Source: Luminiphilus sp. (GTDB lineage: Bacteria > Pseudomonadota > Gammaproteobacteria > Pseudomonadales > Halieaceae). From it: DNA of 64,000 bases. Position 1 is the first letter of the stretch; every line of letters begins with the position of its first letter. The stretch is taken from contig JAAXJC010000151.1 of assembly GCA_012270045.1 (NCBI GenBank), forward strand, positions 1-64,000, given 5' to 3'. Under the pieces are notes generated by a model. That model did no database searches, was not told the origin of the DNA, and saw only the letters and a program-made list of their open reading frames with translations. Positions 1 through 64,000 of the stretch are shown in pieces. Both the position numbers and the translations under genes were made by a program.

Positions 1-2
1 AC

Positions 3-233
3 ATTGAGTATGTCCCCATCATTCTCCTGGGCCAGGTGGTGCTGGCGCTGATGGGCACAAACACGGTGGTCATCCACGCCGCCCTGGGCAGTCTTTGGCT
101 GGCCCGGCTGAGTCACGCCTGGGGCATACAGCAGCCGAAGGCGCCCCACCCCGCGGGTGTCATCGGCAATCTGGTCACCTGGACCGTTATGTTGCTGACC
201 GCCGGGTTGTTGCTTATCGAGGCTTTTGCCTAG
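3..233 (+). CDS. MAPEG-family membrane protein, C-terminal fragment (5' end outside window)
   Basis: Frame open from the window edge: IEYVPIILLGQVVLALMGTNTVVIHAALGSLWLARLSHAWG...; EYVPI-type motif plus hydrophobic helices. Confidence 0.6.
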   Translation: MEYVPIILLGQVVLALMGTNTVVIHAALGSLWLARLSHAWGIQQPKAPHPAGVIGNLVTWTVMLLTAGLLLIEAFA

Positions 234-349
234 CAGGCCGCCGCCACTCACCAGTGAGGTTCCGCCAGGACGGGCAAACGGTCCCGAAGAGACATTGCCC
301 CTTGCCTGTGGCTTTGGCGATGGTTGTGGGCTTCCCCGGCCCCATCAAA

Positions 350-1027
350 TCAATGAAAGCTGGCGATTTCCTCCAGTGCCTTTTTCTGGGTTGCGGCCCT
401 GGGCACCCGGGCGTCAGCGGCGGCGTAACCGACCACCATCAGAATGAAAGGCCGCTCGTTGTCCGGGCGTTCCAGTATCGGATTCAGGAACTTCATGGGA
501 CTGGGGGTGTGGGTCAGCGTTGCCAGGCCCGCTTTGTGCAGCGCGGTAATCAGAAACCCCGTTGCTATGCCGACGGATTCTGAAATGTAATAGTTCTTGC
601 GCCGGTTGCCCTGCCCATCACTGCCAAAGCGTTCAGCGAAAATGGCGATCAGCCAGGGGGCAGTCTCCAGAAAGGGTTTTTCAGCGTTGGTGCCCAGGGG
701 CCCAATATCCTGCAGCCAGGTTGCGCCGGCCTTGCCGCCGTAGAAAGCCCGCTCCTCGGCTTCCGCCGCCTGCCGGATCGCGCGCTTGGTCTCGGGGTCT
801 TCAACGCAGGCGAAATGCCAGGGCTGGTGATTGGCACCCGACGGAGCCGTGCCGGCAGCGCGCACGGCGGTTTCTATTATCTGTCGATCCACCGGCCGGT
901 CGGAGAAATGCCGCACCGTTCGGCGCGTACTCATGACGTCCAGATAGTCAATACATTGGGTCAGGGCTTCCGCTTCGCTCAAATCGGCCCGGGCTGGCAG
1001 CGGTACCGGGTCATAGTCGTAGTCCAT
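350..1027 (-). CDS. nitroreductase family protein
   Basis: [15 protein letters not shown]...[16 protein letters not shown] nitroreductase/FMN-binding motif, 225 aa. Confidence 0.88.
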
Positions 1028-1153
1028 GGTGCTATCTCCCGCAGCGCTTAAGGAGGGCCGGGCGTGACCGGCGATGGTGTGGAAGGGCGTGAAGGCACCC
1101 CGGGGTTGCAGCAGCGCCGGGGGCGGAACAGGTTGCGGAGGGCAGGCTCCTGT

Positions 1154-1453
1154 TCAAAACACCCAGGCAATCAGCAACCAGTTGAACAGGAAGAAGGTGA
1201 AGAAGGCCGGCAGGATGTACTGGATTTCACCCAGCAGGCCATCCCCCGCGACCACGGCGAAAAAACCGAGCACCACCAGGGTCAGGACGAAGGCATATTT
1301 TGCCGCCGACTTCATCGATACGCCGGGATCCAGTGCGGCACTGACCCCCGCCATCATGTCCGGCACGATCCAGGTGACTGCGATCACAAGCAGTCCGAGG
1401 ATGACCAGCAGTGCCAGGGTCCACCCGAGCTTGGATTTCAACTGGGTATCCAT
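1154..1453 (-). CDS. small membrane protein of unknown function
   Basis: 99 aa, three hydrophobic segments, immediately downstream of the PH-domain gene on the same strand. Confidence 0.6.
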   Translation of the reverse strand: MDTQLKSKLGWTLALLVILGLLVIAVTWIVPDMMAGVSAALDPGVSMKSAAKYAFVLTLVVLGFFAVVAGDGLLGEIQYILPAFFTFFLFNWLLIAWVF

Positions 1454-1842
1454 CAGGCACCCCCTACCTTGCCCAGCAACCGCTCCCGTATGTCAGCGGG
1501 GTCGGGCATGCCCCGGAGGCTCACCTCAGGCTCGTCGCCGGCGGTATAGACGTCGATATCCCCGGTACCAAACATACGCTGGCCCAGAGACTGGTTAACG
1601 GTCACCGTGCGTACGCTGTCGGTACGCAGCTGCGCGCGTTCTTTGCTCAGTACGCCTTTTTCGTAAAGCAGGTCTTCGCCATCAATCACCATGCGCGTGG
1701 TCCTGGCCTTTACGAACCAGATCAACAGCAGAATGATGCCCAGCCCAAACACCGGGATCAGCAGCAGGTAAAAAATAAAGGTGAACGGTGCGTTGCGAAA
1801 CATGGGCGGCGTCACTTCCAGCCGCTGTGCTTGCTCGGACAT
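1453..1842 (-). CDS. PH-domain (bPH2/YdbS-like) membrane protein
   Basis: MSEQAQRLEV...two TM helices, then TTRMVIDGEDLLYEKGVLSKERAQLRTDSVRTVTVNQSLGQRMFGTGDIDVYTAG, typical bPH2. Start shortened from the ORF track to the ATG preceded by GGAGGGAAT. Confidence 0.78.
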   Translation of the reverse strand: MSEQAQRLEVTPPMFRNAPFTFIFYLLLIPVFGLGIILLLIWFVKARTTRMVIDGEDLLYEKGVLSKERAQLRTDSVRTVTVNQSLGQRMFGTGDIDVYTAGDEPEVSLRGMPDPADIRERLLGKVGGA

Positions 1843-2109
1843 GGTATTCCCTCCTTGGTTTACAGCGCCCTTGTTAACATGAAGCTGCGGGCTTTGCACA
1901 TGGATTTGCGTTTTGGCCCACCCACCCGCGGTACAGCGCCGCAGTGACTGTGCCGTCTTCGTATTCAGAGCAGTGTTGTGCTGCTGTAAACCTTCGCGGT
2001 CATTGATGCGCCCCGGTGCGCAGAGCATCCTGCTCCGCCTGGGACCATTGCCTGTCGCCGGCGCACTGCGTAGGGTAGCGACATCTTTGGCACGGGTGCC
2101 CCGCCAACC

Positions 2110-3828
2110 ATGAACCAGGACCTGACATGGACGTTGTTGAGTTGTGCCTTCTTTATGGGTTTTGTTGCCGTGGTCGCCTATCGACAGAGCAGGGGTGAGG
2201 TCGCCTCGGGTGAGGGCTATTTTCTCGCGGGCAGGGGACTGGGCGCCCCTATCATTGCGGGTTCGCTGCTGCTGACCAACCTCTCCGCTGAGCAATTGAT
2301 TGGCCTCAATGGTTCTGCCTACGGGTTCAATCTCAGCAGCATGGCCTGGGAGGTAACCGCGGCAGTAGCCACGGTCGTCATGGCCTTTGTATTTTTACCC
2401 CGGTATCTGGCCGGCGCCTTTACCACCCTGCCCGAGTTCCTGAATCAGCGCTTTGACGACGGTGTTCGTCGGTTGACGGTGATCCTGTTCATGCTCGGGT
2501 ATGGCCTGGTCACCATTCCCAGCGTGCTGTACTCGGGCTCCCTGGCGGTGATGAAGCTGTTTGACGTCCCCGGTCTGCTGGGGCTGGCGCCCCAGCTGGC
2601 TCTGCCGGTGACGGTGGTGGTGATCGGCATGACCGGTGCTCTCTATGCGGTTTTTGGTGGCCTGAAGGCAGTCGCCGTGTCGGATACCCTCAATGGCGTC
2701 GGGTTACTGATTGTGGGCATTGCAGTGCCACTGCTTGGATTCCATGCCCTGGGTGAGGGCAGTGTCCTCGGTGGTTTAACCACGGTGGTTACCTCCGAAA
2801 CTGAAAAGCTCAATGCCATCGGGACGGCGGATGACCCGACGCCCTTCGCGACCCTGTTCACCGGGATGATTTTCGCGAACCTTTTTTATTGGTGTGCCAA
2901 CCAGTACGTCATCCAGCGCACGCTGGCGGCCCGCAACCTGGCCGAGGGACAGCGGGGTGTCCTGCTGTCGGGATTCTTCAAGGTGTTGGTGCCGATGCTG
3001 ATGATGTTGCCTGGAGTTATCGCTTTCCACTTGTACGGTAACCGGCTGGAAACCATCGATCTGGCCTACCCACAATTGGTGCGGGATGTTCTGCCCAGCT
3101 ATGCCTGGGGTTTTTTCCTGGCGGTGCTGCTGGGCGCCGTGTTCAGTTCCTTTAACTCCCTGCTCAACAGTGCCGCGACCCTGTTTTGTCTGGATGTCTA
3201 CGAACCCCTGGCGGCGCGAACCCTGACCGATACCGAGCGGGTCATTGTGGCCAAGCGGGCGAGTGTCGTGATTGCCCTGTTTTCCTTTGCGGTGGCGCCC
3301 ATGCTGCAGCACGCGTCGGAGGGGTTGTGGCAGGTCATCCGCATTTTCACAGGCTTTTACAACATACCCGTGATTGCGATTGTGGTGGTCGGACTGTTCA
3401 CTACCCGGGTCCCCGCCGTGGCGGCCAAGGTGGTGATCGTGTTCCACGTGGTCAGCTACGGCTGTCTGCAGTTTCTGTTTAAAGAACAGTTACCCCTGCA
3501 TTTCCTTCATCTCTATGCCATTTTGTTCGTCATTGAAGTTTGCATCATGCTGGTTCTGGGGTGGTGGCGTCCGCGACGGGCGGCCTGGACATTCCATCGC
3601 CGGGATACCCTCGATCTGAGCCCCTGGCACTATGCCATTCCCTGTGCCGTTTCCCTGCTGTCCTGCGTGGTGGCGCTTTATTTGTTGTTTTCCCCCGTAG
3701 GCCTTGTCGGTGGCGTGGGTCCCTGGTTTGCGCCGCTGCTGTCGTTGCTGGTACTGGCCAACGCCGGCATCTGGTGGGCATTCGTTCGGGGTTATTGGCG
3801 GGCGGACGGGATGGTGGAAAAGACATGA
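2110..3828 (+). CDS. sodium:solute symporter (SSS family)
   Basis: 572 aa multi-TM; GEGYFLAGRGLGAPIIAGSLLLTNLSAEQLIGLNGSAYG, QYVIQRTLAARN, FSSFNSLLNSAATLFCLDVY. Confidence 0.88.
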   Translation: MNQDLTWTLLSCAFFMGFVAVVAYRQSRGEVASGEGYFLAGRGLGAPIIAGSLLLTNLSAEQLIGLNGSAYGFNLSSMAWEVTAAVATVVMAFVFLPRYLAGAFTTLPEFLNQRFDDGVRRLTVILFMLGYGLVTIPSVLYSGSLAVMKLFDVPGLLGLAPQLALPVTVVVIGMTGALYAVFGGLKAVAVSDTLNGVGLLIVGIAVPLLGFHALGEGSVLGGLTTVVTSETEKLNAIGTADDPTPFATLFTGMIFANLFYWCANQYVIQRTLAARNLAEGQRGVLLSGFFKVLVPMLMMLPGVIAFHLYGNRLETIDLAYPQLVRDVLPSYAWGFFLAVLLGAVFSSFNSLLNSAATLFCLDVYEPLAARTLTDTERVIVAKRASVVIALFSFAVAPMLQHASEGLWQVIRIFTGFYNIPVIAIVVVGLFTTRVPAVAAKVVIVFHVVSYGCLQFLFKEQLPLHFLHLYAILFVIEVCIMLVLGWWRPRRAAWTFHRRDTLDLSPWHYAIPCAVSLLSCVVALYLLFSPVGLVGGVGPWFAPLLSLLVLANAGIWWAFVRGYWRADGMVEKT

Positions 3829-5024
3829 GGCCGCACTTTTATTCAAGACAGTCCACAGATCTGGCCCGTTACGCCTTGGAAAATAGAGGTGACGGCGGCT
3901 CGGGTCCGAGGCTGGTGATTATTGGCGTCGGTATGATGGGCAGGGAGCACCTGCGGGTGGTGGCGCTACTGGGGCGCGCCCGACTGCGCGGCATTTACGA
4001 TGCCAGCCCTGACAGTATTCGTCTGGCACTGGCTGACTGCGCTGCCCACGGAGTGGCCGAGCCTCTGGTTTATGACTCCCTTGACGCTGCCTGCGCCGAC
4101 CCCCACGCGGATGCCTACATGGTTTGCACTCCGAATTTCAGCCACTGGAACCTGTTCGAAGGTTTGCTGGCCACGGGCAAACCCATTTTCCTGGAAAAGC
4201 CCATGGCGACCTCCCTGGCAGAGGCACGGCGCATGGTGGATATTGCCCGGGATTACCCCGGGCTGGTCCAGCTGGGTATGCAGTATCGGTTTAAAGCCCA
4301 GTATGTGGATGCGTTTCACGAGGTGCAGAGTCAGCAGGTCATTGGGCCGGTCAAAACCATTGCCATGGCCGAATACCGCCCACCGTTCCTGGACAAGGTG
4401 GGGCAATGGAACAAATTCAACCGTTACTCCGGCGGCACCCTGGTCGAGAAGTGTTGCCACTACTTTGACCTGATCAATCAGATGGCGGCCGGTATACCCA
4501 CAAAGGTCTATGCCCAGGGGGGGCGGGCGGTCAATTTCCTCGACTTTGAACAGGATGGCGAGTGCTCTGATATCGATGATCACGCCTTTGTCAGTATCAC
4601 TTACGACAACGGCATCCTGGCCAACTTCACGCTGAATATGTTCAGTCAGGAGCTGTACGAGGAACTGGTGGTCACCGGACCCGGTGGCCGGGTGGTTGCC
4701 AGTGAGCAGGCCAGCTTTCGCCCGGGCGTGCCCTCGTCGGCACTTATAAAGGTAGAGACACCTGACCATCCTGCCTATCGAGGACTTGAGGTCACCTATC
4801 CGGATACCATAGAGCGCAGCGGTCATTCGGGGGCGACGTTCTTTGAGCATCTCGCCTGGGTCACCCAGCTTGAAGGTGGCGAGGCCGATGCCGCCACGGC
4901 GTTGCAGGGCTTCTGGTCACTGGTGGTGGCGAGTGCCGCCCAGCAGTCCCTGACTTCGGGTGAGGTGATTCTGATCGATGAATTCTGTGCCGGGCAGGGC
5001 ATTACCCTGCCCAGTCACGGGTAA
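3825..5024 (+). CDS. Gfo/Idh/MocA family oxidoreductase
   Basis: VIIGVGMMGREHLRVVALLGRARLRGIYD Rossmann; CTPNFSHWNLFEGLLATGKPIFLEKPMATSLAEA EKP motif; ATGA overlap with the symporter stop. Confidence 0.88.
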   Translation: MRPHFYSRQSTDLARYALENRGDGGSGPRLVIIGVGMMGREHLRVVALLGRARLRGIYDASPDSIRLALADCAAHGVAEPLVYDSLDAACADPHADAYMVCTPNFSHWNLFEGLLATGKPIFLEKPMATSLAEARRMVDIARDYPGLVQLGMQYRFKAQYVDAFHEVQSQQVIGPVKTIAMAEYRPPFLDKVGQWNKFNRYSGGTLVEKCCHYFDLINQMAAGIPTKVYAQGGRAVNFLDFEQDGECSDIDDHAFVSITYDNGILANFTLNMFSQELYEELVVTGPGGRVVASEQASFRPGVPSSALIKVETPDHPAYRGLEVTYPDTIERSGHSGATFFEHLAWVTQLEGGEADAATALQGFWSLVVASAAQQSLTSGEVILIDEFCAGQGITLPSHG

Positions 5025-5040
5025 GTGGCGGACGGTTGTT

Positions 5041-6039
5041 GTGGAGAGGGATGCAGTGGAATCAGAGCAGACAATACAGGTGGGCTCGGCCCGTATGCCC
5101 GCGGTGGGCCTTGGGTTGTGGAAGATACCCGAGTCAGAGGTCCCGGCGACCCTCGCTGATGCGGTGGCGGCGGGCTATCGTCATCTGGACAGCGCAGCCG
5201 ATTACGGCAACGAAGGGGCCGTGGGTGACGGGCTGCGCGGCATATTGGCCAGTGGTGAAGTCAGTCGTGAGGAACTCTGGATAACCTCCAAACTGTGGAA
5301 TACCTACCACCGGCCCGAGCACGTTCGGGCCGCCTGTGAGCGCAGTCTCCGTGATCTGGGTGTGGAGTACCTTGACCTTTATTTGATGCACTTCCCCATT
5401 GCCCTGAAGTACGTGGATTTTGCTGACCGGTATCCGCCCGAGTGGATCCATGACCCCGGCGCTGAGACCCCGCGCATGGAGCCCGATGCTGTGCCCATAG
5501 CGGAAACCTGGCAGGCCATGGAGGAGCTGGTAACAGTTGGACTGGTGCGGGAGATAGGGGTTTGCAACTTCAACTCCGGTCTGCTGCACGACCTGATGGC
5601 AACTGCCCAACGGAAGCCAGCCATGCTGCAGATAGAGTCACACCCCTTCCTGAGCCAGGAGCGGCTGTTGCGCCTCGCCCGGGACTACGACCTGCCGGTG
5701 ACGGCTTTCTCACCCCTTGGCGCCCTGTCCTATGTTGAGCTGGGTATGGCGGAGCAGGGTGAGTCACTGCTGGAGACGCCGGTGGTGCTCAGTGCAGCCC
5801 AGCGCCTTGGCCGCACGCCCGCACAGGTGCTGCTGCGCTGGGGTTTACAGCGGGGTACCGCCATTATTCCGAAAACAACCCGGCCGGAGCGACTGCGGGA
5901 AAACATCGATCTGTTTGGCTGGTCCCTGACCGAGGACGAGATGACGGCCATCAGCCAACTCGACTGTGGCCGGCGCTTTAATGATCCGGGCCTGTTCTGT
6001 GAGCAGGCTTTTGGCTGCTTCTACCCGATCTATGACTGA
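5041..6039 (+). CDS. aldo/keto reductase
   Basis: MPAVGLGLWKIP...GYRHLDSAADYGNE...ELWITSKLWNTYH...LDLYLMHFP...IPKTTRPERLRENIDLFGWSLTEDEM; GTG start assumed. Confidence 0.9.
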   Translation: MERDAVESEQTIQVGSARMPAVGLGLWKIPESEVPATLADAVAAGYRHLDSAADYGNEGAVGDGLRGILASGEVSREELWITSKLWNTYHRPEHVRAACERSLRDLGVEYLDLYLMHFPIALKYVDFADRYPPEWIHDPGAETPRMEPDAVPIAETWQAMEELVTVGLVREIGVCNFNSGLLHDLMATAQRKPAMLQIESHPFLSQERLLRLARDYDLPVTAFSPLGALSYVELGMAEQGESLLETPVVLSAAQRLGRTPAQVLLRWGLQRGTAIIPKTTRPERLRENIDLFGWSLTEDEMTAISQLDCGRRFNDPGLFCEQAFGCFYPIYD

Positions 6040-7054
6040 CCCGGCCGCAACTGCGGAGCCGCTCATCGCGGATCTGCCTTTCCAGTGCTCGGTGCCAGGG
6101 CGTCCCGGGCAGGGTTCGTTCCCCCTGGTGCTGGCTCCGGACCGTTCCGGTTCCCTGCAGGAACAGGTAGCCGCTAGCGCAGACAAGCTGCTGGCTGTTC
6201 TCGAGGGTTGTGGTGCCATTTTGTTTCGGGGCTTTCAGGACAACGGCGTCCAGGGGTTCCATGAGGTTATGGAAGCCTTGCCATTGCCGGCTTTCACCTA
6301 TGATGAATCCCTGTCCAATGCGGTTCGTCGGAATCGAACCGACCGGGTGTTCACCGCCAACGAGGCTCCTCCGGAGCTGGAGATCTTTCTCCACCATGAA
6401 ATGGCCCAGACGCCCTGCTTTCCCCGCTACCTGTTTTTTTATTGTGAAAAGGCGCCTGAGACCGGGGGTGCTACGCCCCTGTGCCGGTCCGATCATCTGC
6501 TGGCCCGACTGGAGCAGCAGCTGCCAGAGTTCATTGACCGGTGTCGTCGTCTGGGTGTGACCTATACCCACACCATGCCCGGGGCGCCGGATGAGGGTTC
6601 GGGTCAGGGTCGCAGCTGGCGAGACACCCTGGCGGTGGCGGATCGTGACTTGGCGGAAAAAAAGTTGCAAAGCCTGGGTTACCAGTGGCTCTGGCAGGGG
6701 GATGATGAGCTCCGGGTGACCACACCGCCCCTGCCTGCGGTTTCGGCCACGCCCTCGGGTGAGGGGGTGTTCTTCAATCAGTTGGTGGCGGCCTACGCCG
6801 GATGGCAGCACCGGCCAGAGGACGCGGGCAGGATGCTGTCCTTTGGGGATGGTAGTGCCATGCCCCGACCTGCCCTGGAACAACTGGTCGCCACGGCCTA
6901 TAGCGAGGTTTACGACCACGCCTGGCGGCCGGGGGACGTTATTGTCATCGACAACCTGAGGGTCATGCACGGTCGCCGCCCGTTCACGGGTTCCCGTTCG
7001 GTGTTGGCCGGATTGGCCGTCGCTTCCCGGCATGGGGTGCCCGGGCAGGCCTGA
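6032..7054 (+). CDS. TauD/TfdA-family Fe(II)/2-oxoglutarate dioxygenase
   Basis: GAILFRGF...LHHEMAQTPCFPRYLFFYCEKAPETGGATPLCR (HxE/D) ... GDVIVIDNLRVMHGRRPFTGSR; overlaps the AKR stop. Confidence 0.85.
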   Translation: MTDPAATAEPLIADLPFQCSVPGRPGQGSFPLVLAPDRSGSLQEQVAASADKLLAVLEGCGAILFRGFQDNGVQGFHEVMEALPLPAFTYDESLSNAVRRNRTDRVFTANEAPPELEIFLHHEMAQTPCFPRYLFFYCEKAPETGGATPLCRSDHLLARLEQQLPEFIDRCRRLGVTYTHTMPGAPDEGSGQGRSWRDTLAVADRDLAEKKLQSLGYQWLWQGDDELRVTTPPLPAVSATPSGEGVFFNQLVAAYAGWQHRPEDAGRMLSFGDGSAMPRPALEQLVATAYSEVYDHAWRPGDVIVIDNLRVMHGRRPFTGSRSVLAGLAVASRHGVPGQA

Positions 7055-7336
7055 TCCGCCCAATTTTTGTCCAGGTAGAGCCGGACAAAATGGCAGCATT
7101 CGCCCCGGCGCCAGCATACCGGCACGCTTATTGCAGTTTACCCCTTCCAATTGAATCCAAGCGGTATTGGCGACCTTTGGGGGAAGGTTACATATGGCTA
7201 TTTTCAAGGACCGGAAGCGGGATTGCAGGCAAGGAGTGCCCATGACGTGTAGTACTGGGGGTGACCCCGGGGGTTGCACCACCAACGTATTTTTGCACCA
7301 ACCTGGTGCGTTTCACCGGCGACTGGAGGGCGGGCA

Positions 7337-8218
7337 ATGACCAACATTGTTGTTTACACCGACCTGGATGGCACGTTGCTGGATCACGAGAGCTACGAAC
7401 CGGGTCCTGCCCGTGAACTGCTGATGCTATTGGCTGACCGGGGCATTCCGGTGGTGCCCTGCACCAGCAAAACCCGGGCAGAGATGCTGCCCATCTGTGA
7501 AGACCTGGGACTCACGGGGCCGTTTATCGTCGAGAACGGTACAGCGGTGTGGATACCCGAGGGCCGGGGTTTGCCCCGGCCACCGGGGACAGGGGCGGAT
7601 GGCGACCATTGGTGCCATGTGTTGGGCAAATCCCGGGGCTATATCAGCGGCGCCCTGGCCGGCCTGGGAGGGGAGTGGGCCAACCGCTTCCATTCCCTGT
7701 GCGATATGTCGTTGCGCCAGGTTAGCGCGGTCACTGGCTTGAACGAGTCCCAGGCCCGGGCGGCCCGGGCCCGCCACCACAGTGAAACACTGCTGTGGCT
7801 GGGTTCGGCGGCGGACCGCAGTGAGTTCGCCAGGGTGGTATCCGAATTGGATATGGAGGTGCTTCAGGGAGGGCGCTTTCTGCATGTGCTGGCGGGTGGT
7901 GGCAAGGGCGAAGCCATGGCCTGGCTGCACGGCATTCTGTGCGCGCACATGTTCCCGGACGCGACCAGCATTGCCGCGGGTGACGCAGAGAATGACTTGA
8001 CCCTTTTGGAAGCAGCCGACCACGCCCTTGTGGTTCGGTCACCGGCCCATGAGCCCCCTCAACCCGGCGGTGTGGCGAAGCTTTACATCAGCGCGGCCAA
8101 AGGCCCCGCTGGATGGGTAGAGGGTATTACGGCAATTATTGAAGACATTGACAGGGAGAGCGGACATGGCCGATTTTTATCAAAACGGTACCATCACTAC
8201 GCTGCACAATCTGGGTGA
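7337..8218 (+). CDS. HAD-IIB phosphatase, mannosyl-/glucosyl-3-phosphoglycerate phosphatase-like
   Basis: MTNIVVYTDLDGTLLDHESYEPGPA...VPCTSKTRAEM...GPFIVENGTAVWIP...AGDAENDLTLLEAADHALVV. Confidence 0.8.
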   Translation: MTNIVVYTDLDGTLLDHESYEPGPARELLMLLADRGIPVVPCTSKTRAEMLPICEDLGLTGPFIVENGTAVWIPEGRGLPRPPGTGADGDHWCHVLGKSRGYISGALAGLGGEWANRFHSLCDMSLRQVSAVTGLNESQARAARARHHSETLLWLGSAADRSEFARVVSELDMEVLQGGRFLHVLAGGGKGEAMAWLHGILCAHMFPDATSIAAGDAENDLTLLEAADHALVVRSPAHEPPQPGGVAKLYISAAKGPAGWVEGITAIIEDIDRESGHGRFLSKRYHHYAAQSG

Positions 8219-9437
8219 GCGGTCGACCGAGAGTCTGGAGCAGGAAATTGCACGGCATGCCAAGCGGCGCCCGTTGGGTCTCATCCTGCCGTCCCTGTAT
8301 TCAGAGATCGCCACCCCGGCCCTGCCCAATATCCTCAAGGAACTGAAAAAAGTTCCCTACCTGTCCCAGATCGTGGTCGGCCTGGACCGCGCCACTGCTG
8401 ACGAATACCGTCACGCTTTGGACTTTTTCTCCGAGCTGCCCCAACACCACCGGGTGCTGTGGAACGACGGCCCGCGCCTGCGCGCCATTGATGCCCGCCT
8501 GGCCGAGGCGGGCCTCGCGCCCAAGGAGCTGGGCAAGGGCCGCAACGTCTGGTACTGCATGGGCTACGTGTTGGCGACGGCGCGGGTTGAGGCGGTGGCG
8601 CTGCACGACTGCGATATTCTCACCTACGAGCGGGAACTGCTGGCCCGGCTGCTGTATCCGGTAGCCCACCCCATGTTCAACTACGAATTCTGTAAGGGCT
8701 TCTATCCCCGGATCGCGGAGAACAAGATCAATGGTCGGGTCTGCCGGTTGTTGGTCACCCCCATGGTGCGGGCATTGAAGCAGGTGCTGGGTGACTCTGC
8801 TTACCTGAACTATCTCGACAGCTATCGCTACATACTGGCGGGAGAATTCGCCTTCCGGCGTGATGCCCTCTGTGACCTCAGGGTGCCCAGCGATTGGGGC
8901 CTGGAAATCGGGGTGGTGTCGGAGGTATACCGCAGCAACAACAACAAACGCATTTGCCAGGTAGATATCGCCGGTAACTATGACCACAAGCACCAGAATC
9001 TGTCCATTGATGATCCCGCGGGCGGCCTGTCAAGAATGTCCATCGACATTGCCAAGTCGATCTTCAGGAAGCTGGCCATTCAGGGCACGGTGTTCAACCA
9101 GGAGACCTTCAGAACCGTCAAGGCCACCTACTACCGGCTCGCCCTGGACCTGACCGAGGCCTACCGCAACGACGCGGTCATGAATGGGCTGCACTTTGAC
9201 ATCCACGGCGAGGAGGAGGCGATTGAGCTGTTCGCCGAAAACATTATGGAGGCGGGCCGGCACTTCCTGGAGCGCCCCATGGATGCGCCCTTTATCCCGA
9301 CCTGGAACCGGGTGGTCAGTGCCATGCCGACCATCTTTGACGACCTGATCGAGGCGGTGGAGGCGGATCATCAGGAGTTTATGAATACGCCGGGTCTCTC
9401 CAGCCTGAACCAGGCACGGCGCGCCGCTGGAGCCTGA
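8166..9437 (+). CDS. gpgS: glucosyl-3-phosphoglycerate synthase-like glycosyltransferase (GT81-type)
   Basis: PLGLILPSLYSEIATPALPNILKELKKVPYLSQIVVGLDRA...GKGRNVWYCMGYVLA...VALHDCDILTYERELLARLLYPVAHP...YVLAGEF-like segment; overlaps the phosphatase gene. Confidence 0.75.
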   Translation: MADFYQNGTITTLHNLGERSTESLEQEIARHAKRRPLGLILPSLYSEIATPALPNILKELKKVPYLSQIVVGLDRATADEYRHALDFFSELPQHHRVLWNDGPRLRAIDARLAEAGLAPKELGKGRNVWYCMGYVLATARVEAVALHDCDILTYERELLARLLYPVAHPMFNYEFCKGFYPRIAENKINGRVCRLLVTPMVRALKQVLGDSAYLNYLDSYRYILAGEFAFRRDALCDLRVPSDWGLEIGVVSEVYRSNNNKRICQVDIAGNYDHKHQNLSIDDPAGGLSRMSIDIAKSIFRKLAIQGTVFNQETFRTVKATYYRLALDLTEAYRNDAVMNGLHFDIHGEEEAIELFAENIMEAGRHFLERPMDAPFIPTWNRVVSAMPTIFDDLIEAVEADHQEFMNTPGLSSLNQARRAAGA

Positions 9438-9439
9438 CT

Positions 9440-11170
9440 GTGACCCTGAGCCATCGCCTGGGGGAACACCTCCGGGCGCTGTATGCCGATGCCCTTGATG
9501 AGTCACAGAGGGCCGCCTTGGTAACTCGGCTACTGGATGCGATTGAGTTAAGCGGCGAGCAGAACCCGCCGGCTGCGCACCGGAATTTGTGGCACGAGGG
9601 GGACATCGCCCTGATTACCTATGGCGATTCCATTCAAGCTCCGGGGCGGGTGCCTCTGGCTGTCCTGCATGGATTTTTGAACCAGCGGGTCGGGTCTGCG
9701 ATCTCCTGGGTGCATATACTGCCTTTTCACCCATGGACTTCGGATGACGGTTTTGCGGTCCTCGACTATTCCAGTGTCAATGAGGCCCTGGGTGACTGGT
9801 CCGATCTGACACGCCTGGCGGTGGACTATCGGATGATGGCAGACCTGGTGCTCAATCACTGCTCCAGCCGCTCCCGGTGGTTTGAAAATTTTCGCAGGGG
9901 CGTTGATCCCGGCGCCGACTATTTTTTTGTGCCAGAGGAAGGTTTCGATACTGCCCAGGTGGTCCGTCCCCGAACCAGTCCATTGCTGGAGACCGTGCAG
10001 ACGGATGCCGGGGAGCGATCGGTCTGGTGTACCTTCAGCGCCGACCAGGTTGATTTTGATTTCCGCACTCCCGCCGTGGCGGAGGAAATCACCAAAATCA
10101 TTCGCCAGCTGCTGGATGCGGGGGTGCGCATTTTTCGCCTTGATGCCGTGGCGTTCCTTTGGAAACAGTCGGGCACCCCCTGTATCAATCTGCCCCAGAC
10201 CCACGAACTTATACGCCTGTTTCGAACCCTCATTGAGTGCGCCCAGGCCGATGCCATAGTGATCACCGAAACCAATGTGCCGAACACAGAGAACCTGTCC
10301 TACTTCGGCAACGCCAATGAAGCCCATGCCATTTACAACTTCTCGCTGCCACCGCTGCTGGTGCACAGCCTGTTGACCGGTACCAGCAAATACCTGCGGG
10401 ACTGGATGATGCGCATGCCGCCGGCCCAGGACGGCACCACCTATTTCAACTTCATCGCCTCCCACGACGGCATCGGCCTCAGGCCGGTCGAAGGCCTGCT
10501 CGATGGCGCTGACCTGGACCAACTCATTGCCACACTGGAGGGTTTTGGTGGCCTGGTATCGAGGCGCCAGACGGCGGCGGGGGAGAGTCGCCCCTATGAA
10601 GTCAACATCGCGTTGTTTGATGCCCTGCAAGGCACTACCAACGGCCCCGACCAATGGGGTGTCGAACGCTTTCTGTGTGCCCACGCCATCATGCTGGGGC
10701 TTGAGGGCGTACCGGCCTTCTATCTGCATTCCCTGGTCGGCACCCGCAATGATCTGGAACGGGTGCGACACACCAGCCAGAACCGATCCATAAACCGGCA
10801 CCAGTGGCAGCTGGAGGCATTAACCGGCGTGCTCGACGATGAGCAGTCCAGCCATCACCGGGTGTTTGAAGCTCTGAAGGGTTTGATTTTGTTGCGTCAG
10901 CAACAGCCGGCTTTTCACCCCAACGCAACCCAGTTCACCCTGTTGCTTGGGGATTCACTGTTCGGCTTCTGGCGCCAGAGTGCCGATCGCCGCCAGAGTA
11001 TATTCTGCGTCTACAACGTCAGTTCCCAGGCCCAGCAACTGCCTGTCCAGGCCCTGAATCTCATTGTTACCGACAGCTGGCACGACCTCATTACCGGTAA
11101 TGAGTTGGATCAGGGGACGGCGACACTGCAGCTGGAACCCTATCAAACACTGTGGATCAGCAACCGCTAG
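9440..11170 (+). CDS. GH13 subfamily 18 phosphorylase (sucrose/glucosylglycerate phosphorylase-like)
   Basis: ITYGDSI..., HILPFHPWTSDDGFAVLDY, MADLVLNHCSSRSRWF, VRIFRLDAVAFLWKQSGTPCINLPQTH, ITETNVPNTENLSYFG, NFIASHDGIGLRPVEG. Confidence 0.82.
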   Translation: MTLSHRLGEHLRALYADALDESQRAALVTRLLDAIELSGEQNPPAAHRNLWHEGDIALITYGDSIQAPGRVPLAVLHGFLNQRVGSAISWVHILPFHPWTSDDGFAVLDYSSVNEALGDWSDLTRLAVDYRMMADLVLNHCSSRSRWFENFRRGVDPGADYFFVPEEGFDTAQVVRPRTSPLLETVQTDAGERSVWCTFSADQVDFDFRTPAVAEEITKIIRQLLDAGVRIFRLDAVAFLWKQSGTPCINLPQTHELIRLFRTLIECAQADAIVITETNVPNTENLSYFGNANEAHAIYNFSLPPLLVHSLLTGTSKYLRDWMMRMPPAQDGTTYFNFIASHDGIGLRPVEGLLDGADLDQLIATLEGFGGLVSRRQTAAGESRPYEVNIALFDALQGTTNGPDQWGVERFLCAHAIMLGLEGVPAFYLHSLVGTRNDLERVRHTSQNRSINRHQWQLEALTGVLDDEQSSHHRVFEALKGLILLRQQQPAFHPNATQFTLLLGDSLFGFWRQSADRRQSIFCVYNVSSQAQQLPVQALNLIVTDSWHDLITGNELDQGTATLQLEPYQTLWISNR

Positions 11171-11296
11171 CAGGCGGGTCGCTCCACTGTTCGGGAATGC
11201 TGTCGCGGTGAGGTCCCGGATTATTGCAGATTACCCTGTGGCCGCCTGGCCAGCTCTGCCCCCAGTCCAATGTGGCCCAGCCGCTGCCGGCCCGGT

Positions 11297-12520
11297 CTAT
11301 TCAATGAACAGCTCGCGCACGGCCTCGTGGGGCAGGGCGTGTACCCGCAGTCCGTCGGCACCGGTCATGGTGTGCGCTGCCACCATGGCGTTGACAATGG
11401 CCTCTTCGGTAGCCTGGACGGTGGCGCGGAACAGTCCCTCCAGGGCATTGTTGGGGAGTTGCTCAACCCGGTTAAAACGATCTTCGTCCATGGCGCCCCC
11501 GTTTGCGGTTGAGAAGGCAATAAAAATATCCCCGGATCCCGGGTTGCTTATTGCTCCCAACCGACCCAGGGCCAGGGCCGGGCGCTTGGCGACCCGACGC
11601 AGTTGGTGGGGTAGCGCCGGGGCGTCAGTGGCGACCACAACAATGATGGAGCCATCCCGATCGGGGCTGTCCTGGGCTGCAGCTGGGCCGTCACAGAACG
11701 GGAACCAGGGATGCTGGGGCTTGATGTCCGGATTCGAAAAGCAATGGCCAGCTACCGGTAGCTGGTCCGCCACCTGTCTACCCCCCAGGCGCAGATCCTC
11801 CCCGCCCCAGTTGTAATTGCACTGCACCAGCACCCCTACGGTAAAGACACGTTCCTCGACGGTAATGCGCCGGGACGACGAGCCAATACCGCCTTTGAAA
11901 CCATTGCAGACCATTCCGGTGCCGCCACCCACGGCGCCCTCGGTCACCGGTCCCGGTCGCGCCCCAAGCAGAGCCTCGCGCACATGGTCGCTGCTCAGGT
12001 GTTGTCCGTTGATGTCATTGAGGGCGCCGTCATAGGTCTCCGCCACCACCGGTGCATGCCAGAGTGCCGGCCACTGGCGGTCGACCATCCAGGCGACAAA
12101 AGCATCCCTGGCGGTACCGACGCTGTGGGTGTTGGTGATGCCGATCGGGCCGTCAATCAATCCCCGCTCCTCAACCCAGGTTGTCCCTGTCATCTCCCCA
12201 GAGGCATTCAGGGTGAACCAGCCCCCGTACACGCCTTCGGTACTGTCTTTGCCCCTGGGATGAATAACGGTGATGCCGGTGCGCACGGGACCCTGGCCGC
12301 GAACCAGTTGCCCTGCTCCCGACACCACCGTGGTGTGGCCCACCTCCACGCCACTGACATCGGTGATGCCATTGAGCGGGCCGGGTACGCCTTCGAAGGG
12401 GATTCCCAGATCCCTTGCCCGCTCGGCACCGGTCGCGACGCCGGCGCCTGCCGCCAACAGTGATGTCAGCAGCACGGTCCGTAGCGATGTGTAGATGCTG
12501 GTTGCAAGGCCTGTCATCAT
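11297..12520 (-). CDS. P1 family peptidase (DmpA / aminopeptidase-type), secreted
   Basis: N-terminal signal-like segment; GPLNGITDVSGVEVGHTTVVSG..., GPIGITNTHSVG, GGGTGMVCNGFKGGIGSSSR, VVVATDAPALPHQLRRVAKR. Confidence 0.87.
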   Translation of the reverse strand: MMTGLATSIYTSLRTVLLTSLLAAGAGVATGAERARDLGIPFEGVPGPLNGITDVSGVEVGHTTVVSGAGQLVRGQGPVRTGITVIHPRGKDSTEGVYGGWFTLNASGEMTGTTWVEERGLIDGPIGITNTHSVGTARDAFVAWMVDRQWPALWHAPVVAETYDGALNDINGQHLSSDHVREALLGARPGPVTEGAVGGGTGMVCNGFKGGIGSSSRRITVEERVFTVGVLVQCNYNWGGEDLRLGGRQVADQLPVAGHCFSNPDIKPQHPWFPFCDGPAAAQDSPDRDGSIIVVVATDAPALPHQLRRVAKRPALALGRLGAISNPGSGDIFIAFSTANGGAMDEDRFNRVEQLPNNALEGLFRATVQATEEAIVNAMVAAHTMTGADGLRVHALPHEAVRELFIE

Positions 12521-12669
12521 TTGGAGCGTCCCCAGTGTGTGCAGCGCCCTACGTTACCAGAAGCCCGGTCCTCTGCAGCCACCTCTTGTTGCCGAAGCAT
12601 CCAGACGTTTTGGGTGGTGATTGCCACTGCCGGCCGGCAGCACGGCTGTGCGCCCCGAGACGGCCGGCA

Positions 12670-13818
12670 CTACCAGGGCGGGATAGTCTTTTCGGCGGGA
12701 AACCAGGGCAGTGCCACGATCTCCGCGGATCGGCGGTCTCCGGGGAACTCCAGGTCTATTTTTGTGCCGGGTGAACTCAATTCGGTTGGCACATTGACCA
12801 GCGCGATGTTGTGCTCAAGCCTGGGTGAGTAGACGCAGCGGGTGATGTGCCCCACGGTTTCTGCGGCGACCGTTACCGGCAGGAAGTGTTCGTTGGGTGC
12901 TATCGGTGCACCGCCGAAATTGGCCCCTACCAGCCGGCGGGGCGTGCCCTGCCTGGCAATGCGCTGCAGCGCGGCTTTGCCAATGTAGTCCTGGGGTTTG
13001 TCGATATCCAGCAGTCGCGCCATGCCGATGGTGAAGGGGTTGTCGTTGAGGGTGATGTCGGAGCAGTAGGACAGCAGGCCCCCTTCGACGCTCCTCGCCA
13101 GGGATGGGCAGGCGGGCTTGATGCCGAATTCAGCACCGGCGTCCATGCACAGCTGCCACAGCTCGTTGCCCCGTTGGCCGTCCTGGAGTATCAGTTCATA
13201 GCCCAGCTCGCCGCTCCAACCGGTGCGACTGAGCACCAGCGGAATGCCCTTTAGTTCCACTTCCCGGCACTGGTAGTAACCCAGCTCCAGTGCCAGCTCG
13301 CCAAACAGCTCGTAAGCAACCCGAGGAGCCAGGGGCCCCTGAAGCTGCAGGGGGGAGGCGTCGGGCTCATGGACCGTTACGTCGAAAGAGGTCATCGCGG
13401 CGGCGGCCTTGGCCCACAGCAGCACGTCGCCGTCGCCGGGGGATAGCCAGAAGCGATCCTGTTCCAGGCGGTACAGAACCGCGTCGTTGACAATGCCCGC
13501 GTCCTCATCCAGGAAAATGACGTAGCGGCAACGGCCCACCGGGCAACCGTCAATATCCCTGGGGGTCAGAAGCTGTGTGAAGGCCACGGCGTCGGGGCCA
13601 CTGATCTCTACCTGCCGTTCAGCCGCCACATCCCAGAGGCTGACGCCGCTGACAATGGACCAGTATTCTGCAGTGGTATCACCGTAGCTGGTGGGCATGT
13701 ACATGTGGTTGTAGTTGGTAAAGGCCCGGGCTCCCGCGGCCACCGTCGCGTCATAAAAGGGTGATTTGCGCACCCGGGGACCCAGTGTCAGCAGGGGTGG
13801 GTTTCCTTGGGTATTCAT
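12670..13818 (-). CDS. GcvT/aminomethyltransferase-fold protein of the DMSP-demethylase (DmdA)-like type
   Basis: RVRKSPFYDATVAAGARAFTNYNHMYMPTSYGDTTAEYWSIVSGVSLWDVAAERQVEISGPDAVAFTQLLTPRDI...; VLSRTGWSGELGYELILQDG; resembles the remembered DmdA N-terminal pattern. Confidence 0.65.
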   Translation of the reverse strand: MNTQGNPPLLTLGPRVRKSPFYDATVAAGARAFTNYNHMYMPTSYGDTTAEYWSIVSGVSLWDVAAERQVEISGPDAVAFTQLLTPRDIDGCPVGRCRYVIFLDEDAGIVNDAVLYRLEQDRFWLSPGDGDVLLWAKAAAAMTSFDVTVHEPDASPLQLQGPLAPRVAYELFGELALELGYYQCREVELKGIPLVLSRTGWSGELGYELILQDGQRGNELWQLCMDAGAEFGIKPACPSLARSVEGGLLSYCSDITLNDNPFTIGMARLLDIDKPQDYIGKAALQRIARQGTPRRLVGANFGGAPIAPNEHFLPVTVAAETVGHITRCVYSPRLEHNIALVNVPTELSSPGTKIDLEFPGDRRSAEIVALPWFPAEKTIPPW

Positions 13819-14009
13819 CGTATGGTGCTCCGCGTGAATGCCGATTTTCGGACGGATTCTGGGCCAGCATCCTGCTTGCTGTCGAGTCCCCGATGACCGG
13901 GCGATACAACAATCAGCCCCTGTTTCCTTTGACAGGGGTTGGGGACCCAGCTCACAACCTGGAATGCCAGGGGGAAACCGGGGCGGGTTCTGAGTACACA
14001 GGACGATCT

Positions 14010-15335
14010 ATGTCGCATGCGGAAGGCCCGGACACAGGGGCCGATAGCAATAACAGCAGTACGAACCCCTATCGGTCCAAGGGAGCGGCCTATTACGCCC
14101 TCGGTATCCTGACCGTGGTCTATAGCTTCAATTTTATCGATCGCCAGCTGCTGGCTATTTTGCAGGAGTCCATCAAGGCCGAGTTGCTGTTGAGTGATGC
14201 CCAGCTCGGCTTGCTCACCGGCTTTGCCTTCGCGGTGTTCTATGTCACCGCGGGTCTGCCCATCGCGAGCTGGGCGGATCGCAGTAACCGGCGCAACATT
14301 GTCGCCCTGTCCCTGTTCGTCTGGAGTTTTATGACTGCGATCAGCGGCTACGCCCAGAACTACTGGCAATTATTGCTGGCCCGGATCGGTGTCGGGGTGG
14401 GTGAAGCCGGCGGCAGCCCGCCGTCACATTCCATGATCTCGGATATCTTTCCCCCGGAATCCCGGGCGGGGGCGCTGGGGTTTTACTCCACGGGGATCAG
14501 CTTCGGCATCCTGTTCGGTTTCCTGTTTGGCGGCTGGCTGAATGAGTTTTTTGGATGGCGGGTCGCGTTCCTGGTTGTTGGTGTACCCGGCATTGTGTTG
14601 GCGCTGGTGGTGCGCTTCACCCTCGCTGAACCCGTCCGTGGCCTGAATGAGCAACGGGAAGTCCGACAGGAAGGGGCCTCAATGAAGTCGGTGGTGGCAC
14701 TGCTGTGGAGCCGGCGTTCCTTCCGCCACATGGCCATGGGCGCAGCGATGAACGCCTTTGCCGGTTACAGCGTTGCCAACTGGGTTGCCTCCTACATGAT
14801 TCGCAGCTACCAGATGCCCACCGGTGAACTCGGCACCTGGCTGGCACTTATTATCGGTGTCGGTGGGGCGATTGGCGTTTTTGGTTGTGGGGTCGTGGCG
14901 GACCGACTGGGTCGCCGGGACGGGCGATGGTATATGTGGATGCCGGCGGTGGCCTGCGCCATTGCATTACCTTTTCAATTTGGCGTCTATTACTTTGCGA
15001 CTGACCCCTACTTCGCCCTGACCATGGCCATCGTGCCGGCGGTATTGTCCAATGCCTATCTCGCCGCCACGATCGCCACAGTGCATGGCCTTGTGGGTCT
15101 GCGCATGCGCGCCCTGTCCTCGGCGATCCTGTTTTTTATTCTCAATATTATTGGCCTGGGGGCAGGCCCGTCCTCCGTGGGTCTGGTCAGTGATTTGCTG
15201 CAGCCCAGCTACGGCATCGAATCACTGCGCTACGCACTACTACTGCTGGTGCCGCTGGCACTGGTCTGGTCGGGCATCCATTATGTTATTGCGGCCCGCT
15301 ATGTGCGGGAGGACCTGGCCGCCGCGCCGGACTGA
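14010..15335 (+). CDS. MFS transporter (spinster-like)
   Basis: YYALGILTVVYSFNFIDRQLLAILQESIKAEL...LPIASWADRSNRRNIVALSLFVWS...GVGEAGGSPPSHSMISDIFPPESRA. Confidence 0.88.
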   Translation: MSHAEGPDTGADSNNSSTNPYRSKGAAYYALGILTVVYSFNFIDRQLLAILQESIKAELLLSDAQLGLLTGFAFAVFYVTAGLPIASWADRSNRRNIVALSLFVWSFMTAISGYAQNYWQLLLARIGVGVGEAGGSPPSHSMISDIFPPESRAGALGFYSTGISFGILFGFLFGGWLNEFFGWRVAFLVVGVPGIVLALVVRFTLAEPVRGLNEQREVRQEGASMKSVVALLWSRRSFRHMAMGAAMNAFAGYSVANWVASYMIRSYQMPTGELGTWLALIIGVGGAIGVFGCGVVADRLGRRDGRWYMWMPAVACAIALPFQFGVYYFATDPYFALTMAIVPAVLSNAYLAATIATVHGLVGLRMRALSSAILFFILNIIGLGAGPSSVGLVSDLLQPSYGIESLRYALLLLVPLALVWSGIHYVIAARYVREDLAAAPD

Positions 15336-15476
15336 CAGGCGCTGCCGGGCGGCTCCCGGGCCGATTTTTGTTGCGGCCCGTTACACTGGGTAACACGCCC
15401 TCCGATCGGTGGGCTGCCCGGGTCGTAGCGGCATCGGTACACTGGGCCCAAGACGGGGCCTGATATTGGGGGGAGC

Positions 15477-16670
15477 ATGAAAAGAGCGATTCTATTTGTT
15501 CTCACGACCGTGCTGCTGGTAGCGGCCAGCTTTGTTGCCGCGTCAGGGAACCGTTTCATGGGTTTGCTGAACACGGTCCAGTCGGTTCGCCAGGGCGAAC
15601 AGTCGTCCCAACCGCCCCCTGGCGGCCTGGATTTCGCCCCGGTCGATGCGGCCTTCCAGGCTTTTCTCGACAACAGTCCGATTTTTGATGGCATCAGTTA
15701 TGTGGTGGTGGACGCGGACGAGGTTCTGCATACGGCCACATTCGGCGACCACAGCGAGGATCTGGTGGTGATGCTGGCTTCCACCAGCAAGGTGCCCGCG
15801 GTGATGACCCTGTTGGCGGCGGCTGAAGATCCGGAGGTGAACTTCAGTATGGATCAGCCGATCGGAGAGGTGTTGCCTTACGAGGGTATCTTTGGAGACC
15901 GCACGCCCAGGCAAATGGTGAGCAACACCTCGGGCATCCCGGGACTGCGCGCCCTGGACGATTACGGCGACCACCTGTGTCAGTTCAGTTTTCTGTCCCT
16001 GTACACCCTGGAAAGTTGCGGCGAAGCGCTGTTTACCACCGAATTACCCGACACCCAGCCCGCGGGTACGGTTTTTGACTATGGCGGTAGCCAATGGCAA
16101 CTGGCGGGCCTGACGGCATCGGTGGCTGCCAACGCCGAGTGGAATCAGTTGGTGGACCGCTATCTGGGTGAGCCCTGCGATCTTGAGGTGTTTACCTTCG
16201 GCAATATGTGGCAGGACCTGACCCGATGGGAGGGCTCCCCGGACAGCTTATTGGGGACGCAAAATCCCAATGTCGAGGGCGGTGCCATCACCAATCTGGC
16301 GGACTACGCAAAGTTGCTGCAGGTGCATCTCAACGGCGGTTACTGCGGTGCAACCCGTGTGCTTAGTGAGGAGGCAGTAGCGACCATGCAGGTGGATCTG
16401 GGCGGGGTGGTTGAATCGGGCCCCGTGCCCTATGGCATGGGTTGGTGGATCTCCACTGAACACCCGGGGGTGTTTGATGATCCTGGTGCCTTTGGCGCCA
16501 TCAGTTTCATCGACGCCGGACGCGGTATCGGTGCCTACGTGGCGATAGATGATTACACCTCCGTCGACTCCGGTGCGCCGATTAACCTGGTACGGGACCA
16601 GATCATCGAGTGCATCCAGAGCGTGGTCGATGGCCAGCCGCAATCCTGCGAGGACTTCATCAATGAATGA
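15477..16670 (+). CDS. secreted serine hydrolase (beta-lactamase/class C family)
   Basis: Signal peptide; STSKVPAVMTLLAAAE (SxxK), DYGGSQWQLAGL (YxxS-like region), 397 aa. Confidence 0.72.
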   Translation: MKRAILFVLTTVLLVAASFVAASGNRFMGLLNTVQSVRQGEQSSQPPPGGLDFAPVDAAFQAFLDNSPIFDGISYVVVDADEVLHTATFGDHSEDLVVMLASTSKVPAVMTLLAAAEDPEVNFSMDQPIGEVLPYEGIFGDRTPRQMVSNTSGIPGLRALDDYGDHLCQFSFLSLYTLESCGEALFTTELPDTQPAGTVFDYGGSQWQLAGLTASVAANAEWNQLVDRYLGEPCDLEVFTFGNMWQDLTRWEGSPDSLLGTQNPNVEGGAITNLADYAKLLQVHLNGGYCGATRVLSEEAVATMQVDLGGVVESGPVPYGMGWWISTEHPGVFDDPGAFGAISFIDAGRGIGAYVAIDDYTSVDSGAPINLVRDQIIECIQSVVDGQPQSCEDFINE

Positions 16671-16799
16671 CCCCGGCTTGCGGTATTTAGCCGATACCGA
16701 TTCGGGCACCGATTATGGCTCCCGGTTTGCTTCCGGACTCGGGCGAGTGGTTCGGCCGGCCGGGACATCCAGCTCAGCCGGGGCGGCCAGACTTACAGC

Positions 16800-18665
16800 G
16801 TGGTGGCAGGCCCGGTGACAGATACGTCGGACAGGGATTTGGCGCCCACCGGCGAGATAGCCCGAAGACGCTATCTCGACATACTGCACCAATTTACCCT
16901 GCGCCAATCCCGGTTGAGCACCCTTGACGATATTGTCTGGAACATCGCCAAGACCGCGATCGCAGAGCTGGGCTTTGAGGACTGTGTTGTCTACCTGCTC
17001 GCCGATGACGGTGTAACCCTGAGGCAGGTGGCGGCCCACGGTCCGAAAAATCCGGTGGCCAGGGAGATTTACAACGAAATCACCATTCCCCTGGGGGATG
17101 GCATTGTCGGTCACGTTGCGAAAACCGGTGACATCCAGTGCATCGCCGACACGCGGCAGGACAGCCGCTATATCCTTGATGACAACGCCCGGCTGTCGGA
17201 GTTGGCGGTCCCGATTACCCATGCCGGGCGGGTCATCGGCGTGCTGGATTCCGAACATGCCGAGGCCAATTTTTTCAGTGATGAGGACGTTCAGCTTTTC
17301 ACTACCATTGCATCTCTCGCTTCAACCCGGATCGAGACCGCCATGGCCATGGAGCGGCTGGAGGGTACGGTCCAGCATCTGGAAAAGGCCAGGCTGCAGC
17401 TGGAGCTGCAGGCCGAGGAGCTGAGGGAATCGCGCCTGGCAGCGGAGGCGGCCTCGATCGCCAAAACCAATTTCCTTGCCAATATGAGCCACGAAATTCG
17501 CACGCCCATGACCGCGATTGTCGGCTTCGCCGAGCTGCTGGCCGAGGGCGGCGGCAGCGGCGATCAGCAGGCGACCTGGCGCGGCCAGTTGACGCGCAAT
17601 GCGGCTTACCTTCAGGACCTGATCGGCAACATTCTCGATATGTCGGCGATTGAAAGCGGCACCCTGCAGGTCGAGAGGGAGGATATCGAGTTGCTGTCCA
17701 CCTTAACGGGCTCTGTGGAAATCCTCCGTGCCCGGGCCGGTGCCAAGGGTCTGGAGCTGACCTGTAAGCAGCACGGCTCGGTTCCAGAACGGGTAGTCAC
17801 CGACCGGATCAAGCTGCAGGAAATCATCGTCAACCTGGTCAGCAACGCCGTGAAATACACCGAGCACGGCGCCATCGATGTCGAGCTGTCGGCTGAGCAG
17901 GATGGTGATGGCGCCCGGGTGGCCATTGTGGTCCGTGATACGGGCATGGGCATGACGGAAAGCCAGCTCGACAACCTGTTCGTGCCCTTCAACCGGGTTC
18001 ACGATACCCGCCGGCTGGCGGGCATTGAGGGCACGGGTCTGGGTCTTGCCCTGACCCACGAATTTGTCGAGGTGTTGGGTGGCCAGGTAGCCGTCACGTC
18101 GCAACCGGGGGAGGGGTCTGAGTTCACCGTATCGATTCCCTGTGAACTGCCGGCTGACGCCGTGTGGCGCGCACCCGCCGTGGACAACCCGTTTCTGAAA
18201 TCTGTGCCAGTCAAGCCGTTATCCCAGCCGGTAACCAGCGAGCCGCCACAGTCCCTGCGGGACTTCCATATCCTGTTTTGTGAGGACAGTGAACCCATTG
18301 CATTGCTGCTGGCCACCCTGCTCAAAAAGGCCGGCGCCCGGATTGATCACTGCGCCAATGGCATGGTGGGACTGCAGCTGTTTGAAGAACTGGTGGCTAG
18401 CGGCACACCCCCGGATCTGGTGCTGATGGATATGCAAATGCCGGTGATGGACGGCTATGAGGCCACCGGTCGCTTCAAAAAGTTGCAGGGAACCGTTCCT
18501 GTGGTGGCCCTGACTGCATTTGCCCTGAAGGAGGACATTGACCGATGTCGGCGTGCGGGCTGTGACCATTACCTCACCAAGCCCATTCGATCCGCCGCCT
18601 TTGCCAACACGGTGAGGGAGATTTACGACAGCTATCGGCAGCAGCTCGCAAGCGGGATGCACTAA
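16800..18665 (+). CDS. cytosolic hybrid sensor histidine kinase (GAF - HisKA - HATPase_c - REC)
   Basis: GAF-like N-terminus; FLANMSHEIRTPMTAIVGFAELL H-box; NLVSNAVKYTEHG, GTGLGLALT; REC DMQMPVMDGYEATG...HYLTKPI. Confidence 0.92.
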   Translation: MVAGPVTDTSDRDLAPTGEIARRRYLDILHQFTLRQSRLSTLDDIVWNIAKTAIAELGFEDCVVYLLADDGVTLRQVAAHGPKNPVAREIYNEITIPLGDGIVGHVAKTGDIQCIADTRQDSRYILDDNARLSELAVPITHAGRVIGVLDSEHAEANFFSDEDVQLFTTIASLASTRIETAMAMERLEGTVQHLEKARLQLELQAEELRESRLAAEAASIAKTNFLANMSHEIRTPMTAIVGFAELLAEGGGSGDQQATWRGQLTRNAAYLQDLIGNILDMSAIESGTLQVEREDIELLSTLTGSVEILRARAGAKGLELTCKQHGSVPERVVTDRIKLQEIIVNLVSNAVKYTEHGAIDVELSAEQDGDGARVAIVVRDTGMGMTESQLDNLFVPFNRVHDTRRLAGIEGTGLGLALTHEFVEVLGGQVAVTSQPGEGSEFTVSIPCELPADAVWRAPAVDNPFLKSVPVKPLSQPVTSEPPQSLRDFHILFCEDSEPIALLLATLLKKAGARIDHCANGMVGLQLFEELVASGTPPDLVLMDMQMPVMDGYEATGRFKKLQGTVPVVALTAFALKEDIDRCRRAGCDHYLTKPIRSAAFANTVREIYDSYRQQLASGMH

Positions 18666-18885
18666 AGGCCTTTTGGCGCTGCCAGCAATAGGCTTGGGAA
18701 GCGGCCAATGGCGCTGCCATCTGGGGCAGGGCGCTGTCTTGCTTCGGCAAGACTGGCTGGGATGCCGAGAACAGCCCGCGATGCCCTGGTGTAAAGAGGC
18801 GCTTGCCCTGTTGCTTCCCTGTGTTAGCGTCTGGGCTGGTGGAAGGGCTGATTGCCTGCCAATAATGAATAAGGAGATACATACC

Positions 18886-19686
18886 ATGTCATGGCTGAAG
18901 AGAACTTTGGGTTGCGTAATGGTGGCAGTTTGCATGGTCGGCTTTGCTGGCCTCAGCGCCGACCCGATTGCCCGGATGTCGGACAAACAGGTGAAGGAGC
19001 TGGCCAAAACCTTGGCCAAGCAGGAAAAAGCGGTGGAGAAGGCGCTGCCCTCCAAATTTAAGAACAGCGTCCTGCGCGGCCCCTCCGGCGAGTTGATGGT
19101 GAAAAACTATTTCAGCGACCTGGCCGATGCCATAGACCATCTCCATGAGCGTTTTACGGGCCAGTACTCGGCCAGCGCCGAGGCCACCGAAGTCCTGACA
19201 CGCTCGTCGGTGATGCACCAATACTTCCTGAGTAACCCCGATGTAAAGGGGGTGAATGAGTGGGATGTGTATGCGGGCAGCCTGCAACTACTGGCATCGG
19301 CCTACGGAGAGGAATTCCCCCTGGGTGACAATCCTGCAGTGCGCAGAATTGGGGACAAGGAATTGGCGGATGCTGCCAATGACGCCGCTGATTTCGCCAA
19401 GAAATTCGACAGCGTTTTATCCAAGGGCACCAAGAAAGTCAGTGAGCTCAAGGGCGATGTCAAGGACGCCCGCGAGGAGTTGAAGGGCCTGTCGGCGGCC
19501 AGTAAATCACTGGCCAGCAATATCAAAAAAGGTCGACCCGCCACTGCCGAGGCGAAACAGGTCATGCTGGCGGTGGAGGCTATTGAAGACGTTCTCGATA
19601 ACGAGGCCATGCCAGAAGATGTCGTGGCGGCCTGGGATGCTGGCCAAACCCCCATCAACAAAATTGAGCAGGCGTTTGCCCTGTAA
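18886..19686 (+). CDS. secreted, predominantly helical protein of unknown function
   Basis: MSWLKRTLGCVMVAVCMVGFAGLSADP signal peptide; AAGGAG RBS about 10 nt upstream; no family recognised. Confidence 0.72.
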   Translation: MSWLKRTLGCVMVAVCMVGFAGLSADPIARMSDKQVKELAKTLAKQEKAVEKALPSKFKNSVLRGPSGELMVKNYFSDLADAIDHLHERFTGQYSASAEATEVLTRSSVMHQYFLSNPDVKGVNEWDVYAGSLQLLASAYGEEFPLGDNPAVRRIGDKELADAANDAADFAKKFDSVLSKGTKKVSELKGDVKDAREELKGLSAASKSLASNIKKGRPATAEAKQVMLAVEAIEDVLDNEAMPEDVVAAWDAGQTPINKIEQAFAL

Positions 19687-19814
19687 GTTGTAGCCAAGCC
19701 CTGAACTGCTTTGCGGGGCCTGAATCCTTGGGGCTCGGAATTGGGCGTCGCTGCTACATCGGCTGACGGCCCTACGAGCCGAGTGACCATGTCGGTACCA
19801 GAGGAGGTTTACTC

Positions 19815-20375
19815 ATGAAAATATGGGGCTTTTTTTTGCTGCTAACCTGTCTTGCTCCCTTGCTGGTCAAGGCGGATGAGGCTCGATTGCGTATCGCCAT
19901 TGAAGGTGGCGCGTTTAATGCCAAGTTTAAATTCTTCGATGCGAGTGCCGGCTGTCCCGGTTACAACGATATTCCGGGCGCCCGGGATTATTTGGGCGGC
20001 GTGTTCGCCTCGAGCAAAGGCAGCACGAAAGTGCTGCCCACCGATACACCCGTGCACGTTTTCCTGTTCAGCCCCCGGGATACTCCTGGCATCAGCGCCG
20101 GGGGTGGCCAGCCGGAGATCCGCAGGCGCGCTTTACAGGTGACCCTGGACGGAGATGCCGAACTGGTGATCACCGGATTCAATGACCATGTCCCCGAGTG
20201 GCGCAGTTCGGGTGACATTGAAGTGGCGCCAGCGAGCGCCTGCGAGCAAACGGCGGCAGAGGAAGACGCTGGCGATGACCTGGTCGCCGAGCATGGTGGC
20301 GAGGGTGCCGAGGACGGCGAAGAGGCGGGGGATACCGAACCCTCGCCAGAGGATGATGAGCAGGATCAACCCTGA
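19815..20375 (+). CDS. secreted protein of unknown function with acidic C-terminal tail
   Basis: MKIWGFFLLLTCLAPLLVKADE signal peptide; GGAGG RBS; C-terminus EEDAGDDLVAEHGGEGAEDGEEAGDTEPSPEDDEQDQP. Confidence 0.7.
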   Translation: MKIWGFFLLLTCLAPLLVKADEARLRIAIEGGAFNAKFKFFDASAGCPGYNDIPGARDYLGGVFASSKGSTKVLPTDTPVHVFLFSPRDTPGISAGGGQPEIRRRALQVTLDGDAELVITGFNDHVPEWRSSGDIEVAPASACEQTAAEEDAGDDLVAEHGGEGAEDGEEAGDTEPSPEDDEQDQP

Positions 20376-20806
20376 GTCGGTCGGGACCGGGTGGTTCGTA
20401 ACGGACCTGGCAGGCGCTGTAGACGTCATTTGATGTCGCCACCGTTCAGCTGCCGCCGGCGCAGCGGTTGCCCAATATTCCTGACATTGGAGCCCAAACC
20501 GTACTTCGCTATCCTGCTGGGAGCCTCATGGCTCCGGTAATTGGTGCTTGCATTTTGGTCGGTATAGGCCAAGATGGAGCATGCGTCTATGGAGAGTCCG
20601 CCCGCGGAATGCCGATCGCTCCGCCGCGTCATCCCATAGCAGTCCTGGCTGGAGCCGGGTGACTAAACGGCCCCTGTGAAACCGGGCGGCCGAAAGAGAG
20701 AAGAAACAAAGAAGAAAGCGAGATCAAGATCAACGACACAAGCCGTTTCAAAGCGGCAGGCAAGACTGCAGGGTCGCAGTTGAGCTAACAGACAGGGAGC
20801 CACACC

Positions 20807-23227
20807 ATGACCTCTCACGCACTCAAAACAGATCCCAGGTTCAATCAATCGGCGTTGGCCGCCGGTGTCGCCGCTGCCATCGGTGCGACAGCCCCGGGCA
20901 TGACCTTCAGTGCCGAGTTGGAAGAGGTGGTGGTAACCGCCCGCCAGCGCGCTGAATCCTCCCAGGATATCCCGATGATGGTGCAGACCCTGTCGGGTGA
21001 GGACCTGCAACGGCAGGGCCTGACCACCCTGGAGGACATGTCCCGTTTTGTCGCGGGCCTGAATGTACAGACCACGACCCCCGGACAAAACACGATTGTT
21101 TTCCGGGGTGTCAGTGACGGGGGCGGCTTCCTGGTTGATCCAACGGCCGCGATATACCTCGATGAACAGCCCATGTCCCAGACCACCTGGGCCCCTGATA
21201 TTTACCCGGTTGATATTGCCCGGGTGGAGGCGCTGGCGGGGCCCCAGTCGACACTGTTTGGAGCCTCTTCCCAGAGTGGCGCCATTCGAGTCATAACCAA
21301 CAAGCCTGACCCCGAAGCGTTCAGCGCCAATATCGGCGGTGGTATGTCGGCGACTGAGGACGGTGGCGTAGGCTACGACATTGATGCCACGGTCAATATT
21401 CCCCTCAGCGATTCTGTGGCCATTCGTTTCGCCGGCTTCAGCGCCCGTGATGCTGGCTTCATCGACAATGTACTGGGCACCACGGTCTACGATGACGTCT
21501 TTGGTACCGGCCTTGGCGGTCAGCGGGATAACAGCAACTTGGTCGCCGAGGATATCAACGACGTCGACTGGATGGGTGCAAGGGCGTCCATTCGCTGGCT
21601 GGTGAACGACAACTGGACCATCACGGCCTCCGCCAACTACCAGGATCTTGAAGCCGACGGCTTCAACGACTACGACCCCAGCGTGGGTGATCTCGAAGTC
21701 GTCAAGTTTGCACCTGAATATCGAACTGACGAGTGGATTCAGACCAGTCTGGTGATCGAAGGGGATCTGGGCTTCGCTCAGCTGGTGTCAGCGACCTCTT
21801 ACTATGACCGGGAATTCTTTTACCAACACGATACCCAATCTTACGCCGCGTACTTCCATTACTCCTTCGGAATTTACTACGGTTATGCGACCTATGACTT
21901 TGGTCTCGACCCTGTGGGTTATCTGACCAACGACCAGAGTAACGAGAGCTTTACCCAGGAAATACGACTGTCCGGCTCTACTGATCGCCTGAACTGGACT
22001 CTGGGTGGTTTCTACCAGGACTCGGAGGAGTTCTGGGACTTCTACACCTACATCGACGATTACCGGAACTCGCCGGCCTTTGCCGCATGGAGTTACTACT
22101 ACCCGGGTATTGCGCCCTCTGACTTCTGGTGGAACTCGTTCCAGGATACCGAGCGCACCGACATGGCGGTGTTTGGAGAGCTGGATTACGAAATCTGGGA
22201 AGACCGCTTAACCCTGTTGGTGGGCGGGCGCTGGTATGAAGTCGATCGTGACCTCAGCTATACGGTGGAGCGCCCCGACAGCCGGGTTGACCAGCAGCTG
22301 CCGGACAGAAATGCCAAGGACGATGGCTTCATTCCCAAGTACGGGCTGGAGTTCCAGATCACCGAGGACATCATGGTGTACGGCGTCTACTCCGAAGGCT
22401 ACCGGGTGGGGGGCACCAACCGGGGTCGTGGCGTGGTCGCGGGTGATCCACTGTCCGGACCGACCCTGCCGGTGGATTACGAGTCCGACATCCTTGAGAA
22501 CACTGAATTTGGTTTCAAATCCCAGTTCGCCGATGGTCGTGTCCTGTTCAACTTTGTCTACTACGACATGAAGTGGAACGACATGCAGATTGAGGTGACC
22601 GATCCCAGTAACAGCCTGGGCACCATCAGCGTTACCGACGGCAACGGCGACCCGCTCTATGGCAATGTGCCGTTCCAGATCGTGGTGGGTAACGTGGGTG
22701 ATGCCACGGTGAAAGGCTTTGACATGGAGCTCAAAGCCCTGCTGGGTGAAAACTTCGAAATTGGCGGTAACTTCACTGATATTCAGGACGCTTTTGTAAA
22801 CGCTGCGGCGTTTTATGAAGAGCCACGGGCCCAGGGCGGCCAGATCGCTTCGGGGCTGAATCCCCAGTCCCAGCTGCCCCTGTTCGCCGATCAGAGTTAC
22901 TCACTCTACATGCAGTATTCGGGACTCAACCTCATGGGGGGCGAGACCTCTTTCCGTTTGCAGCACAGCTATGTCGGTGATTCCCTGAACCAACTGAATG
23001 ACGGTTTCACATCACCCCGTCTGACCCAGGGTGACTACTCCGTCACTGACTTTATCGTCGGTTGGGAGAGCGACCAGTGGGCCGCGCGGCTGTATTTCAA
23101 CAACCTGTCCGATGAGCGGGGTATTACCTTCGAGGATTCAACGGATTTCGACCAACTCTGGGGCCGCAACAGCAGCAACGTGATCCGCCCCCGAAACATT
23201 GGCTTCAATATCCGGCACAACTTCTAA
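20807..23227 (+). CDS. TonB-dependent receptor
   Basis: EEVVVTARQRAESSQDIPMMVQTLSGEDL plug; IYLDEQPMS; RVEALAGPQSTLFGASSQSGAIRVITNKP; terminal IGFNIRHNF. Confidence 0.93.
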   Translation: MTSHALKTDPRFNQSALAAGVAAAIGATAPGMTFSAELEEVVVTARQRAESSQDIPMMVQTLSGEDLQRQGLTTLEDMSRFVAGLNVQTTTPGQNTIVFRGVSDGGGFLVDPTAAIYLDEQPMSQTTWAPDIYPVDIARVEALAGPQSTLFGASSQSGAIRVITNKPDPEAFSANIGGGMSATEDGGVGYDIDATVNIPLSDSVAIRFAGFSARDAGFIDNVLGTTVYDDVFGTGLGGQRDNSNLVAEDINDVDWMGARASIRWLVNDNWTITASANYQDLEADGFNDYDPSVGDLEVVKFAPEYRTDEWIQTSLVIEGDLGFAQLVSATSYYDREFFYQHDTQSYAAYFHYSFGIYYGYATYDFGLDPVGYLTNDQSNESFTQEIRLSGSTDRLNWTLGGFYQDSEEFWDFYTYIDDYRNSPAFAAWSYYYPGIAPSDFWWNSFQDTERTDMAVFGELDYEIWEDRLTLLVGGRWYEVDRDLSYTVERPDSRVDQQLPDRNAKDDGFIPKYGLEFQITEDIMVYGVYSEGYRVGGTNRGRGVVAGDPLSGPTLPVDYESDILENTEFGFKSQFADGRVLFNFVYYDMKWNDMQIEVTDPSNSLGTISVTDGNGDPLYGNVPFQIVVGNVGDATVKGFDMELKALLGENFEIGGNFTDIQDAFVNAAAFYEEPRAQGGQIASGLNPQSQLPLFADQSYSLYMQYSGLNLMGGETSFRLQHSYVGDSLNQLNDGFTSPRLTQGDYSVTDFIVGWESDQWAARLYFNNLSDERGITFEDSTDFDQLWGRNSSNVIRPRNIGFNIRHNF

Positions 23228-23262
23228 TGCGCCGTGCCCCAGGGCACGGGCCACGGATCTGT

Positions 23263-23290
23263 AAAGGGCGCTTCGGCGCCCTTTTTATTT
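23263..23290 (+). terminator. Rho-independent terminator downstream of TonB-dependent receptor
   Basis: AAGGGCGC-TTCG-GCGCCCTT stem followed by a T-rich tract (ctttttatttt). Confidence 0.88.
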
Positions 23291-23430
23291 TCAGCTTGGT
23301 GTATGCCGGGGCATGCTGTCGGCAGGTCTGATTACTTTACAGCGGGCGATCTGGCCCCCGGATATCCCACCAAATGGCAGTGAGTTATCGGGACCCAGCT
23401 ATCCGGGTTCAGAACAATTGAGCGGCTAGC

Positions 23431-24369
23431 CTAGGGCCAGTCAGCGGGCCAGCACTCCAGGCCGTGTACGGCATTACGGATATCCAGGGTCAGGTTGACC
23501 GCTGTTAACCGCCTACCCTGGGCAATGTCGATGATGGCGATGGTGGAGGGTGATGAGCCCGCCGCGATATGCTGGTCATCAATCACGCACAGTCCCCGGC
23601 CAAAGCCCTGGCGGGCGATTTTGCTGTCATCAACGCCCCGGTACTCCAGGGTGTCCGGATCAAAGGACGGCACTGACACGGCGGTGCTGCCCCCGGAACG
23701 GCTGACAAACCGTACGACATCGGAGCCGGTGTCGTTGAACAGGACACCGTCCCGGAACGGACGGGCGTTGTGGCATCCCCGGGGCAGGCTGCAGAAGGTT
23801 CTGACCTCAAACTCGGCGGATACCGCCAGCAGGGCTTCCGTGTTCAGGCCGCTGAGGTAGATGCCATCGGCGTCTACCCAGACCATGTTGATGTGGTAGG
23901 AGTTGGTGAACGGAGGACCACCCCGGGTCAGGGGGTCAAAGGGCTGGCCGACCCAGTTCTGGCCGTCCCGGGACAGGTACAAACCCCACACGAACTCCCT
24001 TTTATCCAAATTAAAGGCCAGCAGGGAGTCGAAGCCCGTGGAGGTCAGGAACAGCAGGTTGTCCCGTCGACAGATTTCGTGGCAGTGCCTGAGGTAAGGA
24101 TTCCGGTAGGAGCCCTGCAATTGAAAGTCAGGGGAATAGCAGAACAGCTCGTCGCTGGCGGCGATCCAAAGCTCCTGATCGGTGAATTCAATGCCCCGCA
24201 GTCCGCGGTCCCAGCCCCGTCCCGTGAAATCGATTTCTCCGGTGTTCCAGTCGATTTTCTGTTCGACCTGCTGGTTCTGGAAATCGATGAGGTAGACACC
24301 GCCGTGGCTCTGGCCTTTTTCGGAGCCGCGCACCACCGAGGTGGCAATGAATTTGGGCAGTCCCACCAT
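23431..24369 (-). CDS. beta-propeller-like protein of unknown function, coupled to the TPR-sulfotransferase
   Basis: Repeated short beta-like segments (GVYLIDFQNQQVEQKIDW, LWIAASDELFCYSPDF, LLFLTSTGFDSLLAF, IYLSGLNTEALLAVS); TGATG overlap with the upstream gene. Confidence 0.6.
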   Translation of the reverse strand: MVGLPKFIATSVVRGSEKGQSHGGVYLIDFQNQQVEQKIDWNTGEIDFTGRGWDRGLRGIEFTDQELWIAASDELFCYSPDFQLQGSYRNPYLRHCHEICRRDNLLFLTSTGFDSLLAFNLDKREFVWGLYLSRDGQNWVGQPFDPLTRGGPPFTNSYHINMVWVDADGIYLSGLNTEALLAVSAEFEVRTFCSLPRGCHNARPFRDGVLFNDTGSDVVRFVSRSGGSTAVSVPSFDPDTLEYRGVDDSKIARQGFGRGLCVIDDQHIAAGSSPSTIAIIDIAQGRRLTAVNLTLDIRNAVHGLECWPADWP

Positions 24370-26366
24370 CAACTGGCCAGCCGATCCTGCTCGGGCAGCA
24401 GTGGATCGAGGATCTCCCTCAGGCCGTCCAGGTTGGCGCCGAAGCGCTGCCAGGTGGCGACGGCACCTTTGTAGATGGGCTGTCGAACCTGTTCCGAGCT
24501 GGCGGTTCGCACCGCCCGTTCGGTCTCATGGAAACGCACGCAGCCCTCTTCAAAAGGCAACTCACAAAAAGCCAGGATTCGTTTCACCTCGTCTTCCAGG
24601 TTCTCCACGACATTCTCATAGTCGACCCGCAGCACCGAGCCCGGCAGCACCTTGTCCCAATGGGCCATCATCTTGTCGTACTCAAGGTAAAACTCACCCA
24701 GCTCGAACAGGTCATAGGTGAAGGTCTGGCCCTTGGCAAAATGCTGCTTGAACGAGCCCAGGCAGCTGTCCATGGGGTGGCGTCGGGCGTCGATGATTTT
24801 GGCATTGGGCAGGATCGCCTTGATAAACCCGGTGTAGGCGAAGTTGTTGGGCATTTTATCCGTGAAGCGGGGCGCGCCTGCCCGGTGTCGCTGGGTCTGC
24901 TCCAGGTACTGCTCCCCCAATGCCCGCAACCGCTCCGGACCCAGGTCGGGCATGCAGTTGGGGAAAGCTATGCCGGCATCGGGCCGGGTCAGATCCTGGG
25001 CGATCATGGAAATATCGGGCAGTTCACTGGTGCCATCCACCATGGAATGGCTCGCCAGAATCTGCTCCAGCAGGGTTGAACCCGAACGGGGCAGGCCAAC
25101 GATGAAGATGGGGTCCGGCCGGTCACAGCCCCACTGGCCCGCCCGATGTTCGGCGAAATAGTCCGCGCTGAAAACGTTGCGCATTTTTTCGTGGGCTATC
25201 TCGGTCTGGACCGGGTCGTAGGCGATGGTATCCCGGTGCAACTGGTTGGCCAGGGCGTAGTGTTCAAAAGCGTCGTCGTAGTCCTTCTGGTCCTCGAACG
25301 CCTTGCCCAGGGAAAAGGCGAAGTGCACCCGGCATTCCACCGGCAGCTCGGTATTGGCCAGCCGGGTTCGCATGTCTTCGATTTCATCCGTGCCAAAGCG
25401 GTAGGTCTTCAGGTTGGCCAGGCTGTAGTAGGTTTCACCGAAATTGGGTCTCAGTTCGATGGCGCGCCTGTAGGCTTCGATGCCCCCCTCTTGGTCGCCC
25501 ACGGTTTTCAGGACGTGGCCCAGGCCCAGGTGTGCACCGGGGAGTTTTGGGTCCAGTGTGACCGCCTTGCGATAGGACTCGACGGCCTGCTGGGGACGCG
25601 CTGCCATGGCCAGGGCCGCCCCGTGATAGTAATGGGTCAGGGCATTGTCGGGCTCCATCGCCAGCGCCTGATCCAGCACGGATACGGCTTCGTCATAGAG
25701 GTGCAGTTCCTTCAGCACCGTGCCCAGGTCGTGCCAGGCGGGTATAAAACGCGGCTTGGTTGCGGTAATGCGTTCAAGTATGGCCCGGGCATCCTCGAAG
25801 CAGTTGGCCATGATGGCAATTCGTGCCAGCAGCAGTGCGGCGTTGACGTTGTCGGGGTTCTCCCGCACCAGGGCCTGGGTGAGCTTTTCCGCCTCCCGGA
25901 ATTTACCGCTCATAAACAGGCGGGTTGCTTCCTCCAGTTTCGCCTGCACCGGCGACAGCTCAGCCGCGCGTTTCAGGGCCTCATCAGCCTCCTGAAGCCG
26001 GCCCAGTTTCTGGTAGGCACCCCCCAGTTTGGCCAGCAGCGCCGCCCGGGGCGGCCGCAGCTGCAGGGCGCGTTCCAGGTGCGCCACGGCTTCCTCGGTG
26101 CGGTTGAGATTCAACAGTACCGTACCCAGATCCTCCTGGGCCTTACCGTGTCCGGGGGTGGTGCGCACGGCCTGCTGCAGCAGCACCGCGGCTTCCTCCA
26201 ACTGGTTGCTCTCCGCCAGGATCCAGCCGAGCAGGGCGACGAAGTTGATATCCCCCGGGTTGTCCTGCAGCGCTTTTCGGCACAGGGCCTCGGCCTCGCC
26301 CCGGGCGCCACCCTTGACCAGTTCGACCGCGCGGTCAAAAACACGTTTTGGATTGGGCGATGCCAT
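24369..26366 (-). CDS. TPR-repeat sulfotransferase
   Basis: Multiple TPRs (e.g. AVAHLERALQLRPPRAALLAKLGGAYQKLGRLQEA); PIFIVGLPRSGSTLLEQILASH 5'-PSB motif; DKMPNNFAYTGFI; GSVLRVDYENVVENLEDEVKRIL. Confidence 0.92.
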   Translation of the reverse strand: MASPNPKRVFDRAVELVKGGARGEAEALCRKALQDNPGDINFVALLGWILAESNQLEEAAVLLQQAVRTTPGHGKAQEDLGTVLLNLNRTEEAVAHLERALQLRPPRAALLAKLGGAYQKLGRLQEADEALKRAAELSPVQAKLEEATRLFMSGKFREAEKLTQALVRENPDNVNAALLLARIAIMANCFEDARAILERITATKPRFIPAWHDLGTVLKELHLYDEAVSVLDQALAMEPDNALTHYYHGAALAMAARPQQAVESYRKAVTLDPKLPGAHLGLGHVLKTVGDQEGGIEAYRRAIELRPNFGETYYSLANLKTYRFGTDEIEDMRTRLANTELPVECRVHFAFSLGKAFEDQKDYDDAFEHYALANQLHRDTIAYDPVQTEIAHEKMRNVFSADYFAEHRAGQWGCDRPDPIFIVGLPRSGSTLLEQILASHSMVDGTSELPDISMIAQDLTRPDAGIAFPNCMPDLGPERLRALGEQYLEQTQRHRAGAPRFTDKMPNNFAYTGFIKAILPNAKIIDARRHPMDSCLGSFKQHFAKGQTFTYDLFELGEFYLEYDKMMAHWDKVLPGSVLRVDYENVVENLEDEVKRILAFCELPFEEGCVRFHETERAVRTASSEQVRQPIYKGAVATWQRFGANLDGLREILDPLLPEQDRLAS

Positions 26367-26535
26367 GGGCTGGGGGAACTCCTGAAATCCGGCCTGCAGT
26401 TGTGCAGGCTGCAGTGTGCCAGAATTCGTTAGCGCCGACACAGGGTGAGGTTGCCTTGCTCACGTCCCGGTGCGAAAGTGGCGCCACCAGCCCGTTCCCC
26501 CAGCGGCAAGCCCGCTGACCCGCGAAGGATGCCTT

Positions 26536-27729
26536 GTGACAGAGCCAGCCCAGCAGCAGCCCCGCCCCGCCAACCCATTTGATGGCCGAGGGCCTTTCTT
26601 ACTCAGCCTGTACATGACCCTGGTCGGTTATGGCGTGCTCGTTGCCTTACCCGCCCTCAACGGTGCCTGGGTGGATCTACTGGGCTTCACCGAGGTGCAG
26701 GTCAACCGCATCGCCTCGGCAGATCTGCTGGGCCTGTTCCTGGGATCGGTTGCGGTGAGTTTCCTTATTCGGTCCATGGACCGGAAACTGCTGATTTACG
26801 CCGGTATTGCCATCGCCATCGGGGCGAATGTGTTGTGCATTTATTTCCGCAGCTACGAAGCCACCCTGGGCCTGCGCCTGTTTGCTGGCTTTGGTGCCGG
26901 CCTGTATACGGCCGTGGCGGTTGCGGGCCTGGGCGCGAATTCCAAGCCCCGGGAAGCCTTCAATTGGATGTTGCTGGCCTTTGCCATATCCCAGTTCCTG
27001 GAACTGCAGCTGATTCCTCACATGTCCATGACGGGCATTTATGTTTTCTTTATCGCTACCTATGCGGTGACCCTGCCGTTTGTTCGTTTGATGCCGTCCC
27101 ATGACGCCGCTGTGGCGTCATCTGCCCGGGAAGAGCCCGAAGCCGCCGGGCAGGCGGAGCGACGACCGACGGCACTGGCCTGGGTCGGTATTCTGGCGAT
27201 TGTCGTTGCCTACATTAATATCGGCGCTTACTGGTCCAATATAGAGCTGGCCGCTGAGGCCGGCGGCCTCGATGGTGCCTGGGCCGGGCAGGTTATTTCC
27301 TGGTGTGTGCTGCTGTCCTTTGTCGGCTGTTTCACCGCGATGTATGCCCTGCGGCGTTTCGATTACGACCGGCCCATACTGGTGACCTTCGTCTTGATGG
27401 TGCTCGCAGTGGGCCTGCTCGCTGTGGAAGTCTCGGCGGCCATCTTTGTGTTCAGCGTCGCCCTGTTCAACTTCCTCTGGATCTTCATCGATGTGTATCA
27501 GATGGGCGGGGTGTCAGCGGCCGATCGCTCGGGCAGTGCCGCAGCCTTTATTCCCGGAGCCCAGGGTTTGGGCCAGACGCTGGGCCCCTTTATTGCGTCA
27601 CTGCTGCTGGAGCGATCCCTGGGCTTTGATGCGGTGTTTGTGCTCTGTGCCGCGGCCTCTTTCATGGCACTGCTCATTTACTTCGTGATTTTTTTGGCGG
27701 TCCGACGACAGCCTGCAAGCGGCACCTGA
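26536..27729 (+). CDS. MFS-type transporter
   Basis: Multi-TM; GVLVALPALNGAWVDLLGFTEVQVNRIASADLLGLFLG; GTG start assumed. Confidence 0.75.
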   Translation: MTEPAQQQPRPANPFDGRGPFLLSLYMTLVGYGVLVALPALNGAWVDLLGFTEVQVNRIASADLLGLFLGSVAVSFLIRSMDRKLLIYAGIAIAIGANVLCIYFRSYEATLGLRLFAGFGAGLYTAVAVAGLGANSKPREAFNWMLLAFAISQFLELQLIPHMSMTGIYVFFIATYAVTLPFVRLMPSHDAAVASSAREEPEAAGQAERRPTALAWVGILAIVVAYINIGAYWSNIELAAEAGGLDGAWAGQVISWCVLLSFVGCFTAMYALRRFDYDRPILVTFVLMVLAVGLLAVEVSAAIFVFSVALFNFLWIFIDVYQMGGVSAADRSGSAAAFIPGAQGLGQTLGPFIASLLLERSLGFDAVFVLCAAASFMALLIYFVIFLAVRRQPASGT

Positions 27730-27748
27730 GTTCTGCCCTTCAGGCCGG

Positions 27749-29053
27749 TCAGCGCGGATCAGCCTGCTGGCCGTCCCAGCGGATAATGGCGCCGCCCTTC
27801 ATGACGAAGCTCGGGTCTTCCAACCGGGACAGATCTTGCAGGGGGTTGCCCGGCACCGCGATCAGGTCCGCCCAGCGTCCTGACTGGACCGTACCCACCC
27901 GATCCTGCCATTGCAGCATCTCGGCGGCGACGGCGGTGGCGGCTTTGATGGCGTCCATGGGTGACAAGCCCGCCTCTGTCAGCACGGCGATCTCCCTGGC
28001 GTAGGCACGGGGGTCAATGTGATAGCCCCCCAGATCCGAGCCCGCAACAATCTTGACTCCTGCCCGGTGGGCTTCGCCAATGCGCGCCAGCCACTCATCC
28101 CGGTAATTCAGGTAGATGTCATCGTTCTTTTCCTGGGCCAGCAGCTTATCGGTGCCGGCGTAGTAATCGCCGACATAAATGGTGGGCACATAGAAGGTCC
28201 CGTGCTCGACCATCAGCGCAATGGACCGATCATCGAGGTAGGTACCGTGTTCAATGGAGCGCACCCCGGCGGTCACGGCCTGGTTGATGCCGGCATTGGC
28301 GTGGGCGTGGGCAGCCACCGGAACGCTGTGGCGGTTTGCTTCCGCGACCGCTTCCGCCAGCTCATCGGGGCTGAAGGCGACATTTTTTGGGTCATCCCCC
28401 ACTGAGTGGAAGGCCCCCGTGACCAGGATTTTTATCCAGTCAGAACCGTATTTGATCTCCCTGCGCACGGCGCGCCTGACCTCCATCGGGCCGTCCACTA
28501 TATAGCCGTCGGCGGCGATCGCCTGTTCCGGGGAGAGGTAGTTGATGTCACCACCGCCGCCAGTAATTGACAGGTAGTGACCGGCACCGGTGATACGGGG
28601 CGCCGTGTGCACACCCTCAGCCACCGCGCGGGCAATATCCTGGTTGGCAAACAGCACATCGGCATCCCCCATCACCCGCACCGTGGTCCAGCCGTGCTCC
28701 AGCATGCGCTGCAGTGCCGCCAGGCCCAGCAGCGCTTTGTAGGCGGAGGAGGCGGCGAGATGGGCATTCTGATAGTCATCGCTGTAAATCAGTGGATGCT
28801 CATGGCCATTGATCAGACCGGGCATCAGGGTCAGCCCCGGAAGCCGCAGGCGCTCGACATCGGCGGGCAGGTCCGCAACGGGCACCACGCCGACGATGTA
28901 TTCACCGTCAACGATCACCGCCAGCCCGGTCTGCAGCTGTTCGCCAACGCCGTCGATCAGGGCGTCGGGAATCAACGCCCTGGCGGCCGCGGCGGCATTG
29001 TTGGCCAGCAGCACAGCGACCATCACCATCAGTATTTTGCGTAACACCATCAA
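27749..29053 (-). CDS. secreted amidohydrolase family protein
   Basis: LPGLTLMPGLINGHEHPLIYSDD; SDWIKILVTGAF; VAAHAHANAGINQAVTAGVRSIEHG; KIVAGSDLGGY; signal peptide. Confidence 0.88.
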   Translation of the reverse strand: MMVLRKILMVMVAVLLANNAAAAARALIPDALIDGVGEQLQTGLAVIVDGEYIVGVVPVADLPADVERLRLPGLTLMPGLINGHEHPLIYSDDYQNAHLAASSAYKALLGLAALQRMLEHGWTTVRVMGDADVLFANQDIARAVAEGVHTAPRITGAGHYLSITGGGGDINYLSPEQAIAADGYIVDGPMEVRRAVRREIKYGSDWIKILVTGAFHSVGDDPKNVAFSPDELAEAVAEANRHSVPVAAHAHANAGINQAVTAGVRSIEHGTYLDDRSIALMVEHGTFYVPTIYVGDYYAGTDKLLAQEKNDDIYLNYRDEWLARIGEAHRAGVKIVAGSDLGGYHIDPRAYAREIAVLTEAGLSPMDAIKAATAVAAEMLQWQDRVGTVQSGRWADLIAVPGNPLQDLSRLEDPSFVMKGGAIIRWDGQQADPR

Positions 29054-29160
29054 CCCTCCTCAGCAGGCGGCTGGCGCCCCCCGGCGCTCTGGGCCTCGGG
29101 CCTTGATCGTCATGGCAATAGTCGCCATGATCCTGAGGCCATTCCTGACCAGCACTCCCC

Positions 29161-29718
29161 ATGGACATTGACGTTCCCATAAAGGACCTCGGGTCTTATA
29201 ACATCGACCCGTTACGCGACAAAATACTCGCCCTGCCCGAGGAGGCCTGGTGGGGTAATCAATATCGCCAGCTGGAATATGAAGTGCACGAACACACCCA
29301 GTCGGTGGTGTTGGTGTTTACCGATGGCCAGGGCTGGCCCAACATTGAGGTATCCCGGGACGACGGTTGGGATCTGCTGGCGGATGAGGCCATACCCCTC
29401 ATGCACCAGATCCTGGGGGACCATTACCCACCGGGGGGCACCATTATCCGCGCCATGGCGGCGCGCTTGCAGGCCGGCGGAATTATCAAACCCCATCATG
29501 ACAAACATCCGTCATTCCATTACGGCCATCGGATACACATACCCATCTACACCAACCCCCGGGTTCGTTTCATGATTGATGGCCGGCCCCAGCGCATGCA
29601 GATTGGCAACGTCTACGAAATCAACAACCAGAAACGCCACAGCGTGATGAACAAGGGTAGTGAGGGGCGAATCAATTTTATTTTTGACTACGTGCCGCCG
29701 GAGAAAATTCGCCGCTAG
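29161..29718 (+). CDS. aspartyl/asparaginyl beta-hydroxylase-type Fe(II)/2OG dioxygenase
   Basis: GGIIKPHHDKHPSFHYGHRIHIPIYTNPRVRFMIDG...GNVYEINNQKRHSVMNKGSEGRINFIFDYV. Confidence 0.8.
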   Translation: MDIDVPIKDLGSYNIDPLRDKILALPEEAWWGNQYRQLEYEVHEHTQSVVLVFTDGQGWPNIEVSRDDGWDLLADEAIPLMHQILGDHYPPGGTIIRAMAARLQAGGIIKPHHDKHPSFHYGHRIHIPIYTNPRVRFMIDGRPQRMQIGNVYEINNQKRHSVMNKGSEGRINFIFDYVPPEKIRR

Positions 29719-29816
29719 CTAACCCGGAACCGACCTGCCCAGGGATCCGATACCGGGGGCTACATCATCGACGCTACTGAACACCAGGCGCCACTGCCGC
29801 CTGCTGCTGCGCACGT

Positions 29817-30533
29817 TCATGCAATGTGTTTGGGAAACGCCTGTTGCAGATAGGCCCGTGCCACCGCTTTGGCCCGAGCTTTATTCAGGTCCCGGGGCGC
29901 CACCAGCAAGCTGAGCCAGAGGCCATCTATCAGCGCCAGGTAACCGGTTGCCAGCTGTCGTGCGTCCCGGTCCCGGTACTGGCCATCGCTGATGATGGCT
30001 TCGAACAGCGCCTCTGTTTTCCTGGCGGCCAGCCTATCGCTGGCCGAGCAAATGGTCTGATACACCGGCCGGGCCCCCGCTTCGCCATAGTAGGCAAACC
30101 AGACCGCCATCTTCTGCCGCTGGGTGACGCCGCGACTGAGTTGGAAGTCCAGCAGTTGCTCCAGGGTGGCTGCCAGTGACGGCGGGCTGTCATTCGCGAG
30201 GATACCCAGCAGACCTTCGTTGTACTCCCGGGTCACATGGCGCAGGGTTTCCGTCAGCAGATTTTCCTTGCTGCGGAAATGCAGGTTGGCAATCCCCAGA
30301 CTGAGTCCCGCTTCCCGGGTGACCAGTTGCATGGTGGTGGCCGACAGGCCGTGGGCAGCGATGCAACGGATTGTGGCGTCTATCAGTTGCTGGCGTCGTT
30401 CGGAACGGGGCCGCACCTGGCGTCGCTTTTTCTCAGGCTGCTCTATTGTGGTTGGTGTTTGGCTTGTGGGCACGGACAGGCCTGGAGCGAGGACTATGAC
30501 GGTGAACTCTAGCAAGGCTGCCGCAAATGGCAA
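29817..30533 (-). CDS. TetR/AcrR family regulator (BetI-like)
   Basis: RSERRQQLIDATIRCIAAHGLSATTMQLVTREAGLSLGIANLHFRSKENLLTETLRHV HTH domain. Confidence 0.88.
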   Translation of the reverse strand: MPFAAALLEFTVIVLAPGLSVPTSQTPTTIEQPEKKRRQVRPRSERRQQLIDATIRCIAAHGLSATTMQLVTREAGLSLGIANLHFRSKENLLTETLRHVTREYNEGLLGILANDSPPSLAATLEQLLDFQLSRGVTQRQKMAVWFAYYGEAGARPVYQTICSASDRLAARKTEALFEAIISDGQYRDRDARQLATGYLALIDGLWLSLLVAPRDLNKARAKAVARAYLQQAFPKHIA

Positions 30534-30540
30534 TCATTAA

Positions 30541-30560
30541 ATGAATGTTTGTTCATTCAT
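30541..30560. promoter_or_regulatory. candidate TetR-family operator
   Basis: ATGAATG-TTTGTT-CATTCAT perfect 7-bp inverted repeat in the gap between divergent TetR and flavoprotein genes. Confidence 0.65.
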
Positions 30561-30623
30561 ACTGGACGCTTGCGGGTGGGCATGGCAGACTCACCGAACT
30601 CTAAGCCAGGGTGGAGATCTCCG

Positions 30624-32240
30624 GTGAATCAGTACGATGCCATCGTCATTGGCGCGGGCCACAACGGCCTCACCAATGGCGCCTATCTCGCCAAAGCAGG
30701 GCTCAAGGTGGCCGTGCTGGAGCGCAATCCCTACATCGGCGGCGCCACGGTCAGCCGTGAACTGCACAAGGGCTGGTACTACTCAAACTGCTCCTACGTG
30801 GCCAGTCTGCTGCGTCCCGAGATCACCCGAGATCTTGAATTGCCCCGCCATGGGCTGCAGGTCGTACCCTTTGGTGGTGGCGCAACCTTTATGCGCAATG
30901 GCGATCACCTGGGCAGTTACAGTGATCATGATCGCCATTACCGCGAGATTGCGCGACATTCCAAACGCGATGCCAACGCCTACGACCGCTACGTGTCTGA
31001 TACCAGTCGCCAGACCAAGTTAATTCGACCCTACCTGCTGAAAACAGCCCCCGATCCCACCTCGCTAAAGCCCAGGGACCTGCGGGACCTGGTCGATTTT
31101 GCCCGCTCCTTCACATCCATGGGCGAGGAGGGCCTGCTCGATACCATCAAATTCTGGACCGGCAGTGTCGGGGATTATCTCAACGAGTATTTCGAGACCG
31201 ATGTGCTGAAAGCCCACCTGGCGGGTAGTGGCATTATCGGTACAGCCCTGGGTGTTTATTCCCCGGGTACCGCCTACGTTCTACTGCACCACTACATGGG
31301 AGATGTCGATGGCAATGTCGGCGCCTGGGGCTTCGCCCGGGGCGGTATGGGTGCCATTGCGGACGCCCTGTCCAAGGCGTTCCAGTCCTACGGCGGCGAC
31401 GTCATCTGCGACGCCAATGTCGATGAGATCATTGTCCGGGACGGCCAGGCGAAGGGTGTTGCCCTCAAGGATGGCACCGAATACCACGCCGACATTGTGG
31501 TCTCCAATCTCGACCCCAAGCGTACGTTCCTGGACATCACCAACCCCAAAGACCTGCCCGAGGACGTGCTGCAGAAGGCGCGCAACTTTAAGATTCGCGG
31601 CTCCTCCGGGAAGCTGAACATCGCCCTGGACGGCCTGCCCATCTTCAATGGCCTCGATCCCCGCAGCCGGCTGATGGCTGGTGACCTGCACTTCAGTGAT
31701 TCCCTGGAGCGCCAGGAGCGTGCCTATGACGACTGGAAGAACGGCACATGGTCCAAGGATCCCTACCTGGACATGATGATCCCATCCCTGACCGATCCCA
31801 CCATGGCGCCCCCCGGTAAACACATGATGTCGGTGTTTGTGCAGTACGCGCCGCCCAAGATCGAGGGACGGGACTGGACCGACGAGGACAAGGACGGCTT
31901 CGAAAAATCCGTGCTCGACCAGATCTCCAATTACAGTCCCAACTTCCGCGACCTGATCCTGCACTGCGAGACGCGAACACCCCGGGAAATTGAGGCGGAA
32001 GTTGGCCTCACCGAAGGCAATATCTTCATGGGTGAACTGACCTTTGATCAGCTGCTGTTCAACCGGCCCTTCCCCGGCTACGCCCAGTACCGGGGGCCGA
32101 TCAAGGGCATGTATATGTGCAGTTCCGGCACCCACCCCGGTGGTGGGGTGATGGCGGCTCCCGGAGCCAACGCTGCCCGGGAGATCCTGATGGATCTGAA
32201 GCGGCCCAACACGGTACCGGGAGGATACGCCGATGACTGA
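30624..32240 (+). CDS. PYROXD2/phytoene-desaturase-like FAD-dependent oxidoreductase
   Basis: VNQYDAIVIGAGHNGLTNGAYLAKAGLKVAVLERNPYIGGA dinucleotide-binding motif; C-terminal GMYMCSSGTHPGGGVMAAPGANAAREIL; GTG start (alternative ATG at 30582). Confidence 0.87.
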   Translation: MNQYDAIVIGAGHNGLTNGAYLAKAGLKVAVLERNPYIGGATVSRELHKGWYYSNCSYVASLLRPEITRDLELPRHGLQVVPFGGGATFMRNGDHLGSYSDHDRHYREIARHSKRDANAYDRYVSDTSRQTKLIRPYLLKTAPDPTSLKPRDLRDLVDFARSFTSMGEEGLLDTIKFWTGSVGDYLNEYFETDVLKAHLAGSGIIGTALGVYSPGTAYVLLHHYMGDVDGNVGAWGFARGGMGAIADALSKAFQSYGGDVICDANVDEIIVRDGQAKGVALKDGTEYHADIVVSNLDPKRTFLDITNPKDLPEDVLQKARNFKIRGSSGKLNIALDGLPIFNGLDPRSRLMAGDLHFSDSLERQERAYDDWKNGTWSKDPYLDMMIPSLTDPTMAPPGKHMMSVFVQYAPPKIEGRDWTDEDKDGFEKSVLDQISNYSPNFRDLILHCETRTPREIEAEVGLTEGNIFMGELTFDQLLFNRPFPGYAQYRGPIKGMYMCSSGTHPGGGVMAAPGANAAREILMDLKRPNTVPGGYADD

Positions 32241-33792
32241 TTACGACGCGATCATTATTGGTGCTGGCCATAACGGCCTCATCTGCGGCGCCTATCTGGC
32301 CAAGGCCGGTAACAAGGTTCTGGTTGTCGACGGCCGGGATCAGCCCGGAGGCTGCGCCAGTACCCGTGAAATAGCCCCTGGATTTCAGGTATCTGACTGC
32401 GCCCAGTGGTTACAGCAGTTCGATGACGCCGTGGTCCGGGATCTGGGTCTGGACAAAGCCGGCCTGCAAGTGGGTGCCGCGAAACGGACCATTGCCCTGC
32501 AGGCCGATGGCGATCATCTGACCATCGACGGCGATTTGCTGCGGGGTGCCGGCATCGGTACCCAGGACCAGGCGGCATACCAGTCGTTCCGCCAGCAGAT
32601 TGATGTGTTTGCCAAACTCATGCTCAAGCTCTACCGCAGCCGGGCCCCGAAATTGGTGGAAGCTGACTGGAGCGACCGGGTAACCCTCATGAAGCTCGGG
32701 CTTGGGCTCAAGATGATGGGCAAGGCCAACATGCAGGACCTGATGCGCCTCGCGTTGATCAATATCTACGACGTGATGAACGAGAACTTCGACCATCCCG
32801 GTCTCAAGGCAGCACTGGCCATGGATGCGATCACCGGCACCAACATGGGGCCGCGCTCCCCCAATACGGTATACACCTACCTGCACCGTGCCATGGGCCG
32901 GCAATTGCAGCAGGGCGGTGTCAGCCAGGTCATGGGGGGTATGGGGGCCCTGGGCACGGCGCTGCAGAAGGCTGCCGAGGCCTGCGGAGTCCGGGTGCAG
33001 CTGGGCAGTTCAGTGCAGCAGATTCTCAAGGAGGGCGATCGGGTCACCGGTGTTGTCCTGGCCGATGGCAGCTCCCTGCGCGCCACTGCAGTGATCTCCA
33101 GCGCCGACCCCACCACCACCTTCAGGGACCTGCTCGGTTACCAGCATCTGGAGACCGGCATGGCCCGCCGGGTGGCCCAGTACCGCACACGCAGCGGCAC
33201 CGCGAAACTGCACCTGGCGCTATCGGGTCTGCCGGCATTTTCCGGACTGGAAGGCAAGGCCCTGGCCCAACGCCTGGTCATTGCTCCGACCATGGACGCC
33301 ATTGAATCTGCTTTCAACCCGCTGAAATATTCAGAGTGTGGCCCCAGCCAGGTGTTTGACATCAGCATCCCCAGCATTGAGGACGCGAGTCTGGCCCCGG
33401 AAGGGCAACACGTGCTGACTGCCCTGGTGCACTACCTGCCGTATGAGCCCGACGGCGGCTGGCAGAGCCAGCGGCAGCCGGTACTCGATAACCTGTTGGC
33501 CCAGTTGGAGCACTATGCGCCGGGCCTGAAGGAGCAGGTGGTGGCCTCGGAGTTACTGGTACCCCCGGATATCGAAGCCGCCTTCGGCGTCACCGGTGGC
33601 AACTGGCACCACGGCGAACTGTCCATCGACCAGGCTCTGATGATGCGTCCGTTCCCGGGTTCCACCCAGTACCGCACCGCGGTGGATGGTCTGTTCCTTT
33701 GCGGCGCGGGGGCACACCCCGGTGGCAGCCTGATGGGCCTGCCCGGCCGCAACGCTGCCCAGGAAATCATCAAGCAAGGAGTCCTGTCATGA
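32233..33792 (+). CDS. PYROXD2/phytoene-desaturase-like FAD-dependent oxidoreductase (second copy)
   Basis: MTDYDAIIIGAGHNGLICGAYLAKAGNKVLVVDGRDQPGG; GLFLCGAGAHPGGSLMGLPGRNAAQEI; overlaps preceding stop. Confidence 0.88.
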   Translation: MTDYDAIIIGAGHNGLICGAYLAKAGNKVLVVDGRDQPGGCASTREIAPGFQVSDCAQWLQQFDDAVVRDLGLDKAGLQVGAAKRTIALQADGDHLTIDGDLLRGAGIGTQDQAAYQSFRQQIDVFAKLMLKLYRSRAPKLVEADWSDRVTLMKLGLGLKMMGKANMQDLMRLALINIYDVMNENFDHPGLKAALAMDAITGTNMGPRSPNTVYTYLHRAMGRQLQQGGVSQVMGGMGALGTALQKAAEACGVRVQLGSSVQQILKEGDRVTGVVLADGSSLRATAVISSADPTTTFRDLLGYQHLETGMARRVAQYRTRSGTAKLHLALSGLPAFSGLEGKALAQRLVIAPTMDAIESAFNPLKYSECGPSQVFDISIPSIEDASLAPEGQHVLTALVHYLPYEPDGGWQSQRQPVLDNLLAQLEHYAPGLKEQVVASELLVPPDIEAAFGVTGGNWHHGELSIDQALMMRPFPGSTQYRTAVDGLFLCGAGAHPGGSLMGLPGRNAAQEIIKQGVLS

Positions 33793-34973
33793 ACGCGCCC
33801 CAACGAGACACCATGCTGCTGCCAACACCCTTCCACTCCCGGGTCGAGGCCATGTGTGAGCTGAATGACTGGGGCAACTGGATGGGTTACACCACCCCCA
33901 ACGCCTATTTCGATGTCGAGCTGGAGTACTTTGCCATTCGCAGCACCACCGGTGTATTTGACCTGTCGCCGATGAACAAATACCGGATCACCGGGCCGGA
34001 TGCCGAGGCCTTTCTCAACCGTATGGTGACCCGTAATGTCAGCAAACTGGGGGTCAATCGCGTCGGTTATGCGGTCTGGTGTAATGACGCCGGCGAGGTC
34101 ATGGACGACGGCACGATTTTCCGACTGGGGGAGCAGGACTTCAGGCTCTGTTCCTACCAGCGCGCTGACGACTGGCTGCACTGGTGCACCCTGGGATTCG
34201 ACGTCACCATCAGCAATGAAAGCGAGGACATTGCGGGCCTGGCCGTGCAGGGTCCCACCTCCTGTACCGTGTTGAAGCTGCTGGGCTGTACTGACCTCGA
34301 TCAGCTGAAGCCCTTCGGTATCGCCCACTTCACCTTTGAGGGCGCCCCCATGATGGTGAGCCGCACCGGCTTTACCGGTGATCTGGGCTACGAGGTCTGG
34401 GTGGCGCCGGCCCAGGCCGAGGCGCTCTGGGACCAGCTGTTTGAGCTGGGACGGGATTACCTGATCAAACCCATCGGTTCATACGCCCTGGATATTGCCC
34501 GCATAGAGGCGGGCTTCCTGCAGGCTCACGTGGACTTCGTACCCTCTGAGGAAGTGGTCCGGAACGGGCGTACCCGCAGCCCCTTTGAGTTGGGCCTGGA
34601 GTGGCTGGTTGATTTTTCCAAGCCCCTGTTCAACGGCCGTGCTGCACTGCTTGCGGAAAAGGCCCGGGGTTCCCGCTATCGGTTTGCCATGCTCGACATC
34701 GAGGGCAACAAACCTGCGGAACACTCCTTCATCATGAAGGGCGACAAAGTCGTCGGTACCGTGACTTCGGCGGCCTGGTGTCCGACCGTGAAGTCGAACC
34801 TGGCCTATGCCCAGATCGAAATGCCCCACGGCGCTGTCGGTGACCAGCTGACAGCAGAAATTTACTACCAGCGCGAGCTGCACTGGACCCGGCTGATGGC
34901 CCCCTGCAAGGTTATCGACGGACCCCTGTTCAATCCCAAGCGCAGGCGGCAGACGCCGGCACCGCCGTTCTGA
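33789..34973 (+). CDS. GcvT-like aminomethyltransferase / demethylase
   Basis: FAIRSTTGVFDLSPMNKYRITGPDAEAFLNRMVTRNVSKLGVNRVGYAVWCNDAGEVMDDGTIFRL; MMVSRTGFTGDLGYEVWV; ATGA overlap with the preceding gene. Confidence 0.85.
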   Translation: MNAPQRDTMLLPTPFHSRVEAMCELNDWGNWMGYTTPNAYFDVELEYFAIRSTTGVFDLSPMNKYRITGPDAEAFLNRMVTRNVSKLGVNRVGYAVWCNDAGEVMDDGTIFRLGEQDFRLCSYQRADDWLHWCTLGFDVTISNESEDIAGLAVQGPTSCTVLKLLGCTDLDQLKPFGIAHFTFEGAPMMVSRTGFTGDLGYEVWVAPAQAEALWDQLFELGRDYLIKPIGSYALDIARIEAGFLQAHVDFVPSEEVVRNGRTRSPFELGLEWLVDFSKPLFNGRAALLAEKARGSRYRFAMLDIEGNKPAEHSFIMKGDKVVGTVTSAAWCPTVKSNLAYAQIEMPHGAVGDQLTAEIYYQRELHWTRLMAPCKVIDGPLFNPKRRRQTPAPPF

Positions 34974-35009
34974 TGGACCCCCTGTGCACCAAACCCGAGG
35001 CTTGATGCC

Positions 35010-36266
35010 ATGCATTTAATCGCCACACAGGTTGATGACTCCCGGGAACAACTGCGGGGCAAGCTGGCCGCCCAGGGAGAGCGGCCGGGGTATGCCATCG
35101 ACCCCTACTTCTATCGCTCGCACCTGGTGCACGAACTGGAGCTGGAGCACCTGATTTTCAAAAGCTGGATTTATGCCCTGCATAGCAGCGAGATACCCGA
35201 GGTGGGTGACTACCAGATTCTGGAAATTGGTGAGGACGCGATCATTGTGGTTCGTGTGCCCGACGGGTCGATCAAAGCCATGCACAACATCTGTCGGCAC
35301 CGGGGTGCCAGGGTCTGCGAGGGCCCTTCGGGCAATCGAAAAACCTTCGTCTGCCCCTATCACGGCTGGGTTTACGAACTGGATGGTTCCCTGAAAGCCG
35401 CCCGCGAAACCCACATCATGCCGAATTTCGACAAGGGCCAGTTGGGGCTAAAGCCCGTGGGCTGCGTTGAATACATGGGAATGGTATTCATCAACTGCGA
35501 TCCCAACGCCGGTGACCTGGTGGCCTCCCTGGAGCAGATGAGGGTGCCATTGGGTGCCTACGACCTGGCCCATGCCAAGGTGGCGGACCGCCGCACCTAC
35601 CGGGTCGATGCCAACTGGAAGCTGGCCATAGAAAATTACCTGGAGTGTTACCACTGCGCCACCAGCCACCGGGCCTACGCCCGTCTGCATACGCTCAAGG
35701 ACCTGGAGGAAAAGTCCGCGCCGGTGGTGGCCCAGATGCTGGAGCACGCAGACGAGAAAACAGGCATACCCGGTATTGGCCAGACCCACACCAAGATCTA
35801 CCTGGACGCCGATGAGTTTGCCACCTGCGCCCACACCATGCGCTACGGTTTGTATGAGGGCATGGTTACGGGCAGTGAGGATGGCCAGCCGGTGGCGCCG
35901 TTGATGGGCCAGTTCAAGGGCTATGACGGTGGTGCGGGTGATTTCCAGATGGGACCGCTGACCTTCATGCTGAACTATCCCGATCACTGCGTGCTCTACC
36001 GTTTTCTGCCCCGGTCACTGACAGAGACCGATATGGAGCTGGTCTGGTTTGTTCGGGGGGATGCGGTTGAGGGGCAGGATTATGATCTGGAGAAACTCAC
36101 CTGGCTGTGGCATCACACCACACTCGAGGACGAGTACATCATCACCCGTAACAGTCTTGGGGTGAACTCAAGGTTTTTTGAGCCGGGCCCCTACCACGCC
36201 GAGTTTGAAGAAACCCTGCAGCAGTTCATCGCCTGGTATTTGCACACCATGGAGCAGGCTGCCTGA
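35010..36266 (+). CDS. Rieske [2Fe-2S] non-heme iron oxygenase, alpha subunit type
   Basis: CRHRGARVCEGPSGNRKTFVCPYHGWVYELDG Rieske motif; NWKLAIENYLECYHCATSH mononuclear iron motif. Confidence 0.9.
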   Translation: MHLIATQVDDSREQLRGKLAAQGERPGYAIDPYFYRSHLVHELELEHLIFKSWIYALHSSEIPEVGDYQILEIGEDAIIVVRVPDGSIKAMHNICRHRGARVCEGPSGNRKTFVCPYHGWVYELDGSLKAARETHIMPNFDKGQLGLKPVGCVEYMGMVFINCDPNAGDLVASLEQMRVPLGAYDLAHAKVADRRTYRVDANWKLAIENYLECYHCATSHRAYARLHTLKDLEEKSAPVVAQMLEHADEKTGIPGIGQTHTKIYLDADEFATCAHTMRYGLYEGMVTGSEDGQPVAPLMGQFKGYDGGAGDFQMGPLTFMLNYPDHCVLYRFLPRSLTETDMELVWFVRGDAVEGQDYDLEKLTWLWHHTTLEDEYIITRNSLGVNSRFFEPGPYHAEFEETLQQFIAWYLHTMEQAA

Positions 36267-36276
36267 AAGCCGTGGT

Positions 36277-37185
36277 TTAACCATCGGACCCGGGTTCTAC
36301 CGGGAGCCCTACACCGCCAGATGTCGTTTCGGGTACCACTCTTTTTGCACCCACCAGTTGCTGGATACGGGACTGCCAGGCCGACAGGTTGGCCTCAATC
36401 ATGGCGAAGCCCCCCAGCCACAGCAGGCTGTCGTAGGTGTACAGGTAATGCCCGTACCAACCCCAGGACAGGGCACAGCTGATGATCAACAGGTAGCTGA
36501 TGTGGGGTGTTTGTCGTATCGCCCTGGGTAATAAACCGCCAGCTATATTGCGCCGCTTCATCCAGGCCAGGGCAGCGAAGGCGAGACCGGCGGCCAGCCA
36601 CGCCAGGCACTCCACAAAGCTGGCCGCCCCCTGCACCGTGGCGATGCGCAGGCTGTGGGCATCCACCAGGGTGCCCGCTTCAAAGCTCCAGTAGCTTTGT
36701 TCCCCATTAGCCAGACCCAGGCATTCGGCGGCGGGCAGAGGGGTGTAAACCTGGTTATTCAGAGTGTAGAGGTCCCCGTTTCCGGTGCTGCAGAACAGCT
36801 CATCGACCGACGTCGGTTCGGCGTCCAGTACGGCGGCAAAGTCCGCGGTGTAGACCACCAGGGTGTGGGCCAGTATGGCAAAGCAGCCCCAGCGCAGCAG
36901 GTTCAGCGCCACCCGTATTCGCGGTCTGGCGTAGACCTGCTGCCAGTAGGTCTCGATCTCGAAGACCAGCAGCAGGCCAAACCAGCCGGCGACATCCAGG
37001 GAGGTGGCAAAGGCGCCGGTGATGTCCCAGACCGACTGGTAACCCTCCCTGGCCAGGGTTCTGTAGTCCTCACCAAGGTACAACAGGAAATTGATAAACA
37101 GCAGGCTGTAAATGGGCCACTTCAGGTAGCCCTGGTAGCGGGCCATCAGGCCCAGCGTGTTCCCGGCCAGGGCGCCCGGTGTCAT
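36277..37185 (-). CDS. multi-pass membrane protein of unknown function
   Basis: Several TM helices (YSLLFINFLLYLG, FGLLLVFEIETYW, GCFAILAHTLVVYTADF, LLIISCALSWGWYGHYLY); follows PhyH gene on the same strand. Confidence 0.62.
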   Translation of the reverse strand: MTPGALAGNTLGLMARYQGYLKWPIYSLLFINFLLYLGEDYRTLAREGYQSVWDITGAFATSLDVAGWFGLLLVFEIETYWQQVYARPRIRVALNLLRWGCFAILAHTLVVYTADFAAVLDAEPTSVDELFCSTGNGDLYTLNNQVYTPLPAAECLGLANGEQSYWSFEAGTLVDAHSLRIATVQGAASFVECLAWLAAGLAFAALAWMKRRNIAGGLLPRAIRQTPHISYLLIISCALSWGWYGHYLYTYDSLLWLGGFAMIEANLSAWQSRIQQLVGAKRVVPETTSGGVGLPVEPGSDG

Positions 37186-37201
37186 CTCCCGGTGCAGGGG
37201 G

Positions 37202-37993
37202 TCAGGAGTCAAACCACAGGCCGTCCGGGTCCTCGGGCCAGACCCCCAGGTGGGGGCCATGGGCCTGGAAACCGAGCAGCCGCCGTACCGATTCCGGTAG
37301 CGCTGCCACCACCTCAGGGGGCAGTGTCAGGTACTGGTTCTCTTCCTGACGTAACCAGCCAAGGGTGTAGGTGTTGACCAGTGCCCGGCGCGGTTTGTCA
37401 CTGGCATTGGCGCCGCCACCGTGCAGGGTCGAACCCAGATACAGGACCACAGAACCTTTGGACATGGCTGCGGGTAGGCTGTCCCGACTGGCATCGCCCG
37501 GATGGCTGCCCTGGCGGTGGGAGCCCGGTATCACGCGGGTAGCGCCGTTTTCTTCGGTGAAGTCGTCCAGGGCCCAGAGGGCCGAAATCTGCATCTCGAA
37601 GGGGAAATACTGGGTCGGGTAAATCGAGTCATCGGCGTGCAGTACCTGGGCCTTTTCCCCCGGCAGGATCTCGATGGCGGTAGTGCTGCCAACCTGCAGG
37701 ACCTCGCAGTGGGGCCCCAGTATGGCTTCTGCCAGGGCCAGAATTTGCGGCTCTGCGAACAGGTGCTGGAACTCCCCCGAGTGCTCTGCAACACCGCCGA
37801 CGCGGCGGGTCAGGTAGCCGTTGAAGTCATTCTGGAACTCCGCGCCCAGGCGCTCGTATTTGGGTTGCAAGTCGGCGTTGAACGCATCGATCCTGGTTCC
37901 GGAGGCCATGTCTTCGATGATGACGGCACCGGCTTCCCTCAGGGCTTCGATCTTGGGGTCCATATCCCCGTTGGGGGTAAATCGCGGGATCAT
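37202..37993 (-). CDS. phytanoyl-CoA dioxygenase (PhyH) family protein
   Basis: QVLHADDSIYPTQYFPFEMQISALWALDDFTEENGATRVIPGSHRQG; VVLYLGSTLHGGGANASDKPRRALVNTYTLGWLRQEENQ. Confidence 0.88.
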   Translation of the reverse strand: MIPRFTPNGDMDPKIEALREAGAVIIEDMASGTRIDAFNADLQPKYERLGAEFQNDFNGYLTRRVGGVAEHSGEFQHLFAEPQILALAEAILGPHCEVLQVGSTTAIEILPGEKAQVLHADDSIYPTQYFPFEMQISALWALDDFTEENGATRVIPGSHRQGSHPGDASRDSLPAAMSKGSVVLYLGSTLHGGGANASDKPRRALVNTYTLGWLRQEENQYLTLPPEVVAALPESVRRLLGFQAHGPHLGVWPEDPDGLWFDS

Positions 37994-38140
37994 AGGGGTT
38001 CCTTACCAATGGCCTGCATCCATGCGAGTTGAATCCTCGCCGCCCAGACTGAACAGGGGTTTATGGTAACAGGACGCTGTGGGCTAACAAGGGACTGTGC
38101 ACGGGGGTGCGCTTACCGAAGTGGTCAGGTGCAGTGCATT

Positions 38141-39442
38141 TCAAACGCCGGCCTTGGGTTCTCCCGGTGTGAAGGGTTGGTCCACCCGAATGAACAGCCA
38201 CAGCACAGCCCCTGCCAGGGCCACGCCGGTCCCCGTTGCCAGTGCCGCCACCCAGCCAATGTGCTGGGCCAGGAAAGGCATCAGGGGTGCCACCACGATA
38301 CCCGCGGCGTTACCGCCGGTGTTCATCAGGCCGCAGGCGGGTGCGGTGTATGCCCCGGCAACAAAGGTCTGGGCCGACCAGAAGGCCCCCTCCGCAAATT
38401 GCGTAAAGGCGAAGCACAGGGACAGCAGGGCCACGGCAACATAGGGCGACGGGGCATAGAGCCCGGCGTACAACAGGCTGCCGGCGCCGACCAGGCCGAT
38501 CATGGCGGGCAGTCTGCACCCCAGACGGGGGCCTAGGCGCCTGCACAGGGCATCGCAGGTCAGGCCTCCCAGGGTGGCCATCACGGCGCCGGTGATCCAG
38601 GGCAGGGCGGCCAGAAAACCGGTTTCCAGGATGGTAAAGCCCAACTCCTTTACCAAATAATGGAAAAACCATGTGAAGAAGAGATAGAACACGTAGTTGA
38701 GCCCGAAGTAGGCGGCGGTCAGCAGCAGGGTTTCCCGGTTGCGAATGAGCTGGGTCCAGGCGCCGAAGCCCGCCTCGACTGTCAGCCCTTCCCGATTGGC
38801 CCTGATCAGCGCCAGTTCCCCCTCGGTCATGCCCGGATGGTCAGCCGGATTATCCCGCGCATACCACCACCACAGGCTGAACAGTCCAAGTCCCAGGGGA
38901 ATGAACACATAGAAGGAGGCGCGCCAGCCCCAGTAGACTGCGACCGTGGCCACCAGCGGCTGGGCCGCCGCGGCGCCCAGGGTCAGTCCGGTACTGGATA
39001 CGGCATTGGGCAGTGCCCAGTGACCGACAGGAAACCAGCGCTCTACGGCCGCCGCCTGCACCGGGTACATGGGCGCGTGGGCGGCCCCCAGTACAAAGCG
39101 CACCAGCATCAGAACCGCCATGATACCGGCGCTGGACTTGACCAGCGTGCCCGGCAGCAAGCCGGTCAGGGCTGAAGCTGCCATGCCCAGCAGCCCGACG
39201 GTCATCAGCGTGCGCCGGGGGCCGAAGCGGGCACCGGCGATACCGCCGGGCAACTGGAACAGGGCGTAGCCCCAGATAAAGCTGGCGAAGATCCAACCCA
39301 TCTCAAGCTCGCTCAGGGCCAGCTCGGGCATCATGAGTTCACCCGCCACGTGGATGTTCTGGCGCATCAGGTAGGCCAGGAAGCTGAGCATGAACAGGAT
39401 GGCGAAGAATCGCCAGCGCACGGGTAACGGGTAAGGTTTCAC
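38141..39442 (-). CDS. MFS transporter (anion:cation symporter-like)
   Basis: 12-TM-like; MRQNIHVAGELMMPELALSELEMGWIFASFIWGYALFQLPGGIAGARFGPRRTL. Confidence 0.87.
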   Translation of the reverse strand: MKPYPLPVRWRFFAILFMLSFLAYLMRQNIHVAGELMMPELALSELEMGWIFASFIWGYALFQLPGGIAGARFGPRRTLMTVGLLGMAASALTGLLPGTLVKSSAGIMAVLMLVRFVLGAAHAPMYPVQAAAVERWFPVGHWALPNAVSSTGLTLGAAAAQPLVATVAVYWGWRASFYVFIPLGLGLFSLWWWYARDNPADHPGMTEGELALIRANREGLTVEAGFGAWTQLIRNRETLLLTAAYFGLNYVFYLFFTWFFHYLVKELGFTILETGFLAALPWITGAVMATLGGLTCDALCRRLGPRLGCRLPAMIGLVGAGSLLYAGLYAPSPYVAVALLSLCFAFTQFAEGAFWSAQTFVAGAYTAPACGLMNTGGNAAGIVVAPLMPFLAQHIGWVAALATGTGVALAGAVLWLFIRVDQPFTPGEPKAGV

Positions 39443-39520
39443 CCCGGTATTACCTCTCGATGGGGTTGTGACAGACCGGTGTGTTGCCCAGACCGCCTGT
39501 CCGTGGGCGCCCGGCTTTCG

Positions 39521-40618
39521 TCAGTGGTACTCATCGAGGCAGGCCTGTATATAACGACGCAGGTCGAGACTGTAGTCTTCCATGGGCGCGTAGTAGCCGC
39601 GTTCGAATACCGGGTTTTGCATACCCCGTTGCACGCTTTCGCAAATTTGCCAGTCCTGTTGGTTGACCCGATCCCAGAACGTCACGGCATCGCTGGGGTC
39701 AAACCGGGTTTTGGCCAACTCGCTGGGGTGAAATAAGAAGTCGCAGCGCACCCGGGTCTCTGCTACTGACTCCGGCCAGACGTAGAAAGCCGCCACATGA
39801 TCCATGGCCAGGCTGACCATCAGGTTGGGGTAAAACAACTCACCCTTGTGGTGGGTTTTTTCGGTACCGCTGAGGCCCGGGAAGGGGGCCCTGTCGGTGG
39901 TGCCTGTGGCCGTGAAGGTGTAGGCACCCTCCCGGTGGGGTACACCCTCATCCCAGTCCAGCTCGCTGCCGCCGCCCTGCCGGAAAGCGGGCACGACCTG
40001 GCAGAGCTCCGGGTGCACCGGACCGCAGTGATAGCACTCGTTGTAGTTCTCGAGAATCACCTTCCAGTTGGCGCCGACCCGGTAGTCGATACTGGCGCCA
40101 GTGCGCAGCTCGGCCAACGGATAGTTCGCTATCCGGTCGGTGCCGGGACCCAGGGCTTCGGCGAGGGTTGCCCCCCGGCGGTCGTCGAGACAGATGAAAA
40201 TAAAACCGCCCCATTCATCAACCCGGACCGTGTGCAGCTGTGTCGCTCCCGGCTCAACCGGCAGGTGAGGTGCAGCCCGCAGGGTGCCATCGAGGTGGTA
40301 GTTCCAGGCGTGATAGGGGCAGGTGATGCTGCGCCCAAAGCTGCCATAGCGCATGTCGGTATCGGGCATCGCCACCAACTCGGCGCCCCGGTGTCGGCAG
40401 ACGTTGTAGAACCCGCGTAGCTCGCCGTCTTCATGCCGAAGCACCAGCACCGATTCCCTGCCCAGCCGCAGGCCCTGGTAGTCGCCAGGGTTCGGTACCT
40501 GTTCAGCCCTACCCACGCAGACCCAACCCGGTCGGAAGACGGCGTCATATTCCCGCCGGTACAGGTCGGCATCCAGATAGCTGGCCCGGGGCAGGGTCTG
40601 TTCCAGGGATTCCAGCAC
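39521..40618 (-). CDS. Rieske [2Fe-2S] non-heme iron oxygenase (glycine betaine/choline monooxygenase-like clade)
   Basis: CRHRGAELV...CPYHAWNYHLDGTLRAAPH; NWKVILENYNECYHCGPVHPELCQVVP. Confidence 0.9.
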   Translation of the reverse strand: MLESLEQTLPRASYLDADLYRREYDAVFRPGWVCVGRAEQVPNPGDYQGLRLGRESVLVLRHEDGELRGFYNVCRHRGAELVAMPDTDMRYGSFGRSITCPYHAWNYHLDGTLRAAPHLPVEPGATQLHTVRVDEWGGFIFICLDDRRGATLAEALGPGTDRIANYPLAELRTGASIDYRVGANWKVILENYNECYHCGPVHPELCQVVPAFRQGGGSELDWDEGVPHREGAYTFTATGTTDRAPFPGLSGTEKTHHKGELFYPNLMVSLAMDHVAAFYVWPESVAETRVRCDFLFHPSELAKTRFDPSDAVTFWDRVNQQDWQICESVQRGMQNPVFERGYYAPMEDYSLDLRRYIQACLDEYH

Positions 40619-40630
40619 CGCCCTGTCTCC

Positions 40631-42760
40631 CTAGGATCCGGTTGCCGGGTTCAGGATCACCACCGGCTGGGGATCCTCCAGGGTGATGGGCTCATCCCGC
40701 CGGTATAGCCCGGCATCGCCTTCGAGCAGGCCCCGGGCGAACCCGTGGCCACTGTGCACAGCGTGGGCGATGGCTCCCGGAGCCAGGGCATCACCCACCA
40801 GGTTAATCCCCGTGCCCTGCAGGCCCTTGTGCCCTCCGGCCCGGGACTGCAGCAGGGCCTGGTACAGACTGGTATTGGGCAGGCGCAACCCGACCAGGAC
40901 GATGGCATCGACAGGGCGTTCCAGGGTCTGGCCATTGAACAGGTTGCTGAGTGTGGCCTGCTCGCCGTCGAAGCCATTCAGGTTGGTGGTGGTCAGGATC
41001 TCGACCTGCTGCTCACCCAGAGCCTTGTACACGTAGGGCAACTCATTGGTCATGAACGTCCACGCGGAGGCGTGACCTGCGGGTGTTGCGTAGACCACAT
41101 TGCACCCCCGGCGTCCCAGATGTTCGGCAATGACACCGCCCAGATAATAATTGTCGTAGTCGAACACCAGGATGCGCTCGCCGCTGATGCGGTTGGCGAA
41201 TACATCCTCGGGTGTGAAAACCTTGGGCCCATCCAGCGGCTGGTCGGGAATTTCCAGCGCTGAGTACAGGTGTCGGGTCCACTGTGCGCCGGTGGCCAGG
41301 GCAATATGGTCCGGTGCCAGGTCGGCGATGGACTCTGCGTCCATGGGACTGTCGGTATACATGGCGACGTTTCCCAGTTGGGACAGTGCCCAGACCCGGT
41401 AGTCCCGGACCCGACGCCATACCCCAAGACCCGGTAGCGCGCTTTCATCGAGTACCCGGCCGCCCCAGTCGCTGCGCTGCTCGGCCAGGGTCACCTGAAA
41501 GCCCTGCCGGGCGGCCACCAGCGCGGCTTCCAGACCCGCCGGTCCACCCCCCACCACCAGCAGGTGTTCGGGTTTGTCAGTCTGCCGGAATTGCTCGGGA
41601 TGCCAGTCCCTGCGCCACTCCTCCCCGGCAGTAGCGTTTTGGGTGCAGCGCACCGGCACACCGTCGTGCCAGCTGGCGATACAGATGTTGCAGCCAATAC
41701 ATTCCCGTATGGCGTCGCTTTCGCCCCGGCGCACTTTGTCGGGTAAAAACGGGTCGGCAATACTGGCCCGGGCGCCGCCGATCAGGTCCAGCACGCCGCG
41801 TTTGATCTGGGACACCATGGTATCCGGTGAAGTAAATCGGCCGACACCGACCACCGGGCGATCGGTGACCGTCCTGACGAAATCGATGATGGGTTCGTGG
41901 GCCCCTTCGGGCCGAAACCGGGACGCGCCGCAGTCATTTGGGCTCGAGTCCATTTTTACGTCCCACAGGTCGGGCACCTGTGACAGCAGGCTGACGACAC
42001 CGTGGGCCTCGCTCTCGTAATGGTCACTGGCTTTGGCGCGCAATTCCTCCAGGCTGATGCGCAGGGCCACCGCGGCACGGCCGCCGGCCTCATCCCGGGT
42101 GACCTCCAGCATTTCCCGAACGAAGCGGGTTCGGTTTTCGAGACTGCCGCCGTAGCCATCGGTGCGCCAGTTATATTCCGGCAGCAGGAATTCATAGCCC
42201 AGGTAGCCCATGCCGGCGTAGACGTAGATGATATCGAAGCCGGCATCCAGGGCCCGCCGGGTCGCGGCCCGCTGCCAGTTGAGGACCGCGTCTATGTCCC
42301 TGCTGTCCATGGGCTTGGGCCGCTGCTGTCCCATGAAGCCCACATGGGTTGCCGCCCAGGGCACACCCGAGGGTGACAGGGGGGGCAGCCGGGACGTTCT
42401 GTTCATCACCACCGCGCCACCGTGCCACAGTTCCACCGCGGCGAGGCTGCCGTGGCGATGCACCGCCTCCGTGGTCAGGGCGTGGGAGGCGATGTCGGCG
42501 TCGTTCCACAGCCGCGCGTAGGGCAGTGGTGAGTCGTCCGAACTGGGGTGGATGGACACGGCCCCGGTGCTGACCACGCCCCAGCCTCCCTCGGCTTTCA
42601 TGCCCCGAAAAGACGCGCGCACCCGGGGGTTGGCTTCGGTCATACCACTGGCATGGGGCACCTGGTAAAACCGGTTGGGTGCGACCACGGGACCGATCTG
42701 GACGGGTTCAAACAGAATCCGGTGCTGGGGATGGCAGAGGCTGAGGTCGCGATTCCCCAC
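40631..42760 (-). CDS. TMADH/dimethylglycine-demethylase (DgcA)-like OYE-FAD flavoprotein
   Basis: HRILFEPVQIGPVVAPNRFYQVPHASGM; AEGGWGVVSTGAVSIHPSSDDSP; AGFDIIYVYAGMGYLGYEFLLPEYNWRTDGYGGSLENRTRF; CIGCNICIASWHDGVPVRCTQNATAGEEWRRDWHPEQFRQT (4Fe-4S cluster region); LVVGGGPAGLEAAL. GTG start assumed. Confidence 0.88.
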   Translation of the reverse strand: MGNRDLSLCHPQHRILFEPVQIGPVVAPNRFYQVPHASGMTEANPRVRASFRGMKAEGGWGVVSTGAVSIHPSSDDSPLPYARLWNDADIASHALTTEAVHRHGSLAAVELWHGGAVVMNRTSRLPPLSPSGVPWAATHVGFMGQQRPKPMDSRDIDAVLNWQRAATRRALDAGFDIIYVYAGMGYLGYEFLLPEYNWRTDGYGGSLENRTRFVREMLEVTRDEAGGRAAVALRISLEELRAKASDHYESEAHGVVSLLSQVPDLWDVKMDSSPNDCGASRFRPEGAHEPIIDFVRTVTDRPVVGVGRFTSPDTMVSQIKRGVLDLIGGARASIADPFLPDKVRRGESDAIRECIGCNICIASWHDGVPVRCTQNATAGEEWRRDWHPEQFRQTDKPEHLLVVGGGPAGLEAALVAARQGFQVTLAEQRSDWGGRVLDESALPGLGVWRRVRDYRVWALSQLGNVAMYTDSPMDAESIADLAPDHIALATGAQWTRHLYSALEIPDQPLDGPKVFTPEDVFANRISGERILVFDYDNYYLGGVIAEHLGRRGCNVVYATPAGHASAWTFMTNELPYVYKALGEQQVEILTTTNLNGFDGEQATLSNLFNGQTLERPVDAIVLVGLRLPNTSLYQALLQSRAGGHKGLQGTGINLVGDALAPGAIAHAVHSGHGFARGLLEGDAGLYRRDEPITLEDPQPVVILNPATGS

Positions 42761-43290
42761 CGGTATGTCCTTTGGCTCAGGCTTCACCCCACCCCCCGAC
42801 TTTCTGTGTTTTCTGCAGTGACAGATTGAGTGGCTTTTGTGGCTAACGCAATACCCCGGAAGACATTCCTGAGGGTGTTGGATAATGCCCGCTCCGACTC
42901 CCCTGGGTGCCAAGCACGGTCCCCGCGCTTACAACTGGCTGGCCACCGAGCACGGTCACCCCTTTCCGAGTGGACCGATTTAATTTCATCATGACCATGG
43001 TGGTGCTTCCGGGTATATCCCTGCCCCTGCTGGTGGTGTCCCTGTCTCGGGTCATCACCCTGTGGCCGGCGGGTTAAGGATTGCCGCGATCTTTACAGGC
43101 TGACCCACAGGGCAACAACCAGCCCTGATACGCTGTCCGCTGGCACCGGACTGAGACCCAGAAAGACCACTGCCCGGCAGGCAGTACTGTCTTCCGTTGG
43201 TGCTCACCCGAAGGCACACCAGCGCCTGACCCAAAGAGAAAAAATTACCCACTATTTGGCGGGCTGGGGCACACTATCGGGCCCAGTAGG

Positions 43291-44088
43291 GTGGGAGACA
43301 GGGCCTTGTCAGAGCAGCCGGTGGCAGTGATTTCTGCGGGAGCTTCAGGGATTGGCCTGGCCATCGCCGAAGCCTTGCATGGACAGGGGTATGCCCTGTA
43401 TGTGCTGGATATCGATGGCGCGGCGGTGGACATTTTTTGTCAGCGCTTTGGGCAGGACAGTGCCACTGTCTGTGATGTGGCCGACCCCGGGCAGGTTGAT
43501 GCCGCCTTTGCCCGTTTCCAAGCGCTGCATGATCGTGTCGACCTTCTGGTTAACAACGCCGGTATTGCCGGACCCCAGGGCGCGCTGGAAGATCTGCCGG
43601 TGGCGGACTGGCAGCGCACCATAGACATCGACCTCAACAGCCTGTTTTATGTCAGTCGGCACATCATCCCGTTGATGAAAGCCCGCCGCCAGGGCGTGAT
43701 AGTCAATATGTCTTCCAACGCCGGGCTGTCCGGCTGTCCCCAGCGTTCCCCCTATGTGGCTTCCAAATGGGCCAGCATCGGTCTGGCGAAAACATGGGCC
43801 ATGGAACTGGGCAGCTGGAACATACGGGTGAATGCCCTGTGCCCGGGCAGTGTTGCCGGACCGCGCATTGAGGGTGTGATCGCCCGGGATGCGGCCAGCC
43901 GCGGCATGGATCCGGAAACCATTCGCAGCGTGTACCAGCGCCAGAGCTCCCTGCGCAGGTTCACTGACCCTGGCGACATAGCCGATCTGGTCTGCTTCCT
44001 CGCGGGCCCCAGCGGCAAACACATATCGGGACAGGCCATCGCCATAGATGGCCATACCGAGTCACTTACCAACTGGCAGGACCCCTGA
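43291..44088 (+). CDS. short-chain dehydrogenase/reductase
   Basis: VAVISAGASGIGLAIAEALHGQGYALYVLDIDG; LVNNAGIAGP; YVASKWASIGLAKTWAMEL. Confidence 0.9.
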   Translation: MGDRALSEQPVAVISAGASGIGLAIAEALHGQGYALYVLDIDGAAVDIFCQRFGQDSATVCDVADPGQVDAAFARFQALHDRVDLLVNNAGIAGPQGALEDLPVADWQRTIDIDLNSLFYVSRHIIPLMKARRQGVIVNMSSNAGLSGCPQRSPYVASKWASIGLAKTWAMELGSWNIRVNALCPGSVAGPRIEGVIARDAASRGMDPETIRSVYQRQSSLRRFTDPGDIADLVCFLAGPSGKHISGQAIAIDGHTESLTNWQDP

Positions 44089-44122
44089 GGGTCCGGGGCT
44101 TATATCCACAGGAGAGCAGGGC

Positions 44123-45106
44123 ATGAGGGCAGTCTGTTTCGAGGCGTTTGGCGCCGCCAGAGATGTGCTTCGGGAGGTCGAGTTGCCTCGGCCTGAGCCC
44201 GAGCCCGGGGAGGTACTGGTTCGCCTGCAGACCACCGGCGTGAATCCCTCGGACGTGAAAAAGCGCGCCGGCGCTTTCCCCGATTTGCTCGCCGAAGGGC
44301 CCGTGATACCCCACAGCGACGGCGCCGGGATCATTGAAGCGGTGGGCGAGGGTGTGCCGGCGTCCCGGGTCGGCCAGCGTGTTTTTGTATACCAGGCCCA
44401 ACACGGCAGGGGCGCCGGTACCGGAGCCCAGTACGTCAGCATCGCCAGCCATCGGGCACCGGATTTGCCCGATTCTGCCTCCTTTGAAGTGGGGGCCTGT
44501 ATCGGCATTCCCATCATGACCGCCCACCGCTGCGTTACCGCTGACGGTGACGTCCGGGGCGCTTGGATTTTGGTGACCGGGGGCGCGGGTCGGGTCGGGT
44601 ACTACGCGATCCAGTGGGCCCGCAGATTCGGTGCCCGGGTTGCAGCCACGGCGGGAAATCCCGCCGACCGGGAGCTCTGTCTGGCCGCCGGCGCCGAGTA
44701 CGTGTTCGACCACCACCAACCGGGCTGGGGTGCAGCCTTGCGCAGCCAGTGCGGCCAGCCCATGGATCGGGTCATAGACGTCGAATTCGGCGCCAACCTG
44801 CCTGAGGTGATCGACTGTATCGCCACCGGAGGTGTCATTGCCACCTATGCCAGCACCCGGGTGCCCGAGCCGGCAATTCCTTTCCGTACCCTGATGTTCA
44901 TGGACCTGACCATACGCATGGTCATCGTCTATGACATGCCCGAGGATGCCAAGATGCATGCGATAGAGGACACCCAGGAGGCCCTGGCCGGCGGTCAACT
45001 GGCACACCGTGTGGCCGAGGTGCTGCCGTTCTCGGCGATGGCCCGGGCCCATGAATTGGTCGAAGCCGGGAGGACAGGCGGATGCATTGTCGTGACCTTG
45101 CCCTGA
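44123..45106 (+). CDS. zinc-type alcohol dehydrogenase / quinone oxidoreductase (MDR superfamily)
   Basis: MRAVCFEAFGAARDVLREVELPRPEPEPGEVLVRLQTTGVNPSDVKKRAG; WILVTGGAGRVGYYAIQWARRFGARVAATAG. Confidence 0.9.
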   Translation: MRAVCFEAFGAARDVLREVELPRPEPEPGEVLVRLQTTGVNPSDVKKRAGAFPDLLAEGPVIPHSDGAGIIEAVGEGVPASRVGQRVFVYQAQHGRGAGTGAQYVSIASHRAPDLPDSASFEVGACIGIPIMTAHRCVTADGDVRGAWILVTGGAGRVGYYAIQWARRFGARVAATAGNPADRELCLAAGAEYVFDHHQPGWGAALRSQCGQPMDRVIDVEFGANLPEVIDCIATGGVIATYASTRVPEPAIPFRTLMFMDLTIRMVIVYDMPEDAKMHAIEDTQEALAGGQLAHRVAEVLPFSAMARAHELVEAGRTGGCIVVTLP

Positions 45107-46704
45107 GTCGTCGGATCATTGTCGGCACGCTACTGGCTTTGCTGGGCGTTCTTGCCTTACCGGGCTGCGACTCTGCACCCCAGGACGCCCCGGGGGTTGT
45201 CGCACCGGGTGCAGACGCGGCCGATCCCGGGAGCGATGCGGGCATTGATGCGCCCCAAGTGGTTCTGGCCGGCGGCACCCGGGTCATCGGTGTACGGGAT
45301 GAACAGGGCACCGACCAGTTTCTCGGTATTCCCTTTGCCCAGCCGCCGGTGGGCGAGCGGCGTTGGCGGCGCCCGGAACCCTGGCCACTGACCGGTGAGG
45401 CCCTGGATGCAGGGCAGTTTGCCCCGGCCTGTCTGCAGTCGGGCAGCGGTCTGGCCTGGTATCACGGCATGATGGAGCGTGTGGGTGTGGATCCCGCCCT
45501 GATGGCAGCGCCGTCCTACTCCGAGGACTGCCTATATCTCAATGTCTGGACAGACTCTGCGCTGGCCGGCCCCAAACCGGTGCTGTTGTTCATCCACGGG
45601 GGCTCCAATAAAGGCGGCTGGAGCTACGAGCCGAACTACCACGGTGGCCCACTGGCCCGGCGTGGGGTGGTGGTGGTTACGGTGGCCTATCGGCTCGGTG
45701 TTTTTGGCTGGATGCACCATCCGGACATGGCCATCGCCAACCCCGGCCTGCACGATCTTGCCCTGGCCCTGGAGTGGGTGCATGAGCACATTGGGGCCTT
45801 TGGTGGTGACCCGCAACGCATCACTGTTTCCGGAGAGTCTGCCGGGGCGGCCAATGCCCTGCACCTGGCGCTGTCACCCCTGAGCGGTGACCGGATACGC
45901 GGTGTCATTCACCAAAGTGGCGGCTGGCCAGTCTACGGCGGCCCCTCACCCCAGCAGGCGGCCGATCGTGCCCTGGATTTACAGCAAAAGCTGCTGGGTT
46001 CCGATGGCTCCCTGGACGCGCTGCGGGGTGTGTCTGCCCAGCGCTTGATTGCGGTTACGCCCGAGGTTTATAGCGGCCTGCGCTTTGGCGCCCTTGAAGA
46101 CGCCGAGAGTCTGCCCTTAACCCTGCAGCAGCGGGTGGCGGCGGACCAGTTACCGGCCCTGGACATTGTCATTGGCAGCAATGCCAACGAATCCCTGATG
46201 TACATCCAGCCGGGGGATACCCCCGCGGCTTACCTTGAAGGTCGAATACCGGAGCAGCGCTGGCCCGGGATTCTGGACCATATCGGAGCCGACGCCAGCG
46301 AGCAGGCGATACTCGATCGACTGGGTACCGGGTTGACATTTCTCTGCCCGTCACTGTCCCTGGCCGACGCCCTCAGTCGTCGGGGTGGTCGTGTCTGGGT
46401 GTACCGATTCGACCGGGTGCGTCCGGGCTTTGACAGCATCGGTGCCTACCATGGCGCCGAGCTGCCCTATGTTTTTGATCGCCACGATGATTGGCTGCCC
46501 ACGGAGGCTGTGGATCGGGACCTGACCGAAACCCTGGTCGGCCACTGGTTGCAATTTCTCCATCGGGGCGACCCCAATGGGGATGGCCTGCCGTCCTGGC
46601 CCCGCTGGCGTGAGGATGATCAGCAGGCGGTCATTTTTTCCGAGGTGTCCAGCGCCATGGTGCATCCCGATCTTGGGTTCTGCGCGCTGTTGTCCGGGGA
46701 TTGA
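45082..46704 (+). CDS. carboxylesterase type B, predicted lipoprotein
   Basis: Lipobox ALPGC; FLGIPFAQPPVGERRWRRPEPW; SEDCLYLNVWTDS; VSGESAGAANALHLAL; overlaps MDR stop. Confidence 0.9.
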   Translation: MHCRDLALSRRIIVGTLLALLGVLALPGCDSAPQDAPGVVAPGADAADPGSDAGIDAPQVVLAGGTRVIGVRDEQGTDQFLGIPFAQPPVGERRWRRPEPWPLTGEALDAGQFAPACLQSGSGLAWYHGMMERVGVDPALMAAPSYSEDCLYLNVWTDSALAGPKPVLLFIHGGSNKGGWSYEPNYHGGPLARRGVVVVTVAYRLGVFGWMHHPDMAIANPGLHDLALALEWVHEHIGAFGGDPQRITVSGESAGAANALHLALSPLSGDRIRGVIHQSGGWPVYGGPSPQQAADRALDLQQKLLGSDGSLDALRGVSAQRLIAVTPEVYSGLRFGALEDAESLPLTLQQRVAADQLPALDIVIGSNANESLMYIQPGDTPAAYLEGRIPEQRWPGILDHIGADASEQAILDRLGTGLTFLCPSLSLADALSRRGGRVWVYRFDRVRPGFDSIGAYHGAELPYVFDRHDDWLPTEAVDRDLTETLVGHWLQFLHRGDPNGDGLPSWPRWREDDQQAVIFSEVSSAMVHPDLGFCALLSGD

Positions 46705-47948
46705 TCCTCAGCTCCCTCGGCGGCGGTAGTCTCTACCGAGCGGGGATCCTGCTGCAGGGCAATGGGTGCCATCGCTGACGTCGTGCCCACGAATTCGCTC
46801 TGCTCTGCGGTCGCCACGGCCGTGCGACCCCGGGGCTGGATGGCGATGAACAGGCCGAACAGCAGGCTGGCACAGCCGACAGCAATGAACAGGGCTTCGT
46901 TGCCCAGCCAGCGCATGGCGAAACCAAAGACCAGTGCGCCACCGGCCGCGCCCAGGGCATTCAACAGCAACACCGATGAGCCCAGCATGACGAACTCATC
47001 CCGCTTGGAATTGTCCGCGGCCTTGGCCAGGGATACCGCGTAGAGGGAGTTACCCGCTGCACCGAAGGCGGCGGAGCACCAGAGCAGGGTCACGGGGTCG
47101 GTTGCCCGGGACAGGGCCAGCGCGGTGGCGGCGCAGCCTATACACAGCAGGGTGAGTACATAGCGGCGATCGACGCGATCCGATGCCAAACCAATGGGGT
47201 ATTGGGCCAGGGCGCCGCCGACAATGTTGGCGGCGATGAACCAGGGTACGAAGGCCGGGTCACCGGTCAGCGCCAGGATATAGACGGCGCCCAGGGACCA
47301 GAAGCTGCCCATAATCAGCCCCGAACCCAGTGCCCCGGCAAAGGCGGTGTGGGAGCGCCGGTAAAGCTTGCTGAAACTGAAGCGTGTTGCCGGTACCGGT
47401 GCCGGTGTCGGAGAGCGCGTCAGGCTGACGGGAATGATGGCGCAGCCCACCATCAGGGACACCATGATGAACGGGTGCAGTGGGTTGCTATCGGTGAGGT
47501 TGAGCAGGTACTGACCCAGAGCCATGGCGGTCAATACGATGACTGTGTACACCGACAGCACCCGGCCGTGGGCGGCGGGATCGGTCTGTTCGGTGAGCCA
47601 GCTTTCGATCACGGTGTAGGCACCGCACATGGCAGCTCCCAGTACAAACCGGATGACAATCCACAGGACACCGCCGTCACAGAGGCTGAGTACCAGGAAG
47701 CTGCTCAAAAAAGTTGCAAGCAGGGCAGTGAAGCTGCGGATGTGACCGACGTTGGCGATGACTCGGGGTGTGACCAGTGCCCCGGTCAGAAAGCCGGCAA
47801 AGTAGGCCGAGCCGCTCAGACCCACCAGCAGGGTCGACATGCCCAGCTCTGCCGCCCGCAGGGGCAGCAGGGTCATATGCAGGCCATGCCCCGCCAGCAA
47901 AAAGGCGGTGGTCAGCAGTAGGGAAGATACGGAGCGCAGGCTGCCCAT
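46620..47948 (-). CDS. MFS transporter (YcaD-like)
   Basis: MGSLRSVSSLLLTTAFLLAGHGLHMTLLPLRAAELGMSTLLVGLSGSAYFAGFLTGALVTPRVIANVGHIRSF; TM-rich. Confidence 0.85.
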   Translation of the reverse strand: MGSLRSVSSLLLTTAFLLAGHGLHMTLLPLRAAELGMSTLLVGLSGSAYFAGFLTGALVTPRVIANVGHIRSFTALLATFLSSFLVLSLCDGGVLWIVIRFVLGAAMCGAYTVIESWLTEQTDPAAHGRVLSVYTVIVLTAMALGQYLLNLTDSNPLHPFIMVSLMVGCAIIPVSLTRSPTPAPVPATRFSFSKLYRRSHTAFAGALGSGLIMGSFWSLGAVYILALTGDPAFVPWFIAANIVGGALAQYPIGLASDRVDRRYVLTLLCIGCAATALALSRATDPVTLLWCSAAFGAAGNSLYAVSLAKAADNSKRDEFVMLGSSVLLLNALGAAGGALVFGFAMRWLGNEALFIAVGCASLLFGLFIAIQPRGRTAVATAEQSEFVGTTSAMAPIALQQDPRSVETTAAEGAEDQSPDNSAQNPRSGCTMALDTSEKMTAC

Positions 47949-48187
47949 GACGTCGGATTCATCAGTAAAAACGAGACGCGCATTTTCTTCAGATTTAGCC
48001 GCCGGACAAGCGGCAATTTTGGTAAGTGTTGGCAGATTTTCGGCGCCGTTTACGCCGTGCAAAAAAAGCCCGGGCGGATCACCGACGACGGCGCTATGAC
48101 TGTGGAAATTTTGCCGATACAGGCCCGGGTTTTGGACTCACCGCCGGACCCGTTGGCCAGCCCGAGCCGATACCCTGGGCACCCCAA

Positions 48188-49624
48188 TCAGGGATTGTCC
48201 GGGCCCCCGGTTGGGGTGCTGCTGCCCGCGCCTGCCAGCTGATCGATCATGGCCCGCCAGAACAACAGGGAGTCCCGAATACTGCGCTTGGGCACCCGTT
48301 CATTGAGGCCGTGGGCAAAGCTGTCCCGGGGGTTGATGAAGATGCCGGTCAGGCTGTAGCTGGGGATGCCCGCCGCCCGGAAAAAGGCGCCGTCGGTAGT
48401 GCCCGACCCCATTTGCGGAATGACCGGCACCCCGGGGTAGAGCGGCTCCAGGCTGGTTTTGATGGCGGTCATGATCTCGGCATTGAAGGGCGAGGCATCA
48501 CTGGACACCGGCTCGCCAACAACGCGCCATTCAAGCTCCGGGTCATCCGCGACCTGCTGCAGTACCTGCAGGGTGGGCTGCACCCCGTTGCCGGGAAAAA
48601 TGCGACAGTTGACGGTCGCCGTGGCGGACTGGGGCAGGGCATTCTCCGCGTGGCCTCCGGCGAGCATGGTGGGTATGCAGGTTGTACCCAGTGTTCCCAC
48701 GTACTCGGGTTGCTGACGTAGCAGGTCAATGGCGGCTGTATCGGAGGGGTCGGCGACTATCCGCGCCATGGCGTCTCCGACCTCGCCACCTACCAGGGGG
48801 GCCGTGCGCTCGAAGTAGGTCAGGGTGATTTCATTGGTCTGCAGGGGGAAACGGTAGGCCTGCAGTCGCTTCAGGGCATCGGCCAGGTCATAAATGGCGT
48901 TGTCGTCCCGGGGCATGGAACTGTGGCCGCCTGGGTTGCGGGCGGTTACCGCGAAGGTGGCATAGGTTTTTTCCGCAAAGCCGACTTTAAACTGAAACGC
49001 CTCCCCGGCATCGTTCAGGGAGCCGCCGCCCCCGTCCACCACGAACGCGAACTCGGCATCTATCTCGTCCCGGTAGTCCCGGGTCAATTGTTGCACGGTG
49101 GCCTGGTAGGACTCCTCGTCACCGGTGAAAGCGATCACCAGATCCCGGTTGGGCACATACCCCTCTTCCTTCAGGGCGATAAACAGGGTGGTGAGGATGG
49201 ACACATCAAACTTGTTGTCCAGCACGCCGCGCCCGAAGTAGAAGGTGTCATCCTCCTGCAACTCAAAGGGGTTGCGCACCCAGTCGTTTGGATCTGCCGG
49301 CACCACGTCCATGTGCGAGGAAAACAGAATCGGCCGACGGCCACTGCTGCCGTCGCCCCGGTAGCGCACCAGTAGCGATGCGGTTTCCCCCAGTGGCACG
49401 ATCTGAACCGCAGTTTCCGGGAATCCCGCCGCCAGGAAATGACGCCGAAGGGTTTCAGCGTAATCGGGTACCTGACCCAGCCCGTAGGCGGTTTCCCGCC
49501 GGATGGCATCCCGCAGCAGGGACTCGGCCATGGCTTCATAGCGGTTGGCATCCGCCGCGCCCGCTGGGGCACAGGTCAGCATCAGGCACAGGGTTGCCAG
49601 GAGCGATAAGGCTTTGCTGGACAT
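48188..49624 (-). CDS. secreted M20-family metallopeptidase
   Basis: Signal peptide; ILFSSHMDVVPADPNDW; FYFGRGVLDNKFDVSIL; VIAFTGDEESYQATVQQL; FAHGLNERVPKRSI. Confidence 0.9.
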   Translation of the reverse strand: MSSKALSLLATLCLMLTCAPAGAADANRYEAMAESLLRDAIRRETAYGLGQVPDYAETLRRHFLAAGFPETAVQIVPLGETASLLVRYRGDGSSGRRPILFSSHMDVVPADPNDWVRNPFELQEDDTFYFGRGVLDNKFDVSILTTLFIALKEEGYVPNRDLVIAFTGDEESYQATVQQLTRDYRDEIDAEFAFVVDGGGGSLNDAGEAFQFKVGFAEKTYATFAVTARNPGGHSSMPRDDNAIYDLADALKRLQAYRFPLQTNEITLTYFERTAPLVGGEVGDAMARIVADPSDTAAIDLLRQQPEYVGTLGTTCIPTMLAGGHAENALPQSATATVNCRIFPGNGVQPTLQVLQQVADDPELEWRVVGEPVSSDASPFNAEIMTAIKTSLEPLYPGVPVIPQMGSGTTDGAFFRAAGIPSYSLTGIFINPRDSFAHGLNERVPKRSIRDSLLFWRAMIDQLAGAGSSTPTGGPDNP

Positions 49625-49843
49625 GGTGATCTCCAAGGTTTGCTGGCGGCACTGCCCGGGACAGTATCCTCCGGCGGGGGCTGCAGTCCAGCCGCGGTTG
49701 CAGGACTGCGGCAGCCTGCAGCAACGTGGCGGACGCCCGTGTTCACCATGGCCGCCGAACCATTGAATTTTTTTTACCGGGAACGCCTGTGGTGTCTTAC
49801 CTTGCTCGCCATCCTGGGTTACCTTGCCCCGAAATAACAGGGC

Positions 49844-51139
49844 GTGGTCGCCGATGTCGACACCATGCCTTCGGGGTGCGGTTCAACGTGGCCGGTGCAG
49901 GGCACCGGGGTTGGGGTGGACATGGACGCGAATGATGGCAATCCGATCAGCGATGGCGTCGCCGTGCCTGACTTTTATCACTACCCCCAGGTCCCCCTGG
50001 CCGCTGCCGAGATGGCGGGGGATTTTCTCAACCTGACCTGGCCCGATGGCACACAGCTGCGCTGCCACCGCTACTGGCTACGCGAAAACGCCATCGGTCT
50101 GGGCGGCATTGATCCCGCCACCCGGGAGGGCCTGCTGGATCCGGCCGAGTTGCGGGACAGCATGTTGGTCGCCGCTGTCGAAGTGACCGCTGCAGGGGAT
50201 CTCACCGTTTATTGGCAACCCGATAACAGTTGCTGCCAATACCACGGCGGTTGGCTACGGCACATCGCCGAGGGTCAGCACCGGCCCGCCAGTTGGTTGC
50301 CTGAGCCAAGACCCTGGCGCTCGGAGACACTGGCCCAGCCGCCTCGACGCCTCGCACCCGCGGCGCTGGTGGATGACGGGGTGCTCTGCGATGCTCTCAA
50401 TGACCTCATTGAGCTGGGGGTCTGTGTGTTGGAGCAGGCGCCATCGGAACCCGGCTTCCTGAGCACCCTGGCGGAACGTATCGGTCCGGTTAGGGATAGC
50501 AACTTCGGAGCCCTGTGGGATGTGCTGGCCGATGTCGCCCTCGCCGGTGATGCCGCCACCAACAGCACGGCCAATACGGGATTTCGACTGGGCCCCCATA
50601 CTGATTTGCCGACCCGGGAGGTGCCCCCCGGCTACCAGTTTTTGCATTGCCTGGTGAATGAGGCCGACGGTGGCGAGTCGACCCTGACCGATGGGGCTGC
50701 GCTGGTGGCTGCCCTGCGTGAGACCAGCCCGGAAGACTATGAACTGCTGAGCACCCGCCACTGGATTTTCTTCAATCGCGGTCCCGGTATAGACCACCGC
50801 TGGTCGGCGCCCATCATCGATCATTCCTGCGGCGACGGCCTGCTGCCCACCCTGCGTGCGTTCTACCCGGTACGGGCGTTCCCGGATATGCCCGAGTCCG
50901 ACGTGCCCCGGGCCTATGAGGCGTTGCGGCGCTTCCACCGGCTCGCGGATGACCCCCGGTTTGAACTGACCTTCCGCCTGGGGCCCGGAGACATAATGTG
51001 CTTTGATAATCGCCGGGTGTTGCACGGCCGCAAGGCGTTTTCGGGTTCCGGCAAACGCCATCTGCAGGGCATCTACATGGACCGGGATGAAATCCTGTCC
51101 CGGGCCCGGGCGCTCAATCGGGCCCGGGCGGCCCACTGA
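49844..51139 (+). CDS. gamma-butyrobetaine dioxygenase-like (DUF971-type N-domain + TauD/BBOX)
   Basis: LNLTWPDGTQLRCHRYWLRENA N-domain; NTGFRLGPHTDLPTREVPPGYQFLHCLVNEADGGESTLTDG HxD; GDIMCFDNRRVLHGRKAF; start may be ATG 49922. Confidence 0.83.
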   Translation: MVADVDTMPSGCGSTWPVQGTGVGVDMDANDGNPISDGVAVPDFYHYPQVPLAAAEMAGDFLNLTWPDGTQLRCHRYWLRENAIGLGGIDPATREGLLDPAELRDSMLVAAVEVTAAGDLTVYWQPDNSCCQYHGGWLRHIAEGQHRPASWLPEPRPWRSETLAQPPRRLAPAALVDDGVLCDALNDLIELGVCVLEQAPSEPGFLSTLAERIGPVRDSNFGALWDVLADVALAGDAATNSTANTGFRLGPHTDLPTREVPPGYQFLHCLVNEADGGESTLTDGAALVAALRETSPEDYELLSTRHWIFFNRGPGIDHRWSAPIIDHSCGDGLLPTLRAFYPVRAFPDMPESDVPRAYEALRRFHRLADDPRFELTFRLGPGDIMCFDNRRVLHGRKAFSGSGKRHLQGIYMDRDEILSRARALNRARAAH

Positions 51140-51180
51140 TAAAAAACCCTGAAACCCACTTCAATTGAACAGGATGCGAT

Positions 51181-52092
51181 ATGCCTCTGGCCATGCGAAA
51201 AAAAGTATTTATCACGGCGGCCCTGACCGGCTCCGGCAGCACCCAGGACCGCAGCGACAAGGTTCCCCGCAGTCCGGAGCAAATCGCCCAGGCAGCAATC
51301 GATGCCGCCAAAGCGGGTGCTGCGGTGGTGCACTGCCACGTGCGCGACCCCGACACCGGGGCCCCCGCCCGGGATGTGCACCTGTACCGTGAGGTTGTAG
51401 AGCGAATCAGGTCCTCAGAAGTCGACGTGGTGATCAACCTGACCGCAGGTATGGGCGGGGATATTGTTTTCGGTCCCACCGATGCGCCCCTGCCCCTGGC
51501 GGAGCAGGGTACCGACATGGTGGGGGCCGCTGAGCGGGTCGCCCATCTGGAAGCCTGTCTGCCCGAAATCGCCACCCTCGATTGCGGCACCATGAATTTC
51601 GCCGAGGCCGACTACGTCATGACCAATACCCCAGGTATGCTCAGGGATATGGCCGGTCGCATGGCGGATCTGGGTATCCAGATCGAAATAGAGGCCTTCG
51701 ACACCGGCCATCTCTGGTTTGCCCGTCAGCTGGTGGACGAGGGCATCATACCGGCGCCGGTGATGGTGCAGCTGTGCATGGGTATCCCCTGGGGGGCCCC
51801 CGATGACCTCAACACCTTCATGGCCATGGTCAACAACGTGCCCCGGGACTGGCTGTACTCGGCCTTCTCCATTGGCCGACACCAAATGCCCTATGTGGCG
51901 GCGGCGGTGTTGTCAGGTGCCAACGTGCGTGTGGGACTGGAAGACAATCTCTGGCTGGAGAAGGGTCGCCTGGCAACCAATGCCGAGCTGGTCGAGCGGG
52001 CGGTGACCATCATTGAGGCGATGGGGGTAGAGGTCATGACCCCCGATGAAGTTCGCACAGAGCTCCAGCTCACCAAACGAGCCTTGCCCTGA
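51181..52092 (+). CDS. beta-keto acid cleavage enzyme (BKACE, DUF849), putative dehydrocarnitine cleavage
   Basis: KVFITAALTGSGSTQDRSDKVPRSPEQIAQAAIDAAKAGAAVVHCHVRDPDTGAPARDVHLYREVVERI. Confidence 0.88.
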   Translation: MPLAMRKKVFITAALTGSGSTQDRSDKVPRSPEQIAQAAIDAAKAGAAVVHCHVRDPDTGAPARDVHLYREVVERIRSSEVDVVINLTAGMGGDIVFGPTDAPLPLAEQGTDMVGAAERVAHLEACLPEIATLDCGTMNFAEADYVMTNTPGMLRDMAGRMADLGIQIEIEAFDTGHLWFARQLVDEGIIPAPVMVQLCMGIPWGAPDDLNTFMAMVNNVPRDWLYSAFSIGRHQMPYVAAAVLSGANVRVGLEDNLWLEKGRLATNAELVERAVTIIEAMGVEVMTPDEVRTELQLTKRALP

Positions 52093-53063
52093 TGCCGGTG
52101 GCCGCCGTTGTTGGAGGGGGCGTCATCGGCTCCGCCTGGGCGTCACGATTTCTGTTGCAGGGTTGGGACGTTGCTTTTCACGACCCGGCACCCAACTCGG
52201 AAGCGGTGCTGAATGGGGTACTGGCCAAAGCGCGCCGCTGGGTGCCCCAGGTCTATGACGACTTGCCGGAGGAGGGAACCCTGACCCTTTGCGCCAGCAT
52301 CGCCGAGGCGGTGACAGGCGCTGAATGGATCCAGGAATCCACCCCCGAGCGGCTGGAGATCAAGCGCGCTGTGCTGGCTGAGATCCAGGCTGCCTGTGCC
52401 GAAACGGCGATTGTCGCCTCATCCACCTCCGGCTTCATGCCCTCGGAGTTACAGGCCGACTCGATCCGCCCGGAACAGATACTGGTGGCCCACCCCTACA
52501 ATCCGGTGTACCTGCTGCCCATTGTCGAGTGTGTGCCCTCCGGGGTGGTGCCCGAGGCCACCATTGAACGTGCCGAAGCCATCCTGGGAGGCATCGGTAT
52601 GAAGCCCATTACCCTGCGTGCCGAGATACCCGCCCATGTCGGTGACCGACTGCTGGAGGCTGTCTGGCGCGAGGCCCTGTGGCTGATCAAGGATGGCGTT
52701 GCCACCACCGGCCAGATCGACGACATCATGACCCATGGCTTCGGACTGCGCTGGGCACAGAAGGGTCTGTTCGAGACCTACCGCACGGCGGGGGGCGAGG
52801 CCGGGATGAAGCATTTCCTGGAGCAGTTCGGGCCCTGCCTGCAATGGCCCTGGACCAAGCTAACCGATGTCCCGGACCTGGACGACAGCCTGATCGACAC
52901 CATTGTTCGGCAGTCCGATGCCCAGGCCGCCGGACGCTCAGTGAGTGAGCTGGAGGATGAGCGGGACGCCAATCTGGTCGCCATGTTGAAAGCCCTGAGG
53001 GGACAGGACAGCGCCGCGGGCGCCTTCCTCAATGATCTCGGCGCCGCAACGAGCAGCAGCTGA
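52092..53063 (+). CDS. lcdH: L-carnitine 3-dehydrogenase-like (3-hydroxyacyl-CoA dehydrogenase family)
   Basis: AAVVGGGVIGSAWASRFLLQGWDVAFHDP; VASSTSGFMPSEL; LVAHPYNPVYLLPIVE; TGQIDDIMTHGFGLRWAQKG; TGATG overlap with BKACE. Confidence 0.85.
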   Translation: MPVAAVVGGGVIGSAWASRFLLQGWDVAFHDPAPNSEAVLNGVLAKARRWVPQVYDDLPEEGTLTLCASIAEAVTGAEWIQESTPERLEIKRAVLAEIQAACAETAIVASSTSGFMPSELQADSIRPEQILVAHPYNPVYLLPIVECVPSGVVPEATIERAEAILGGIGMKPITLRAEIPAHVGDRLLEAVWREALWLIKDGVATTGQIDDIMTHGFGLRWAQKGLFETYRTAGGEAGMKHFLEQFGPCLQWPWTKLTDVPDLDDSLIDTIVRQSDAQAAGRSVSELEDERDANLVAMLKALRGQDSAAGAFLNDLGAATSSS

Positions 53064-53116
53064 ATCAGGATAGCCGGGACGCCACCGATGGCGCCGGCAG
53101 CACTGCAGCAGCCACG

Positions 53117-54079
53117 TCAGTCCGGGAGCGTGCCCAGGTCAAAGCCGGTGGCAGTGGGCTGGGTGTCGGACCAGTTGGTGCGCCACACCTCCCGTGACAC
53201 CGCCCCCACTGGCACCGGGGCGCGATCGAAGCCCGGCTGCCGGTCCATCAGTGGCTGCACCAGGACATCGTGCCGGGGCACGATGAAGAACGGGAAGCTG
53301 TAGCGCTGGGCCCCGGATCGATTGACCACCTTGTGGGGCGTAGAGACAAAGTAGCCCCCGGACCACAGCTCCAGCAGGTCGCCGATGTTGACTACCAGTT
53401 CCCCGTCGCCTGGGTTCACCTCCAGCCAGTTGTCACTGCCCCTGGGTCGCAGCCACAGGCCGCCAACGGTATCCGGGAACAGCAGCGTGAGGGCGTCGGT
53501 ATCCTTGTGGGGATGAATCCCAAAGCCGTCCCGTTCCGGCGCCATGGGCGGGTAGTGCAGCAGGGTCATATTGGTCAGGGGTTGGTCGAACAGAGTTAGA
53601 AACCATGCCGGGTCAACCGCCATCATGCCGGCGATGAGGGTCAGCAGCCGCTGGCCCACCCCCTCGCAGGCCTGCCAGTAAGCCAGCACTGTCTCCCGCA
53701 ACCCCGGCGGCTGTTCTGGCCAGTGATTGGGGCCGTAGAGATCGCAGTGCGCGCAGATCGGATCGGAAGCGGCTATCTCCTGGTGTAGCTTGTAGCCCTC
53801 ATAGTGGTCGGCTTCGGTGCCCTCGGTGTTGGGAGAGAAGAAGCCCAGTGGGATGTAACCCCGGTAGTTGTCCGGGGTAATCGCGTCTCGCAGCTTGTCA
53901 TCCAGTGGCCGGGAAAAGTAGGCGGCCAACAGCGCCCGGAGGGCGGACACCTGGGCCGCGGGTATGCCATGGCCCCTAACCCGGACGAAGCCGACGGTGG
54001 TCAGGGCCTGCTCCAGCACAGGTGACACGCTGCAATCGCTGTCCCCGAGGTTAATGCTCGGGATGCTGTGCTCGGCCAT
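53117..54079 (-). CDS. isopenicillin N synthase-family Fe(II)/2OG dioxygenase
   Basis: SIPSINLGD...; FGIHPHKDTDALTLLFPDTVGGLWLRPRGSDNWLEVNPGDGELVVNIGDLLELWSGGYFVSTPHKVVN. Confidence 0.9.
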   Translation of the reverse strand: MAEHSIPSINLGDSDCSVSPVLEQALTTVGFVRVRGHGIPAAQVSALRALLAAYFSRPLDDKLRDAITPDNYRGYIPLGFFSPNTEGTEADHYEGYKLHQEIAASDPICAHCDLYGPNHWPEQPPGLRETVLAYWQACEGVGQRLLTLIAGMMAVDPAWFLTLFDQPLTNMTLLHYPPMAPERDGFGIHPHKDTDALTLLFPDTVGGLWLRPRGSDNWLEVNPGDGELVVNIGDLLELWSGGYFVSTPHKVVNRSGAQRYSFPFFIVPRHDVLVQPLMDRQPGFDRAPVPVGAVSREVWRTNWSDTQPTATGFDLGTLPD

Positions 54080-54241
54080 GTTCCCCAGCCTCCAGTGTGC
54101 CCCGGGCCGTCCGCGGGGTGGCTGGCGGTGGCAGGGCGTCATGCCCCATCATGGTGGATCGGTTCGATTCCTGTAAAGCGCGGGTCGCCTTCGCTATTGC
54201 CCGGGCCGGGGGCATAATCCGCCCATAGATAGGGGTAAGCT

Positions 54242-55297
54242 ATGGCCATCGTCGACAGTGCCCGGGGCACCCGGAGGACATCCCATGCCGCCTTTCGTGT
54301 TCTGCGCGTCTCGGGTTGCTGCCTGCTGGGCCTTGTACTGCTGATGGTCCTGTCGGCGCCAGACCCGATGGCGGCCGCCACGGCGGCACCGGTGCCCAAG
54401 GCGGTGTTGGTGCTGGTCGATGGCGTTCCCGCCGATGTGATCGAGCGGGTTGCCACTCCCCATCTTGACGCCATTGCCGACCGGGGGGGCTATACCCCTG
54501 CGCAGGTGGGGGGCGCGGTGGGAACAGCGACCGAGACCCCTACCGTCTCGGCCCCCGGTTATATGAGCCTGCTCACCGGCACCTGGGCCAACAAGCACAG
54601 GGTCCGGGGCAACTACGATCTTGAACCCGATTACAGCTACTGGAGCCTGTTCCGACTGGCGAAGGCAGTGACACCAGCCCTGCAGACCGGGGTGTTTTCC
54701 ACCTGGACCGACAACCGCACGGTGCTGTTGGGTGCAGGTCTGGCCGAAACCGGGGGCCTGGCCATCGACCATGTCGCCGATGGCTTCGAACAGGACAGCT
54801 CGCGTTTCCCGCCCCTGGCAGACGACCGACATATCCAACAGATCGATCGACATGTCGCCGCCGAGGCGGCCCGGGTGCTGTCGGCCCATGGGCCTGATTT
54901 GTCCTGGGTTTATTTGCAATACACCGACGATGTCGGCCATGCCCTGGGTGACGGTCCTGAGTTCGATGCAGCGGTCGGCGTCATGGACGAACTGGTGGGA
55001 CAGATCTGGGATGCGGTGCAGCAGCGCCAGCATCGGAATGCTGAGGACTGGCTGGTACTGGTCACCACCGACCACGGCCGGGATGTTGCCACCGGCCGGG
55101 ATCACGGCGGGCAAAGTCCCCGGGAGCGCAGGATATGGATGGTGACCAACAGCGCCCGGCTCACTGATGATTTTCATGGGCAAGCGACCATAGTGGACAT
55201 CTATCCCTCGATCGCGGCCCATCTGGGGATCATCATTCCCCAGACCGTGGCCGCGGGGCTGGAGGGTCGTTCCTTTATAGCTCCAGCTGGAAATTAA
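54242..55297 (+). CDS. alkaline phosphatase superfamily phosphodiesterase (nucleotide pyrophosphatase/NPP-like), secreted
   Basis: VLVLVDGVPADV; PTVSAPGYMSLLTGTW; YTDDVGHALG; TTDHGRDVATGRDHGGQSP metal-ligand motifs; N-terminal hydrophobic segment. Confidence 0.83.
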   Translation: MAIVDSARGTRRTSHAAFRVLRVSGCCLLGLVLLMVLSAPDPMAAATAAPVPKAVLVLVDGVPADVIERVATPHLDAIADRGGYTPAQVGGAVGTATETPTVSAPGYMSLLTGTWANKHRVRGNYDLEPDYSYWSLFRLAKAVTPALQTGVFSTWTDNRTVLLGAGLAETGGLAIDHVADGFEQDSSRFPPLADDRHIQQIDRHVAAEAARVLSAHGPDLSWVYLQYTDDVGHALGDGPEFDAAVGVMDELVGQIWDAVQQRQHRNAEDWLVLVTTDHGRDVATGRDHGGQSPRERRIWMVTNSARLTDDFHGQATIVDIYPSIAAHLGIIIPQTVAAGLEGRSFIAPAGN

Positions 55298-55478
55298 GGG
55301 CGATTGGCGGTCGCGACGCATTGAGCCCGTGAGGTCCGGACACCTACACTGTGGCCTGGCGCGGGTGGAGTTCCGGGGCGAGTATGGGATTTTGTTTTGG
55401 CCGGGGCACTATCAACCGTGGACTATCCTGTCCGGGCCGACGGGGTACTGGGTTACCGAGCAGGGGGACTGAAGGCCT

Positions 55479-57200
55479 TTGACTGAGTTCGATTACATTG
55501 TGGTGGGGGCGGGCTCTGCCGGTTGTGTACTGGCCAACCGCCTCACCGAAGACGGCCGGCATTCGGTGTTGCTGATCGAAGCGGGTAAAGACGATCGCAG
55601 CCTGTTCATCCGCATGCCCACCGCCCTGTCGATCCCCATGAATACCCCCCGGTTCAATTGGGGTTTCTGGGGCCAGCCCGAACCCGGCCTGGACGGACGG
55701 CGCATGGACTGTGCACGGGGCAAGGTGCTGGGTGGCTCCTCGGCCATTAACGGCATGGTGTATGTCCGCGGCCATGCTGAAGATTTTGATGACTGGGCCC
55801 GGGACGGCGCGACCGGCTGGGGCTACGCCGACTGCCTGCCCTATTTCAAACGTGCGGAGCGCTGGATGGGGGGCGAGGATGCCTGGCGAGGTGGCTCGGG
55901 CCCGGTCGATACCTGCAATGGCAACAACATGAGCAACCCGCTTTACCGTGCCTTCATCGCTGCCGGTGATGAGGCGGGTTACGGTACCACCGAGGATTAC
56001 AACGGCTATCGCCAGGAGGGCTTCGGCCCCATGCACATGACAGTGCGCCGGGGAGAGCGCTGCTCAACCGACCTGGCGTACCTGGCACCGGCCCGGGGGC
56101 GACCGAACCTGACGGTGATTACCCAGGCGGAAGTAGACACCCTGCTGCTATCGGGACAGCGGGTGACGGGCGTGCGGTACCGGCACCGGGGTGATGTGGC
56201 AACTGCCCAGGCCCGCAGTGAGGTCATCCTCAGTGCTGGTTCCATCGGTTCCCCCACCATCCTGCAGCGCTCCGGTATCGGTCCGGCGCCGGTACTCGCC
56301 GGGGCCGGGGTGGCTCTGCAGCACGAACTGCCGGGTGTCGGCGAGAACCTGCAGGATCATCTCGAGGTGTATTTCCAGTACCGCTGCAAACTACCCATCA
56401 CCGTCAATGGTCATCTCGGTTGGCTGGCGAAGCTGCGTATCGGGGTCCAGTGGCTGTTGACCAAAACAGGGCTGGGTGCCACCAATCATTTTGAGTCCTG
56501 CGGCTTTATTCGTTCCCGGGCCGGACTCGCCGCCCCGGATGTCCAATACCATTTCCTGCCTGCGGCAATCCGCTATGACGGTCGGGCCGCCTTTGCCGGG
56601 CATGGCTTTCAGGTTCACGTGGGCCCCAACAAACCCGAAAGTCGCGGCACGGTACGTATCTCCGGACCCAATGCCGGGGATGAACCCCATATTCTTTTTA
56701 ATTACCTCGCCACCGACCGGGATCGGGCGGACTGGCGCAGCTGCCTGCGCCTGACCCGGGAGATCCTCCAGCAACCGGCACTGGATGCCTACCGGGCCGA
56801 GGAGATCCAGCCGGCGGTGGACCTCTCCGATGACGAAGCCCTGGACGCCTGGGTCAGGGCCAACGTCGAGACCGCTTACCACCCTTCCTGCTCCTGCAAA
56901 ATGGGTGCGGTGGATGACCCGATGGCGGTGGTCGATCCCGAATGTCGCGTGCGCGGTCTCGACGGTCTCAGGGTGGTGGACTCCTCGATCTTCCCGACTA
57001 TCCCCAACGGCAATCTCAATGCACCCACCATCATGGTCGCGGAGCGCGCTGCCGACCTGATACTGGGTAGGACCATGCTGCGCCAGGAGGTGGACGTCTG
57101 GCAGGCGCCCGAGTGGCAGCACCGCCAGCGCTCCGGCATTCCCCTGCGTCCGGTGCCGCCGGGGCCACCAGACCCGGGGCCTGAGGGCCGCTCACCGTGA
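55479..57200 (+). CDS. GMC oxidoreductase, choline dehydrogenase-like
   Basis: [84 protein letters not shown] start per ORF track. Confidence 0.9.
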
Positions 57201-58324
57201 CTCTTATCCTGTCGACAGCGATTCTGGTCACCACCCTGACCTCATTGGTGCTGGTCATCCGGTTTCGCAATACCCGAATCGAGGGCAGCGTTCCCGTGCC
57301 GGTGGTGACCTTCCTGGCGATCCTGTTTACCTCGGGGTTGGATGTCGGCCTGATCATGTTCCCCATGGTGGACTTCCAGACCTTCGCCAGTGAGCCCGAC
57401 TACGCCTTCGCCAACCCCCTGGCCCTGGAGTTCGGCTTCTGGGGTTTCCTGGTCTGGGGTTTTTATTTCCTGACCACCTTCTACTTCTGCATTGTCGAGC
57501 CCCGGCTGGGCCTGTTTGAAATTCCCGCCATAAAGTTCATCAACAACCTGACGATCATCGGCACCTGCGCTTTTACCGGCTACCTGTTCCTGCACTACCT
57601 GCCCGACTACATCAGCGGTATCCCGGACCCACTGCGTTACGGGGGTGTGGCTCTGGTGGTACTGGTGGCGGTGGTATCGAGCACCCACCTGCGTTTCGTT
57701 AAGGCCCTCAGCCTGGGCTCCACCGCCCTGTTCTTCCTGCTGATCCTGGGTGCCTTCCTGGCTTCGGGTGTCGGCCTCTCGGGTCTGGGGGGATCCCTGG
57801 CTGAACTGAGCGGTTACTTCGGGCAGCTGCACCGCTTCGTGTTGCCCATCAATGACTACCACGCCTTCTATCTGTTCTGGTGGTTCGCCTGGAGCATCAT
57901 GATCGGGCAGTTCGTGTCCCGGTTCGTCGGCGGCCTCACCGCCTGGCAGCTGTTGCTGGCGCTGTTGGTCGTGCCTTCCCTGCCGATCGCACTGTGGTTC
58001 GCAGTCCTGTACGGTTATTTCACCGGTGGCCTGGACGTCACCGGCGCGCTGGGTTGGGCCATGATCGCCGTCGGCGTGCTGTTCGTGGTCAATTCCCTGG
58101 ATTCGCTGACCCGCCTGTATACCCAGAACATCGGCCTGACCATAGAGCGTCTGGGCACCCCGGGTTATGTCGCAGTCAACTGGACCATACTCTTTGCCCT
58201 GGTTCTGGCCTTCCAGTTCACGCCGTTCAAGATCGAGTGGGTGGGACTGGTGGTGATCGGACTCTATGCCGCAGTCTATGCCCTGGTCTTCCTGCGCCGG
58301 GACCGGCTGGCGGCCAGTAGCTAG
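57197..58324 (+). CDS. short BCCT (betaine/carnitine/choline)-like transporter
   Basis: 375 aa, about ten hydrophobic segments; [35 protein letters not shown] resembles the BCCT 'YW.WW.SW.PFVG.F.AR.S.GRT' signature; overlaps GMC stop. Confidence 0.6.
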
Positions 58325-59613
58325 GGCGGGCTGCCGAGTCCGGTCAGGGCCTGGTAGGTGGCGACCTTCATGTCAAAGCGCAGGGCATCACCGTAGGGTG
58401 CTGCCATCACCTGGGTCATTAGGATGGCAATCAGGTCTTCCTGGGGGTCGATCCAGAATTTGGTGTTGGCCGCGCCGCCCCAGGAAAAGGCCCCCTTGGA
58501 TGAGATAACCCCGGTCTGCCCCGGGTCGGTAATGATCCCGAAGCCCAGACCGAAGGACTGTCCCGGGTACAGGTGGGAGTTGGGGTTTTCCGCAGCGCCC
58601 CGATCCCTGACCTCTGGAGACAAGTGATCCATGATCATGAACTGCACGGTCTTGGGGCCCAGGATTCGCGTGCCCTGGTAACTGCCGCCCCGCCGCAGCA
58701 TCTCGCAGAACACCCAGTAGTCCCGGGCGCTGGAAATCAGACCGCCGCCTCCTGAGAAAACCGCCACGTCGGTCACCGGTTGGGATGATTCTGGAGGTAT
58801 GGGTACGATGCGGCCCGCCTCGCTATTCCAGACATGGTTCGCGGCCAGCCGTTGCAGCTTGTCTTCGGGCACGTTGAAGAAGGTGTCGTGCATGCCCAGG
58901 GGCGCGAAGATCCGCGTCTGGAAAAAGGCCTCCAGGCTCATTCCCGAAATCCGCTCCACCAGCACGCCCAGGACATCGGTGGCGACGCTGTAGTGGTAGC
59001 GGCTGCCGGGCTCAAAGCGCAGGGGCAGGGCGGTCAGGCGGGCGATGAAATCGGCGCTGCTGGTGCTGTTGATCAGGTCGGCATCGCGATAGGCCTTGTC
59101 GACCGGGTCGGTGGGGTGCCAGCCATAGGTCAGCCCTGCGGTGTGGGTCATCAGGTTTTCAATGGTGATGGGCCGCTCGGGGTCTACCGGCTGGCCATCG
59201 CGGAGGATTTTGACTTCGGCGAATTCCGGCAGGTAGCGGTGCACTGGATCGTCCAGGTGGAACGCCCCCTCTTCGTACAGCATCATCGCGGCGACCGTGG
59301 TCACGGGCTTGGTCATGGAGTAGATCCGGAACAGGGTGTCGATGGCCATTGGTCGCGGGTCGTCCACGCCCAGCGTGCCCTGGGCGACAAGGTGCACCAG
59401 TTCACCGTGCCGGGCCACCAGGGTGACGGCCCCCGGAATTTTTTGGGCGGCGATGTCCCGCCGGACAAAGTCATCGATTTTCCCCAGGCGCTGGGGGGAA
59501 AAACCCAGTGCCTCGACCCTGTCCGGGTCCACCTCGGCGGCGACCGGCAGGCCGTGCAGGCCGAAGGCTAGGATCAGGCTTGCCAATAGTGGTTTCAGCT
59601 GCAATCGTGTCAT
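58321..59613 (-). CDS. beta-lactamase-family serine hydrolase
   Basis: FRIYSMTKPVTTVAAMMLYEEG (SxxK); YHYSVATDVLGVLVERISG (YxN/S); signal peptide. Confidence 0.9.
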   Translation of the reverse strand: MTRLQLKPLLASLILAFGLHGLPVAAEVDPDRVEALGFSPQRLGKIDDFVRRDIAAQKIPGAVTLVARHGELVHLVAQGTLGVDDPRPMAIDTLFRIYSMTKPVTTVAAMMLYEEGAFHLDDPVHRYLPEFAEVKILRDGQPVDPERPITIENLMTHTAGLTYGWHPTDPVDKAYRDADLINSTSSADFIARLTALPLRFEPGSRYHYSVATDVLGVLVERISGMSLEAFFQTRIFAPLGMHDTFFNVPEDKLQRLAANHVWNSEAGRIVPIPPESSQPVTDVAVFSGGGGLISSARDYWVFCEMLRRGGSYQGTRILGPKTVQFMIMDHLSPEVRDRGAAENPNSHLYPGQSFGLGFGIITDPGQTGVISSKGAFSWGGAANTKFWIDPQEDLIAILMTQVMAAPYGDALRFDMKVATYQALTGLGSPP

Positions 59614-59683
59614 GGCTTTATGCCGTCTCCCTGTTTGTCCCGGCCGGTCCCCCGGCTCCCTGTGTTGCCCCGTTGGCCGGGGG

Positions 59684-61042
59684 TCAATGGATGCGTACCG
59701 CCTGGCGTTTCAGTTCCCGCTGGATATCAGCCACCGGAAGTTCGTCGAAGTCCCGGTCCATCTTGACGGCGAGGGCGGCGGCCACACCGGCACCCTGGCC
59801 GGTGACGGTACAGCACATCATGTTGCGTGTGGCGGCGTGGCTGACCCTGTCACCACCGGTTATGCGGCCGGCACAGATCAGGTGCCGGACTCCCTTGGGC
59901 AACAAGGTGCGGTAGGGCAACTGGAAGTAACGACCGGTGGTGGGCAGGATCAGGATGCCGTAGCCGTCGATGAATTCCGGGAAGATGCCAATGCTGTCTT
60001 CAAAGCGACCTTGTTCCCGAACATCGTGCTCGGTCATGTTGTAACGGGCATCTATTTTCCGGGTGTCCCGTATGCCCAGGGTCATGCCGAAGTTACGCAG
60101 CTTGGCACCCTCGCAGCCCGGCATGAAGCGTTTCAGGGCTTCGATGGCCATCATTGCCTGCTGGCGACCCTCCATCTCGCCCCGGGTCAGGTGGTCCGGG
60201 TTGGTACCGTCATAGCCCAGCAGATGCACGAGATTGAGATAGGTGAGATCGCCGGTGTCGTAGATCGCGCCCCAGGTGCCGGCAATCGTGTCCAGGTTCT
60301 CGGGGATCAGGCCGCTGGCCCGGGCCTGCTCGAAAGGCTTGCGCAGGAACGGCGAGAACATCTCGTCCTCTTTGCCGGCGGTCTCCACCGTCCACTGGCC
60401 GTAGGCCCAGTCCCGGTAGGTTTGGGGGTCGGCTTTTACCTGCTCTATAAAACGGGTTTTGTTGACCCCCGACATGGAAAACATCACCGAGGTGCCGATC
60501 ATGTCCTCAGGGGCTTGCTTGATGGTGGGCGCCCCCGCCCGGTGCACGACATCGCCGTCCCCGGTAGCGTCCACCACCCGTTTGGCCCGAATCGCCTCTC
60601 GGCCCGCCTTGCTCTCGACGATGGCGCCGGCGACCCGATCACCATCCATCAGAGGGGCGACGAACAGGCGGTGCAGCATGGGGGTGACCCCGGTTTCGGT
60701 CACCAGGGTGTCCGCTACCCATTTGAAGGCCTCGCCGTCGATGGCGTGGCTGTCGGACTGGGGCTCCTCCACTGCGGCGCCGGCGGCAATGGCCCGCTGT
60801 TCAAATTCGATGCCTAGGCCCTCACTGTCCACGGTGTGCTCGTGGCGGTACCAGGCGAAGCCCTCGACACCCACCGCCGTGATGTTGCCCCCGAAACAGC
60901 CAAAGCGCTCCAGAAGGGTCACCTGGACCCCGGCCCGCGCTGCGGCGAGGGCGGCCGCGAGGCCCCCGGGGCCCGAACCGACCACCAGCACCTCGGTTTC
61001 GTGGATCACCGGCACTCGTCTGGCGGGTTCATCAATATGCAT
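59684..61042 (-). CDS. FAD-dependent oxidoreductase
   Basis: TEVLVVGSGPGGLAAALAAARAGVQVTLLERFGCFGGNITAVGVE; KRVVDATGDGDVVHRAGAP; HLICAGRITGGDRVSHAATRNMMCCTVTGQGAGVAAALAV. Confidence 0.9.
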   Translation of the reverse strand: MHIDEPARRVPVIHETEVLVVGSGPGGLAAALAAARAGVQVTLLERFGCFGGNITAVGVEGFAWYRHEHTVDSEGLGIEFEQRAIAAGAAVEEPQSDSHAIDGEAFKWVADTLVTETGVTPMLHRLFVAPLMDGDRVAGAIVESKAGREAIRAKRVVDATGDGDVVHRAGAPTIKQAPEDMIGTSVMFSMSGVNKTRFIEQVKADPQTYRDWAYGQWTVETAGKEDEMFSPFLRKPFEQARASGLIPENLDTIAGTWGAIYDTGDLTYLNLVHLLGYDGTNPDHLTRGEMEGRQQAMMAIEALKRFMPGCEGAKLRNFGMTLGIRDTRKIDARYNMTEHDVREQGRFEDSIGIFPEFIDGYGILILPTTGRYFQLPYRTLLPKGVRHLICAGRITGGDRVSHAATRNMMCCTVTGQGAGVAAALAVKMDRDFDELPVADIQRELKRQAVRIH

Positions 61043-61388
61043 GGCGCGCTTTCCCTGTTGCCGGCTAGCCTAGGTGCCGAGTCAAATGTTGTGACGGCGC
61101 AGCCATGCTACACGCTTTTGTGATCTATCGGCGCACCCCTGGGGGGCCGGTTAGAGGCACTCACCGCCAGTCCCCGCTGACCGGGCCCTTCATGGTCCAG
61201 GGTCAGCCCGCCGCCGGGTTGGCATGTCCCGATGGGTGAAAATCAACAGGGGTTAGCGATTGATTTCGGTTCTCCATTGGGTTTAGATGCAAAAAAAACC
61301 GACTAAGGCGGCTGCCGCTGCCTGTCACTTAAAAAAGCCGGTATGGGCACAAAGCCCGGGACACCGGCCCTACAGGGGGAGCTACGTT

Positions 61389-63812
61389 ATGCCGTTCAAG
61401 AGCAATCCAAGTCCTGCCAACGCCTATTCCCGGCGCGGAAACCGACCACTGGCGCTGGCTGTTGCCGCGGCCTGCGGTGCCGTGGGTGTGGCGGGTGTTA
61501 CATTGCCAGGTGTGGCTCAGGCACAAATTGAGGAAGTCGTGGTGACGGCGACCCGCCGTGCCGAGAGCATTCAGGATATTCCGATGAGTGTGTCGGTGTT
61601 GGGCGAAGCCCAACTGACAGACCTCAACATCACCGACATGGAAGATTATCTAATGATGCTTCCCAATGTCGGCTTTATCTCATTGGGGCCAAGCACCGGT
61701 AGCATCTATATCCGCGGTATCTCCAGTGGTGGCGAGAGCCTGCTCGGTGCCAACCCGGCAGTTGCGGTTTATTTGGATGAGCAGCCCGTGACACTGGTGG
61801 GCGCCTACCTCAACCCGCACATTTATGACGTCAACCGTATCGAAGTACTGGCCGGCCCCCAGGGCACCACCTTCGGTGCCAACGCCCAGTCCGGTGCAAT
61901 TCGTATCATTACCAACGAGCCCGAACTCGGTGAGTTCTCCGGCGGTTACAGCCTGGATGGCAGTCAGCCCAAGAGTGGTGATATGAGTTACCGCGCCGAG
62001 GGCTTTGTGAACATCCCGATGGGTGAGCGAACTGCCCTGCGCATGATGGGCTTTTACAAGCACGATGGTGGTTACATCGATAACGTTCTGGGCGGCCACA
62101 CCTTCAGCCGCAGCAACATCCGCGCTGGCCTGCCGGCAGACAGCCCGCTGCGAGCCATTGCCGCGGACGTGACCGTGACCAATGAGGATGTGGTCGAAGA
62201 GAACTTCAACGAGGCGACAACCTTCGGTGGTCGTGCTGCGTTGCGCATTGACCTAAACGATTCATGGACCTTCACCGCCGGCGCCATGTTCCAGGACGTC
62301 GACCGTGAGGGCGTCTGGGATCACGACCCCACTGTCGGTGATCTGCAGGTCATGTTGTTGCTGCCCGAGACCATGGAAGACAAGTGGAGTCAGTACTCGG
62401 CCAAGATCGAGGGCGAGCTGTTTGGCGGCACCCTCATGGCGACAGCCGCCATGCTGAATCGCGAGTACGAGATCGCCAGTGACTACTCGCTGTACAGCGA
62501 CCAGGACATTGCCTCCGGCTATGTGGAGCCCTACTACAACTGTTATGTCAGTTACTTTCAGACCTGCGGCGATCCCCGCCAGCAGTACACCAATGACTCC
62601 GAGCAGGACCGAACGACGTTCGAAATTCGCTATACCTCTGACCCCGACAAGCGATTCCGCTACATGCTGGGCTTCTACAACGTCGAGGTAGAGAACACCA
62701 GTGACAACGAGTGGCACGTGCTGGGTCTGGCCGAAACACCCCAGGCCGCGGTGGATGCGCCGGATATTTACTGGACCACGGACTTCAGCCGTGACTACGA
62801 AGAAACCTCGATTTTTGGTGAGGTCTCATTCGATATCACCGACAGCCTGACCATTACCGGTAGCGCTCGCCAGTTCGATTATGACAGTACGCTGGATGGC
62901 TTCTCGGGCACAATCTGGTGGCCCTGTGGCGGCTTTGGTCCCCAGGGCAATCGTCCGGCGAGTAACTATGGAGAGGACTGTGCTTCCGTTGCCCGTTCGG
63001 TGTCAGGAAAGGATGAGGTTTACCGCGCCAGTCTCGAGTGGAGCGTGACCGATGACATCATGCTCTACACCACCTGGGGGGAGGGTTATCGCCCCGGCGG
63101 TCTGAACCGCTTCTGTGAGACCCGGGTCCCGGACGGTCTGGGTGGCCAGGGCGCTGTCAACATCGGCTGTGCTTTTGAGTCGGACATCCTGACCGCCTAT
63201 GAGTTTGGCGTGAAGTCAACACTGTTTGGCGGCCGGTTGCGTCTGAACGCAGCGGCGTTCTGGCAGGAGTGGGATGACTTCCAGCTGTCACGGCTCGATA
63301 CCTCGATCTCGCCGATTACATTGACCTTCAATGTGGGTAATGCTGAAAGCAACGGTTTTGAGTTCGACTTTACCTCGCTCATTACCGAAAACTGGACGCT
63401 TAGCGGAGCGGCGAGCTTCCTGGAAGCCGAGTTGGTCGATGACTACCGACGCAACCCCAACAGCGCAGAGCCGGATGCACCGGCCGGATCAAGGCTGCCA
63501 CGCGTTCCTGAGGTCAAGTGGAACATCTCCACCCGTTACACCTTTACCAATGATTGGTTTGCCCAAGCGGCGTACATGTACACCGGGGATTCCTACAACG
63601 ACCTGTTCGGCGGTTTCCGTCAGAAGCAGGACTCTTACGATGTGGTGAACGCCTCGTTTGGCCTGCAGCGCAACAGCTGGACTGCCGAGCTGTACGTACA
63701 GAACCTGACCGATGAGCGTGGCCAGCTTTGGATCAATGACGTGAACTGGGATGAGCGCGTGACCATCAACCAGCCCCGCACAATCGGGTTCAGATGGCAG
63801 CAGCGACTCTGA
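61389..63812 (+). CDS. TonB-dependent receptor
   Basis: IEEVVVTATRRAESIQDIPMSVSVLGEAQL plug; AVYLDEQPVTL; RIEVLAGPQGTTFGANAQSGAIRIITNEP; terminal IGFRWQQRL. Confidence 0.93.
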   Translation: MPFKSNPSPANAYSRRGNRPLALAVAAACGAVGVAGVTLPGVAQAQIEEVVVTATRRAESIQDIPMSVSVLGEAQLTDLNITDMEDYLMMLPNVGFISLGPSTGSIYIRGISSGGESLLGANPAVAVYLDEQPVTLVGAYLNPHIYDVNRIEVLAGPQGTTFGANAQSGAIRIITNEPELGEFSGGYSLDGSQPKSGDMSYRAEGFVNIPMGERTALRMMGFYKHDGGYIDNVLGGHTFSRSNIRAGLPADSPLRAIAADVTVTNEDVVEENFNEATTFGGRAALRIDLNDSWTFTAGAMFQDVDREGVWDHDPTVGDLQVMLLLPETMEDKWSQYSAKIEGELFGGTLMATAAMLNREYEIASDYSLYSDQDIASGYVEPYYNCYVSYFQTCGDPRQQYTNDSEQDRTTFEIRYTSDPDKRFRYMLGFYNVEVENTSDNEWHVLGLAETPQAAVDAPDIYWTTDFSRDYEETSIFGEVSFDITDSLTITGSARQFDYDSTLDGFSGTIWWPCGGFGPQGNRPASNYGEDCASVARSVSGKDEVYRASLEWSVTDDIMLYTTWGEGYRPGGLNRFCETRVPDGLGGQGAVNIGCAFESDILTAYEFGVKSTLFGGRLRLNAAAFWQEWDDFQLSRLDTSISPITLTFNVGNAESNGFEFDFTSLITENWTLSGAASFLEAELVDDYRRNPNSAEPDAPAGSRLPRVPEVKWNISTRYTFTNDWFAQAAYMYTGDSYNDLFGGFRQKQDSYDVVNASFGLQRNSWTAELYVQNLTDERGQLWINDVNWDERVTINQPRTIGFRWQQRL

Positions 63813-63835
63813 TCGCTGGCTTCAGGTAAGTCCGT

Positions 63836-63862
63836 AAAGGGCGCCCCCAGGGGCGCCCTTTG
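63836..63862 (+). terminator. Rho-independent-type hairpin downstream of TonB-dependent receptor
   Basis: AAAGGGCGCCCC-CAG-GGGCGCCCTTT perfect stem followed by a short T-containing tract. Confidence 0.78.
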
Positions 63863-63938
63863 CTTTGATGGCATACCGACTCCATACTGCTGATGTCTTG
63901 CCAAGCCGTTGTTACAGCCGGAATTCACTGATCTGAAC

Positions 63939-64000
63939 ATGTCGTCCGTCGAAACACTTTTCGCCCAGGCCAGCGATGCCCTGAGAAATCAGGATCCGCT
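63939..64000 (+). CDS. N-terminal fragment of a CDS truncated by the window end
   Basis: MSSVETLFAQASDALRNQDPL..., open to the window edge; possibly TPR-like but too short to assign. Confidence 0.35.
   Translation, partial: MSSVETLFAQASDALRNQDP

Follow-up and report, generated by a model that had tools for sequence, protein, structure and literature searches.

Folate-coupled N-demethylation is known from enzymes in which DAO-type flavin domains or metal domains are joined to a GcvT domain. In dimethylglycine oxidase/dehydrogenase and in heterotetrameric sarcosine oxidase (SoxBDAG), the oxidation of an N-methyl amine by a flavin domain is combined with a GcvT-type folate domain and yields methylene-THF; the module described here is proposed to act likewise. 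However, the flavin domain of those enzymes is of the DAO type, whereas the module has a CrtI-type pair of flavoproteins, A and B, and its GcvT-like protein is a separate chain. A further likeness exists to TMAO demethylase (Tdm), with which the GcvT-like protein aligns best, at residues 407–784, and shares a DDG motif. In contrast to Tdm, the module lacks the N-terminal half, and separate flavoproteins adjoin the folate protein instead. Flavoproteins of the CrtI/CrtO/PYROXD2 type have the same fold and FAD motifs as A and B, but both proteins score far below the CrtO and CrtI cut-offs and form a conserved pair that is accompanied by a folate protein. Among CrtI/PYROXD2 flavoproteins, none with two subunits is known to us. 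Clusters combining A and B with GcvT and a Rieske oxygenase were not described in the literature searched, which lay mostly outside subscription journals.

Gene layout and conservation of the A-B-GcvT module

The module is located in a window of 64,000 nucleotides from Luminiphilus sp. Gene A (30624–32240, plus strand, 538 aa) starts with GTG at 30624, stops with TGA at 32240 and codes for a slowly evolving FAD oxidoreductase subunit of CrtI/PYROXD2-type fold with the N-terminus VNQYDAIVIGAGHNGLTNGAYLAKAG. Gene B (32233–33792, plus strand, 519 aa; ATG at 32233, TGA at 33792; N-terminus MTDYDAIIIGAGHNGLICGAYLAKAG) codes for a paralogous FAD subunit that evolves faster than A. The gene of the GcvT-like, predicted folate-binding protein (33789–34973, plus strand, 394 aa) starts with ATG at 33789 and stops with TGA at 34973. 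The end of A and the start of B have 8 bp in common (ATGACTGA), and the end of B and the start of the GcvT-like gene have 4 bp in common (ATGA). The overlapping stop and start codons and the homology of the two flavoproteins (35% identity), both proposed in the initial annotation, are thus borne out, and the overlaps recur in relatives. The equimolar expression deduced from them does not follow, because B is preceded by a Shine-Dalgarno-like GGAGGA and the GcvT-like gene by AAGGAG. The A-B-GcvT order also stood; a Rieske gene on the same strand 3' of the module and a divergent BetI-like gene 5' of it had been missed, as had the methylated-amine and polyamine context, which points to N-methyl amines.

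The comparison set comprised 80 genome loci, all of them gamma- or alphaproteobacterial. Where the available sequence left room, B followed directly 3' of A in 73 of 73 loci and GcvT directly 3' of B in 66 of 66; this adjacency exceeds chance. According to automated start calling, A and B overlap by exactly 8 bp in 56 of 71 loci. The overlap is 14 bp in five further loci, mostly from Rhizobiales, and four of the remaining ten likewise show 8 bp. A 4-bp overlap of B and GcvT (ATGA or GTGA) was found in 51 gene pairs. One scan confirmed at least 583 relatives of A. Across 370 class-level genomes, the lengths of open frames gave no sign of natural fusions of A with B or of either with GcvT. Paralogues with an in-frame TGA were flagged; in the one that was compared (L046), the aligned stretch stops at the gene's own stop codon. 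The trio is widespread in marine and soil bacteria, and its members are nearly inseparable.

In a phylogenetic tree, the A and B proteins of the modules form two clades (support of 97 for the B clade), and their split is older than all sampled module duplications. The duplicates include modules rearranged to B-A-GcvT. A split that precedes the duplications, together with the retention of the pair, would be expected if A and B formed an obligate enzyme. Both the age of the split and the conservation of the pair together with GcvT in two classes are consistent with the earlier suggestion that A and B may constitute a heteromeric enzyme. Alternatively, A and B could be separate enzymes of consecutive steps, for example for a first and a second N-methyl group or for two bonds, which are co-expressed with GcvT and do not share a complex. 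The FAD motifs are intact in both proteins, and co-translation is common among consecutive pathway enzymes, as this alternative would predict. We nevertheless consider it rather unlikely, given that no member of the A clade in the sampled loci lacks an adjoining B where there is room and that the pair survives module duplications. A lone A-like flavoprotein directly before gcvT does occur in Shinella (L061), but this protein lies outside both module clades.

Families of the flavoproteins and of the GcvT-like protein

The GxGHNG motif and the C-terminal HPGGGV motif of A are conserved. AF2 models of A and B, computed separately, had pLDDT values of 86.9 and 90.4. The closest PDB neighbour of the A model is a carotenoid desaturase, followed by amine oxidases, and the B model has the same fold neighbours; after the CrtI-type desaturases, these are nicotine, putrescine and monoamine oxidases. 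The best NCBIfam matches are to carotenoid enzymes as well, and all remain below their cut-offs: A reached 288 bits for CrtO (cut-off 1000) and 115 bits for crtI_fam (cut-off 238), B 245 and 139 bits, respectively. No carotenoid genes were found among the annotated genes of the window, and none in the annotated clusters of neighbours that recur in relatives.

The GcvT-like protein contains the Pfam domains GCV_T (198 bits) and GCV_T_C (37.7 bits). Its best NCBIfam match is the C-terminal domain of TMAO demethylase, and its best PDB match is the above-mentioned segment of Tdm; T-proteins, dimethylglycine dehydrogenase and sarcosine oxidase are the next nearest structures. The DDGT motif (DDG[T]) is present in 75 of 76 homologues. 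Judged by domains and DDG motif, the protein belongs to the GcvT superfamily of folate-binding proteins, and folate binding is predicted. More specific assignments were rejected. The score for the glycine cleavage T-protein (TIGR00528) was 161 bits at a cut-off of 235.9, and neither gcvH nor gcvP occurred among the annotated genes of the window or among the annotated neighbour genes. Full-length TMAO demethylase was matched with 269 bits (cut-off 1100) and at profile positions 387–760 only, the DMSP demethylase DmdA (PRK12486) with 132 bits (cut-off 410), and the sarcosine oxidase alpha subunit SoxA (TIGR01372) with 149 bits (cut-off 1164).

The fold neighbours and NCBIfam matches of A and B would also agree with a function as carbon-carbon desaturase or dehydrogenase whose target is the carbon skeleton of the substrate. 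The GcvT-like protein would then demethylate an intermediate of the same pathway independently, and not as part of one enzyme. Relatives with genes for an acyl-CoA ligase and an acyl-CoA dehydrogenase indicate that the carbon skeleton is indeed oxidized in the pathway. However, the A-B-GcvT adjacency is unbroken and stop/start overlaps occur in both classes, duplicated and reordered modules included. Furthermore, the GcvT-like protein carries no redox cofactor by itself, and in known oxidative folate-linked demethylases the GcvT-type part is paired with a flavin or metal domain. This division of labor is therefore distinctly unlikely in our view. An oxidation that passes a C1 unit to tetrahydrofolate, as had been suggested at the outset, is the chemistry that best fits the family scores, the PDB matches of the GcvT-like protein and the DDG motif.

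Rieske oxygenase, repressor and neighboring genes

The gene at 35010–36266 (plus strand) codes for a Rieske oxygenase alpha subunit with the Pfam domains Rieske and Ring_hydroxyl_A and PDB matches to 3n0q, 3vca and the demethylase 4qup. Its best NCBIfam match is the glycine betaine monooxygenase GbcA (NF058607) with 273 bits, which is below the cut-off of 670 and does not make it a member of that family. The motif ECYHCATSH at residues 212–220 comprises the bridging Glu (E212) and the pair Cys213/Cys216; among 52 homologues, 51 have the bridging Glu and 48 the Cys-X-X-Cys pair. A bridging Glu and a Cys pair have been described for Group V Rieske enzymes acting on quaternary ammonium compounds, the Cys pair being reported in some members of the group (PMC10952381, PMC7948474). 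By these residues, the protein carries the Group V signature and resembles GbcA and the stachydrine demethylase Stc2. No reductase gene was identified adjoining the Rieske gene. Homologues occur in 44 of the 80 loci, some of which end at contig edges, and the Rieske oxygenase is a non-obligate part of the module.

The BetI-like TetR repressor (29817–30533, minus strand) is divergent from the operon. It contains the Pfam domains TetR_N and TetR_C_6, the latter being the BetI-type C-terminal domain, and its score of 113 bits for BetI (TIGR03384; cut-off 201) places it outside the choline repressor family proper. A homologue is found in 54 of the 80 loci, on the strand opposite to A wherever the order could be determined; the Rieske and BetI-like genes are thus recurrent parts of the locus. 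With up to two mismatches allowed, the palindrome ATGAATGTTTGTTCATTCAT (30541–30560, strand not assigned) has no second site in the window, and it is the only perfect site in the genome. TGAAT-N(4-10)-ATTCA occurs 5' of A in 29 of 78 loci compared to 0.15 expected from shuffles, which makes the palindrome a conserved, operator-like candidate site of the BetI-like repressor.

In relatives, the locus contains additional genes for a PotFGHI-type importer, a PuuA-like (gamma-glutamylputrescine) synthetase, a transaminase, an acyl-CoA ligase and a dehydrogenase, and further for an acyl-CoA dehydrogenase, a PRK07036-type aminotransferase, a DAO-type oxidase, an aldehyde dehydrogenase and a glutamine amidotransferase. 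The genes for the PuuA-like synthetase, the DAO-type oxidase, the aldehyde dehydrogenase, the glutamine amidotransferase and the PotFGHI-like importer have counterparts in the gamma-glutamyl-polyamine (Puu/Pau) pathways. To our knowledge, these pathways have been described without GcvT, Rieske or A/B genes. The importer, synthetase and aminotransferase genes, and a putrescine oxidase among the fold neighbours of A and B, could suggest that the module oxidizes unmethylated polyamines by a spermidine-type C-N cleavage. GcvT would then be a structural partner or a scavenger of formaldehyde released by the Rieske enzyme. This is very unlikely in view of the Group V signature and the BetI-like regulators, which indicate quaternary ammonium compounds, and of the nearly invariant DDG motif. 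Moreover, PotF had no match in the window's own genome, so that a polyamine-like substrate is not directly transferable to this organism. Homarine catabolism was also considered and rejected; a paper that cites work on homarine ties this compound to Mgd and not to A/B-GcvT. The same genome contains a full-length soxA-like gene and several GcvT-containing frames of 700–850 aa, and the module is therefore an addition to such systems rather than a replacement.

Proposed pathway and possible relation to PYROXD2

With moderate confidence, we favor a folate-coupled N-demethylation of a methylated amine by the Rieske oxygenase, an obligate heteromeric A/B enzyme and the GcvT-like protein. Under control of the repressor, the pathway would strip N-methyl groups from its substrate. 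The Group V Rieske enzyme would remove one methyl group from a quaternary ammonium compound, in the manner of glycine betaine monooxygenase. The N-methyl amine so formed, first tertiary and then secondary, would be oxidized to the iminium by A and B, acting as an FAD amine oxidase or dehydrogenase. As the bound partner of A/B, the GcvT-like protein would capture the methylene group on tetrahydrofolate as 5,10-methylene-THF, and free formaldehyde would thereby be avoided. Given its strong constraint, A is probably the principal catalytic subunit; the faster evolving B, with its FAD motifs intact, probably tunes the substrate fit or relays electrons. Many relatives probably use a polyamine-like substrate with a primary amine.

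We presume that A and B belong to the same family as eukaryotic PYROXD2. PYROXD2 is a human disease gene, and little is known of its precise function (PMC8777681). Roughly half the variance in plasma N6-methyllysine is explained by variants of the human gene, which are also associated with dimethyllysine, N-methylpipecolate, TMA and DMA (PMC8109053, PMC3169529). These data bear on A and B only if PYROXD2 shares their family. It is a tentative idea, which we hold to be possible rather than probable, that A/B is a two-subunit folate-coupled N-methylamine oxidase of the CrtI/PYROXD2 family and that, by extension, human mitochondrial PYROXD2 oxidizes N-methyl amines, with the methyl carbon possibly passing into the folate metabolism of the mitochondrion. 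If true, the CrtI/PYROXD2-type pair would be a new build for a folate-coupled N-demethylase. Gamma- and Alphaproteobacteria would have an added route for the breakdown of methylated nitrogen compounds, with a substrate class that can be tested, and a reaction would be suggested for human PYROXD2.

Layout and conservation of the A-B-GcvT module

As described in the initial annotation, the genes of the flavoprotein A (30624-32240), its homologue B (32233-33792) and the GcvT-like protein (33789-34973) are located consecutively on the forward strand. A opens the trio; B overlaps it by 8 bp (ATGACTGA), and the GcvT-like gene overlaps B by 4 bp (ATGA). The proposed homology of A and B was borne out by an identity of approximately 35%. 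Equimolar synthesis, which had been deduced from the overlaps, is not implied because B and GcvT are each preceded by their own Shine-Dalgarno-like sequence (GGAGGA and AAGGAG, respectively); translational coupling is plausible. The Rieske oxygenase gene Rieske1 (35010-36266) follows on the same strand, and a BetI-like TetR gene (29817-30533, reverse strand) is divergent from A. The palindrome ATGAATGTTTGTTCATTCAT (30541-30560) between this repressor gene and A is a candidate operator and the sole perfect match in the window's genome. The region preceding A contains TGAAT-N(4-10)-ATTCA in 29 of 78 loci compared to 0.15 expected from mononucleotide shuffles, uncorrected for the kinship of loci; this motif occurs in several families and on one Rhizobium plasmid.

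Searches of the window's family showed that many genomes of its genus and family contain the A-B pair, and GcvT and Rieske genes accompany it in most of the stretches read. The order A-B-aminomethyltransferase with an upstream TetR gene is also found on plasmids of Rhizobium, Shinella, Parasedimentitalea, and Fuscovulum, and all three genes are present on an unannotated Ensifer plasmid. With each species represented by one genome, a scan confirmed at least 583 relatives of A. Among the 80 loci obtained from it, which are those closest to the query and to which these counts apply, B directly follows A in all 73 and GcvT directly follows B in all 66 loci with sufficient room. The A/B overlap is called as 8 bp in 56 of 71 loci and as 14 bp in five; 8 bp were also observed in four of the remaining ten. 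Rieske homologues occur in 44 of the 80 loci. The loci L046 and L052 of the window's family contain paralogous modules, some in the order B-A-GcvT. On a Shinella plasmid (L061:8995-11746), a single A-like flavoprotein gene is directly followed by gcvT and adjoined by CoA-ligase and BKACE genes; this is possibly a one-subunit version of the module.

Relationships of the encoded proteins

The best NCBIfam matches of A and B are carotenoid enzymes, with scores far below the cut-offs. For the AF2 models (pLDDT 86.9 for A and 90.4 for B), gamma-carotenoid desaturase was the first match, followed by nicotine, putrescine, and monoamine oxidases. The motifs GxGHNG and HPGG are kept in nearly all homologues of both proteins; B therefore seems unlikely to be a dead paralogue. 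In a flavoprotein tree of 68 rows, all module B's group in a single clade (support 97), and another clade (support 100) comprises 30 module A's. Both clades include the family's duplicated modules, among them those ordered B-A-GcvT; thus, the A/B division predates the module duplications. Between the window and alphaproteobacterial plasmid loci, A is 59-63% and B 36-40% identical. Judged by these identities rather than by a formal rate test, A appears to evolve more slowly than B.

The GcvT-like protein most closely resembles the C-terminal half of TMAO demethylase, followed by T-proteins, dimethylglycine dehydrogenase, and sarcosine oxidase. Its DDGT motif is shared by 75 of 76 homologues. 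Nearest to Rieske1 are GbcA in NCBIfam and 3n0q, 3vca, and 4qup in the PDB. Like the quaternary-ammonium Rieske enzymes for which these features were described (PMC10952381, PMC7948474), it has a bridging Glu and a Cys pair. A second block on the reverse strand (36277-42913) encodes a membrane protein, a PhyH-like oxygenase, an MFS protein, a further GbcA-like Rieske protein, in which ECYHC is found as well, and an OYE/FAD fusion containing a Cys-rich motif. OYE-like genes and relatives of this second Rieske gene recur close to the module in related loci.

Proposed reaction and substrate

On the basis of the findings presented here, Rieske1 would convert a quaternary to a tertiary amine, and A/B would oxidise an N-methyl group to an iminium, whose methylene GcvT would capture on THF. 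We infer the order of steps, a complex of A, B, and GcvT, and the substrate. Human PYROXD2 is presumably a member of the A/B flavoprotein family. It has been associated with N6-methyl- and dimethyllysine, N-methylpipecolate, N-acetyl-isoputreanine, TMA, and DMA (PMC8109053, PMC3169529). If PYROXD2 belongs to this family, these associations fit the same N-demethylation chemistry.

Neighbouring genes were clustered for 93 loci, 13 of which are family and plasmid stretches. The counts are lower bounds, as ORFs were called on loci that differ in length. In relatives, each component of a PotFGHI-type importer recurs in 24-34 loci, a gamma-glutamylputrescine synthetase-like gene in 28, and acyl-CoA dehydrogenase and acyl-CoA ligase in 26 each. 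Class III aminotransferases recur in 25 and 15 loci and a DAO-type oxidase near L-pipecolate oxidase in 17, while aldehyde dehydrogenase was seen in 14 and a glutamine amidotransferase in 8. In those bacteria, this recurrence suggests that the substrate carries a primary amine in addition to N-methyl groups. A search of the window's own genome gave no match for PotF, which weakens the argument for a primary amine in that genome.

Consecutive gamma-butyrobetaine dioxygenase-, BKACE-, and carnitine dehydrogenase-like genes (49844-53063) probably constitute a carnitine catabolic cluster. The window further contains a DmdA-like gene of the DMSP demethylase family (12670-13818; 328 bits, below the 410-bit cut-off), and in its genome (C77, C134, C113, C213) a full-length soxA-like gene and several frames of 700-850 aa with GcvT domains were found. 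The genome is therefore rich in methylated-amine enzymes, and for betaine itself the module is probably not needed.
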